Of a DNA stretch of 64,000 nt, positions 1 through 64,000 are shown in pieces; position 1 is the first letter of the stretch; each line of letters starts with the position of its first letter. Location: the NCBI GenBank assembly GCA_000310025.1, contig FN649743.1, forward strand, positions 237,757 to 301,756, given 5' to 3'. The position numbers and the translations under genes were made by a program. This DNA comes from Ectocarpus siliculosus. Lineage: Eukaryota > Sar > Phaeophyceae > Ectocarpales > Ectocarpaceae. Below the pieces are notes generated by a model. That model saw only the letters and a program-made list of their open reading frames with translations, was not told the origin of the DNA and did not search any database.

Positions 1-3000
1 TCACCCCAGCCGGAGCTGGAGCTGGAGCTGGAGTTGGAGCTGGAGGAAGGACTACCGACTTTCCGTTTTTCGGCAATCCTCTTGACACTCCGCCTCATGT
101 CTTCCACAGTTGGGAAGGTAGCGAGTATTTCACGCACCTGGCCGAAACGTGGATCGCTGCATTTGAATAGGGTGCCAACTGCAGCTCGTCATCAAGGAGC
201 TCTTGTAGTGAAGCCCGAATGGTGGCATGTGGGACTACCAGAACAACGTCTTGGGGCTTGCTAAGAAGGCATGAGAAGGGGTCTCGCCATGATATCCGTC
301 ACTACTGGCTGTCATTCAGCCCACCTTCTGTTCGTCGCTTTTGCCGCTTTCCATGGCACCCAGCTGAACCTGTGGCAGAGTAGAATGCCATGTAGATGGA
401 CGTTAACACTTGTCGAAGAGTCGCTACAAAGGGGTTTGCTCGTGTAACGTGCTGCTGCTCCCTCTCGCTTCAAAGACGAGTCTTGCTCGCAATGCGAGAT
501 GGAACCGCGCGGTCTCACGGGCGTGATACACAGAACTCCTTACATGTAGATACCGCGCTCGCAACCCTTTGGTCACTGCCACCAAATAATTGGGACAGCG
601 ATGCACATATCTCCAAGTGCCCCCGGTAGAACGAGTTATTATGAATCCCCAACACTCTGGTGCGCCTTTGCAGCAACCATCACATTGATGCGACGCGACA
701 GGTGTCCACGCGTGAGAGGTGCGAGGAACATGAAGGATATGATGAGTGACATGCCAAAGTCAGATGTAGAAAATTCTCACAATAAGACTCCGTAGCACGT
801 ATCTCACCGTGCTAGGAAACGCAAGCTCCGGCCGGCGACCATGCATTGCCATATAGAACAGATCAATAAGCAGATCGACGGTCTCCCCTTTCTTCTCCAC
901 CTGCTTCGACGTATCGACAACACATTTTCCACAAACAGTCTTCACGAACGATATTTATTTTCATGTGGAAGCCTTCGAAGGTTGTTCCAAGTTTATGAGG
1001 AGGCCGTTGCTGTCGGGGTCACCCACCATTGTGTGTTAAGCGCGTATGGTTGATATCGGGCCACCATCACCTTGATCACGTGTCTCAAAATCACGTGAGC
1101 AGCAGAAAAAAATCGCTTTCAGCACTCTACGATCCAGTATGTGTTGACCCTCTGGCGTATCACTTTGGGATGCGGCAAGCATTCACCCCCAACGAACCGA
1201 AGTGCGGTCATAGGTTCAGGAGACTCTCAAGTGGATGCCGCCCGCCGAAACCAGGTGCACGGAACAAGGAGTATGATATATGTCTAAACGATTGAGCACA
1301 GGTCATGTCTATACTACCATATAGGATTCAGTAGAAGCACCGGAAGTTGAGTTCAAGTTCGCACTCCTCTATCCTACTTTCTTCAGGGTGTGTTTATCAT
1401 GGGTACGCCTGCACCGCTGGAGTTTACAACCTGTGAATGGACATCTGTGCCGCATCCCATCTCCTCCGAGCTCATGACACATAGTTCCTGTGGGATTGCG
1501 AAAGAGGAGAATGTTACCGTGTGGGAAGAAGTAAGCTAGCAAATGAAGAAATGTAGCTCGTTGAAGACGTTTGCCTGAATCATCAAAGTTGCACAATGGG
1601 GCCGAAAAATTACCTTCTCTTCAGCGGTAGTAAGTGGTGCACGGCCGTTCGATGGCACTTGGACAAAGGAGAGAACACCGTATAGTAAAAAAAAGGCGGC
1701 TGGAAAAACTTCGACTTCCCATACTTACGATGAGCGGCGAGAAAGAACTATCCGTTGGGCGACTTGGTTATCCCTGGAGAAACAACGCCCAGCCATGTTC
1801 GAACAACCGGCCGAATCTACCACTTTTCTCCCACGCACCCTCGTCGTTCTCGATTTTCCATCGGAAGTCGTCTTCCCTGCCCTTTCGTCAAGCTTATCTT
1901 ACCCTGCAATCCTCTACCTTTGGGCACACGATGGGAACTGCCGGGAGGTAGCCCTCAATGGCATCTCCACAGACCAAGCAGATCTTGTTCGCGTTCCGAA
2001 TCTTGGCTATCATTGTCAGCGCCAAGCGCAGCTATATTCGTTGGTGGGGATGAGGACGGCAAGGGGGTGAAGCTATCGTTTCCCTTCGAATTGGTTTAAT
2101 ATTTTTTCTGTGGTCACTCAAGGTGTCCGTGTCAGTCGTACCCACGTGTGAAGGTTCTGCGCAGAGCTCGGAAAGATGAATCCAACAATCGCTGCGCGAG
2201 TTGTTAGGCACCTCGTGTATGGAGATCGTATCGGAAGCATGGGATATGCACGAAAAGCAGGACACGATACATGTTAGTTGGAATGCTGTTTGGATATCAC
2301 CCATGGGCAGCCGCACGCATCAAAATCAAAGGAACATCGCAACCAACAACACTGTCACTATACACAACGTCTCCTACCAAGAGGTTCCCGGTCGTCTCCG
2401 CAGCATTCTCAAGCTCGACTGTTCGGCCCAGCCGCTCTCCTCCTTCACCCTCCGTCGTCAATGGCAGAGGCGACGGGATAGTCCAGGACGACGGCCTCTC
2501 CCCGGTCTCAACTTGGCAGACAAAGTCGCACTGTAGCTCTTTGTTTCTCGGATGGGCCGCAGCGGCGTGAAGGAGTACCATCTGATGAAAGCCACGCAAG
2601 AGGGCACGCCGAGTTGAGGTCTTGAAGCTGATACGTGGGAATTGTCAATGGAGACTCACCCCAAGGGCTTTCGTGCCGGTGATAGCTCTCCGAAGGGAAG
2701 ATAGAGGTATTATCGCGCCTTCACTGATTGAAGATGCGATTGGCCATGGTTTTCTCGCTAACCCTTTTGTGATGTCTCCGCAAAAACAAATATTCATTCT
2801 GACAGTATTGACCACATCAATCTCACCTGCTCCACAACTTCAAATATGTTCTGCAGTTCCGCCATGTCGAGAAGGAGGTTATGAGCCCGCTGCTCATCGT
2901 CCTACGACGGAGGGGGAGAGCAGATGGAGACGGTGTTAAGTACTCCATTACGTATGGAGTTCCGCCGTGTCCGATTGTGTGGTTATGCACGAGAACAGGA

Positions 3001-6000
3001 CCCTTGAGTTGGATGGCACGATACGGGAACCAAAGCCGTCAATTGCAGCACCAGGCCGTCGCGGTCGGCGTGGACAAGCTCACGGAACGGTGATATACGC
3101 CTATGCACCACGCTTCCTCCTGAAAAGAGCGTGGCGGAATCACTCTGGACAACGTGTGGTAATCACAACCTTCGTTGGACTTGGTGCGTGGACGAGCAGA
3201 CAACGCATTAGACATCAAACCAATCGAGATGCATAGACTACAGTACACATAACACCACACAACGACCGAAAACCAAACACACGGGAGCCATGCCACGTGA
3301 CTCTTCATCGCTGCACACAGAGCCGGCACCTTAGAAACCTGCAGAGCGTACACGGCAAGCTCTTCCACGACGCCAGTACATTCGCACATCCTCCGTACGG
3401 TATCCTTGGAGCACTTCCCTTCATCGTTCTTGCAGACCAGACCCTCCTCTCTTGCACTTGTCCCCGGATCACGTTTGTCGTCAGGGCTTCTGGCACATCG
3501 TGGAGCTGGGGGCCAGTTCCGAGACAGGTCTTCTTCCAGCCTCTTTCGAAGCATCCATTCGAGCGAGAAGGTGTCGCCGACGCTACGCGTTTGAGACATG
3601 ACGACACGGGAGGGTGTCCGCAGGTCCCGTCGATGGCACACGGGACGATCGGGTTTCAGTGATATCTAAGGTTTCACGATCACAACGCTTTCAATTTCGC
3701 ACAGCGGAAAGCCCCCGAACAACTGATAGCGACCGGCAATGAAGGGCAGAAATTACTCAGCTTATATATGCTCCTTTACCTGCCATCGCAGCGCATACTC
3801 TCTTCCATCTTGTCAGGGTGGACCTGTCTCACCCACTTCACTTCCGGGCGAACGGTAGACAGCGTGTAGTGTTGATCGGTCGTTAGCATGACCTGCCAGC
3901 ACGACAAAACGATTGCAAACAGGTCGGCTTCAGTCACACGAATTCTCCGTCGCGAATACCTGCGCCACCAGTCGCGTTCCAAGAAGTACACTCGTACTCA
4001 GCCATCGTCAATGGCTACAGGCAGATCCACAAACAACATTGTACCAGATGACGGAAGTGTGGGAGGCATCCAATTCTGAATTTTCGTGGTATGCCACGCC
4101 GAACCTCTAGCTGAGTCCTTGCCCCCCAAGTGGAAGCCCCGTACATGGAACCAGCGAAGGAATGTTTCACTGAAACACCGAGCCCCGTACCATCACTCCC
4201 TTCATGGGATCCAGACCGAGCGCCTCCACCGTCCTAGAGCTGAGATGATTGTACAGTCTCCACGGCTGAACGGCGACCCACAATCGAAGCTGGTACGTTG
4301 AGCGAGCTTGAACACTCACCGCGACACCGTCAAGGCTTTCATTGATCGCCAATGCATCACCGTTTGCGAGATCCTATTGATATGTGAGAGGGGCAACGAA
4401 TTTTGGGTGTTACCGTTAGTTTTGTTCAAATACAGTAGTTGAATTCTTCACGTGGAGTTAATCTCATGAAGGTTTTACGGTAAAATTGGTATGTGTTTGG
4501 CTCAAACTCGATTACACATCAATCTCTTGTTCACTCTACACACCCAACGCCGACGTCTATTGGTGATATGACAGTTGTGCACATGCGAAAGCAAAAAACA
4601 TGTAGTACGTATTAATTTCATATTTCCCTGATATGTGTGTATCCCTATTTGACCTCACTACGATCACACCCACCAGACCAACGATCCAGGTTTTCATTCT
4701 CCTTCGTGTCCACACGTTGTTCGGATTGGATATCCTCCAGTGCTGCCACATCCACATCAATATTCCAAACACCAACCACCCTATTTCGCGGACTCTCTGG
4801 CTTATCCAATGAAGTATAGACGCGACCAAGAGTCGTGTCAACATTAATGCTGTTGCTGTCACCTTACGTCCTCTTTTGAAATCATTATACGACGGGATGC
4901 CTTTCAGCATCCCACCATTACAATGGCGATTGTCCACAAGTGTAATTATTCGAAAGAATGAGTTTCAGGGTGGACGGGTAATCAGGAATGCAAGTGTCGT
5001 TTAGACAACGGCGAGAGCCGCAATGCCTTCCCGACTTCATTCGGCGATACCGCCTACAGTGTTGCCATCAAACCGGCATATAGCTACCATTCAATAAAGG
5101 GTATTCACTCCTCCATCTCTCACGCAAGTCTACCAAGATCTGCCGAAGACTCGATGCTCAATAGTCATTCCTTGCCTCTCGATCCCCGTTCATTTCATTA
5201 CCAAAGGTACACCTTGCACCCATTCGAACATGGCGGCCGTGCAGCGATGTACGATACCCACGTGCCCAACCCTGAACTGCAACCCGTCGTTTACTTCTAT
5301 GGCACATCACACAGTCAAACTCCCCCGCGAATGGGTGAGAATGTATGATATATACGGCAACACAAGGCTATCTCCCCGCACATTTTCTTCCAAGCAGGTT
5401 GTGTGTATCCCTGTAGAACCCAATAATAGTTTATTGGAAATGGAAATCCCCATAAGAATATGAAAGCCTCGTCGAGCATGTACGGCGCCAACGAAACATC
5501 CGTACTTCGTCCAGCGGTACATCGAAAAGGTTTCGAACGACGTCCAATGAACCTGCCATCCAACCATGCTCTTCACATCGCAAGCAGCAATGATGCACAG
5601 AACGTCCCGGGACGCAACCGGTTGACGAGAGCGCAACGCCCGCGCGAGAAGTTCAGTGGATGTCGTGAATGTGCATGTAATGATTCCATGAAATGTTTTC
5701 ATGTTGGACGACACGCAGTGAATAATTTCAACCATCGGGAGTTTCATGACAAAAATACCATGAGCATCCAGGAACTATTCACGAATGTTCGTGAAAAATG
5801 TCATGGACGTCCATGGAATCACGTGGACTTCGATCGGCCTTCCATGGAATTCCATGGAAGTTCGTGGAAGTCCATGGACGGTCGGTAATGAAATTTTCAG
5901 GGACTTCAATGGAATGTTTCATGGAACGTTCCATGGAAAGTTCCTTGCAATCGTTCGAAAATGCACATAGAACCTCTCCAGGCACCAACCGTACATATTT

Positions 6001-7022
6001 GACACGCTGAACCAGACAAAGGATTCATACTGCTTAATATGCTGAGAGGCACAGCTTTTCCGCCACAACTTGTCACCAATTACACACCGAGTGGGCTTTT
6101 CTGCCTCCTCTCCTTTCGAACCGGGTAAAAGACCAAGCTGGCAACTACTCTCTGGCTTCGTCGCACCTACGTCGTTGCATACCTTCGTTGCAAAACTTCG
6201 TTGCAAGCCCCGGAATATGCAATGTATGCATACTATACATACATGCATTGTAGTGGAGCCAATGCAAACGGAGATAGACTATATATATCTATATATATTG
6301 TATGTACACAGTCGCCGAGGAGATTGCGAAAATGAACAATGACTCCAAAGCGTCAATCAATGTTGGACGTGGAGACGATCTGTTGTGGTTGGTATGCATA
6401 GACTACAGCATGCATAGAACGCAATAGTTTATCCCCGCAAAAAAGTGAGAACTCAAGTTCTGCCCGACTGACCGGGAGACTTGGACAAGGATGGTGTGCG
6501 GCATATGTTGGACCAGACAGAGGCCAGAATTGAGTAGACGAGACGACGCTGACGTCTCTTCTTTCCCGATGCTACCCAAACAAGATAGACTAAATGGATT
6601 CATGGCAGCTGCACAATAAACTCTATGCAAGACAGTGCGGTGGTAACGGAGGGGGCAGCTCGACAGAATATCCGGGGATGCGAAACATGTGTATGCTGAC
6701 CCGCTGGAAATTCTTGTACGCGATACGGATACCTGGCCGTTAGCAGAACATGTTTCCACACTCCACCAAACTCCACCGCACGCATACACCTCGGCCTGCT
6801 CGCCTGCTTCAGTGCATGTACTACTGTGTCGTAGACCTGTAGACTAGCTTTATTGCTGCGAAGGCATAGACAACTCCGGGCGAGGCAAACCCCATTCACC
6901 TGTCCTGTATTCGAGCCCGCGACATCTGACCTCTGTCCGTCGGTGTAGTCACAATCGGAGTCATACTCGTAGTCGAAATCGTGGTCGGAGTACACACCAG
7001 GCGAAGATGCTTCCTCGGACAT
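1..7022 (-). CDS. PARP6/PARP8-type ADP-ribosyltransferase, 5' part (3' end off window)
   Basis: Joined exons (minus strand, 5' to 3'): 7022-6900, 4373-4320, 4289-4171, 3582-3339, 2581-2378, 2031-1918, 1487-1431, 900-808, then a last visible exon from 178 to the edge. The first eight are in phase and give 336 residues. An acidic, Tyr/Asp-rich N-terminus is followed by an E2/RWD-like stretch (LRLWVAVQPW ... ALGLDPMKGVMVRGSVF) and a helix (LRKRLEEDLSRNW). The diagnostic part is the Cys motif ICLVCGDAIEG ... VCPKELC, then EEMGCGTDVHSQ and TVDLLIDLFYMAM, which match the region before the catalytic domain in PARP6/8 and fungal UBC-PARP proteins. The last exon (RFGQVREILATFPTVEDM) resembles the next conserved block. 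An exon between 808 and 178 is probably missing from this model because the phases do not join. The ART catalytic domain must lie left of base 1, so activity cannot be judged. Family assignment is from motif memory. Confidence 0.68.
11..46. repeat. GGAGCT-type hexanucleotide microsatellite
   Basis: Imperfect tandem GGAGCT units at the left edge. On the minus strand it reads as a Ser-rich tail of the last visible PARP-type exon, so it may be coding. Confidence 0.6.
5795..5945. repeat. CCATGG-rich short-motif cluster in an intron
   Basis: Within about 150 bases the motif TCCATGGA and one-base variants recur many times at irregular spacing, often as perfect palindromes. The cluster lies in the first long intron of the PARP-type gene. 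It is not a regular tandem array. No element ends were found. Confidence 0.55.
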
Positions 7023-10000
7023 ATCTCGCTCCCCCCGTCTTCTTCTTGCAGTGTACTCGTGATACGCCCCCCCTGGTGCTACTTTATAGGCCACCAGTAG
7101 CGTCGCTCTCCCTTTGGGCTCCTTGTCCTTCCTACCTCCTGCAAGCAGCGCATATGTGATGTGATCGGATCTGTTGTGTAGGCACTGGCTCTATCTACTG
7201 CGCGATTGTTTACTCTGTGTAGCTCTGGTACAGGCAGTACCGCCGCAGGCCAGTCCCTCCTCATTTTTGTTCTTTCCGTTCTTTTTCTCGTCGTCTTCAT
7301 TTTCGGAACAGCAGAACAGAATAATAAGTGCTGGCTCTATTCAAGAGCTACAGCAGTTTACACCCGCACTCAAGAACCTCTATTCCTGTTCATACGAAAC
7401 TCGGAGTAAATGCATACCATGCACTACGTACTACTGTGAATCTGGGCGAGGCTGGGGATCGTATTTTTTTGTTTTGTTTGGTGGTTGTGCTACGAACGAC
7501 CGCTATAGTCAATATTGCATACGGAATCCGCGTGGTTGACAGACAGAGGACTGCTCCCCGTGACGGCCCCCTACCCTCCTTATTGCCATGCGATTCTTCA
7601 CGCGAGAAGAGTTCACGCTCTTCCCTAACTGTAAGTGCAGGCACGAACTGCAACTAACTCTATTGTAGCGCTTTCCATTGCCAGGAGGGGGGGCTGGAGG
7701 AACGGAATCGCGAAAAAACTACTGTACGTAACGTTTTTTCGAGAAAACTCGCTTTACGCCGAGACCCGAACCCCTGACCCTGGGGACTGTTGCAGAAGGT
7801 TTCAAGGGTACCAACTACGGTGGTGATGGTGGTAGTGGACTACCGGGGCCACCGGCTCAGGTTGGAACGTGAAAATTGTCCAACATTGAAGACATTCTAC
7901 GCCGGCATCATGATGCATCATTCATCGTATTCTGATGCCCCATCACGTACCAGAGAGAGTTGCTCACAGACAGAATAAAAATGCAGCAGCAGGGACGTCC
8001 ACCTCGCCGTTCCAAAATGATCGCTTGTCCTCGTGTGCTCGCTACCACCACCACGGTGGCGGAGACTATTGAACGCAAAGTGGGGCAGGGAGCGGAGAGG
8101 AAGTGACTCCTTGAGAAACCGCCTTTTTTTTTTTTCTTGGACGACTGTGCCGTCAAATGAAATTTTGGCTTTTACGGGAGAGACAGGCCGATAGAGATTG
8201 GCACTAACAACAACAACAATGAATCGTTGCGGTTTTCATTCTATAATGCCACGCTCTATGCTACAGGACCTACCTCAAACTATTCCAACGAATAGGCCCG
8301 CGGCTCAATAGCCCCATCCCGACACGATGGATTGATAGAACGAAACCTCGTACGTTTTGTTCGATTCAACGTGGTGTGGTGTTCGCGGGCTAAATATGGG
8401 GAAGGTTGGGTTGTTCTTTGAGGTCTACGCAAGGGGTGCCCGGAAAAGGTTACCCCTCACACCTGGGTATGTACTCCTGTTATGGAGGAACAGACAAAGA
8501 AAATGAAAGGGAGCAAGCCCGTTGCTCCTGGCATCGGGTACTCACGGTGGTTGTTTGATCTATTGTTTTAGCCTTCTCCGCTCAGCGCCCACTCGGAGAG
8601 TGAGGGAGCGGGGCTGGGATTTTGAAAATCGATCAAGCTGCTTCAATTTGCTTCAATACCCTTCAACGACGCCAAATATCCATATCCAACGAAAATTCAA
8701 AATATCCAACAAGCGTTTACAACATTCATTCATGCAACGCTCATACAGAGCTCTCATACACTAAATAGTTGCGTCATGACACTCCCCCCCCCGGAAAAAA
8801 TTACGAAAAAAGACATTATTAGATCGAACGTGTTGTTGGAGAAACCACACAACAGTCATCCACATTATCAACACCTACATAGTCAGATAACCCTCAAATC
8901 AATTTCCAGTGAAACAAAAAGCCCGCAGCAGCATGCCTCTACACGCCCCGCGTGAACGAAGAGCCCCAATCAAATGCTCGACGGAAAACGCAAAACATAT
9001 ACATGTTATGTCATGTGGGAGCTCGCAATTAGCTGAGACTGTCACGATCTACTGTACGTAGTTGTCTGTGTATCGCCTACCGTTCCGCCCACCACTTTCC
9101 GGCATTCTCGCACGCAAAACTGCGCCAACCAAAGCCCCGCCGCTTCGAGGTGTGTTTACACCTCCTTGAGCGTACGCCCGGCTCATCTTCCTTCTAGTCC
9201 ACGCCCTCCTCTTCACCCCCTCCCCCTTGTCTTCTCCGCCCCAATAGTCCGACCATTTCCCCCCTGCCTCCCTTTTCCTCGATGCCCTCTCCCCCTCTAC
9301 ACGCCGAGAACAATATGGCTGTGGTCTTAAGCCACAACAACAGCCTGGGTCAGGCCTACGGCACCCCGTGAGGGTGCGCTAACCATGCTCTCCCTTCGTC
9401 GTCAGTATACATGGGTGTGGTAAGCCGTATAGCGTACGAACGCCGCGAAGGTGCACGCACGGACACGGCTATAGGGGGCACGCAAATGCACAGTACTCTA
9501 CAATACACAGCGCCCCTTTTACGTCTCGAACATAGCATCGTAAGGATATTGTATGGCGTTTGGAGGGGGATGGTCACTTCGTACCCTCCCCCCCCCAAAA
9601 CGTTCTCCCCAAAAGAAAGGATACACACACAAGAGGCCGGGAAAGAGGCCTGCTGCCGTCTTGTGACAGCCAGTACGTATTGCCCTGTCATAAATCAACT
9701 TGTAAACGCCAAGGGCGTGCTTGAACTCGCGTTAAAAACTACGCTACAAATTGCGATTATATCGAAATTTTCTTGTGCGCCTTCGAGAAAAACGGTGCAC
9801 TATGGTATTCACGAACGACGACCCAAGAGAAAGCTTACAGATATCTTTATGAAGCTAAGGTAGTTGTGTCTACTTTTCGTCGGGAATTTAGGACGAACTG
9901 GCTTCTTTCGCCCCCCCGGAGATAAGAAGGCAAACGAACCGCTAAAGACAAGCAAACCCCCGATCGTCGATAGCTCCCTCGCGTATAATGCGCCCAACAT

Positions 10001-11043
10001 ATACGGTGGAAAACAATTGCAATCAGCTTTCAATCGAGCAGCACGATTGCGCTCGAAGGGGTGCCCATCTCGCCCAGGATGGTCTCCACCAAAGACACGA
10101 AGCCGGTTGGCCCGGAAACTACCACCTGGAGGATCGTTCATCCGTCAACGTCCGTGGGCGATCACCACACAATGAGGTGCATGCAGCGAAAGTTCAGAAG
10201 ATAGCAGTGGACACGAGCGTATTGACGCCGAGATATCTCGACGGCGAGGGAACTCCCTGTTTTCTCTTCCCAATCCTCTTCAAAGCGGATTTTTCGTATT
10301 GACCACGCCAACAGGGAGCGTTTGCAACCCACGATGTCTCCAAGTACAAGCAACCCTCAAATCTACGATTCCGTCGAATGACCGTGATCGGTTTTGCGGA
10401 AAAACAGTATCGGTTGGTTGAGGTTCGCTGGGCTGTGCGAATCAAGACCATGTCAGCTGTGTAGGCTGCTGCGCTGGCGAAACGTCACACTGCAGCTGGC
10501 CACAACTGTGGCTTTGGGTTGGTCGCGTGCCAGCGTATAGTATCGTCTTGCAACGCCCCTTGACGCCACTTCGCTCTCATGAGCCCACTTCCGGGGGATC
10601 ACTATGTATCATACATCAGCGGCAGCGGAACAAGCGCCACATACAACAAGGGTGTTTGACAGCAAGATGAACCAATCACCTCGAACATGTGAGGGGGGTG
10701 CCCGTTGCCAGCTCCGGCGGTGTTGAGGGGTGAGTGCGGTCGGGGATGAGGCTAAACAGCTCAAAAAACATCAAGCGCGTGGATAGTGTGGCGGTATGTA
10801 TCTGGGCGGGAAAATGTTCCAGGGATGAGCGATCGTGTGTTGACCGTTAATTTTTCTCCACGCCTCTGACCTGGAGTCTTCCGGAGGTAGCGTCACTGCT
10901 GGCGAGCTCGTCTGCCAGTTCACGGTCGTCGTTATCATCGTCTTCTTCGTCCCGTTTCTTTGCTTCTAGGTCTCTTCCTCCTTCTGCGGTGCTGCTTGTG
11001 TTGGCTGTGCTTCCATTTACCCTGGGTTTGTCGCTGGTCCATG
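7023..11043. other. Intergenic region, no gene supported
   Basis: No chain of exons or conserved motif was found on either strand between the PARP-type start and the 3' end of the decayed copy. It contains the dispersed repeat at 7560-8345, several poly-C/poly-G runs around 8780 and 9590, and chance open frames (for example 9411-9863 plus strand) with no coding look. Confidence 0.5.
7560..8345 (+). repeat. Dispersed repeat, copy 1 (unclassified)
   Basis: About 0.75 kb that aligns by eye, with many substitutions and small indels, to the reverse complement of 20140-20850. Landmarks shared by both copies are CGCGAGAAGAGT, GACCCGAACCCC, AGACATTCTACGC, CACCTCGCCGTTCCAAA and GCAAAGTGGGGCAG. On the minus strand of this copy there is a GGGTTCGGGTC box like a tRNA T-loop/B-box, but no convincing A-box, so a SINE origin is unproven. 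No protein was seen. Confidence 0.65.
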
Positions 11044-13444
11044 GCGGAGGAATCCTCGTCCTTCGTGCGTGCCGCCTCCGCGATGCCGAGGAGGTTCGGG
11101 CCGAACACCTCATCGAGCACCCCGCGGCTGACCTTTCCCCGTGTGAGCGTTCCCGCGACAGTGCTGGACACCGACAGGCAGGAACGAAAGTAAGCACAAC
11201 AGCGGACGTAGCATATGCTGAAAAGGGTTCCCCAAACTACAGCAATAAATCGAGGAGAAAAACGAACAGGTGCAGAGGAAACTTAAGCCAACAAGGGAAG
11301 AAAGGTCAAAGAAGGCACAGATTATGTCATGAGCAGAACAGCAGCAGAGGATCCATCATCACACAAGACCTCACTGTGCAACAGTCGGTAGGCAAGCAGA
11401 ACCAGAGTGGAACACACTGGAAAATGTCGCAGAGCATACGACAGTACAAATACGCAGAACAACCGTCGAAAATGGAAGAAAAAACCCGCAAAACGACAAC
11501 AAATGTAGATTGTACTTCTGATGCACCAGAACATGTACGCACACTCGCTCGAGAGTGCATGAGAAACAAGGCGCATGTACGTCCATGCGACACAGCAGAG
11601 ACAACAACAGAGAGGGTCGATATTTTCTTCTTGGCTCTCTCCTCCGGCTCACCATGTCGAGACTCGCCACGCTAGGGGTAATGGTCTTAGTGCTTGCGCT
11701 TCTATTGGTGCTGCTCCGGACCACGGAACGACCGGATGAAGACTCCCGGCTTTGGGCCGCTGATGGTGCTCATGGAGAGTTGTCTTGAGGGCCTTACGTA
11801 TTTAGCGATTGGTTTGCCAGCGAGAGGCAGGGCGAAAGTGTGTGCTCAGTACCTTAGCGATTGGTTTGCCGGCGAGAGGCAGGGCGAAGTACCGAAACGG
11901 AAGAACCCAAGGGAGGAGGAGCGGTTTCACGAGCACGCACGTACGGGACTAGAGTAATATCAAGCACGGAACGTAATGCAACCGCCGAGTGAACCTAGAG
12001 AAGCCTGCGGAAACGAGGGAATCGACAACCCGCACACCCACCACCCACCTCCCAGGGGTCCAAAGCGTGATTGAGTTGCCGGGAGACGACAGCTCAGGAA
12101 AGACGAGGCCAGCTTTCTTCAGAAATGTCTCGGCCCCCTTCCGGAAGGCCGCCCCAGGAATATTCCTCTTTCAGTGCTCCCCGCTAATAAGCATCACCAC
12201 CTCCAGCAAACCGTCGCTTTTCTTCTGGTACGGTGGCATCGTACGGACACCCAGCGAGCACGAGCTTGCCGGTGTGACAGTTCAAGAATACTACAAAGAG
12301 GCAGTGACCGCGATTTCATCGGCACCCTGCCTTTGGAAACCGTCCGGTGGGCGGTTTCGCAATTGGCCCTATCGTACCGTACTGCAGCACCTGCATGGCC
12401 GCAATCTCGTCGGCGCCGAAGAGGTCGGCCTCGCTCGTTGCTCGCCAGACCGGGGCCAGCCTGGACCTCGACGACTGCGCCCCGCTTCTGTAGCCGTAGC
12501 AGCGGGGAGATCGACTGGTGCGGTACGATATGACGTGGAATGCTGAATCAGCACTAGAGGAGACGAATCCCGTGCGGCAGCAACCACATCGAACACAAGG
12601 ACAGAAAGGACGGAGCGAAAGGGCCGAACAAGAACAATGCTAAACGGAAACGGGTACGAGCACACCGAGCGTCTTCAACACTACTGGAACCAAAGAAAGC
12701 GCGCCTTCAGACAATTTGTGAGCAACGACAGACCAATCTCCGAACATTTGATAGCACTCACTTTGGGAGGGCCACGTAGTCTCGGATTTGTTGCACCACT
12801 TGAAGCAACAATTCGCAGAAGCGATTTGACAAATCAGTCCGTTCGTGTTGGTCATTGTTTGTTTTCAGCCAGCCGCGGTGGATGAATCCGTCGTGAAACG
12901 CCATTATCGGTGTTGTGTGTTGTTGTGTGTAGGCAGGAAGTGCCATCGAGCAACACACCCAATTTGGAACCCCGGCACCACCCAGCAGCACGGTATGATC
13001 GTTATCATCGCCGTCGTTCAGGTTCATTCGGCACACACAAACAGCAGCATGGAACCATGAACAAGAAGGGACGTGGGCGGACCACATCGGGGGAACAGCG
13101 GAGTTAACTACATTTAGTTGTTGACAGATTGACGGATATCATTATCCTGAACCTCCGTTCGACGATACCTCAATATTGACGCATAGTCAACAGAAATTCT
13201 CTCCTCCTCATATGTGAATCTGTTTTGCAGAAACGCCAAGGTGTACAATACGCCGATGAACTGCGCACATGCACAACCGCCCCGTGCCCCTACCCCAACT
13301 CCGATCGTTTCCAACCTTTTACTTCGTCGTCCTTCTTGCTACTTTGAAGACGGAAGTACTTCTCTCTGTTGTACGACGACGTGATCATGTCCGACCGCCA
13401 CCAACAGCAAAAAGGACAACAGCCGGAAACTACTGTGTGCTTAC

Positions 13445-13559
13445 TCGGGTTGGTACAGGTCCCGGCAGCGATCATGATGACGTTGCGGTGCGCCAGTGGT
13501 GGGGCTAGTTTCTGGATCACGAAGGGGCCCTGCAGCTGCACCGAGGGGTTGTCCGTGTC
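13445..13559 (-). pseudogene. NAD(P)-binding exon of the decayed copy
   Basis: Open exon reading VQLQGPF ... AHRNVIMIAAGTCTNP. In the ferredoxin-NADP-reductase fold this is the GPFG loop followed by the nucleotide-binding strand and G-T-G-x-x-P. Here the second Gly of that motif is Cys and the GPFG loop reads GPFV, either decay or a real feature of the family. Confidence 0.68.
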
Positions 13560-14421
13560 CTGCTTGCGCCGTGCAGCGAACAGGAAGATGACCCCTGCTC
13601 GAGCCATTTCCAACAACGTTGATGTGCTTACCGTCCTCGCCTCAACTCTAGATACAATTTCCCGCAAAGTTCCTATTCCCGCCACGGTTCACTGTTTTTC
13701 GACCGTCTGTCAAGATTCCGTGGATCTCCTTCACCTTCGACGCGTACGACTCTGACACTCTAACAATCAACTCTTGCCTTCCTCCATACCTGGCTACCGG
13801 TTAGGTTCGTCGCACCCTGCGAGAGGATCTGGGCCATGTCGTGGTTGTGGAGCAACCGACAGCTATCAACGCGTTAGTGCATGGTGCCAACTTGTTCTGG
13901 AGTTACAGCCACCTCGACATCATTGCTGCAGCTCTCACCACCATCGATGGCTTCGTCTCAGGGGATTTTTCACGTGCAGTTGTGGGCTACAACCGTACAG
14001 CCATCGCACCACAAAACACAAGCGTTGAACAGCATACGCCCGTCCAACACATCACCAACCGAGAGCGTGAAAGCTCTCGGCCTTCCTCACGCCTGCGACC
14101 GTACATCTCCTGGAGTGTCTAAGTGACCGTTGTCGTTGAAAAACACCAAACATGACACCAATTACGGCAACGGATCGGCCCTTGTGTTGCAGAGGAACAT
14201 GTGCCATGCAATCTTCCAGTGTTCGATGTCACTGTTGACGAGGGAAAGCATGTGCCGCGACAGAAGGGATTTCGGGGGCACGGCGGAGAGAAAGCCTGCG
14301 GCGAAAATCTGACTCCGCCGGAGTCACGAAAGGAGTGCTTGTTGACACGCGAAAAGAAGCGAGGGGTTCACAATCATCGCAGCATATCAACGTCTCTAAC
14401 CACCTCCGCCTATAGATTCAC

Positions 14422-14640
14422 CTTCGCGGGACTCTCGAGAAGCTTGCTCATGGCGCCGTCGGTGTACAGCCTGATGCGCATTTCTATGCACAACACCCCC
14501 TCCTTTGTCTCGCCAGCGGGGACAACCTTAAGCGTCCCCGGTCCCTTGTCGCTTCCTTGTGAGAGCCCCCCCATCATCGCTCCCGGGGTCGGGGACTCGC
14601 TGGTATCTTGCACCCTTACGGCGTACGCGTTGTACGATCG
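14422..14640 (-). pseudogene. FAD-binding exon of the decayed copy
   Basis: A 73-codon open exon with good acceptor and donor. RSYNAY resembles the FAD-binding R-x-Y-(T/S/N) motif and LYTDGAMSKLL resembles the conserved 'Y-x-x-G-x-x-S-x-x-L' block of the ferredoxin-NADP-reductase fold. A Gly/Ser/Pro-rich insert of about 45 residues lies between them. This exon tells what the large gene encodes beyond the right edge of the window. Confidence 0.7.
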
Positions 14641-16795
14641 CTGGACCACTGCCTACCGTTCCATTCCGATAGAGTGAATAACAAATCGATGTCGAGGGTA
14701 GCGGTTTTGTGACAGATCATGCTGAGTGAGCGCGGTGGACAATCTCGATGATCGTGGGGGATGCATCGGATAGACAAATTCTACATGGGTAATGTCGGGT
14801 GCTGTCTACCCGAAGTGCAGAAATCGATATATTATGCTTTGGCCAGGACGGCGTATTTTCGGCCGTGGCGCGACCATTGAGTGACTGCCCTGTACTCGTT
14901 GTCATCTGATTTGGGGGTCCCCTGCTATCTGGGAGAAAATACTCTTTGTTCCCGACGAGGCGGTCTGGCGTGCGCCAACGTTTCTTAGTCCTGAACACAC
15001 CCCGGGGCGTTTGGTGTGCGCCCCACAGGAATACACTTTGGACAAAAACCTGCTGCAGACGTTTTCTCCGAACTGCTTCGATCATATCGCCTTTCGCCGA
15101 ATGCTTCTTCTGTCCAAACAGAAAGGTAGACTGATCATGTCGATTGAGGACGGAGTCCACATGACCTCGAACTGAGCACGACGAACTTTTTCTAGACGGG
15201 GGGGCTGACCGCCATCGATCCAAAGACGGTGAGCGCGGGCAACCGGCGGCCATATTGTTGTTTCAAAACACAGAACAAGATTGTCTCTGTCCGTGGATCA
15301 CAGTTCACGAACATTTCCCGACAATGTTGAAACTACCTGAAGATGAGGTATACTTCTTTCAGCACGCGATATCTTGCATGTACAAACATTGGGACGATTT
15401 TCAACGTTATCCAAACACGATATCTGACGCCGTGGACAGTGGAGTTCCTGCCTGTACGATTAACCAAACTTCGGAGAAGCGGATGTAAACCCTTCCCTTT
15501 CGCCGAAGACTGATCTACCCTCGCTTGTCAAATAACAAAAAAGAGTCGAATGCCTCTGGTTGCGTGTACCGGACCGTCGACCGGGGCTTACATGTCCTTT
15601 CTCCTGAGCCCGCATGTTGAAATAGCAGACCCCGGCGATTGACTCCGCCTGAGGTGATGCATTGTTCATCGGCACCGCCGGCCACCCGCAGTAACAGTTG
15701 GAGCAATGACGCAAGGGCGGGCGGGGGGCAGTCCAATGCCTGAGGTTGCTTGTGCAAGGTGGGTACCAAGCATGTAGATCGATCACCGTGGTGTATTCTA
15801 CACAACACCACTAATATCAAACAACACTGACTGCAGCACCAGCAACAACATCAGCAATGTGACAAACGAAAACAACCGCAGCAGCAGCAACATCGGCAAC
15901 GTGAGCAATAACGCACCAGAATCTGAGCTTGGCCGGGGCACAGGAATATGTACCGGTACACTGGGCGGGAGGTGGGCAGGTAGCCTCGCCTGAAAGAGCT
16001 GACGGCCCCCATCCAAAGCAGGGGGCACACGTGAAAACGCTCCAGGGACCGCCCGTTGTCAGAGGTGCTCCTCTTCGGAAGGACACGGCGAAGAGGCTGA
16101 TCGATAGAACAATGTCGAGACGGAGGAGAATGAGCATTATTACACTCTATATGAGCGCACGACCGGGCAGCGGGAGCCTTCGCAACGTGTTTGCGTCTTC
16201 ACCCGGTGATTACCATCGGCATGGCTCCTGGCCGTGCCATGCATCGACATCTCGTTTTCCCCACCTTCCCCACAATCCTGGCCTTTTGGGTTCGGTGGAA
16301 GCTTAACACACCAGATTCTTAGCCGATCATCTTTCCATCTCTAGCAACGGGTCTCCTAAGCCATGCCCTGCACTCTGCGTCCGACAAAATACGGATATGT
16401 ATGCCTACACCATGATAATTTCATGAGGTTCAGTCCGCGGGGAGGGCGGTTCCGGTGACCGAATCGCCGCCAACAACGTTCTTCTGGGCGGGAGTAAAAT
16501 GCCCCACGCTCAGGAATCTATCGATACTGCTGCTGTCCTAACACAGGCCTTTGCCAACGAACGACCCGCCTTGTCCGTCCCCTCGAGCGCTGGCCAAGGG
16601 GCAATACAAGGCAGGGACGTGGTGAATCAAGGGTGGATAGATACCATGTGTACACACCGCTCCCATCTCCTGGGGTGATGTCCTTCCGGGAGCGCCCGCA
16701 ACATCCACCATCCCTGTAGAAATGGTCGCCAGCCCATTCAACCGCTTTGCCTTAGCGGACTGGGTGGGTGGACAAGGCGGGCCAGCCGACGAACA

Positions 16796-16912
16796 GACCG
16801 ACAGACCGACAGAGAGACAGACAGACAGAGAGACAGACAGACAGAGAGACAGACAGAGAGACAGACAGACAGACAGACAGGCGGACAGACAAACAGACAG
16901 ACAGACGGACGG
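16796..16912. repeat. GACA tetranucleotide microsatellite
   Basis: Nearly pure (GACA)n with GAGA interruptions inside an intron of the decayed copy. The matching intron of the intact copy has the shorter and more broken reverse complement at about 62935-63005, so the array expanded or shrank after duplication. Confidence 0.85.
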
Positions 16913-17722
16913 ACCAAAATGGCAGATTAATGTTCCTACACACAACCACGCAAAAGGACCGAGAGGCAGGCAGGAAGGCGGAAAAGGCAGCACATCGGAG
17001 CATCCAGAAGATCGACTAGCTAGGGGACTTCGGTTCAAGTGGCGGAATAGCCAGTCTGGCTTCATAATCTAAAATTTGTGCCACGTGGGGACTTGGCACG
17101 CCTGGGGTAGGTTCATGAACTACTTCATTGGGTGATAGGCAACGGTTTTATCTGAAGGCTTTTCGGAACCTGTCTGGTCTTTCCAAGGCATCTCCGCTAA
17201 AGACGGACCGGATGGACCCCCTCGTGCCATGGCCGACTGTCCGGCGATGGTGAACGTGTTCTTTTCCGCAGCCTTCCGTGCCGCGGAGGACGGCTTGCCG
17301 CCATCAACATTTTCGCTGCCGTCGTCTTCCTCTTGTTCATCATCCTCATCGATGTAGCCAATCACCAGCCCTTTCAGGATAGTCCAGGCTCTCTGCACAT
17401 GGGGAATCGCCATCCAGAAGGCAGTAAGAGTATGACATCCGAACGCAGATATTCTGTTCGCCACGCTGTTGTAGCGTGTGGGTGGAGGCGCCGTTCAATG
17501 TGGCATATTCTACGAAATGGGTTAGTTCTTGCTTTTTCGATGTGCCTGTTGGAACCTCCCCGTAGACCTCTTGGGTGTGGGGCGCCCGCCGGCGCGCTCG
17601 ACGATAAACATCACCACCAACATTGACGACGACACATACGACATTCTCGTCTAACTGTTTACACAGGAGTGCATTTCCCGTTTGTCGAAAAAAAAAGTAC
17701 GCTTCTCATTCGTTTGGCTGAC

Positions 17723-17911
17723 CTCGCTGTGAACGTGCGGAGAGAAGGACATGGCGTGCCCCACAGACATGTCTTAGCCGAGGATCTCGGCGGTCACGTC
17801 CGTGCCCAGGGCGTTGAGGATAAGGCGCCGGCCCCCCGGGTGCCGGGCCGCGAACTCGGACACGTCCAGGATAGCGCTGTCCACGAACAACCAGCTCTGA
17901 CTGTTCAGCAC
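17723..17911 (-). pseudogene. Cytochrome b5 exon of the decayed copy, with nonsense codon
   Basis: Same 189-base length as the intact exon at 61940-62128. The haem motif HPGGRR is kept. The codon GAA of the intact copy (in LLGEEM) reads TAA here at 17776-17774, which would cut the protein before the second haem histidine. Flanking splice sites are kept. Confidence 0.85.
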
Positions 17912-18858
17912 CTGGCGAGCCAAGGCGAAGGGAGGAAAGGCGATCGAACCGATTGTTCGCACCGAATGTTTCGACGGACTTAAGAAGGCAGGCCCCTAAC
18001 CCCTCTCCGCCCCTTCAGAGTCCAGAAACGTTCCGTTGCTTGCGGAACACGTATCTACCCAAACACCGCTCCCCACCTTTTCGTTAAACTCTGCGAGACT
18101 GTACATGGGTAAGTCCTCGGTTCTGGGCACAAGCCTCTGGTATTGCGGTACTCCGTTCTCATCGGCATCACCCTCGCCGTCGTGCCGCTCATTGATGATC
18201 TCCACACACCCTGCCGATGATGAATGCCATCGTTACCAACATGAGAGGCGGATACGACAAAGTACATTTTTTCTCATTCGTGATATTTTTAGGTTTCACC
18301 ATTTCTTACTCCTGGGCAATTGGAACGCCACCTGAGTATAGCCAGGTATTGGGGGCCCTCGTGCTGCCTACGGTGGTAGCAACGTTTCCCCCTCATGCAT
18401 TCCTCCCTTCCTTGCCCCATCCGCCCTCCTTTGCTGGTTTCTAGTCTCTGCATCCTTCTCTCCCCTCTCTCGGTTCTCTCTCCCGCACCAGCTGAGAATA
18501 TCATAGTTCGATGGTCACCCACGTCGCGTGATCGTTCACAAAATAGTGAAAACGCTTTCACATGCATACACTATTTGGCACACTTGCCTAGAGGGTCACG
18601 AATATACGCCCTTCACACTATCGTACTCTACCGTCGACTTCAGGTCTCAGCGCTTTCGAAAAATCCAACTATGGCCTCACCCCGAAGCACGGGCCAACTA
18701 CTGCAAGAGAGTTTCATCAATAACCAACCTAAAATATTGGCTGATCCCTTCTTGAAGAAGCGGCGGCACTTCTTCCTTGTCTCGAGGTACAGAAAAATCA
18801 GCGCGATCAGCCCTAACCACGCCGGGACCTTTTCGTACACGAACCCGAAGCTGCCCAG

Positions 18859-21800
18859 CTGAGGTTTAGAGTTGGGATATATTCAAGAGGAAGGGTGCAA
18901 CAGGCTTGCAAGGACGAATCGTGCAGTATTATGAATATTCCTAGTTGCGTAATGACGAGTCAGTGTGCGTTGCGAATGGAATTGAACCTGCCCAAAGGTA
19001 CTCCCTGGATCGGATTATTAGTGGTTAGGACTACATAATACAGAAGAAAACTACCACACGTTTTTGGGACGCGCGTTCGTCGTGGATTTCAGCGCATTCA
19101 CTACAGTACCGCCACTCTCGTTGCCAGTATTCAATATCCCCACCACCTTTCGGCGGGTATCTTCAGTCCTGCGGCGTTTGTTGTGAGGAACGCCATCTAG
19201 CTCAAATCCTCTGTGTGTGTTTCTTCAGCTTTGCTAACCGGCTGACCAATGAAAAGACGTCAGGTTCATTGAGGGAGAAAACACAGAATGCTTCTAAAGG
19301 CCACAATACCCTGTGACCGAGCGTCATGGTGGAGTCTACGTTACTCTCTGGATCAAATACACCATGGCAATAACAGAAAAAAACTGCACATCTCTTCGTC
19401 CCATCTATTCTGGCGCCGGTTTTACAGGCCTTTCGGCGTGTTGGGTAATGAGAGTAAACATTGCTTCTTCAAAGGGTCCGGACTCGGTTTCACTCCCGGC
19501 ACTTGGGACACCCAGCCCCTGCCAATGCATGTCATGGGCTAGAGTGAAAGAGTAAACAACGATCATTTTCCATTTGGGCCTACGTAGATACCACCATGCA
19601 CGTGTCAGTTTGGGCCGAACATGACCTTTTTTCGATAGCTGGGGGTCGTGAAAAACGCATTAATGAAGGATGAAGGTTTTCTGTGTCCGAAGTCCCGGGG
19701 TGTGAAGCCACAGGTCCTCACTCCAAGCACAGGTTTCTCTGGTTGGATCGCTTCACAACTATGAAAATGCGGGGCGTCTCCGCAGAAAGATCTTTTTCAC
19801 TTTCGGCTCCGACGTGGCTCCTTCGTCGATAAAATACACAAACAAGTACGCATATGCATCTGACACCAAAAACTGTGAGTTTCCAGTATTATTTCAGAAT
19901 TGGATGTGGAGATTCTGCGAACCAATGTGACACACAAGTTCTTCCGATCTTCCACAGTGCCTTGTATTCGAAAGCTCTGGCACCGGAATGTACCGTGCGG
20001 ACTGCGTATTATTTCGCACATGAGAATTTTTTCGCACATGAGAAAACAGGAGGAGATTACTGTAGGTCTCAAAGATCAATCTAACCTTCCCTATATTGAG
20101 CCGCGGAAATCACACCAAGTTGAACAACGTACGAGGTGCTACACATGCGATCACTTCATCGTGTCAGGTCGGGGCTATTGATCCACGGGCCTCTTCGTTG
20201 GAATATTTTGGAGGTCCGGAAGTAGAGTCACTGTAGAATGAAGACTAATTGCAACAATATTTTTCGTTGCTGTGAGCGCCTGAGCGCCGGTAACTCTATC
20301 GGCCTGTCCGCCTTGTCAAAGTTAAGTTTTCATTGACGGCAAAAATAACAGACGTCCAAAAACAAATAAAAATATCGTCTCAAGGAGTCACTCTCCCTCC
20401 GCTCTCTGCCCCACTTTGCGTTCAAACGTCTCCGCCGCCGTGGTGGTGGTAGCGAGCACACGAGCACAAATGATCAACTTTGGAACGGCGAGGTGGAGGT
20501 TCCTGCTTTTGATTTCTGCCCGTGGGCAGCCTCTCTGGTATGTGACGGGGCATCCCACCAGCGTAGAATGTCTTCAGAATGTTAGAATTTTCACCCTCTG
20601 ACCTGAGCCGGTTGCCCCGGGAGTCTGCAAGTCGTACCCACCGTAGTAGGTACCCTTGCAACCGTCTAGTACCCAGGGTCTGGGGTTCGGGTCCCGGCGT
20701 ACGCGAGATTTTCTCGAAATATATGAGTGGAAGGCGCTACATAATTTTGCAGTTCGTGCGTGCGCTTTGTGGGAAAGAGCATGCACTCTTCTCGCGATGA
20801 GAATAGCGAAGGCGATAACCAGGGTAGGAGGCCATCAGGAGGAGGAATCCTTCAGTGCAACCACGGATTCTCCATGAATAAATATAGCAGCCGTTCGTAG
20901 CACAACCCAAAACAATAAATAAAGCAAGGGGCGCCCGAAAAAGTTATCCCGCACACACACCCCCGGACAAAAATTGCGAGAAAAGATGATTCCACCCCCC
21001 CCTTAATTTTTGTGAATATTTTCATCGCAGGTGCGCATTCAACAGGGCACCCGTCAAACCTCTCACACCAACCCGCCGTACACCGATGAAAAGGTATTTC
21101 GCACAACAATGCGCCTGAAACGCTCGCACTAATCACGAACGTGTTGGGAGAAACCTTGTTGAGGGCCAGTTATTTCCCCGGTGAATGTGAGGATGCCAAG
21201 GGCTGAGGGCTAAGTAACGAGCAGAGTTTGTGCATGGAATATTCCGCCCGTGCACGTGGGATGTACACGTGCGGATTCCTCGCCTTCGCGAGATCGTCAC
21301 GCGTCCGTTGCCTGGTCTCAAGGACGCTCGATCTTGGGTCACGACAACTTATGCGTGCGAGATTTTTGCCACACGGTGGCACGGAAAATCAGAAGTGGGT
21401 GGGTACTGAGATAATACGCAATGAAGATAGACACCCGAATATTTGGACCAAAGCTGAACGAGTGGGATTACTATAGGCCAGCAACTGAAAATAACGGGGG
21501 TGACCAACCAAATTGAGAACCAATCTCCCCGAAAACACCAAAAATACCGGTATTGGGCAACAAAGAGTAACAATTTAGCACCTGGCTACAGCATCGGACT
21601 GAACCGAAACCTGGAACTACTCTCCATCGTAGCCTCGAGAAGGCCCTTCACAGCGTGAAAAACACCTTCACAGGACTTCTATCCAAGTAACGCCTCTATC
21701 TTCTCAAAAAAGCTCTATCTAGGAGGACAGAAGGAACCGATGCAGGCGCACCTACATTCATAACTACTGCTGCCGGCTCGAGGGAATTCCCCCCGCCTTG

Positions 21801-22858
21801 GCACACGGAGAAATGGGGCGGAACAATCGGTGAGATGGGGCGGAACAACATCGACGTGGCCGGTGCGAGGCGTACGGCCGTCACATCAAGGGGTCCCCAA
21901 CCTCGGGAAACTGGGCGGCGGCACCCACACAACCCTTGCGCTTGGTGTAGAATATGAGCCGTACCGGTGAGCAGCGCAAGCCGACATTCAGCCGTTCATA
22001 AATGGAAGCTTAGACGCTAAATATTCCGCATTTCCACGTTATGCGTGAACCTCTCTATCGGACCACAATAGCACTGTACTTCAATAGGCTAATTGTGATC
22101 GCCCAAGCGTTACCGACTATTCGTTGGCCGTTGGCGGCAAATTGCAAACTGTCCGCGCCCAACTTACAGAATAAGGCACTCTGCATAGAAGATACGGGCT
22201 ACTGCGCAAACACACACAAGCACAGTGCACACGCGGCGCACAAGACATCTAATCACCGCATGTACAGAAACAAGAGAACCGACCGTTTCCGCCTTTCGTT
22301 ATCTACTCGCCGTTCGGCGAGACCGGTTGGGGAGCAGCCCCGTGTGCCCCTAGAGACCCACAACATATTTTACATCGGTCTCAGAGCAATAGGGTTCCCT
22401 ACGAAACTGAACCATGTGTACTCCGTTAGGGGGAACCCAATACTGTAGGCTCGAGCTTTCCACTTAGAGGGACAAAATCATATCTGTTCTTGCGATGATA
22501 CCATCGCAGTGCAAAGTACATATGCATATGTACGTTGAAGTAAAATATACCAGAATACAGATGAACACAAGTCTGACCGAGCCGACGAAATTGGATGACG
22601 AAGAAACGACACGGGGGGACAAGAGATGAATTCAAGAACTTGAGGCTACAACAATAAAATTTCCCTCTCTCTAGGCCTCCCCGAAAAGCGAGAGAAGATG
22701 AGGCGTGGTGAAGGGGGCTTTCTACCTTGGTCAGTGCGTCGCAGAAGAGGGAACAAGGCGTGTACAGCGACATTCCATCCGAGAAACACCGGCCGAAAAC
22801 ACTCTCGATGCATCGCCAGCAAACTCGCAATGTGTTCCAGCCATCCTCCCCGCCAAGC
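18859..22858. other. Intergenic region, no gene supported
   Basis: Homology to the large gene ends near 18940. After that I see the inverted dispersed repeat (20140-20850) and a short stretch near 20925-20990 resembling 8425-8810 in direct orientation. No exon chain was found up to the stop codon of the protease gene. Confidence 0.5.
20140..20850 (-). repeat. Dispersed repeat, copy 2 (inverted to copy 1)
   Basis: Reverse-complement match to 7560-8345 over nearly its whole length. It contains the plus-strand box GGGGTTCGGGTCCC at about 20690. Divergence between the copies is clear, so the insertions are not recent. Family unknown. Confidence 0.65.
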
Positions 22859-24169
22859 TCAACGGCCTCCGATCTGCTTCCCAGCCTTGGGCTGCAGGAG
22901 GGCGGAGTAGTTGAGCGCCAGGAGGCGGACCCACTCGTCGAACGTAAGGGCGTTGTTCTTGTCCAGGTCGGCCTGGCAAAGCCATCGTGCATCGCGTTGT
23001 CGTTGGCGGGTTCAATCAGTTTCAAGCGCGAAACAGGAGCGAGGCAGAGGTGAGGCCAGGCGCCACATGATCAGGGGATATACACTCCATCAAGGCTGGC
23101 AGGAAGCAAAACAAAAAATACGCACACGTCGACAGTCCACCAATCGCTAGCGACCTCACCCACACGCCAAAAGGTGCGTAGACTGGAGCGCGGAATAGGT
23201 GGGTGTACTCATAGTCGTGCATGCCGTAGTCGTTAGACCATTGACCTCGCACCCCTACATAGCCGGGACGGAGCACGCCGGGTTCTCACCGGTCTCGTAG
23301 GTGGGACCGAAAAATAAAAACCGTTAGGGATCAAACGCCGTTCTTGACACGCCGTACTCGCATCAGAATCACAAAAACCGAGTACAGCATGTTGAAGGTA
23401 CTGGTAGTGATCGTGGTACCTCCCGCATGATCTGGCGAGTTTCTTCCGCGGACGCAAACTTTCCGAACGTTCGCAGACCCAGCTGAAGCTCCCTGCAGGC
23501 AGTACGGAAAACCACAAAAAAGAGAGGTCGCAATCAACAAAGAAAGGGTAGCAATAAGATAGCCAAAGTCAACAGCACCATGCAGCAGCAGCAACAGCAC
23601 TAACAACAACAACGGCACCAGCGACTGAAAATGCCGATCTCTGTCGCGGACTGCTGGTTATACACGGCCTGAACGGCTCACCCACTTCTTGCGGGATGCA
23701 TATTTCACGCTTGCACCGCACAGGTCGCCGCTGCAAGCACGTCCCACGTCCCGTATCAACTGCACCTACATCTTGGTCGCCTCACTGGAACGAATGGGCT
23801 TCCGCCGTTCATTTAGAGGTCGGGCCCAGCGGATCGAGCGAAATGGATACGAGTGTGATGGTGCATCAACGATATCCACTTGGTTGCTGCCGTCGACTGT
23901 TCTTAGTAGGAATGTGTGCACTCCACTTCTCAAAGGAAAACTGACCCCAGAAAGTGCCGGGGCTGCCGCCGAGAGAAGGGGAGGGTCCCCGAACTCTGAA
24001 AGGAACAGAACATTTAGCGTAGCGCGTGCATGTGCAAGTGCGCGGCTCACTTCTGGTCGATGACTCCGTTCTTGTCGAGATCCAGCTGCTGGAAGATTCC
24101 GTAAGACATGTCGACGAACTTCTTGGACAGGTTGAACTTCTTCACCACCGTTGCCACGTTACGTTTCTC
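22859..24169 (-). other. EF-hand pair of the CPBP protease (three exons)
   Basis: Exon 24169-24051 ends within a Lys codon (AA|GTGAGC), exon 23492-23420 supplies the last base and starts KELQLGLRTFGKF, and exon 22972-22859 follows MRE with ADLDKNNALTFDEWVRLL. The joined order (loop, linker helix, QIMREADLD) mirrors the calmodulin lobe closely. Loop 1 has D, D, N, G, D, E at positions 1, 3, 5, 6, 9, 12. Loop 2 has Asn instead of Gly at position 6. Both should bind calcium. Confidence 0.85.
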
Positions 24170-27100
24170 CTGGGGGAAGTGCGTCCCGTCAAGGGCACGG
24201 AGGCGGGCAGTGGTTGGTGTATGGGTGTACTATTCTGTAGCAGCAGAAAAAGTTGTCCCGACAGACCGTCGGACCAATGAGGGTACGCCAGGCTGTTCGG
24301 AGTGTGCGTGTGTGAGAGAGTGTTATTTATGCGCCCGAATCAATCATGGACGGCAGGTTGACGAATTCAACGACAAATATCATACCACAGAAACCAGAAA
24401 GGGGTTTACCTCCCCGCAGCACTATATCCATGCCCATCCGGACATGAAAACGGGATAATCCTGTGCTTCCCGGCCATGATTCTTAATTGATCAAAGGTTT
24501 GACCTAGGATCCTGCCTATGCACACGTAATAAACGGCTTTGAACGACACAGTAGAGGGGCGTCGCGAATAACCGCACTCATGTCACATGACAAGTAGTTC
24601 TCGGTGATTCGTCGCGCGATGCAGAAAAACGCATTTGTTACTTGGAAGCAGATTTCCGTGCCCATTGGCGTTTGAATCAAAAACTCAACCACAACAGAGA
24701 TGTCCACCCACGTCAACGAAGCCTCTTCTCATGCCAACAATGTAACAAACACCAGTTCAACCCGCCACAAACTATGCGCTTTCCAAAATCCAAAACCGAT
24801 GGCCACTACAACGCACCTGCTCCTTCTGCGGGAGATCTCCGCGTAGCGTGGTCTCGAGCTGAGCAGTTGCTCTTTGGTGTACTTCCAGGAACGTCAACAT
24901 GTCGTACAGAACGTGTGCGATGATGGGCACCAGCAGATTGCCGCCGGACATCTGGGGGTGTAAAACAACCAAACGAGGCGCCGCAAGATACAACACTCAT
25001 GACAGAAAATACATTCGACCAAACCCAAAGAACGCTGTCCACAAAAAAAAAACATGCAAATCTGAAGCGAAATCAAGCCTCACAACAACAAAAAGTGAAA
25101 TGAAGCAAACAATAGGCCATGAGTTGTAACACACCACAGATCGAAGCTCGGGCGCGGGTTAGCATTCCTAGCAGAGCTGGCTCTGCTTCAACACCATGAA
25201 ATGCACGCGCAAAACCATGAAATGTTCGCGCAAAACATGGCTACACTGTAGACGACGTTCCACAAAACGCCTGCATTCGGCAAATCTGCATCAACTAAGA
25301 CGCGCATCGCCTAAATCACGAGGAATAAGCCTCGCTCGTGCACGGACCATGTACAGCAGCCCGAAGTTGGCCCCGTAGCAGGCTTCCGTGAAGGAGCTGG
25401 CCCCCGGCACCGGGGAGTGCGCCAACCCGAACAGCACCGAAGAGATCACCAGGGCGGGGATGCCACCAATGAGCGTCGAGAGCCCTTGCTGGATCACGCC
25501 CCGGAACAACACCTCCTCGAAAAAACCTGGGCACAGCGCAGGAGAGGGAGACACAAAAAAAGACATTGTCGCTCGTCGGGTGGAAACTCTGGTACATTCC
25601 CATGTTGACAAAGATCACCGCGGGTAGACTAGGGGCAGGGAAAGGTCGGATTGAGAGGAGCTCGGCCACGTCAAAATCAAACCTACCGCGGGGGACCGGC
25701 ATATGAGGGTGAAACCTCTTGGCACCACCGAAAGCATGTTTTGGTATAGCAATGCTTCTTAAACAGAGCGGGTGCCCGCTATAGAGCGGGTGAATCGGCA
25801 TGGCACACGCCCAGGCTATTGAGGGCTCGTGACTGTTGCACAACGAAAATGTTTTTCGCTGGGCTCGACGCCTCGTACCACACACAGGACAGCAGGTAGT
25901 CTTCCAAGGCTCTCGGTCTGCATGGCCGCAGCTGTGCCCGACCGTTGCCTACTTCCGTGTCACCCGTGTACCTATGTTTTTCCTTCGGACGGGGGCACGT
26001 TCGTCCTGAGTTGTGGCAGGAGACCACCCAAACTTCGGGGTATCTTCGATATAGAGTATTCGCGAGATTGCGCCGCATGGGGGGGGAGGGTCCTGGACGC
26101 CTTTCTTGATGCAGAAAGGAATAGACCGAAGGTGAAGTCACGTGTTAGCCGTGAAACTCTCACCTGCATTGGCCGCGAGCACAAAAGACCAAAGCGACAC
26201 CACCTGATTTTCGAGGTGACCGACAGAAAGACGTGGCGTCATGGAAGCGGAGGGCACGTGGGTGGAACCGAGAGAGGGAGGGCGAGGGAGGGTTGGGGTC
26301 GCATCGATACTGGATTCGGTCGCGAGCGGCGAGCGGGCAAAAAATACAAAATACGACAGCACGAACAACAGCAAGAGCATCGATAACGACCATCAATAAT
26401 ACACAACGGCGACAATCACCACCACCAACCACGACGGCACAAAGAAAAATACAGCCAACAGCGGCTATGTAAAATACCGAGCCACCAACTAACAACGCAC
26501 CGGCCAGTTGCGCTTGGCTCCGAAGACTTGCACGACGTAGAGCTTGGTGTCTTGATCGATCTTGCGAAAGAAGTCGACCCCGCTCTTCTCCAGCAGAACG
26601 CTGACCAGAAAAATAGGGAGGGCCCCTAGGCAGCCCGCCTTAAGTGCCGCCCAAGAAAACAATGTGCCTGCGAAAGGATTGACCTAAAGCCGGTGCGTAG
26701 AAGATGTTTTGTTGGCGTGGGGGGGCACTAGACACGATCAGGTGTTTCGCGATCGCCGGTGGTGGGCCAAAAATAAAGCAATGCCGTGTGTGGCACCCAA
26801 ATGCGGGCGATCCGAGGACATATGAACTTCAGGGGGTGCAGATGGGCAGCCGGGCGGATGCAACGACAGCTGGGAAAGGTCGAATCGATGTGAGTGTGCT
26901 GTGCGGGGAGTCAAGAGGGGAGAGAAAAAAAAATAGATAAAGGTACAACCCGATATCGTGCAAGCAGTTCCGATCACATCATTTATCCTTGTCGTCAATA
27001 GGATGGCTCCTCCTCTCTTGAAACAACGAAACGATGCACAAATCAAAACCATCAAATAACAGTTCGATTGTGTTGTTCAAGCGTGGGAGTTTCATGTCTT

Positions 27101-29238
27101 CACGCAATACGGAACCCCGAACAACGAAACGTGGCCGCGGTTCGCCGATGCGTTACAACCGTTCTGTCGCACTACACACGAAAAAGAAAATAAAGACTGG
27201 AGCCGCTCGCCCAAAACGAAAACCAACAAAACGCCCCAATACCAACCTTCGTCAGGAAAGCTAGGCCAGCCGCGGCAGTCCCCACCGCTACCTCGCCTTG
27301 GACCAAGATCCTGATAGCACAAAACAAGAGGCCAAGAGTGCAAAAAAACGGTTGATGTGGTCAAAACTCTCCTCGGTAGCTCTATATGGTGGCATCCATA
27401 TGCCAACGGCCTACAACAAGAAGTCGGACGCGATCAGGCCTTACGTTGCCTGTCTTTTTCCCTGCCGCGGGAATGCTTCGTTTCATCGTCATCTCATATG
27501 GGAATCGATGCTCATAGTTTCGACCTACTCAGCGGCCTTGTCTTTCGAACGGAAGAACTTCGATCCTGGCTCACACAGAACAATTCTCAATCGCGCGAAA
27601 CAATCAAAGAGGCCAGGCGTCCATTTTACTCTGTGATTCTGCAGGAATGTTTTCGATCCACTCCTGCTGTCGGGCGCTGATCTCGGAACCGTCACCAATG
27701 CATGGTTTCGAGGCCCTTGATCGGCCTAGAGAGAGGGTCCCCTCGAGCTGTCCGCTGACCGTTTGGGTCCTGCGGTGCCAATCGAAGCTGGGTGGAAGTG
27801 TGTCGGTTATGGGAAGCGCGGATATCGGGAGTCGCCAGAGCATTTTCTCGAGTAGAGAGTAGCGTTGCTCCGGGCTCTCTCTCCGAAGTAACCCATTCAC
27901 GATAACACGAACTTTCGGCCAGAAAATCCAAGTCGAGCGCAAGGCTCTGGCCACCCTCCACCCAATTTTGTCATTGAAACGCGGGTCCGATAGGAATCAG
28001 CCTTGGGTCCTCCCTGTGACCAATACCACTGTAGTCAAAAACACACACGCTCCAAAACTTTGGGAGTCTACAGGAGGGGTGGCTCACGAGCCAAGCCGCC
28101 AGGAGCATCGCCGCGTGTCGTGTCTGCACAATTGAGTTCTTTTTTCTCCGTGGCCTAATAGGCAGCAGTGTGGGCAGACTCTCGCTGAGACTGATAAGAG
28201 CTTCACCACCATTTCGACGTAAAGCATGCCTCACGGTATGACGCTTCCAACGTGCGAGAAAACACGGCTCCTGGGCGCAGCAGAGCTCTTACCACTTTTG
28301 GGGCGAAACATTCGAAATCCATCGCAACCGGTCGAACCCATCTCGGAATACGCGTGTGACACGCACCTACAGCAGTACCTTACCCTACAAGCACCTGTGC
28401 ACGGCAACCTAGCACCACCCACGGCACGCTGGCCTCGCATCTATCGGTGGTGGTTGAGGCTAGGGTACGCGCCTAAAATTCACTTTTTCGTCAAGTGCTA
28501 AGCGCCCCTCCACCGCAGTTGCTTCAGTACTTCGTGACTTCAAGCGGAGTAACTTTGCCGATATTTTCCTGAAAACGGTCTCGCCGCCACTTTACTGACC
28601 CAATGCTCCGAAGAGTTTCAGGTACATAGTCAACCGTGCTACCTTGGGGCCTCAACACTTCGCACGCCGGTTGCGGTCGGGCGAGACAACAAGTTCTGGA
28701 TATCCTCAAGAACCCACGCGTTGCACATGGATACAATAGTTGTAAATGTACTGTAGAACTAGAGAACACTTTCTACTGCTGTAGTTCAGGCGTCAACACA
28801 AACAAAGGTTTTGGGGCCAACCACGAACGCCATAGACAGTAGGTACTACTCCCGTACCTGCCCCCGACTGCTTGGCTGGGTCTCATTCGCGACACTCTAT
28901 CTGCAAGTGTCTCTCTCAATCTAGCGCCAGCATCACGTATCCACAACATTGTATGTACCGGCATACCTCATCAGTTCAAGGTTCGGACCCTGGAGCATTC
29001 CTGATCCTTTCGGCTTTTCCGCTGCCATCTTAACGCTCCCACTCCCGTGCATCCTGGTGCTGGCGCCTCCGAAAGGGGCAATCGCCACCCATGGCCTTGA
29101 CGAGAGCTGTCCGGCGGTAGGGGGCCGATTGAAGGTGGCGGGACCATGGCGTTGGGGTAGGAACGCAGGCTTCACTGCGGGAGACACAAACAAGGTGTTT
29201 GCTCCCCATGCAACCGTGGCGGCAGCTGAAAGCGACAT
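22859..29238 (-). CDS. CPBP (CaaX-like) intramembrane protease with two EF-hands, probably plastid
   Basis: Certain exons (minus, 5' to 3'): 26203-26164, 25526-25348, 24951-24817, 24169-24051, 23492-23420, 22972-22859 (stop). They join in phase. Also likely: 26600-26501 (or from 26625), and start exons 29238-28967 and 28750-28643, which fit each other in phase. The middle (28.6-26.6 kb) is unresolved; a stretch near 27307-27246 (EVAVGTAAAGLAFL) may be one more exon. Active-site motifs of CPBP metalloproteases are complete: FFEEVLFRG (Glu-Glu and Arg), FGLAHSP (His) and GNLLVPIIAHVLYD (His). Then come two canonical EF-hands: DLDKNGVIDQKE and DLDKNNALTFDE. The leader MSLSAAATVAWGANTLFVSP ... 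AFLP resembles stramenopile plastid presequences. The fusion suggests calcium-controlled proteolysis or a calcium-sensing membrane scaffold. The start exons' link to this gene is inferred. Confidence 0.78.
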
Positions 29239-29980
29239 TGTCGGCGTCGCCAAGGACAAAACAGGCCGGCGTTCACAGCAATCGATGTTCGGTGTAATAA
29301 GCCCGTGTCGGTTCAGGAAGCGTCCGCAATTCCTAGCGCCCTGATCTGCTGGTGAAAGAGCGAGAGCTGTTGGCAATGGAAGGAAGTGCAGCCCATGCGG
29401 CGTGATGAACTTTCCCCAAACTTTCCCGAACCGCTCGCGGTTCAAATTCCGGAACCATGTAACCGCCCTTCTTCGACATCGACGTTTAGCTTTCGGGGGG
29501 TGCTCTATGGTGCTAGGTAGGAACGAGAGAGACAACGCAGCAGCTGTCTGTTTACGCCAACTCTATCTGAGCGACACAGGGAAATCGCCAATATTTAAAC
29601 ACTGACTATCAGACCCACACGCCCTACATGGGCTGCAATTGATGGGCTGAGTAGAGGATAGGCGTGGCGAGAGAGCAGCAGCACTCAGAGAAGCTGCCCG
29701 TCACACCTTCCGAAGGACTGGGCTGTACGCTGTCTCGTCTCTACTTGAGAGTGCGCCCCGTGCCCTGGGCTGGTCATTTCATTCATCTGGTACCACAATA
29801 CGGGGGTGCTATCCGCCATATTGCTGCATCCCTGCACCTACTGCTACTGTTTCGCCGGGAGGATCGTCGGTCGGTGGGGGGGGGTTCGAGACGCAGGGAG
29901 AGGAGAACTTGTCAAGGAGGAGGAGAATACAGCGGGGGGTGAGTAGCGGCCGCTTCTGTTGGTTTCTCTAAGGAGCGGCC
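29239..29980. promoter_or_regulatory. Shared 742-base upstream region of two divergent genes
   Basis: Lies between the proposed ATG of the protease (29238, minus) and the ATG of the ankyrin protein (29981, plus). It has GGAGG-rich stretches near 29890-29940. No clear TATA box was recognised. A shared promoter is an inference that depends on the protease start being right. Confidence 0.35.
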
Positions 29981-32639
29981 ATGCCAACCGACACGGAACT
30001 GCACAAGGCCGCGCACAACGGTGATCTCGGCAAGGTAAAGCAGTTGGTAGAGGATGGCGAGATAGCGGTCAACGAGCCCGGCGCAGCGGAGCGAAGAGCG
30101 TTGCACAGGTGGGAGCAGAACTATATACTACTCTGTAGAGACCAGCCACTCCGAGCTTCCACTCCGAGCGTAACCACAAGTATTAAAATAGGCTTTCCTA
30201 TCCCATTAACATCTACTTGTACTGTATTACCAACAACTAGCTGCACCGTTTGACATCTACATGGTAGCAACACTGATCGAAACACCGCTGTCGGGTGTGA
30301 TTGGCCGGCATGATGGGCTACTCTACGTATGTACGCGACACCACGCATCGGATGTTCCGTGTGTCCCGTGTGTCTCATCCCAACAGAACAGTAGCTCTTG
30401 GTCTTGTAGCACGGCCGAAACCATTGCGCCCGCATGAGGTAGCATCCTCATTGGACCCTGCCTTGCGTCGAAAATGTTTGGTGACGCAAACTTATGCTCG
30501 GTCAACCTGCCTGTAGACTATCAACCGGTGCTGTAGACCGGACAAACTACGGCCGTAGTGCCAATTATTGTTTAAGCAAGCAAGCAGGTGACCTATCATG
30601 CATGCAGCTCGTTTCCAGCGAATTGTTGGTGCTCACGGGAATCAGTCTACGAAATTCATACTTTTGGGATTCGCGCATGTCTTGCCTACCATTCATCGTT
30701 TAAAGAATTCCGGGCCTTGCTTCCTGCCAGACATCAATCCACAGCAATCCCTGTGCAGCGAAATATATAGTTTCTTGGCTCGTCGGCATCTGACCACCTT
30801 CAGTAGCAAGTGACGAAGGCAGAAAAGCATTTTCCGGTCTGGAAGCGGTGCCATGTTCAAGTCATCAATTGGTGTTGGTGCACAACCACGAGCGGTGTCT
30901 GGTCTGCAGCGAACCGCACCAGCAACGGATCGTAACACAACACCTTCTCCCAACCGTGCGAAACGTTGTTTTAACGGCGTCTACTGTTCAATGGCGTTCC
31001 CAGAGCGGCCGGAGGGAACCATGTAGAGATCATGAACTATTTGATGGAAAAGGGGGCTCCGGTGGATCAGACAGACAAGAGCGGACGGACTGCACTACAC
31101 TGGGCGGTCATCAGTGGACACAAGGAGGCCACAGATATCCTGCTCGCGAAGGTGAGTTACATGTTTTTGCGGAGGATCTTAGGGTTTTTTGCCGCTCAAG
31201 AGCAATACAGCACTAGACTCATCATTGTTGTATCCGGAAAGAGGTATTTTATAACCATCGCTCGTTCGAAAGGCTAAGGGGCACGAAGACAGGACGGGTA
31301 GAATTGCGGTGCAAGTGCGGGTGAGAAAATGGTCACACCCACCTGAGGTGTTTTGACGTGGGTGTCTGACCGATGTTGGGATTGTTTCACTCGGTACCAC
31401 TCGAACCCAGCCCCGAAACCTTGCAGTGTTGCGACGCGTGGTCCCGCCACACGAACTGTGCTACCGCGACTACCAGAGGAAACACAACAACAACAACAGC
31501 AGCAGCAGCAGCAACCATGGTACGTCCATGACTCTCCTCTCACAGCATACCCTTTCCTTGCTCTCGTCTGCCTCCCCACCCCGGAAGGACACGGATCTGT
31601 TCAAAACAACAAGTAGCGGGGCCACGCCTTTCTTGGCCGCGTGCGAAGGAGGCAGGGTGGACGTGGTTAGATCTTTGATGGAGAAGGCAACAGCACTTGG
31701 AGTGCTCGAGGAGATGTGCAACAAGCAGGATGCCGGAGGGAAAACGCCGTTTGATATGGCCGCAGCAGGCCAACACAAGGTAATCATGTTCATGTTGTTG
31801 CCCGCCATGGGTTGTATTTTGCTGAGGCGGTCCGTGAGGGAAGATAGCAGTCAAGTACTGTCGGAAAGAGGGGAAGAAAGTTCCAGGCAGTAGCATTCTG
31901 TTCAGAATAGTCTGTGACATCGTCAGAAACGTTGTCCCCTTAAACTCCCCCACCAGGAATAGCTAGCCCCTAACACAAAATTACTGGAAGAGCACATACA
32001 TTATACCTGTGGAGAGGCATACGTAAGCGCAAGTGGAAGCACCAGAACAACCGTAGGCTTCCCGTTGTCGGTCATACAGGATGGACCAAGCCCAACGGTA
32101 ATCGCGCTTGGTCGGTCGTGAGCCTTTTACACGGCTAGATCGTGGACCTCTCTTGTGGCTTTCTTGATGACCTCTATCCCGAAAACAAGCAGAGATTCGA
32201 ACGCTCAGGAACAAGTTGTTAGGAGTAACCACAACCGGGCAGGCTCGCAGACATGTCAGCCGTACAATTTCGCTCGATGCAGGCTCAATGTTGGTGGAAC
32301 ACTACTCGAGCATAATGACGTACGTATAAAACAAAATGTATTTAGCTCGCTGGTCGGCGAAACCCTACGGTGAACAAGCGTTATTAGTGGGGCGTGCCGT
32401 AGGAATGACGACGGTGTTTGATTTCGACAGGTATACATGGTCAAGGTGACAAAAAGTACTAGGAACAACACATGCGACTCCCTCCCCCGGTCTTAGACAT
32501 ATTCCGAATTCTCTGTACCCGTACCGCTGTTGAATTAATGTGCGTTTCACCTGTTTTGTGTTTGTTTCAGGCCACCTGCAGCTTGTTGAAGGAGCTTGGG
32601 GACCCAAATGCGCAATCGGCAGCTTGCACAATCTCTTGA
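29981..32639 (+). CDS. Small ankyrin-repeat protein, 178 residues
   Basis: Four exons: 29981-30108, 31004-31151, 31588-31779, 32571-32639 (TGA). All junctions are GT-AG and in phase; 537 bases make 178 residues plus stop. It starts MPTDTELHKAAHNGDLGKVK and holds about four ankyrin repeats: ELHKAAHNGDLGKVKQL, ALHRAAGGNHVEIMNYL, TALHWAVISGHKEATDILL and TPFLAACEGGRVDVVRSL, with a final partial repeat KTPFDMAAAGQHK. No other domain or signal peptide is visible, so it is likely a soluble adaptor. The partner is unknown. The CAA/CAG tract at 31480-31516 lies in intron 2, just upstream of exon 3. Confidence 0.85.
31480..31516. repeat. CAA/CAG trinucleotide microsatellite in an intron
   Basis: A run of CAA then CAG units in intron 2 of the ankyrin gene. 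It produces false poly-Gln and poly-Cys frames on the two strands. Confidence 0.85.
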
Positions 32640-34856
32640 TCTCCCGAACAACTAGGACAGCACCAACTCCAACTTGTTTTGTATAGATGGTCAACGTGAG
32701 CGGCTTTTAGTAGGTTCCCAAGAAGCACTAAGATTTGTAGAGAATAATGTATTGTAGACCGTGTTCTCGCGAGTAAGTAGTTATATGGGTTGTGGGACAA
32801 GTTGTGTGTCACTTCATGAGCGAGAGGCCAACTGGGGAGTTATCTGGGAATCTCTCAGCCCAAGTCCACATAGTTCTCGATGAGCACGAGGCTAACATGT
32901 TGGACTCGGCAACGAAGTCCGCCTCAAATCATGGTACGCTCACGGATCACAAGCAACGAACTTGATTTTTCTACCTGATGAATATCGTCTTTAAGCGTGC
33001 ATTCACCTTTGGTGGTGTGTGTGGTTGAACGTCCCAAAGAGGCATGACACGTTAGCTTTCATCACCAGATGTGCCAGCGAACACAAGCGGAAGGGGTGGT
33101 GATATGTAGTGCTCAGCGTGCATGTGTGGCGATTGCATGTTGCTTTCAATCTTCCTTCTCTCTCACGATCTTTGCAAAGCTTGGGCAGCGAACATCGTGA
33201 TTTCGACGACCGGGTTGGCCTTGCAACAGGCGCAAGCCCCGTGGTTGCCTCCTGGGCGGAGTTGTTTCAGGCAAGGCATGCACACGACTGCACGGCATAG
33301 GGGGGGTTGGGGGTTGCTCTCTTCTTCTCGGGTGAAGGAGGGGGTCATCAGCGAAGAAAGCAGCGCTCTGGGTTGGAGAGTTTCCACCATGCGCGCCATC
33401 TTGCCGGGCGTAATTGCTGTGTTGTTTTTTTCTTTTGGTTGTGTTCTGCATACGCTTGCTGAAGCTGCTGCAGTTCTTGGGGCTTTCCTGTTGCCTCTGC
33501 ACTACACCACAAATCAAGTGCTTGCCTGCGCGATTGTAGATACAAACAGCCCCTCAGATTCAGGGGTTTGCGTGCATCTGCTGTTCATGTAGCCGGGCTG
33601 TAATGATGCGGAGAGAAGCATGGTGGTACTTGCCGTCTTGGGACATCAACCATATGGTCGAAGACGGGATAACGAAGTCTTGCGCTCAGAACATTTTTAC
33701 ATTTTCCCAAACATCATACCAGATCGATACCATGCCACTTCCCAGGTTCTTCGCTGCGATAAATCTAATGTATAGACGATGCACCAGTTTTTCCTGTTGG
33801 AATAGGGTATCTTGGCATAACGACCAATATCAAGCTCCACCTATGTCTGGTCCGAGGCCGGGCAAGAGCACCCAAGGCCCTATCTTGGCGCTGTTCATGG
33901 CGCTATTGCGCGAAATTTCCAGGATAGTGCGCGAAGCACAGGCTCTCTCTCGTTCCCCACTTGTAGATCAGTCGAGAGCGGTCAAAAGCATGCACAGGCG
34001 GCTGCGGTGGGTGATGTCCTACGTCATTCTTCACTACAGAATACAACGTGGGAAGGGTTTGGTAACCCTCTTGCCCTTGTCAGCAACGGCGGCGGATGAC
34101 GCTGTGGGTACGAAAGGGGGAATGATAGAGCTTCTCCAGCTTGTAGTCTGGTTTCACATGCCGTGACAAGAGGACAGTCCGATACGGTACCTATAGGGGC
34201 GAATATAGACGGTAGAAATTGCATTGCAAGCAAGAAACCCTGCGTCTCTGCCGTTCCACATCGGGTGTGCCTGAGGCCGCGGATGCTATTTAGCTCATCG
34301 TTATTGATGGTCTTCTGGGGTGTAACTCGATGATGTGTTCCACGCGCACCTAGGGCGGAACATGGAGCGCGGAACGAAATATCGAAAAACAAGCTACCTG
34401 CTCCTCCATAGTCCTTTCACCGACATCTCCAACCTGGGACGGACCATGCGCGTTCGAAATCCCCCCAAGTGCCTTGGCGACAACTGAGTTCGCGGACAAA
34501 CACCGGCCTATTGCCGAGCCCATCGCCGCTCTAAGGGAAGCTCGGGGCCCCGAACGATTCACAGGACTGATTTCGCGAGCTGCAGCTCTTCGGATACGCG
34601 CACTACCCGTGCTACCGGAACTGACCTCTCGGGGAGCTTCCAGGCGCCTCATTGAAGTCGCCGCCCAACTACATGCGTCAGCAGCGCAACCCACACCTCA
34701 CGCCGGAATCATCAGCGTGTATGCTGGTAATCGTGGTCTAGGCGCGGTTGGGTCAAAAAACGCGAGAGCCACAAGGTGCCCACACGGGTACTACCCTTCT
34801 CACGGAGCCTACACGGGCAGAGAAACACTGCTGTCAAGTCGCCAAAAAGCGTTTAT
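32640..34856. other. Region between two convergent 3' ends, no gene supported
   Basis: The ankyrin gene ends at 32639 (plus) and the tRNA-binding gene at 34857 (minus). Several open frames of 120-190 codons occur (33122-33592 and 33603-34166, plus) but none shows a recognisable motif or exon chain. One has a hydrophobic stretch near 33390-33500 that could be a small membrane protein, unproven. Confidence 0.45.
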
Positions 34857-37800
34857 TCAGCGGACGGCGCCGTCACGGACGGTAGGGGCCGTGCATGCAC
34901 CGCAAGAGGACACCAATGCGTGGTCTCGCCACCTCACCGTGCCTTCCACGTCCGTGGTGAGTTCCTATCGCAGGTGGTAGGGCGCGCGCGGGGAGAGAGG
35001 AGCCGGGGGGGGGGGGGTGTCGCTATGCTCTTCACGATGACGACGTTTTCGAGCGAGCGCACTCCATAACCGAAGCAAGAGGCTGCTCGTCGCGTCGCGT
35101 TCCACAAGGTGTGGTGATCCCCGGGCAAGTGTAGCCTTGAGCTCACAAGGGGGCCACGGGAGCCGACGATGGGAAGGGGAGTGAGCCTCAAAAAGAAGTG
35201 GGGCGTCCTCCGCCGTTCGCGGTCCCGGGCCAACACACGTGGACCAAGTTCGCAAGAACAATTTACACACTAGCAGGATCAGAGCGGTAACCCCCCATGG
35301 GAAGGAGTGACCGTTGGAAGAGTTGCGACAGGGCATGAACATTTGGCCTCTGCAACTAGCCCTCCGTAAGGACTCGTGCAATACGTTGTAGACACGCTGA
35401 TGATTTCGCCTTGCAAACAACTACAACATAAAACAAGAAGTATCGTCTTTCGCCGGAATGCAGCGAAAGCTGTCTCTTACCGGAAGAATCTTGTCCAAAA
35501 CTTTCTTCTTCTCCATCTGTGCCGCGGAAACGGGCTCGAAGGGCCCGCCCGCAAGTCCTTCGAAAGAGAGCCTCTCTCCCACGGCAGATCCCTCTGGAGG
35601 AACGACAAGCTCCACATGTTCCTGTTGGTTAGGATACCGTCGTCGTCGTCATTGTTGATGATACCCCGTGTCGCAAGGCAAAAACTTTCCCATTTCCCTC
35701 CCGTGGTGTTGTCATCCGTGTAGACAGCGGTTTTTCTGGATACTGGATATTGACGTTTCCGTTGTGATCGGATCAATCATATCTCGCAGCCTGTCAGTAC
35801 ACGCGAACGGGACGAGCGCAGAATCCAACCCCTAGGCTACGACCACAAGTGATCTCCGAAGACAAATCGCATTTGAGCGACAACGGAAGGGTGGTCGACC
35901 TACGCAGTACCCTGGACAACATACAAATATGTGTGGAGAGCATCCCGTGGAAAACCCACCATATTGCCGTCAACTCACTAATCCGAACGGCTCGTGTAGA
36001 TGACCGCGGGAATTAACGCCGACCGCTAACGTAGTAAGACAGTGGTCACGATATCAAAACATTTTCTAACTTTCATCTCAATTGGGTCAACGTCACATGC
36101 ACCTACGTGAAACATGTGCGGCTAACGCTTGATTTTCAATGTTTGACCAAGGCACCACAAAACAAAAAGCCCAAACAGTACACAGCAACGAATAGCAACA
36201 ATGCTGCAACACCATGATTCGCAGGGACAAGCGGTGCCGCCCGAGAGTTCCCGACAACCATCGACCGCACCTTGCCGTCGCCAAGAGCGCCGACGGCGCA
36301 CACCACCATGCCCTGGCTCTTGAACCCCTTCAGATTGCGCGGCTTCACGACGAGCGACACCGCGGAAGACATCATTATGCCGGCAAAGGGCGGTGTCACG
36401 AGAGACACGCGCAACGGTGCAAAAACGGGAGGTTGAATTTGAAGCCCATGGCGGTACCAACAAATGCCTCTGTAGAAAACAGGCCAAAAAGTGGACCCCA
36501 CATCAAGGCCGTCGCAGGCAGTGGGGGAACGGTCGCAGAAAGCCATACACACACAAGAGGCGCGGGACAACATTAATCGGTCGCAGTTTCAGAGCTGAAA
36601 GGAGAAGTCTGAAGGGAATATCACGCGTTGCGTGTAAGTGTGAGGGGTCCCCAGCGAGATATCAAAACAGCAGCGAAGCTGTGACACGAGACGCTGGGAG
36701 TTTATGCGTGGGCTCGACAGGCGAAATCCAACAGCGCGGAAGGCGAAAGGGCACCTGGAAGGACACCTCGCGTGCACCAAAAACAGCGCGCTGCAATACT
36801 GATGCATTGAGTCGAAGAGAAAAGGGTAGGGCAGGCAGAAACAACGGGCTGTGTACAACTTCGCGTAAGAACCATCGTGCAAAAATAAGCCCTAACATAT
36901 GCATAGATGGGTATCGGCACATACGCTGGCCTTACGCCCTCACCGCCCGAGTTTGACTCCCGACTACTTCTGGTCCTCTACTTCAAAGCGACTCTCGAAA
37001 CCCTCTATTCAGTTAATCACACCATGGGATCTGTCCGCTCTTCATCCAATATGTTGCACGGCTGCTGCAGTACGCCGTGTCTTGCGGTCTTAAAATCTAC
37101 TATGCAACACATGTTGTCGTCGTCCAAAACGTGCAGCTGTTGATCCAGGGAAGCTACAACGCGCAGCAGTCCCTCCCTTGGCCGCCCGCAGTTTCTGTGA
37201 ACGATTCGTCGGGTTTCTAACAGTAAATTGTCGAGATGTGTTCGTCAAGACGCATACCCTCACCTTCAGGTTACACATGACGATGACCTTTCTTCCCTTC
37301 ATCTCCTCGAGGGAGTAGTGCGGCACGAGCCCGCTAGCAATGTTTCGAGGAGCTCCTTCTCCAACGTCAATCTCCTCGCAGTATAGCCTGGTTTGACGTT
37401 ATCCCCAGGACCCAGAGCAACGTTTACAAAACCATGCCTTTGCTCTTGCAGGGAATTACCATGTCGTCTCAACTCCTACGGCTAGGATGCTGTCACCGTC
37501 GAAGGAACGAAAAAGGTATGAGACTAGATATGTGCACACCCCGTGCCTACGCAAAGTCGCTTGTTGTCGCCCAAGTTCTGTGCAGCAAGGAGATATCAAC
37601 AACTTAGATAGCCAGTCGCTATCGAAAGCAACCATGGTTTGGTTCGGTGGAGAATTCGAGGAGAGCGCACCGACGAAACGGGTATTGGGTGGTGTGCTGC
37701 TGTGTCCCATACGGAATACGGCGAACCGCGACTCACTTATCGGCCGTCTCGTGCGTCCAGACTCGAGTGATTTGCCCCACCCTCAGGTCGACCTTCGTTC

Positions 37801-40800
37801 CATCGGGCTGATCCGCGGAAGAAACTCCGACGTTTGAAGCAGCTGCTGCAGTTATTGGTCGTTTCGTTTTGTTCCAGTCAACACATCAACAAGCGAAATA
37901 CAAAAGTCAAAACCTAAAGTCGGGGTCCACAGCAGCTATGAATGCACCCGTGGTTACCCCGTTGTTGTAACACAATGTTTCGGCTGATCGCCCTAAGCAT
38001 TGTACAGCTCGAACGGGAAGACTCTGTCCAGACCGCTGGCTTACGATCGGCATCGACCTGTTGGCATGCGTAATGTTGTGCAGGTAACAAGCGAAAGCGG
38101 GAAATAAACCGTCATGAATTACTAGAGGGACGAAACTCGAGGAAATCTCCTGAGGTTTCCTCCCCAAGGGGGCATTGGGCGTTGTATTGTACCTTTGCCG
38201 GCCTTCTTTCTCCCCCCTTTATTAACGCCTTCTTTTCCCTTCGTGGGACGCTTCGTATCTCCTCCCGCAATGCCCTTGGCATCGACGGGAGTAAGAACGG
38301 CTCCTGGAGGCAAACCGAGAGACGCCTCGAGGGTGGCGATGGTGCTATCTACAAGTTGTAGCGCTGTCGCTGGTGCTGTTGTGGAGGGGACGCCACCGAT
38401 GCTGTCCTGATGGGCAGAACGAGGATGCACGAGAGGTCGAGCGGATAATCAAGAGAGGCGGGGCCGTTCGTGTGCTTGCGTTGCTGCTTTCGCCATCGCA
38501 CCCGGTTCTATGTCAATGCAACCTGTTTCCGTGCCGCTCTGCATCTCTCTTTGAAGCCTTTCTTCGAGACTTACCCAGTAAAGGGATACTATGTAACTGG
38601 CCAATGCTGCTGTTGGATACGGAACTACAGTAGTAGGGGATTAGGATACAGTGGGGGCTACAGTTTAAGAGAGGGGTGTGCAGGACCAAGATATCCTCTC
38701 TTAAACACGACCTTCTCTTAATCCGATTCAAGAGAGGTTTTCTCTTAAACAGGGATTTCGGTTTAAGAGAAAACCTATCTTCAACCGAGCATATGGCTTT
38801 TCAAAGGGTCTAACCTGATCGAAGCGATGAAAAATATATTTTTTAGTTGTCCACAATATACGTTCGTGCGTTATAGGCCAGCGTGAGTCCTCCTTGTGGT
38901 TGTGTACGAAGCACAAGAGAACACAGCAGCAGTAGCAAACGGCAGCGGTAGAAAATAATGCATGTAATTCCGTGGTCTCCAAGGTGTACAGCACTGTATT
39001 CGGGCATGAGTGTTTGGTAAACAGCAGGGGGGGGGGGGGGGCGTGCTCGTATGTTTTGCATGCCTTACTTAGCGGTTAGACCATTGACCACGCGTCCTCG
39101 AGAGGATGGAGCATTGTTCCCACAGGAGGACCGATCACCGATGGTCAATCGTTCCTTCCTACTTTCTTCGCCAAAAGTGTCTCGAATTTTTGTTGCCTAC
39201 ATCTATAGTCTACATATCCTATCGATACGACTTCCCGCATTGTCAACCCACTTCCTATGCCCCAGTACAGCTACCGCCTTCTCCCCGCCATTCCATGCCT
39301 CAAACATCTCCCTGTAATAGAACCCCCTTCTATTTTTCCCTTTTTGCCTCCTTCTTTTTCAGCTCAGCCATGTACACTTAAGTCCTTCCCTCTCTTTCTT
39401 GTACAACGGCCATTCCACAACTACATGAACCCGGTCTTCGCACTCGGAGCCGCAATCATATATATTTCAACTTACTTGTCGTCTTCATCGTCTACCTTCC
39501 TTAATCTTCGTCTACTTTCTCGAAGGCCAATGTCCCCAGTCGTGAATTTGACCTTCAGCTTTGTCCTTCACCATTTCCATGCAGTAGGTACTCCTTCAAC
39601 CCTTCTTTCAACATTCCGTACACATCTAGTCTAGACCCTCCTTACCCGTGGTTTCTTTGATTAGATCCTTACGTCCTTCTCTCTCGGCAAGAGCAACACA
39701 GTGGGGGGGGGCGGTGTGTGGTCCGGCGCCGCGGGCATTCGTGGGGGCTGTTTGTCTCGCTCGCTGTGATCGCATGTACACGGCTGTACAGCTGTCTGCA
39801 CAACAGTGGCGGGGGACAGCTGGTACAACAGTGGGGGCTACAATTTAACTGGGCTACAGGGGGGTGTGGGGGGGGGGGGGCAACCGTTTTTTCTCTCGCC
39901 CGTTCACAGACTTAAACGCTACCCCTTCCCCCCCAAGATAANNNNNNNNNNNNNNNNNNNNNNNNNNNNNNNNNNNNNNNNNNNNNNNNNNNNNNNNNNN
40001 NNNNNNNNNNNNNNNNNNNNNNNNNNNNNNNNNNNNNNNNNAAGGGGTACAGCACTGTATTCCGGCATAAGTGTTTAGAAAAGGGCGGGGGGGGGGGGGG
40101 GGCTACTCTTATGTTTTGCGTGCTTTAGCGGTTAGACCATTGACCACGCGTCCTCGAGAGGACGGAGCATTGTTCCCACAGGACCGATCACCGATGGCCA
40201 ATCGTTCCTTCCTACGTTGCCAAAGGTGGCTCAAAAATGTCGTCCCTAGTCTGTCTATCCTACCGATATCACTTCCCGCCTTTCCAACTCACTTCCTATG
40301 CCCCAGTACGGCTAACGTCTTCTCCTGGCTATCCCATGCCTCAAGCATGTCCCTGTACTTTTCTCCTACTTTTCCCAGCTCAGTCATGTACACTTCCCTC
40401 TTGTACCACCGACATTCCGCTACTACATGAACACGGTCTTCGCACTCGAAGCCGCAATCACAATTGCACTTGGCGGCTACAGGGGGGGGGCGGGGGGGGG
40501 CAGGTTCGGTTTAACCCTTACGTGACTACTGGGCGATTCAGCTCCGTTCTCAGCTCCGATCACTTTGCGGGCCGAAAGATCGCCGTTGTGCCTCGGCTAA
40601 GAGCAAAAAACATACATAGAGACCAGCAGGGAGACACAGGCCGCCCACCCCAAAAGCACGCTTATCAGCAATGCGCACAGGACTCACATAGTACAACACT
40701 ATTCACCCATGCCTAATCTCTCTGACGTGGGGCAGATATCCTTTCCAGATCCAATCTACTGCCTACCGGTACTGCTGTAAGATCCAAACGCAAAATACCA

Positions 40801-43800
40801 CCGGAGGGTACATACAGCACCCTGAACATGTGATCAACCCGGTGCCGCATCCGCGGGGGAGAGCAGAGAAAGCGCACACCGGAGCCAATGCTAATGTACT
40901 GCCTCGGTGCTTGATGTTGTTGTGATTGCGGTGCGTGTGGTTCCCAGTATTGGGAGTGAAGGGTGATTCGTCTGCTGTGTGCAAAATTTCACTCAAAGGC
41001 AAGGATTTTTGGGACCACAGCTCCGATCACAGCTCTCTATTTGTTACACAGAATAGTAGAATTTATCACGATTTTTATGCATTTTGTGCGATAGTGGATG
41101 ATGGTCTCGATTCTCTGATGAGCGGGCCGTTTTTTTGTCGATCTGGCGCTTCTGTGAGGCGGTTTTCCGTCAGCGTCTTCGCATCTAGCGCCGCTAGCAT
41201 ATGCGCTTGCCGTATGCTCTGTCCAAGGATGAGGTGTAGAAGATGTGCCAACAGGTATTGCTTGCACAGGTACATCCTCTGTGTGGACGGTTGCTGTCGG
41301 AGACAGGCATGCACACCTGCTCAGAAACTACTGCTGTTGTACAGTCTATTTCGCTCCGCATAGCTGCTACTGCTGTACAGCAGTAGTACTCCGGGTGGGT
41401 GGGTGGGTGGGTGGTGTCTCAACCAGAGGTTCCTGTTTTCTTTCTGTTTTCCTGTCGAAGCAGGGTGCCAAATTGAAAAGTGAGAGCTGATCTCGTCCTC
41501 TCATAATATTGGCTCTTTATTGCGTGACACATCTGGAAACGATTTCATCTTTTTCCATTTTGGTTCTTGACAAAACACCAGTATTTTCGAGTCAATTCTT
41601 CTCCTCAGATAGTATGGGATCAAACACTACTGTACTCCTGTTCGTCACCCTTACATATACCGTGTCCCCATCCCTGTGAGCCCCACACATGGACCCACTG
41701 CTGCACAATCCTTGCCGCCGTGATTATGGGTGTACACGCTGCTTGGAAGATCTTTGACCGAGGAAAGCCCAATTGTGGGAAAAAAAAAAAAAATAGCCCA
41801 GTCACGTAAGGGTTAAGAGAATCTGGGTGTGTGTAGCTATTTTGACCTCTCTTAAACCGGCAATTCTCTTAAAGTGAGCTCTCTTTAACCGTAGCCCCCA
41901 CTGTATTAGATAGCTGGCTGAGTGGTCTAATGGTTGATTGGTCTAATGGTTTAGCCCTTTGTACTACTGTAATACAAAGAGATATGTCGACGGGCTCTTG
42001 GCCTCCCAGCAGCGACAGCAGTAACGGCACGCGGTCAGTCAGCTACCTGACTACATGTAGATTTAGAATTCACCATCTAGTATAGGACTCCATTCTTCTG
42101 TTGTGGGTCGATATCTCGCAGTTCGGGGCGCAAGCCACGCACCGCGCGGAAATGTGCCACTGAGACCGAGATCTACTGCTGTAGACTAAAGCCGTGTAGT
42201 ATGCTTACAAAGCTTATTGGTATTGTTTGGTCCGGCAGCAGCAATACCGTAATAGTCGGAAAGTTGGCACCGGGTGCGATCGTTTAAAAAAAAAAAAATG
42301 CTCTGGGTTTTTTTCGCACCCCGGTGCCATCTCTCCGACCCCGGTGCGGAAATGCAATTGAATCATTTCGTTTAGAATTTTCAAGGCACCCCGGTGCGAT
42401 CTCCCCGACCGGTGCGATCCCCGATGAAATACACACAGGCACAGGTGTTGTATGCACGCACCCCGCTGCCATCACCAGCGTAGGTACCCACGCACGCACA
42501 CGGTCTTCTGCACACATACGCATATCTGCGCCGGAAACAAGGCAGCGAAATACACATACGTACCAGAGACGTACCCCGAAAAAAGCTGCGAAATAGCGCA
42601 AACAAAAAAAAATAGACAATGCCAGTCAGTGCGAGCGCACACACAGCCATTGATTGTGCCATGTCAGAGGGTGCAGGTACTGCTTCCTCACAGACCAGTG
42701 GCAGTACTGTTGGTGCTGGTGCTGGTGCTGCTGATGCTGCTGCAGCAGCTCCTTCAGCTTCGCAGCAGTACAATAGTTTCGGGTTGTGTAAGGTTGGGTA
42801 GGGTGCGGCATGTACGTTGTGTGTTTGGTTGAGGGTACGGTTGGCAACTTCCATACCAATTAAAAAATAAAAACAACTGGCATCCCGCGTGAACCGCGAC
42901 CATCCAATCGTACGTAAGGGAGTGGCGCTCCGCTGACACCGTCCCCACGTGTAAACGGTACACACATGTACCTCATTCCGGCAGCTGAAAAGGGGCTCAA
43001 TCTTGGATTTGGGACTCGGAGAAATCGCACCGGGTGTGATCTCACCGACCCCGGTGCGTAAATCGAATTAACCCTGACGTGACTACTGGCCGATTCAGCT
43101 CCGTTTTCAGCTCCGATCACTTTGCGGGCCGAAAGATAGCCGTTGTGCCTCGGCTAAGAGCAAAAAACATACATAGAGACCAGCAGGGAGACACAGGCCG
43201 CCCATCCCAAAAGCACGCTTATCAGCAATGCGCACAGGACTCACATAGTACAACACTATTCACCCATGCCTAATCTCTCTGACGTGGGGCAGATATCCTT
43301 TCCAGATCCAATCTACTGCCTACCGGTACTGCTGTAAGATCCAAACGCAAAATACCACCGGAGGGTACATACAGCACCCTGAACATGTGATCAACCTGGC
43401 GCCGCATCCGCGGGGGAGAGCAGAGAAAGCGCACACCGGAGCCAATGCTAACGTACTGCCTCGGTGCTTGATGTTGTTGTGATTGCGATGCGTGTGGTTC
43501 CCAGTATTGGGAGTGAAGGGTAGTTCGTCTGCTGTGTGCAAAATTTCAAAATTTCGCTCAAAAGGCAAAGGTTTTCGGGACTACAGCTCCGATCACAGCT
43601 CTCTATTTGTAGTACCACACACACAGAATAGTAGAATATACATATATCACGATTTTTATGCATTTTGTGCGATAGTGGATGATGGTCTCGATTTTCTGAT
43701 GAGTGGGCCGTTTTTTCGTCGATCTGGCGCTTCTGTGAGGCGGTTTTCCGTCAGCGTCTTCGCATCTACTACTGTAGCGCCGCTAGCATATGCGCTTGCC

Positions 43801-44479
43801 GTATACTCTGTCCAAGGATGAGGTGGAGAAGATGTGCCAACAGGTATTGCTTGCACAGGTACATCCTCTGAGCGGACGGTTGCTGTTGGAGACGGTATGC
43901 ACGCCTTCTCAGGAACTACTGCTGCTGCTGTACAGTCTATTTCTCTCCGCATAGCTGCTACTGCTGTACAGCAGTAGTACTACTGACTCCTGTTCGTCAC
44001 CCTTACACATACCGCGTCCCCACATCCCTGTGAGCCCCACACATGGACCCACTGCTGCACCATCCTTGCCGCCGTGATTTTGGGTGTAACACGCATGCTT
44101 GGAAGATCTTGACCTTAGAGAGGCAGTTGTGGGGAAAAAAAATAAAATAACCCAGTCACGTAAGGGTTAAATGTTTTTTTTTTTTTCTTAATATGACACA
44201 ACGAATCCATCTCTATCATAGAGTTTGAGGCAGATTAGCAATGAATTTATTATAGAGCGTCAGAAATGTTTTTGTATCGGGTTTTTTATCGCACCCCGGT
44301 GCCATATCTCCGACCGGTGCCATCTCTCCGGCCGGTGCCAACTCTCCGACTATTCCGCCACTGCTGTACGCCCTGCGGTTGTCGTACACAGCAGCGCCAT
44401 TCACCTTCAAAGCTGCCGGAACGCCTAGGCTGTCCTCAAGCCCCTTAATGCAAGCGTCCAGCTTTGATCTTGCTGACAT
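34857..44479 (-). CDS. tRNA-binding OB-fold protein (Arc1p / EMAP II / AIMP1-like), 280 residues
   Basis: Exons (minus): 44479-44405 (probable first), 38406-38193, 37845-37737, 37387-37264, 36342-36271, 35621-35481, 34964-34857 (TGA). The total is 843 bases, all in phase. The C-terminal half is the tRNA-binding domain of EMAP II and methionyl/tyrosyl-tRNA synthetase appendages: VDLRVGQITRVW, LYCEEIDVGEGAPRNIASGL, GRKVIVMCNLKPRNLKGF, SQGMVVCA, ELVVPPEGSAVGERL, then ELTTDVEGTVRW. The N-terminal part has two similar helices (KLDACIKGLEDSLGVP and QLVDSTIATLEASLGLP) and a basic linker. The family binds the outside of tRNA L-shapes and assists aminoacyl-tRNA synthetases in the cytosol. AATAAA overlaps the stop region at about 34852. 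The seven exons are sure except the first, which is separated by a 6 kb transposon-filled intron. Confidence 0.85.
38985..39460 (+). repeat. 0.45 kb direct repeat, copy A
   Basis: Matches 40045-40470: GTACAGCACTGTATT, a poly-G tract, GCGGTTAGACCATTGACCAC, CGTCCTCGAGAGGA, and ACATGAAC-CGGTCTTCGCACTCG in the same order. It is diverged by substitutions and small indels, so it is not simply a doubled assembly. Confidence 0.7.
39942..40041. other. Assembly gap of 100 N
   Basis: Exactly 100 N, probably a placeholder length. It falls between the two direct repeats inside the transposon, where read placement would be difficult. Confidence 0.98.
40045..40470 (+). repeat. 0.45 kb direct repeat, copy B
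   Basis: Second copy of the segment at 38985-39460. Shorter in its CT-rich middle part. It begins right after the gap, so its true 5' end is unknown. Confidence 0.7.
40511..41816. mobile_element. piggyBac-like non-autonomous element, copy 1 (1.3 kb)
   Basis: TTAA at both ends (40511-40514 and 41813-41816) encloses terminal inverted repeats CCCTTACGTGACT and AGTCACGTAAGGG. A TTAA target site and CCC-starting inverted repeats are the signature of the piggyBac superfamily. No transposase frame is present. It contains the internal hairpin CTACTGCTGTACAGCAGTAG near 41365 and a poly-A run next to the right end. It sits inside the pogo-like element and so is younger than it. Confidence 0.78.
41915..41925 (+). 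other. tRNA A-box-like motif
   Basis: TGGCTGAGTGG followed by TCTAATGGTT matches the 5' part of Leu/Ser-type tRNAs and the RNA polymerase III A-box. No matching B-box or tRNA fold was found downstream, so it is at most a fragment. Confidence 0.3.
42251..44354. mobile_element. Unclassified inverted-repeat DNA element interrupted by piggyBac-like copy 2
   Basis: The left end AATAGTCGGAAAGTTGGCACC and right end, complement of AATAGTCGGAGAGTTGGCACC, form inverted repeats of about 23 bases. Behind each end lie several copies of CACCCCGGTGCGATCTC-like sub-terminal motifs (42265-42425, 43015-43065, 44290-44345). Without the nested copy the element is about 1 kb. No transposase was seen, and no target duplication is certain. 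Confidence 0.6.
43068..44170. mobile_element. piggyBac-like non-autonomous element, copy 2 (1.1 kb)
   Basis: TTAA at 43068-43071 and 44167-44170. Nearly the same sequence as copy 1 but about 200 bases shorter: the part after the GCAGTAGTAC hairpin is missing, probably by internal deletion. The left inverted repeat has one change (CCCTGACGTGACT). Inserted into the inverted-repeat element 42251-44354. Confidence 0.78.
44405..44479 (-). CDS. Probable first exon of the tRNA-binding protein
   Basis: ATG at 44479 opens 25 codons ending at a donor AAG|GTGAAT, phase 0. The next sure exon of the tRNA-binding gene (38406) also starts in phase 0 after a CAG acceptor. The encoded KLDACIKGLEDSLGVP resembles the helix QLVDSTIATLEASLGLP in that exon. 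No other ATG was found for the gene. It could instead be a fragment of a paralogue. Confidence 0.45.
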
Positions 44480-46013
44480 GATACGTGATATGCAACTCTC
44501 CACGGAGGCTGATGTGTGTAGTGTGTACGCGCTGCCAGCTTCGAGGCGAGCGGTTCGCGGGGTCTCCGTAGAGGCAGAGTTCGTAAAGGGAAATGACGCG
44601 GGAGAGGGATTGTTATGGGTTTTTTTCTTTTTTTTTTCTTTTAATATGACACTTTCTTTCTGCGAGAGGCGATTATTCTTTCTTCATTTGTTTTCTCAAC
44701 GTCGGGATGTTTTGGGCTTGACTGCAGACCGCCTGTGGTTCGCACAACACATACACACATAAACCCATGATGAACGTAAAATCCCGAAACATGTTGCGTA
44801 TACGGCGGTACACCCGCCGTACGGCACACCCGTTCATAGCTGACGGTAGCATAGCCGGGCGGACAAGGATACGGCAGCTACTACATATGTTGGTGTGCAG
44901 TTGAGAAAAGAAGACTCAGGTATGGTGCTCCGAGTAGCACGTTGTAGGTGACCAATAAGAACATCTCGTTGACAGCAGTACAGCAGTGGCAGGCCTGTGG
45001 GCGCACCGAAGAAAAAAAGCCGAAGGTAGCGAGGGAGAGAGCGTACAGAAGAGAGTCCGGGACAGAGACGAAGATTTTGGCGTTGGGTCCCTTGCACCCG
45101 GCACGCTTACCTCTTGCGGGAAGGTCCTGCGGGTGTTGCTTCATCCTTGCCGTCCTTGAATGGTTGGGTTGTTTACGGAGTGCGGTAGACCCATGGGTGC
45201 AAGTAGACGCCAGAAAATATTGTACATGTATATCGTGATGCACCGCACACCTCACCGCAAGTAAAAAAAACAGAAGGGAGCAAACTTTCACACACGGCTG
45301 AGCACACACACACACCACCCAGCTCTGCCGTCCGCCAGGCCAGCTATCTGTCACTGCCATTCTCCCCTCGAGACCAGCTTCTTCATGCCTCCTTGTGAAA
45401 CCTCTGGAAATCCAACGGCACATACGGGCTTCGACCGCATATCTGAATTTTGCGCCGAAGATCGAGCCTCATCCCCTGCTATATACTTTGCACGTCGTGT
45501 CCACGATAATCCTCTTGCACGTTTACGCACCGCAAGTACCACCCAGGTACCACCCTCCTTGTTCGGCACCGTCCGCACCTAGCGATTTGTTGAATTCGTT
45601 GAACGTGATTCGCTACTAAAATGTATCTGAATTGGCCGGGCTGCTGGATTTTCAGAGTTTTCCCGCGAATTTTCGAACCGCAGCTCACAAGGTGTAGTCA
45701 GCACAGCCTCTGCCCTGCAGCAAACAGATAGACCTGAGCGTGCAACCGCGCATGCATGTCGCTGCTCGATGACGTCTTCTATGTACTGGTCCAGAATTGA
45801 AGCTTGGCCTCTTGTGCCAATAAGCAAACCTAAACCTGATCAAGCACCCGCGGTTTCGCCTGGTCTGTCTTGAATTCAGAGGACGCATCACGCCTGCGCG
45901 CTCGTCAGAAACAAACGCATTTTGGGCGAGAGGATCAACATCTTGAACATCATAAATTGTCTCAGCGATGTGGGCTGCATTTCCTGATGTCACTATTATA
46001 ACACTATTGAATG
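44480..46013. other. Region without a supported gene
   Basis: Between the proposed first exon at 44479 and the foldback element. A minus-strand open frame (45423-44881) has a hydrophobic 50-residue part (SLLYALSLATFGFFSS ...), but no family was recognised. The 5' flank of the tRNA-binding gene would lie here. Confidence 0.4.
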
Positions 46014-46046
46014 AACGGCGTGTCTAAATCCCCGGGGGGGGATAAG

Positions 46047-46630
46047 TGTCTAAATACCCCCCCGGCTGTATCTCCGCCCACAAGGCACCAATCGAAGCAG
46101 GACATGCACGGCTGCGTTGCTGTGTTGTGGGGCTATCGCGAGATCCATCGTACAAGCCGAAACGGTTCAGGGTTGGTGCAGCCATGGCTCATGGGCAAAA
46201 TATATCTGTTGCTCCAACCTGCCCTCCGCGGGGGGATTAGTGTCTAAATACCCCCCCAGTTGTATCTCCGCCCACAAGGCACCAATCTAGGCAGGACATG
46301 CACGACTGTGTTGCTGTGATGTTGGGCTATCGCGAGATCCATCGTACAGCCGAAACGGTGCAGGGTTGGTGCAGCCATGGCTCATGGTTAAAACAAATCT
46401 GTTGCCCCAACCTGCCCCCCGGGGGGGGATTTTAGTGTCTAAACAACCCCCCGGCTCTATCTCCGCCCACAAGGCACCAATCGAGGCAGGACATGCACGA
46501 CTGTGTTGCTCTGTTGTGGTCCTATCGCGAGACCCACCGTACAGCCGAAACGGTGCAGGTTTCGTGCAGCCGTGGCTGATGGGCAAAATATATCTGTTAC
46601 CGCTGCTCCACTGGTGGGGAACATTGCCTT
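46047..46630 (+). repeat. Forward array of three 194-base units
   Basis: Units start at 46047, 46241 and 46436, each with TGTCTAAAYA. They differ by scattered substitutions and by G-run length. Confidence 0.85.
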
Positions 46631-47504
46631 GAATACCCCACCAGCTGCATGTTGCCCTACAAGGCTCCAATCGACTGACAAACACCGGTAGAAGTGCGTG
46701 GAACATGCACGCACAGCACACGGCAGCGGGCAGCAGTTGAGGCGAACAGCACATCAAGTATTCCTTTCCACAGCATTACACATATCCAGTGGGAGCCGAA
46801 CACTGCTGCCTTCTCACTGGTGGGGCACAATACCCTTACTTACTCTCCAGCAAAAAAAAATATGTGCTCATACAAGACTTCAGTCGACACAGGACATGCT
46901 CAACTGTGTTGCTTCGCTGTAGGGCTACCGTATGACCCATCGTTAAGCCCGAAGGTTTCCGTTCAGGTAGTCCACAGCCGGTGGGGCAAACTACGGATGT
47001 GCCCCTGCGGAGGGGGAGGGGGGGAATCTGTCTAATACCCCACCCATGGGACCTCGCACGTCTGTACAAGGCCCCGATGGCCACACAAGAACCGTAGTAG
47101 AAGTGTAAAAGATGATGCACGCACAACACACAGCACACAGCAGCATTGCACCACTGCTGTGATCGCTATGTGTATACGTTGTACAGTGCACATCAGGGGT
47201 TGTTGATCCATTCATTCGTTTGGGCTCGCTCGCCAAAAAAACGAAAAACAACGCAAACAATCGCAAACAACAGCAAACGACAACGAAACGGAAAGTAAAC
47301 TTTTTGTAGGTGATGAACGTATTCGCCACCACGAACGTGTAGCCTCCCGTTCGTCCCTGCGACGTGCAAGTCAAACTTAGGCACACGCCGTTTTTCATAC
47401 CGGCCCTTTCAAAAAAATCTGTCGGAACACAGACGCTTGAACATATCCCCACGCAACAGCGGGCCTGTTGGGCAGAGATACAGCCAGGGGTACAGTATTC
47501 AGAA

Positions 47505-48300
47505 GACTAATCCCCCCCCTGGGGCGGTTGGGGCAACAGATATATTTTGCCCATGAGCCATGGCTGCACCAACCGTGAACCGTTTCGGCTGTACGACGGA
47601 TCTCGCGATAGCCCCAAAATACAACGACACCGTCGTGCATGTCCTGCCTCGATTGGTGTCTTGTGGGCAAAGATACAGCCGGGAGGGTATTTAGATACTA
47701 ATCCCCCCCCGGGGGGCAGGTTGGGGCAACAGATATATTGTACCCACGAGCCATGGCTGCACCAACCCTGAACCGTTTCGGCTGTACGATGGATCTCGCG
47801 AAAGCCCCACAACACAGCAACACAGTCGTGCATGTCCTGCCTCGATTGGTGCCTTGTGGGCAGAGATACAGCCGTGGGGTGTTTAGACACTAATCCCCCC
47901 CCGGGGGGCCAGGTTGGGGCAACAGACATATTTTACCCATTGAGCCATGGCTGCACCAACCCTGAACCGTTTCGGCTGTACGATGGGTCTTGCGATAGCC
48001 CCACCACACAGCAACACAGTCGTGCATGTCCTGGCTCGATTGGTGCCTTGTGGGCGGAGATACAGACGGGGGGGTGTTTAGACACCAATCCCCCCCCGGG
48101 GGGCAGGTTGGGGCAACAGATGTATTTTGCCCATCAACCATGGCTGCACCAACCCTGCACCGTTTCGGCAGTACGATGGATCGCGTGGTAGTCCTACATC
48201 ACAGCAACGCAGCCGTGCATGTCCTGGCTCGATTGGTGCCTTGTGGGCAGAGATACAGCCGAGGGGGTGTTCAGACACTAATCCCCCCCCGGGGGGGATT
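47505..48300 (-). repeat. Inverted array of four 190-base units
   Basis: Complements of the forward units, with boundaries at about 47505, 47695, 47885, 48080 and 48275, each marked by an ACTAATCCCCCCCC junction. Confidence 0.85.
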
Positions 48301-48343
48301 TACGAGAATCCCCCCCCCCGAGGGGGGATTTAGACACGCCGTT

Positions 48344-48913
48344 GAACGAATTGGTTATTTTTTCTTCTCCTCACCTCTTATTTGCATACCAGAGGGAATG
48401 TTCCCTGCGATACCAGATCGTGGGCGACGACTAGGTACACACAGCGAGCGACCTTTGAAAAAACAACTCCGGTGAGGTTAGAGACGCTCACGCCCCTTCA
48501 AGAATATCGTCGTCGTCCATGCCATTAGAGCAGAATAGCCGTTGGTCACATCTGAGTCGGGGGCGTGCCGTCCGTTGTTTCACAAGCAGTCCCATGCTGG
48601 GTTCAAAAGGGTACAGAATCCACAGAATCCATGGCACACTAACAGTACGAATAGTAACCGAACGCCCGTCATTTCGCCTGACCGTGTAATTCGTAGCCGC
48701 CCCCTTTCAAGGGTAGCCAAGCCGGACATTTCTTTCTTTCTTGGCTCACCTCTTGACGTCTGGGCTCGAGCATACCTTTCGCACACCACCACCATCAGAC
48801 TTCGCTGTGCGCGCGCTGAAGGCATGAGCCTCATCTCCATTCGAATTCTTTGCCATGATGATCAACGGGGAAGCCGGTATCCTGTGTTTCCTCCGCCCAC
48901 CCAAGGTGAATTC
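48344..48913. promoter_or_regulatory. Upstream region of the large redox gene
   Basis: 570 bases between the foldback element and the ATG at 48914. The reading frame stays open upstream to 48542 with further ATG codons (for example 48824), but only the ATG at 48914 puts a signal peptide at the N-terminus. No TATA box was recognised. The element's proximity could affect expression. Confidence 0.4.
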
Positions 48914-51900
48914 ATGGCCGCTCGAAGACGCGGCGGCGGTGGCGCCGCGGGCTCGTTTTTTTTGGCAGGACTGTTGGTGTGGACGACGGTGTCGGCAGAT
49001 GACCTGCCCACGGATGAGTTCACCCCCAGAAGCTACGACGGAGTCGGGAACAACGAGGCGAATCCGACCTGGGGGGCGGTTGGGTCAATCGAGGTTTGTT
49101 GCATCAGGGTACTCGACACCGGCATCGTGCCATCGAATGAACGACGACAGCAATTACCATACCAGCGTGCCATGCTTAACTATTCCCCATATGCCTCTTC
49201 TGTTGGCTGTCAGCCTTCCTTTGTGGCTGCGTTGCAGAGTGTGGAAAGTTTGGCATCCTCAACGTAGTATCTGTGAACTCGTGTCCCTTTTTTCGTAACA
49301 TAGTGTGAAAAGAGGGAATCGTCCTCGACAGACGTTGGGGAGTTTCTACCTTCCTGTATGAAGGTGGTCTCCACATTACCCCCCCCTTTTTTCGAGACTT
49401 TTTCTTGTTTTCCAGGCAAGAGAAGTCTTCTTGGGGTAACCGGAACCCGACCGGCTGGCGGCGGGGCGATTCACATTCCTCACAATCCAGGACTGTGGGT
49501 ATATCTCGAATGGGTAGTCTTTCTGTGTGTGTTTATATTATTCCTTAATCCTCTGTACGTGTTTTACGCATTCGCTACGTCCGCCACGCTTCAGAAGTTC
49601 CGAGTTCGATAGCCAGTGCGTCCTCCCTTGGCCCACCCACCATTTTTCTTTTTCCGTTTTCCGGAAGAAAATTTGGTGACCAGCGGGTTTTGAACCCGTG
49701 TCTTTTCTCACGTCGACGCCATTGTGAAAAGAGGGAATCATCCTCGACAGACGTTGGGGAGTTTCTACCTTTATGAAGGTGGTCTCCACAATAGTCGGAG
49801 TTGATTGCGTCCTTCTTAGCTCTTGATTTTCATTCCGTCGGCAGTATTGTCGAGTCCGTTATTCTCATATTTGTGGGATCATACCGTGGGATCATTTCCG
49901 GCTGTCGGTGAAACCACCCCTCCCTCCCGCCCTGGAGCTTTGGTTTGACATGAGATGAGCAAAGTTTTACGTTAGACGATATTCATATGCCATAAGCATC
50001 TCGGCCCCACTGTGAAAATATTTGTGGTGATTCTGAAGCGACCATCATTACGTACAAAAACGCTTGTGTTGAGCGTCAATTTCTCGGACCTGCTCCTTCG
50101 TTTCAACTTACTCCCTCGTTTCCCTTGTCTCTCTATCCCTCTCCATAGTACCGTACCTCCTGGAGGCTGGCTCTGGTGGCTGTTATTGTCCCAACCATCC
50201 CACCGTGCCGGCCCTAAAATGATAACTTTTGTGCTGCTGTTGTTGGCGCCGGCAGTTGCGCTCGGTGGCCCAAGCCGATTACGCCGACGAGCTATTCACT
50301 CCTCCGGGGGATCTGACGAGACCGACCGCTAGGTGACTTGCTCGTCGAGCCCCGATTCCACGAGCTTCTGCTTGGGCTAAGAACGGGGACATCCACTCAA
50401 ACTTCCTCTATACAGCAGTCACACATGCTGTTCTTGAAATGTCAGAGGTCGCCAATTCTCAAGATATGCCAGGGAACCTTGGAACGATCAAAAATAGTTT
50501 GCTCATCTTGTTTCTCCAACGAGTTGTCTGACTCTGTGGCGACAATCCCAAAACGTTTAGTTGAGGCCTTTTTAGGTCTTGCTGATCATCGCGCCCACCC
50601 ACGATGTTATTTCTCGTTTTCGCTGAACTTGCGCATTCTCTAGGGAGGTGATGACCGACGTATTTCTAGCGTCGCCACCAGCTGTGTCCACGGAGAGCGC
50701 CCTCTTCGTCGCGTGGGGGCAGCTGCTGACCTACGATCTGTCTCTGACCGTCGACAACTCCTCCGAACCCTTCGATATCGCCTGCAACGACGGTGAGAGG
50801 GATAGGAGGAGTATTTCCTGTCATCGTCTAGGGGGCGGACGGAGGGCGTAAGTCATGATCGAGTATGTATCCCGTAGTCGACCGTTGATCTTGATCCGTA
50901 TAATGCGAGGCGCCGGGCTCCCGTCGACCAGTACCTGGCACGCAGAGCCGCGACATGCTTCAGCAAGTCGTGCGAAGCTTCGACCTGTATCCCACCATAA
51001 AAAGCATGTGACGCAAGACCCCGTTCCTTGCACGTGCTCTCCTGCGCGAGAACGGGAGCTTGGTATCACTTGGTTTCCATTTGTTTTCCAACATGACCTC
51101 TTCCAGACTCGGCCCTGGGAATGTCCTGCTCCTGTCTCGCGGGCGCCGGACCACACGTCCATTACAGTTCCCTCATGGGGGGATTGCTGACGGCTGCGTC
51201 TGAAAAGAGTACCTTAACTTGGTCGAAAGTCTTGGTCGGAAACGGCGGCAACGGCTGGTACCATCCTGTTGTGCAACCCGTGCGCCTATACGAACTTGCC
51301 CGCGAAAACGACACAACTGCGCATGCACACCTCCTCCATCCTTCACACTTGCACTATCATTGTACTCTTACGTATACAATTCTTCGAAGAAGGATATACC
51401 ATTATAGTTGTTTTCCCCTTATGCACCGCATTTTCAGGCAACGGGGCGGAGGGAATAGACATCTGGTGCCCTCTAGGGGCTAGCTCGGATCCCATCTCCT
51501 TCTTCAGGTCGGATGCGGGTCTGTCAGACGACGATGGCGCCAACAGTGTGGAGACCAGGAGCCCCGTGAACTACGCGACGGCTTTCATGGACCTGGACTT
51601 CGTGTACGGCCGGAGCGAGGAAGACGCGGCGACCCTGAGGTCTTCGGACGGGAACGGTTTCATGGCCGTCACAGAGAAGGGCTTGCCGTACCTAAACGAC
51701 GACGGGACTTGGCTGGTATGTCTCGTTCGCGTGCACTCACCCTCCTTCAAAAGTGCCTCTTCTCTTGGTAGAGACTGAATGCAAGTATAATTCGGTGAAT
51801 ATCACGTTGAAGTCAGATCGGCATTCATCATTTTGTGGTCCACAGTACGACCCATATTGCGTACGATTTCGTGGTTACTATGCTCCCGAGGTTGTAGAAG

Positions 51901-54900
51901 GTTGGGTTGAGATGGGATGTGACCTGCTTAAGGGGGTGTCTTCGGGTGAACCGAGTGCTCTTGCTGAGTGCCAACGGAAGTATGCTTGAACTGAGCATAA
52001 GGCTAGCGTCAATACACCATTTTCGATTATATGTGCTCCCGAAACAAATCGTTGTGTGTGCTCCGGTGTTCTGCCGTGTACCACACGCGTTTGTGTTCAC
52101 CTCCAGGGGAATCATTCTCAGGTCCGAGGCTGTGCAAGAATTGTTTGCATGGTTGTCGAAATGCTGGAGGAACTAGATACGTGTCTCATGCGTGGTAGGC
52201 GCAAGTGGAACACATATGATGGTAGTCTCGTGTGTACATGCATATTAGTCACGGGTATCTTTATGAGCCCAAGACCTATACAGGGCTGGCCGAAGAAAGC
52301 AAGTGTGGCTGAGGAGGGTTAGAAGGACAGACTCTCGCTTGTGTATGAACGCCTTTTGCCTCGCCGTTCCCTTGACTTCTGCGATATTTTCTTCTTTTAA
52401 CGAAGCGCTACTGTAGGACATTCAGCATCAATGTTTTGAGCACCCTTCGTTCAACCCACGGCCACTCATCCCTGTGCCTCTCTCAACCTCTCCTTCGGAC
52501 CTCTCCCTCTTTCTCTCTTTCTCCCCCGTTCGGTCTCCCTCGTTCACCCCTTGCCTCGGCATTTGCCCCGCGCGTCCTGCTGGTAACGCCGATGTTGTTG
52601 TGGTTCTCGTGCTCAAAACACGGAAAACTCATCTCACCGTTACAAACACCAGATCGCCGACCAGCGAACGGCCCGCTTTCCGGTAACCTTTGCCCTGCAC
52701 GTCGTGCTGCTCCGGGAACACAACCGCTGCTGCGTCGAGATCGCACCGGGCGAGGGTGCGGAGACTGATGAGGTCCGGCGGCGAAGTTTGCACTGTCCAA
52801 AGGATTGAAACGAAACCATCATTTTGGGTTGGGTCTTTCCTCACGGCGGACTGTGCACCGAACGACAAAGACAAGCCCAAGTAGTAGTAGACATACCCAG
52901 GCAACAACACGAATTTGGCAGCGTGCGAAACTACTGGCCTGGCGATTTTCACAACGTACAGTTTGCATGAGCGAAAACTCTGAAGGCTGACACTCTTAGT
53001 TGATGGGCTCGAGACGACTCTTACCGGGCTAACGCTGAACGCGTTGGGCTCCGACCTATGTTTACGACAGCTTCGTGATATCGCTGGGTAGATCATACTC
53101 GCGTGGTGAGATTTCACGACAAGCCCAGCATGAAAAAACGGAAAACACTGTGTCATTCGGTGTACCCAGTATCATACGGTGAAGAGTGCTACGCCCGAGC
53201 GGAGTGCACCCTGTCATACGATCAAAAACACGTGGTGTGCGTGCAGTTTATGTCAATTGGTGCGGCGCCTTGGTTGTTCTTGTCTCAACGCACCAGCTGT
53301 TGTTGCTAAGATGTTTTTGGCGTGGACAATACCACACAATGAATGGCTTGGTCGAGCGAAGGCCGATATCTGTCGCTCGCTTTATCAGCCGGTTTGCTAT
53401 TATTGTTGACATACGTGCAACCACGAAAACACAGGACATCTACCAGGTGTGCCGGGGCTGGACTATTGCGGTTTTCCAGCACATCACGGAGAACGACTTT
53501 CTGATCCGTCTCCTGGGGGGCAGTGTCTCGGACTTCGTTGAGACCTCGTCTTCAACGTCGTCAGCATCTTCGTCGTTGTCGTCGTCATCATCAGCAACAG
53601 CGTCAGGACTATCGAGCGACGGCGGTGGTGATACTGGCTCCAGCGGCAGGAGAATAAGGAGGAAGTTAACGGAGGAGAAAGAACAAGATGCACTAGGTGG
53701 GATACTGGCGAGGGGGATATATGAGGGGTGTCAGCAGGTTGATAACGTCCCTCCTTCGTGGTTGTATCGCTGCGCTGCTGGGTGAGGGTTCGTGACTGAG
53801 TGCCTTGCACGTTACCTCACCGTCACGATCACGCGCTCAGGAGACGTGATCGTGTCCGATTGTTCCTGGTACAGCTTTGACGAGACCACGGGATCGAAAT
53901 GTCCTACACGGATCAACCACGACCGTGCGGCTTGCTCTCGAAATACCCCCGCCAGAGAGAGAGAACAGCCAGAAAATAGCCTTTAGGTGCAGGGACCAAG
54001 TTGCCGACGGCAGACATGCGTCGTGAATCACTGCTTGGTTGCGAACGACACGGGGCCTACTTTTCGGATGGTGGCAGAGTAGAAGTCACTTGACCAGCAG
54101 CAACACCAACACCAAAACCACTAAAGGAGGCAAGTACTTACGCACCGGCCTGCAACCAAAACACCACCAACGAAAGTCTTGAAAACATCCATTTCGAATA
54201 TTGCGTCAGTAAAACCAACACCCGTCCTTTGCACTCTCAACTCGTTCCCCAAAACGACAACAACACCGAACGGCTTCGTCGCTATTCCATCATTCGGAAA
54301 CGAACGTTGGCGAAGATTACCCCCCTGAACGGCGCAGGAGGGGCCTGTGGAGTTTGTCGGACTACGACGAGGAAGAAAACCCAGGCGCTGACACCTTCAC
54401 GCTAACGGCGGGGGCGGTAACCTTCGAGTCTGCTCTCCCGCCGACCGTGCGCGTTGTGGCAGAGGGCTACGAGTCCACTCGGTACGACAACACCGAGCTC
54501 GCGGCGGCCGTGGGCGCAGACAGCCTCGTTTCCTTCTTCGACAGCGTCGAGGTGCGTCTCTGATGGCAGCATCTGGCGCTCCATGCACAAAGATGGCGAT
54601 GACTTTCGTGTTGAGGCTTGCCCGTGACAAGGCAGGCAGTCCGCCGGGTCCTTTTTGTAGGGCGTTCAAAGTAGTCTTTCTGAACCAAAGTTCACAAAAA
54701 CTACAGGACAACAGCACATCGCCTACGCAGGGGGTAAATGGGTCGGTGAGATGCTCCCTAGGCGCTTTTATGAACTTTGACAGGAAATCCGTCACGGGTC
54801 ACGATACATTTTCACAGCGGACAAGACCGTCCGACCTTCGAGCCTCACCAGCTTGTGGTGTTGTTGAAACAACACCCCGTGTTTGGTACCCGAGCTTCAT

Positions 54901-57900
54901 CGCTCGAACGCTTCTACCAACTCGCTGTTCCAGGTTGCGGACGTGTTACGAGGCGCGGTGCTGTCACCGGTGTTGGCGGCCAATTCTTACTTCACCACGG
55001 CTGTCTCGAACGGGTCTCCGCTTTTCAAGCTCCCCGTTGACGCTGTGCAGCGGGGCAGAGACCACGCGCTCCCAACCTACAACGATGCCCGGCAGGTGAA
55101 TAGAGCACCTGCAGATCGCACATCGGGACGATAGAAAAGTGCGCGAGGGGATGAGGTGCTGAGGCCGTCTACCATCGCTGCAGAGCTGTAGGGGACGCAA
55201 ACGGGAGGAGAAATCAGCCATCTGGGCAATCAAAATGAATGTCTTCTGTAGACATAGCTTCGTACACTGGGTGTGTTTGATCTTTTCGGATGCGGTATGC
55301 AGAGATTTGGTGAAGAGACCCGTCTGTTTTAAGAGCGTTGATCGGTAAATTTGAACTAGAGTTGGCTGGCCACTTGCCGTCATGAAGTGTTCATCAAATA
55401 CACCTATCAACAATTGTCAGTCTACCTCACCGGGGCCAGCCCCAGTTGGAGAATTTAGCCCCGTTCTACCACCAAGCCAGGCGTTTTCACGGTGCAGCGG
55501 GAGGGCATCTCCGGCCACCAGTGTCAAAAAGTGGGCCAAGTACGTTTTATCGGCAAGACCTGACTAGGCGGTGGCTCCAAACTGGAGACAGCTCTTGTGG
55601 CGTGGAACACCTTGAGGTCCCGTCCCGTTACATCCGTACCTTTGACAAGTTCCACGGCATCCCCCAAACACACAGGCGTTCGGCCTTGATGTGGCGACGA
55701 CTTTTTCGGACGTTACTACATCGTCCTCGTCATCATCAACAACGTCGACGTCATCCGCTTCCGACTCTGACGAACTGGTAGCGACCATCCTCTCGGCGGC
55801 GTACGGGGGCGACATCTCCACCCTGGACGCAGTTACTGGGGCCTTGGCCGAGCCGATGCTGACCAGCTCGGGGGGATTTTTCGGGGAACTTTTGCACGCC
55901 GCGTGGATGGACCAAATGTACAGGTACACTCAGACCTCTGTCAGAACCCTCACTTTTCGAACTATTTAGCGGCCCATGTTCCAGCTGTCCGTTCGTGTTT
56001 CCCGCCATCTCCTCGGTTTACTGTGCCCCCTTAACTCCAGGATCCCATTTCGGAAGCCACCGCACGTGTCGAAGTGCAGGCCGCTGTGTTTGTCGTTATG
56101 CTACGGAAGTATAAGGGTTTTGGCTGCGTCCCCTGCAACCCCCCAGTTGGATGTACTGGAACACGTGATCCCGACGTGTTCTTCTATTTGTCGACTAGAT
56201 GGACGACGGGTGTTTGCTAGAATCCCGATCAACCCAACGTCTCTGTATGATCGAGAACCGCCACCATCACACCATCCAGAAAGCTGCAAATCACCAGGCC
56301 AAGAAACGATGCTTCACTCAGAATCTTCGCGTGTACACACGTAACGCGCTGCCCGACGACACCTTGCACTCTCGCCATCCGTGCTGTTGTCGTTGGTAAA
56401 TCGCAGAACATTTCGCGGTGACCGGTTCCACCACCTCCACTCGAGGAGCATCGAAGACGTCTCTTTGACCACCATCTCGGACTTGCTCAACCGCACGACC
56501 GGCGCCGCCGACCTCCCGCTTTCAGCCTTCGCCGCAGCCGGAGTGGAGGTGTGCGGCGCGGACTGCACGGCGGTTGGCGAGGAGGACGTCGAGCTGTCGG
56601 ACAGCTACAAGATGGCGTGGGAGGTAAATAGATCCCCGGCAGCGTGTTGCATGTGTTGTGGACGTCTTGCCGTGTGCTTTGCACGACTCGTGGAATGTTT
56701 TTTTCGTCAAGCAAGTGGGGGAGTGAAACAGGTGTCTGCATACCTGTTGCGTTTGTGTTTTCGCCAGGTTGTTTGATGGCCTGTCATCCGTACGAATGCC
56801 TAGGCTTTTACTCGGCGTGTGTCTCGTGCGCCAGAAAGGTCCCTCGCGTTCCCGCAACACTTTGATTTTGCTCCAATGTTTCGTTCTGTTTCCTGGTATT
56901 CTCGGTATACAACGCGCCGCAGTCGTGATGGTGAAGAGGCGGATTACCGCCCCCCCGACGAAGCGCGTTTTTTCAACTTCTTTTGGACTGACACAGCTCG
57001 GGTGGTGTTGGGCCACTGATCTCCGTGGTGAATGGCCGTCCACGACTGCTCATTTTCTTCATCGCCGTGCTGTTTGTTTTCGCATTCTCCGTTGCGTGAC
57101 ACCCGCAGGTGCAAGAAGACGAGGAACTCATATCGTTCTCGCTCAGTGCCAGGGACATCGGTGACCGTGGGATGTTAGGCGTCGGTTTCGGGGGGCTGAC
57201 CATGTCTGACGCGCAGGTAAGCCATGAGCCAGCATGAAGAGCGAGCATTTTTTGGCTCAATCTGTGTTTGGTTTGTAGGAGCGCAGGAGGGGGGGGGGGG
57301 GCTGTAAATGGGGTGACTCAAGGTCGGCATCGTTAGCCTCCACCAGCGCAAACGAGAACAAAGGCTTGAGACTACCGGAAAAAACTGCGAAGATGAGACC
57401 GGGGCTAACTCGACACAAGTCACACAAGTCCAGAGCAATGGGTTAGGGTTAGGGTAAGGGTAAGGGTTAGACTTTGTAGACTTCAGTACGATTAAACTTG
57501 ACAGCGAAAAGCTCAGGTGGCATTCAAAGAGGGACCCACCAGGAGGCCGGCAAGGAAGGCGCCACGTCACGGCCAAACGTGTCAGGGGAAATGCACAATG
57601 TACTTGCCCCCTCACACTCTGATACACACCGCACTACCCTCTTTCTCCCTCCCTCTCTCTGTCACAACCGCCCTCATTGTTTCCTCGTTTACATGCCCAC
57701 CATGATCTCGGTGAAACATAAAGGATTTCGTGATCTGCGAACTTACCTCGACGGACGAGGCGGAGTGCATCGACCGGCAACCGACGGGAGGGCGCTCCCT
57801 CCCGCCCCGCGACGATGAGGACGCTGTCCTCGAGGTCCAAAGTGTGGAAGTGGACGGAGAATGGACGACAGTGACCTTCTTGAAACCTACCGCCGCGCTA

Positions 57901-60900
57901 GACGACCAAGACTACGACCTCGCTCAGGTAGGTCAATCAGTGGAAACAAACAAATCGAAGAAGGAAGGTCCCGACCCGCGCCACTAGAAGCGGAGAGGGA
58001 TGCGAATTTTGTCACAGGAGCGGAAATATTCACACAAGTTGGGCACCGATCGCAACCTCCCACGGGTTGTGTGGGGAGGTCTGGACGCCGCACGTTTTGT
58101 CTATTTGGCCAGCCCGGCGCATTGGCGGGAATAACGTCACCATTCGAGATGCGGAATTTCTTGCCCACTTGGGCGTGCAACCTCCCCACCCCAGGTTGTA
58201 GTCGGTGCACAACGTACAGGAGGGCACAGAAGCTTGTTGGAGACGAAGGAGCAGCTCTACCCTCGTACTGCCTCCGCAGTTTTTGTCGTTCTTGCTGTTG
58301 CTTATTACGCGTGTGGACGTGCCACATTGTATGAAGCATCCTGAAGATGAGTAATCGCTTGGTCTCGCCTCGGGGTGGCAGGATATCAAGGACGAGGAAG
58401 AAACCGAAGTCATCTACTCCTTCGGAGAGAGCCTTGGGCAGCATCCAACCTCCAGCCGAGGGGCCAGTACGATCAACTTTGCTACCGGGGACGTTGAAAT
58501 CGAGTGTGACGAGAACAATTTCGTGTCTCTTCACGGAGCCCTGATGCTCATCGCCTGGATGATCCTAGCCCCGTGGGGCATCTACTACGTCAGGCAAGTG
58601 CTTCTACCTCGCATAAACCATCTTGCTGCTGCTGCTGTCGTTGCTGTTGTCGTCGGTGTCATTTTCGAGAATCGAGATGGCCAAGGTTCGCTCCGACCGG
58701 ACTTACGATGCTTCGAAAATGACTCGTCAGTTCGTCTGGTCGCCACTTTCGTTGCTTGGGTGTCATGAAATTACCATTTTCCACCTGTTCGTATACGCTA
58801 CCCTAGTCCGAATGCCCTAGCTTCGCTGCAGCCATCTCATTGCGTCCTCTTCGGTAGCCAGTGCCTTAGACTCGACCGGGCGGGGTCTCCCAAGAGGAAT
58901 TTGCGGCGGACGCGCGTGAGTCCAATCCTTTGACGGTCCTTCTTCCTGCCAGCACCCCTTGCACGTAGTGTTTTTTTTTTTTTTTTACCTTTTCTCACTT
59001 AACCCACTTCAGATGGTACGCGTTTGACTCAAAGACGGCATGGCATTGCCATGCTCGCCGCTATCCGTCCTACATAGGTACCGCAAGGGTGAGGAGATCG
59101 ACTTCATCTGGCGCTACGAGTGGTGGGAAATGCACGAGGAGATCATGATCGTTGCCTCGGAGGCAGTTTTGCCCCTCGGCATCACGTAAGTATGCGCACC
59201 TGCACCTTCCCACTGGAACGAGCACGTGGTCTTGCTATTTTGCAGAAGCGAGTGACGGCAGCATCACCGCGTTGAGAAATGCGTAGTCATCCAATTTCTC
59301 CGACGCTCGGCCCACGGCAAATCTCGAACGGTTCTGCGAAGCGAGCCGAAGTCAACTGAGCCGTGGCGTCTTGGACGCTGACGCACTACGCTTGCATCCC
59401 ACCATGAGCTCCACGAAATTGATTGAATAGTCTAGCGCAATCATCGCCCCTTCGTATTCGGTGCGATATTCGGTTCCTGCCCGAACGGGAATCCACCCCC
59501 CCTTCTGCAAACACCAATCCTTCCTCCTTGCATGGGGGAGGGCAGCACGCAGCCTTTTCTAGCGAAGATCCGAATTTGATCAATAACAGTAAGAAGCCTT
59601 GACCGTGACCAACTCAACGGCGAGACATGTACGACGGTGTTCCCATCTTCCCTCTGTGTTCTGATGCACCGGTGCCCCTCATATTGCAGAGCGATTTTTG
59701 CTTCGGGGTCGCAGCGCGGCACTGAACACGCGCACTGGGGTTACTACATGATCATCGCCGTCATGGCCCAAGTGCTATCCGGCTGGCTTCGAGTGAAAGG
59801 GCTGGGAGGCAAGAACGCCAACTTTTCCGTATTTCACCGGGTGAGAGCTAGTGTTTCCGAGGCGTGGGGTGACGCTAAACCTACCATCAAATCTCCGTGT
59901 GCTTGCCCGCCGACAGGCAATCCCTTTCTTTGTACTGTTATCGCTGACCACGAGTTGGTTGAACAGGGGGGAAAGCAATCCCTGTGCCACTAGATGAATA
60001 ACACAGACAAGGTTACTCCGGGTTGTCAGCGTGTCATTCTCCCCCCCCTTTTCGGCCAAGTATCCCCTACGTTTCCCCTTGCATCCGGAACAGATCCGAT
60101 GTGACGGGTTGTCCTCACGACCTGTAGAAACAACAGTGGGACAAGCCCTTCCATACCCACTGAAATACCCTTGGAATATACGGCACCTCATACATTCGAG
60201 ACCCACGAACCCTCCGATCGTCATGACCAATTCGACAACCACAGTTCAACAAGTTCTTCCACATCTACGCCGGGCGCTTCGCCTACTTGGCCGGTGTCGT
60301 TCAGTGCTACCGGGGGCTCGAGCTCGTGGCTAGCGACGACAAGCTTATATTTTCTGCTGGGGACGGCCTCGACCTACAGGTGATGCTTAGGACGGATCAA
60401 AACACGGGGTTCCCCCCCAATCCCTCCTTGCACTCGTCACGCCAATTCATGTTTGTATAGAGCTGCTATATGCTCTGATATTTGAACTACGGGAGCCATA
60501 AGGGATGAGCTACGTGCGCATCGCGCTCGTCTGTCTCGGCTGTTACTTACCGCATGACACGATCTACCGTAGTTTCTACCATGAAAAAGAAATAGACTCA
60601 TCAGTGGCAGACGCTGATTTTTTCCTCTATCGTCAAGTCTTGCGCCTTGTATTTCTCACCCTCTCGGCATGGAGGATCATGCGATGCTCAATACCTGTGC
60701 CCTCCCCTTCCCACCTCCGTCCCCCCTGACGAACGCCAGATGAGCGAACCCTCGACTTGCCGTGTTCCACCCTATCACTCATGACCTACCCTATAGTAGC
60801 AACGTGGCAAGGATCACAGTAAATCATTCCAGTGAGCACCATTGGGCACGTTCGGCTCCATGCGTAACGTTCACTTCACCCTCATTACACAGCCAGGAGT

Positions 60901-63879
60901 GTTCGAAAAACCGCACGATTCGTCCTTGCAAGCCTGTTGCACCCTATCTCCTGACTATCCGAACTCGCTACCACAGCTGGGCAGCTTCGGGTTCGTGTAC
61001 GAAAAGGTCTTCCCGGCGTGGTTAGGGCTGATCGCGCTGATCTTTCTGTACCTCGAGACAAGGAAGCAGTACCGCCGCTACTTCAAGAAGGGATCTGCCA
61101 AGATTTTAGGTTGGTTGTTGCAGAAACTCTCTTGCAGTGGTTAGCCCGTGCTTAGGGGTGGGGCCCTAGTTGGATACTTCGAAATCTTTGAGACCTGAAG
61201 TCGGAGGTAAGGCACGGTAGTAGGATAGTTTGAAGTGCGCATCATTCTCATCCTCCATTTTTGTGTGCGAATTATGTATGTATATTTGTATGCGTATTCA
61301 TTATTGTAAACACGATCGCACTAAGTGGGTGACCATCGATCTATGTCAATCTCTGCTGGTGTGGGAGAGAGGGAGGAGGGAGTGGGGGCGAGGAGAAGGA
61401 TACAGAGATGATAGAAAAGGAAAGGGGGGCGGGTGGGGGAGGCAAAGGAGGACTAAAATGAGGGGAAACCATGTAGGCAGCACGAGGGCCCCCAACACCT
61501 GGCTGTACTCGGGGGTGGCACGCCAATTGCACAGGAGTACGAAACTTTGAAATCTTAAAATATCACGACTGGGAACCATGCACTTCGTCGCACCCGCCAC
61601 CTATTTGGTAACGATATCATTCATCATCGGCAGGGTGTGTGGAGATCATCAATGAACGGCACGACGGCAAGGGTGATGCCGATGAGAACGGAGTACCGCA
61701 ATACCAGAGGCTTGTGCCCAGAACCGAGGACTTACCCATATACAGTCTCGCGGAGTTCAACGAAAAGGTGGGGAGCGGTGTTTGGGTAGATACTTCTTCG
61801 ATCTTACGCAAGCAACGGCATTGCTCTGGACTCTGAAGGGGCGGAGAGGGGTTAGGGGCCTGCCTTCTTAAGTCCGTCGAAACATTCGGTGCGAACAATC
61901 GGTTCGATCGCCCTTGCTTCCTTCGCCTTGGCTCGCCAGGTGCTGAACGGTCAGAGCTGGTTGCTCGTGGACGGCGCTATCCTGGACGTGTCCGAGTTCA
62001 CGGCCCGGCACCCGGGGGGCCGGCGCCTCATCCTCAACGCCCTGGGCACGGACGTGACCGCCGAGCTCCTCGGCGAAGAGATGTCTGTGGGGCACGCCAT
62101 GTCCTTCTCTCCGAACGTTCACAGCGAGGTCAGCTAGAACGAATGAGTAGCGTACTCGACAAACGGGAAATGCATCCTGTGCGAACAATTAGCCGACAGT
62201 TGTCGTAGTTTTGTCGTCGTCAATGTTGGAGATGTTTATCGTCGAGCGCGCCGGCGGGCGCCCCACACCCAAGGGATGTACGGGGAGGGGTTCCAACAGT
62301 CACGACAGGGCACATCGAAACTAAGGAAGAAGCAGCACATTTGGTACAGTATGCCACATTGACCGGCGCTCCCACCCACATGCTACAACAGCGTGGCGTA
62401 ACAGCAAGTCTGCGTTCGGTGTCATACTCTACCTGCCTTCTGGATGGCGATTTCCCTTGTGCAGAGAGCCTGGACTATCCTGAAAGGGCTGGTGATTGGC
62501 TACATCGACGAGGATGATGAACAAGAGGAAGACGACGGCAACGACAATGTCGATGGCGGCAAGCCGCTCTCCGCGGCACGGAAGGCTGCGGAGAAGAAGA
62601 AGTTCACTATCGCCGGACAGTCGGCCGTGTTCATAGGCACGAGGGGGTCCATCCGGTCCGTCCTCACCGGCGATGCCATGGTAATACCGGACAGGTTCCA
62701 AAAGGCCTTCATATGAAACCGTTGCCTATCACCCAATGAAGTAGTTCATGAACTGCCCCAAGGCGTGCCAAGTTATAGCTTTCGAAGCCTAAACTGTAGG
62801 GCAGACTGGCTATTGCTCCACTTCAACCGAAGTCCCCTAGCTAGTCGAGCTGAATGCTCCCATGTGCTACCTGTTCCGCCTTCCTTGCCTGCCTCTCGGA
62901 CTTTGTTCGTGGTTGTTTGTCTGAACATGTATCTGCCCGTCTGGTCTGTCTGTCTGTCGGTCTGTCTGTCGGTCGGTCGGTCTGTTGCTCTGTCGCTCTG
63001 CTCGTCTGCTGGCCCGTTTTGTCTGCCCACTCAGTCCGCTAAGGCAAAACGGCTGAATGGGCTGGCGACCATTTCTACAGGGATGGTGGATGTTGCGGGC
63101 GCTCCCGGAAGGACATCACCCCAGGAGATGGGAGCGGTGTGTACACATGCCATCTACGTCCATGCCTTGCATTGCCCCTTGGCCAGCGCTCGAGGGGACG
63201 GACAGGGCGGGTCGTCCGTTGGCAAAGACTTGTGTCAGGACAGCAGCCGTATCGATAGATTTCTCAGTGTGAGGCTTTTTTTTCCGCCCCGAACAACGTT
63301 GTTAGCGGCTATTCTGTCACCGGAATCGCCCTCCCCGCGGACTGAACCTCATGAAAGAACCATTACCTCGGCACATACTCCGTTTATTTTCGGACACAGA
63401 GTGCAGGGCGTGACATACGAGATGGAACCGTTGCAAGAGATTAAAGGACGATCGGCTAAGAATCTGGTGTGGTAAGCTTCCACCGAACCCAAACGGCGAG
63501 GATTGCGGGGAAGGTGGGGGAATCGAGGTGCCGGTTCATGTCACGGCCAGAAGCGATGCCGAATGTAGTCTCCGGATGAGCACGCAAACACGTTGCGAAG
63601 GCTCCTGCTACCCGGTCCTACTACAAGTGCGCTCTTATACAACGTAACAAACCTCTTTCTCCTCCGTCTTGATATTGTTCCATCGATCAGCCTCTTCGTC
63701 GTGTCCTTCAGAAGAGGAGCACCTCTGACAGCGGGCGGTCCCTGGAGCGTTTCCACGTGTGCCCACTGCTTTTCCGGGAGAGGATGGGGGCCGTCAGCTC
63801 TTTCGGGCGAGGCTACCTGCCCACCTCCCGCCCAGTGTACCGGTACATATTCCTGTGCCCCGGCCAGGCTCAGATTCTG
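48914..63879 (+). CDS. Peroxidase-like/DOMON/cytochrome b561/cytochrome b5/flavoprotein fusion (3' end off window)
   Basis: Exons: 48914-49093, 50256-50332, 50644-50792, 51438-51715, 52653-52772, 53435-53781, 54338-54551, 54934-55095, 55676-55923, 56407-56623, 57109-57216, 57724-57927, 58382-58593, 59078-59185, 59690-59840, 60245-60379, 60977-61109, 61634-61767, 61940-62128, 62465-62680, 63081-63136, 63400-63471, 63732-63879. All phases agree, giving 1,286 residues. Order: signal peptide (1-29), animal haem peroxidase-like (about 33-660), DOMON (660-800), b561 core with His 819, 858, 888 and 931, cytochrome b5 (about 1049-1130), and the start of a flavoprotein (from about 1213). Topology would put peroxidase-like and DOMON parts outside or in the lumen and b5 plus flavoprotein in the cytosol, so electrons could pass from NAD(P)H outward. 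Exon 6's 3' end and exon 21 are the least certain. Function is inferred; no such fusion is known to me. Confidence 0.85.
49305..49375 (+). repeat. 70-base direct repeat, copy A, in intron 1
   Basis: GTGAAAAGAGGGAATCRTCC, CTCGACAGACGTTGGGGAGT, TTCTACC and GAAGGTGGTCTCCACA are shared with 49724-49790. Copy A has a 4-base insertion in the middle. Confidence 0.8.
49664..49790 (-). repeat. tRNA-like SINE candidate containing direct-repeat copy B
   Basis: On the minus strand, repeat copy B (49790-49724) is followed by TGGCGTCGACGTG, then ACGGGTTCAAAACCCGC, a plausible T-arm with a seven-base loop and B-box, and TGGTCACCA. No complete cloverleaf can be folded, so this is not a tRNA gene. The body at copy A lacks the T-arm. 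Confidence 0.4.
57109..58593 (+). other. DOMON domain (exons 11-13)
   Basis: Begins in the end of exon 10 (SDSYKMAWE) and runs through LISFSLSARDIGDRGMLGVG, FGGLTMSDAQDFVICEL, DRQPTGGRSLPPRDDEDAV, and WTTVTFLKPTAALDDQDYDL to the GQHP-type turn before the membrane part. It is the pattern of DOMON domains fused to b561 (SDAD-x-V, D-R, P-x-x-D). These domains bind haem or sugar outside the membrane. Confidence 0.8.
57440..57470 (+). repeat. Interstitial telomere-like repeats in intron 11
   Basis: GGGTTAGGGTTAGGG followed by two variant GTAAGGG units and GGGTTAG. About five units of TTAGGG type, the telomere repeat of many eukaryotes including brown algae. Next to a poly-G run at 57288-57302. 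Confidence 0.8.
58382..61109 (+). other. Cytochrome b561 core (exons 13-17)
   Basis: All four haem-ligand histidines of the family are in place: SLHGALMLIAW (819), WWEMHEEIM (858), TEHAHWGYY (888) and FNKFFHIYAGR (931). These lie in hydrophobic helices. A fifth hydrophobic helix (VFPAWLGLIALIFLYLE) ends in basic residues. Family members move electrons across membranes from ascorbate; here the attached b5 and flavoprotein suggest NAD(P)H as the source. Confidence 0.85.
58594..59077 (+). other. GC-AG intron
   Basis: Intron 13. The only donor that keeps the frame is AG|GCAAGT, the usual GC-type donor with otherwise perfect consensus; the acceptor is ACATAG|G. The joined codon is Arg (AG+G) and yields YYVRYRKGEE. 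A long T-run (about 58970-58987) lies in it. Confidence 0.75.
61634..62680 (+). other. Cytochrome b5 domain (exons 18-20)
   Basis: YSLAEFNEK joins VLNGQSWLLVDGAILDV exactly at the exon boundary, then EFTARHPGGRRLI (first haem His 1083) and SVGHAMSFS (second His 1111). Spacing is a few residues longer than in microsomal b5. The following exon (WTILKGLVIGYIDEDDEQEE) gives the closing helix and an acidic linker. The intact GAA codons here are those mutated in the decayed copy. Confidence 0.85.
63081..63879 (+). other. Start of ferredoxin-NADP-reductase-type flavoprotein (exons 21-23)
   Basis: Exons 63081-63136 and 63400-63471 were placed by phase. Exon 63732-63879 is better supported: the decayed copy keeps its frame with an in-frame 9-base deletion. 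It reads FHVCPLLFRERMGAVSS ... RPVYRYIFLCPGQAQIL, fitting the first strands of the FAD domain. The FAD and NAD motifs themselves lie beyond the window. Confidence 0.6.
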
Positions 63880-64000
63880 GTGCGTTATTGCTCACGTTGC
63901 TGATGTTGCTGCTGCTCAAGTTGTCGTTGTTTGTCACGTTGCTGATTTGCTGCTGGTGCTGCGGTTGTTATTGTTCCATATTGGTGTTGTCGCGTGGAAT

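Follow-up and report, generated by a model that had tools for sequence, protein, structure and literature searches.

The gene described here, found in the brown alga Ectocarpus siliculosus near the end of the 64,000-nucleotide stretch of DNA that we analysed (the window), probably encodes an exporter that carries electrons across the membrane. It would be a protein of the CYBDOM type, with a DOMON domain and a cytochrome b561 core, that has its own cytochrome b5 domain and probably a reductase, and that is capped by an inert peroxidase fold. We judge it to be a variant of the CYBDOM kind built on a plan resembling that of the dual oxidases (DUOX).

The predicted gene occupies positions 48914-63879 of the plus strand, on which all its exons lie, and continues beyond the end of the window. 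Its 24 exons splice in phase into a model of 1320 amino acids with no internal stop. The coordinates and the order of domains given in an earlier note on this DNA were borne out by this model, in which the Pfam domains fall in one chain. The in-phase joining claimed there also stands, with 24 exons modelled here against the 23 counted there. One of them, exon 23 (63407-63466, 60 bp), is doubtful: it is only 82.1% identical to its counterpart in a decayed copy of this region (see below), a level that resembles non-coding DNA, and it can be removed without loss of frame. The splice sites are GT-AG in 22 of the 23 introns and GC-AG in intron 14. Exons have a G+C content of 0.604 and introns one of 0.521; within exons it is 0.59, 0.47 and 0.75 at the first, second and third codon positions, respectively. 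The borders of exon 4 (its end), exon 7 and exon 8 represent a choice among several possible splice sites, and an in-frame ATG upstream, at 48824, offers an alternative start. Exon 1 (48914-49093) contains the start codon, a hydrophobic leader (residues 10-28) and the first peroxidase-like residues. An element of about 45 bases was seen by eye twice in intron 1, at about 49303 and 49724.

A single gene is the better reading of these exons, although it falls short of proof. The Pfam match to An_peroxidase ends near residue 643 and the match to DOMON begins near residue 673, both inside exon 11 (56407-56623, residues 608-680), and exon 14 (58382-58593) carries the tail of the DOMON domain followed by the first b561 helix. 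In addition, neither exon 12 nor exon 19 is preceded by an in-frame ATG after the nearest upstream stop, and exon 19 contains no internal ATG. These features favour the one chain proposed in the earlier note and argue against the alternative that two or three adjacent genes (peroxidase-like, DOMON-b561 and b5-reductase) were wrongly joined across intergenic DNA, as do the intron lengths, which range from 172 to 1162 bases with a mean of 479. Separate genes would be in keeping with the stop met 33 bases past the end of exon 18 when this exon is read through, and with the internal ATG of exon 11 at 56612, close to where the DOMON match begins, which could initiate a DOMON protein, though a leaderless one; we nevertheless consider them improbable. 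We also give very little credence to the idea that the gene is a recent pseudogene or a chimaera of the assembly. A decayed partial copy does exist within the same window, but the 24 exons are free of stops and frameshifts, the domain joins fall inside exons and the G+C content follows a strong pattern by codon position.

Taken as one gene, the model begins, after its leader, with a peroxidase-like domain that spans residues 39 to about 643 and lacks the usual haem ligands. It is encoded by exons 2-11 (50256-56623), that is, 50256-50332, 50644-50792, 51107-51208, 51438-51715, 52653-52772, 53435-53727, 54338-54551, 54934-55095, 55676-55923 and exon 11. The whole model matches An_peroxidase in two stretches with an E-value of 1.1e-71, and the coverage of profile positions 2-286 (whole model) and 310-523 (shorter query) out of 530 places the domain within this fold, that of the peroxidase-cyclooxygenase superfamily. 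The same part gave no match in NCBIfam. Its matches in the PDB are lactoperoxidase (8s6c, 1.8e-25), peroxinectin A (6erc, 9.8e-18), myeloperoxidases (from 3.6e-14) and dual oxidase 1 (1.8e-11), so that in sequence it is closer to 8s6c and 6erc than to DUOX1. Relatives collected with a four-row alignment comprised the best 80 of 530 confirmed bacterial loci and eight loci on viral contigs; the bacterial proteins have the same fold and domain length, with up to 33.8% identity over aligned columns among these best 80 of 530. The eight IMG/VR viral contigs (L081-L088) encode An_peroxidase relatives in which both catalytic histidines are present.

The active site was compared at 87 of these 88 loci (79 bacterial genomes and the 8 viral contigs), L033 being left out as it falls under the length cut-offs (300 aa for the open frame, 400 aa for the piece). 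The catalytic positions are named after those of myeloperoxidase. The motifs given in the accessible text of PMC4420034 agree with this naming. Among the 87 relatives, of which the bacterial ones are drawn from the best 80 of 530, the proximal histidine is invariant (87/87) and is replaced here by Glu430, whose exact column depends on the alignment, while the arginine three residues before it, also found in 87 of 87, is replaced by Val427. With the same sampling from the best 80 of 530, the distal histidine (83 of 87, a count that may be biased because the distal His/Tyr position forms part of one of the two search patterns) has become Tyr116, the distal aspartate (70 of 87, with threonine in 12) Thr115, the ester glutamate (87 of 87) Arg270 and the proximal asparagine (80 of 87) Ala508. 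Both catalytic histidines are thus lost here, where 83 of the 87 relatives (79 of them bacterial, from the best 80 of 530) have the pair. The position of the proximal histidine is absent from both search patterns, and the model contains no histidine between residues 401 and 450. Of the set that characterizes an active animal-type peroxidase (proximal and distal histidines, arginine, and the Glu/Asp ester positions), only the catalytic arginine, found in 87 of 87 relatives (the bacterial ones from the best 80 of 530), is kept, as Arg267. Other conserved positions are changed as well, for example a glycine present in 87 of 87 relatives from the same sample (best 80 of 530 for the bacteria), which is Ala264 here. 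On these residues, the peroxidase fold looks dead, having lost its haem ligands.

A working haem enzyme that relies on other ligands and uses peroxide produced by the electron chain would account for the features that are retained. These include, besides Arg267, the REHNR motif and the residues Asp117 (79 of 87), Thr217 (78 of 87) and Asp221 (87 of 87; bacterial relatives again from the best 80 of 530), the last three of which presumably correspond to calcium-site positions in myeloperoxidase. A serine of the Thr217/Asp221 loop, present in 86 of the 87 (bacteria from the best 80 of 530), is changed to Asp223. Against such an enzyme stands the replacement of the proximal histidine, the arginine three residues before it, the distal histidine, both ester positions and the proximal asparagine, and we hold it to be very unlikely. 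An inert fold remains our reading of the N-terminal part.

The domains that follow could form the conducting part of the protein. DOMON is encoded by exons 12-14 (57109-57216, 57724-57927 and 58382-58593) and contains the candidate haem ligands Met712 and His805, residues of the kind found in CYBDOM proteins, for which binding is predicted. The Pfam score of the whole model, 32.1 bits (E = 1.4e-7), falls just under the cut-off of 32.7, and a shorter query exceeds it with 34.8 bits. The first b561 helix, with His835, lies in exon 14 after His805; the remainder of the b561 core is encoded by exons 15-18 (59078-59185, 59690-59840, 60245-60379 and 60977-61109), which carry His874, His904/His906, His940/His947 and the last helix. 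The four histidines announced in the earlier note are found at 835, 874, 906 and 947. The whole model matches Cytochrom_B561 with an E-value of 0.069 (DUF420, 0.086), and the b561 part, taken by itself, reaches 19.4 bits (E = 0.0014), ahead of DUF420 (0.023), BatA (0.075) and DUF2306 (0.35). Because the Cytochrom_B561 score is under the cut-off of 23, the assignment depends on a weak profile match together with the histidines. The DOMON-b561 part gave no significant match in the PDB. By hydropathy, four of the five expected helices rise above the threshold and the helix of His947 stays below it; residues 454-487 and 641-664, in the peroxidase part, also pass, weakly. The b5 domain, placed after b561 by the earlier note as well, is encoded by exons 19-20 (61634-61767 and 61940-62128); it matches Cyt-b5 in the whole model with 42.8 bits (E = 5.5e-11) against a cut-off of 23.7, and matches a cytochrome b5 in the PDB (6.4e-6). 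Its predicted haem ligands are His1099, within HPGG, and His1127, the latter being our own assignment with His1136 nearby. Exons 21-22 (62465-62680 and 63035-63136) encode a linker without any Pfam match.

The presumed start of a flavin domain, in exon 24 (63712-63879), has no Pfam match either, and the earlier proposal of a reductase start draws its support from another part of the window. Comparison of the window with itself revealed that 60828-64000 matches 19009-15795 of the minus strand, in inverted orientation and with about 84% identity. This decayed partial copy of exons 18-24 (15795-19009, minus strand) is separated from the matching part by about 42 kb and from the start of the gene by about 30 kb. 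A stop interrupts its b5 exon, exon 21 shows a 7-base gap, and no trace of exons 1-17 was found in it (tblastn, E up to 1). Identity reaches 926 of 979 aligned positions (94.6%) in exons 18-24 and 1757 of 2117 (83.0%) in non-coding DNA (Fisher p = 4.9e-21); in exons 21 and 22 it is 92.3% and 98.0%. The mismatches number 20, 9 and 24 at the first, second and third codon positions, and exon divergence is less than half of non-coding divergence (p = 1.5e-4). If introns are neutral, this points to past constraint on the copy. Intron 19 (61768-61939), unlike the other introns, is 93.9% identical between the copies, near the exon level, which shows substitution rates to be uneven.

Past the point equivalent to the end of the window, the copy runs on, at 12319-15794 of the minus strand, into pieces resembling flavin reductases: LCIEMRIRLYTDGAMSKLL, VQLQGPFVIQKL...VIMIAAGTCTNP and RLAPVWRATSEADLFGADEIAAMQ. 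None of the reductase-like pieces gave a significant match when taken singly. Joined into 121 amino acids, they retrieved 14 PDB sequences at non-significant E-values of 0.58-1.9: 12 of ferredoxin-NADP reductase, one named "Putative uncharacterized protein" and one "Ferredoxin". A local reductase profile was built from 14 of 19 bacterial sequences, the five without the motif being dropped. Run against single open reading frames, it found nothing significant; two unrelated frames came first (E = 0.13 and 0.45) and the best of the pieces picked beforehand was sixth (E = 4.8). In ten shuffled sets, one of them a shuffle of the frame of that best piece, the best scores were 3.0-6.0 bits. The joined pieces, picked by eye, scored 15.5 bits against this profile, a value reached by none of 2000 shuffles (best 4.3) and none of 2000 random sets of pieces (best 5.6), although these two zero counts are biased in favour of the match because the pieces had been chosen by eye for reductase motifs. 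When the order of the pieces was permuted, 5 of 200 arrangements scored as high. Only three of the six pieces, exon 24 not being one of them, fall within the alignment. The joined pieces are thus only suggestive of a flavin end, and the support that the decayed copy lends to the claimed reductase start is indirect.

We propose that cytosolic NAD(P)H would reduce a C-terminal flavin domain, beginning in exon 24 and with its remainder outside the window, from which electrons would pass to the b5 haem (His1099/His1127), then to the predicted inner haem of b561 (His874/His947), to the outer one (His835/His906) and to the DOMON haem (Met712/His805). The DOMON haem would deliver them to an acceptor outside the cell, for which ferric iron or another metal complex is the most likely candidate and oxygen a less likely one. 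The N-terminal peroxidase fold would also lie outside, where it would not bind haem in the usual way; it would most likely serve as a structural cap, or as a docking or substrate platform over DOMON, comparable to that of DUOX. Domains of the b5 family usually receive their electrons from a flavoprotein, and the decayed copy runs on into reductase-like pieces, if pieces picked by eye. Both points argue against an ascorbate-driven CYBDOM protein in which b5 is a side branch or a sensor and no flavin domain follows. That arrangement, which we regard as rather unlikely, has in its favour the want of a Pfam match in exon 24 and the example of Arabidopsis HYP1, reported to use cytosolic ascorbate in the part of PMC10784544 available to us.

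A path of this type through the NAD(P)H-driven protein favoured here has precedents in its central portion. The CYBDOM proteins, which include HYP1 and CRR of Arabidopsis, CG8399 of insects, SDR2 of humans and the DOMON-b561 proteins of Chlamydomonas and Ostreococcus, have in the accessible accounts a DOMON Met/His pair and a four-histidine b561, for both of which the present model offers candidates. For Drosophila CG8399, the ligands given in the available text are Met286, His379, His409 and His480 (PMC10691727). The candidate ladder Met712-His805-His835-His906 has the same spacing, 93/30/71, provided that His906 is chosen over the adjoining His904; these positions could be selected to fit, and His940 likewise lies near His947. 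In HYP1, the pairs Met90/His174, His211/His278 and His245/His314 form a ladder of the same kind with another spacing (84, 37 and 67), and the accessible text reports a proposed three-haem conduit and a measured trans-membrane current (PMC10784544). As described in the parts of these sources at hand, CYBDOM proteins lack a peroxidase fold, a b5 domain and a flavin end, and the donor of HYP1 is ascorbate. Should the proposed path be correct, a CYBDOM relay can take an input of its own from b5, and possibly from flavin, in place of ascorbate.

The peroxidase fold brings the protein close to DUOX in another respect. According to the accessible text of PMC7794343, the N-terminal peroxidase homology domain of DUOX1 is devoid of haem and packed on the membrane domain, and the haem-ligand histidine of this domain is lost in DUOX (PMC4420034 and PMC7794343, as far as their available text goes). 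Both proteins would therefore place an extracellular An_peroxidase fold without the haem-ligand histidine atop a trans-membrane electron exporter. The parallel with DUOX drawn in the earlier note is stronger than first claimed, given that the haem ligands are missing from the peroxidase fold, as in DUOX. Its second half, b561 and b5 in place of the gp91phox core, agrees with the Pfam search, in which no NOX or ferric-reductase core and no EF hand was found in the 1320 residues at E-values up to 1. Since a NOX core and EF hands are features of DUOX, membership of that family was rejected. It is conceivable, and we suggest it tentatively as the less probable outcome, that the dual-oxidase plan was invented a second time, independently, with an NAD(P)H-driven DOMON-b561-b5 core instead of NOX and a peroxidase-fold cap that has lost the same histidine, its product at the cell surface being reactive oxygen or reduced metal. 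In 2015 the function of the modified peroxidase domain in DUOX was called obscure (PMC4420034, in the part available). A dead peroxidase fold on an unrelated exporter, if that is what this protein carries, would make this role testable in a second setting.

Parts of this sort have been mixed in evolution, as two other groups of proteins indicate. The DOMON ferric reductases of Albugo, Phytophthora and Naegleria, stramenopiles included, likewise combine an extracellular DOMON with a trans-membrane reductase; their core is a ferric reductase domain and not b561, and no peroxidase fold is mentioned in the accessible portion of PMC3591440. A demosponge NOX with extra b561-like helices likewise has such helices in an NAD(P)H-driven exporter; it contains a NOX core, and the available text mentions no DOMON, b5 or peroxidase fold (PMC9524095). 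Our own searches for relatives covered prokaryote, viral, phage and plasmid collections. Queried singly, neither the b561 part nor a peroxidase part found a relative of the architecture in viral contigs, and tblastn with the peroxidase part found none in plasmids. Among the papers listed in our searches of the open-access literature, none announced this domain order; it may be catalogued in InterPro or in eukaryote databases.

In the rest of the window, Rfam (at the gathering threshold) and tRNA scans were empty. Ten large open frames outside the gene were scanned with Pfam, and one of them, at 31357-31890 (plus strand), contains ankyrin repeats (Ank_2, 4.8e-6). Just upstream of the gene, tandem repeats of about 195 bases occupy 46030-46674 and 47463-48296, the two blocks being oppositely oriented. 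A direct repeat links 40511-41390 to 43068-43981, with 93% identity over 915 aligned bases, and an inverted repeat links 7474-8428 to 20062-20915 in three pieces of 75-79% identity, possibly the trace of a mobile element.
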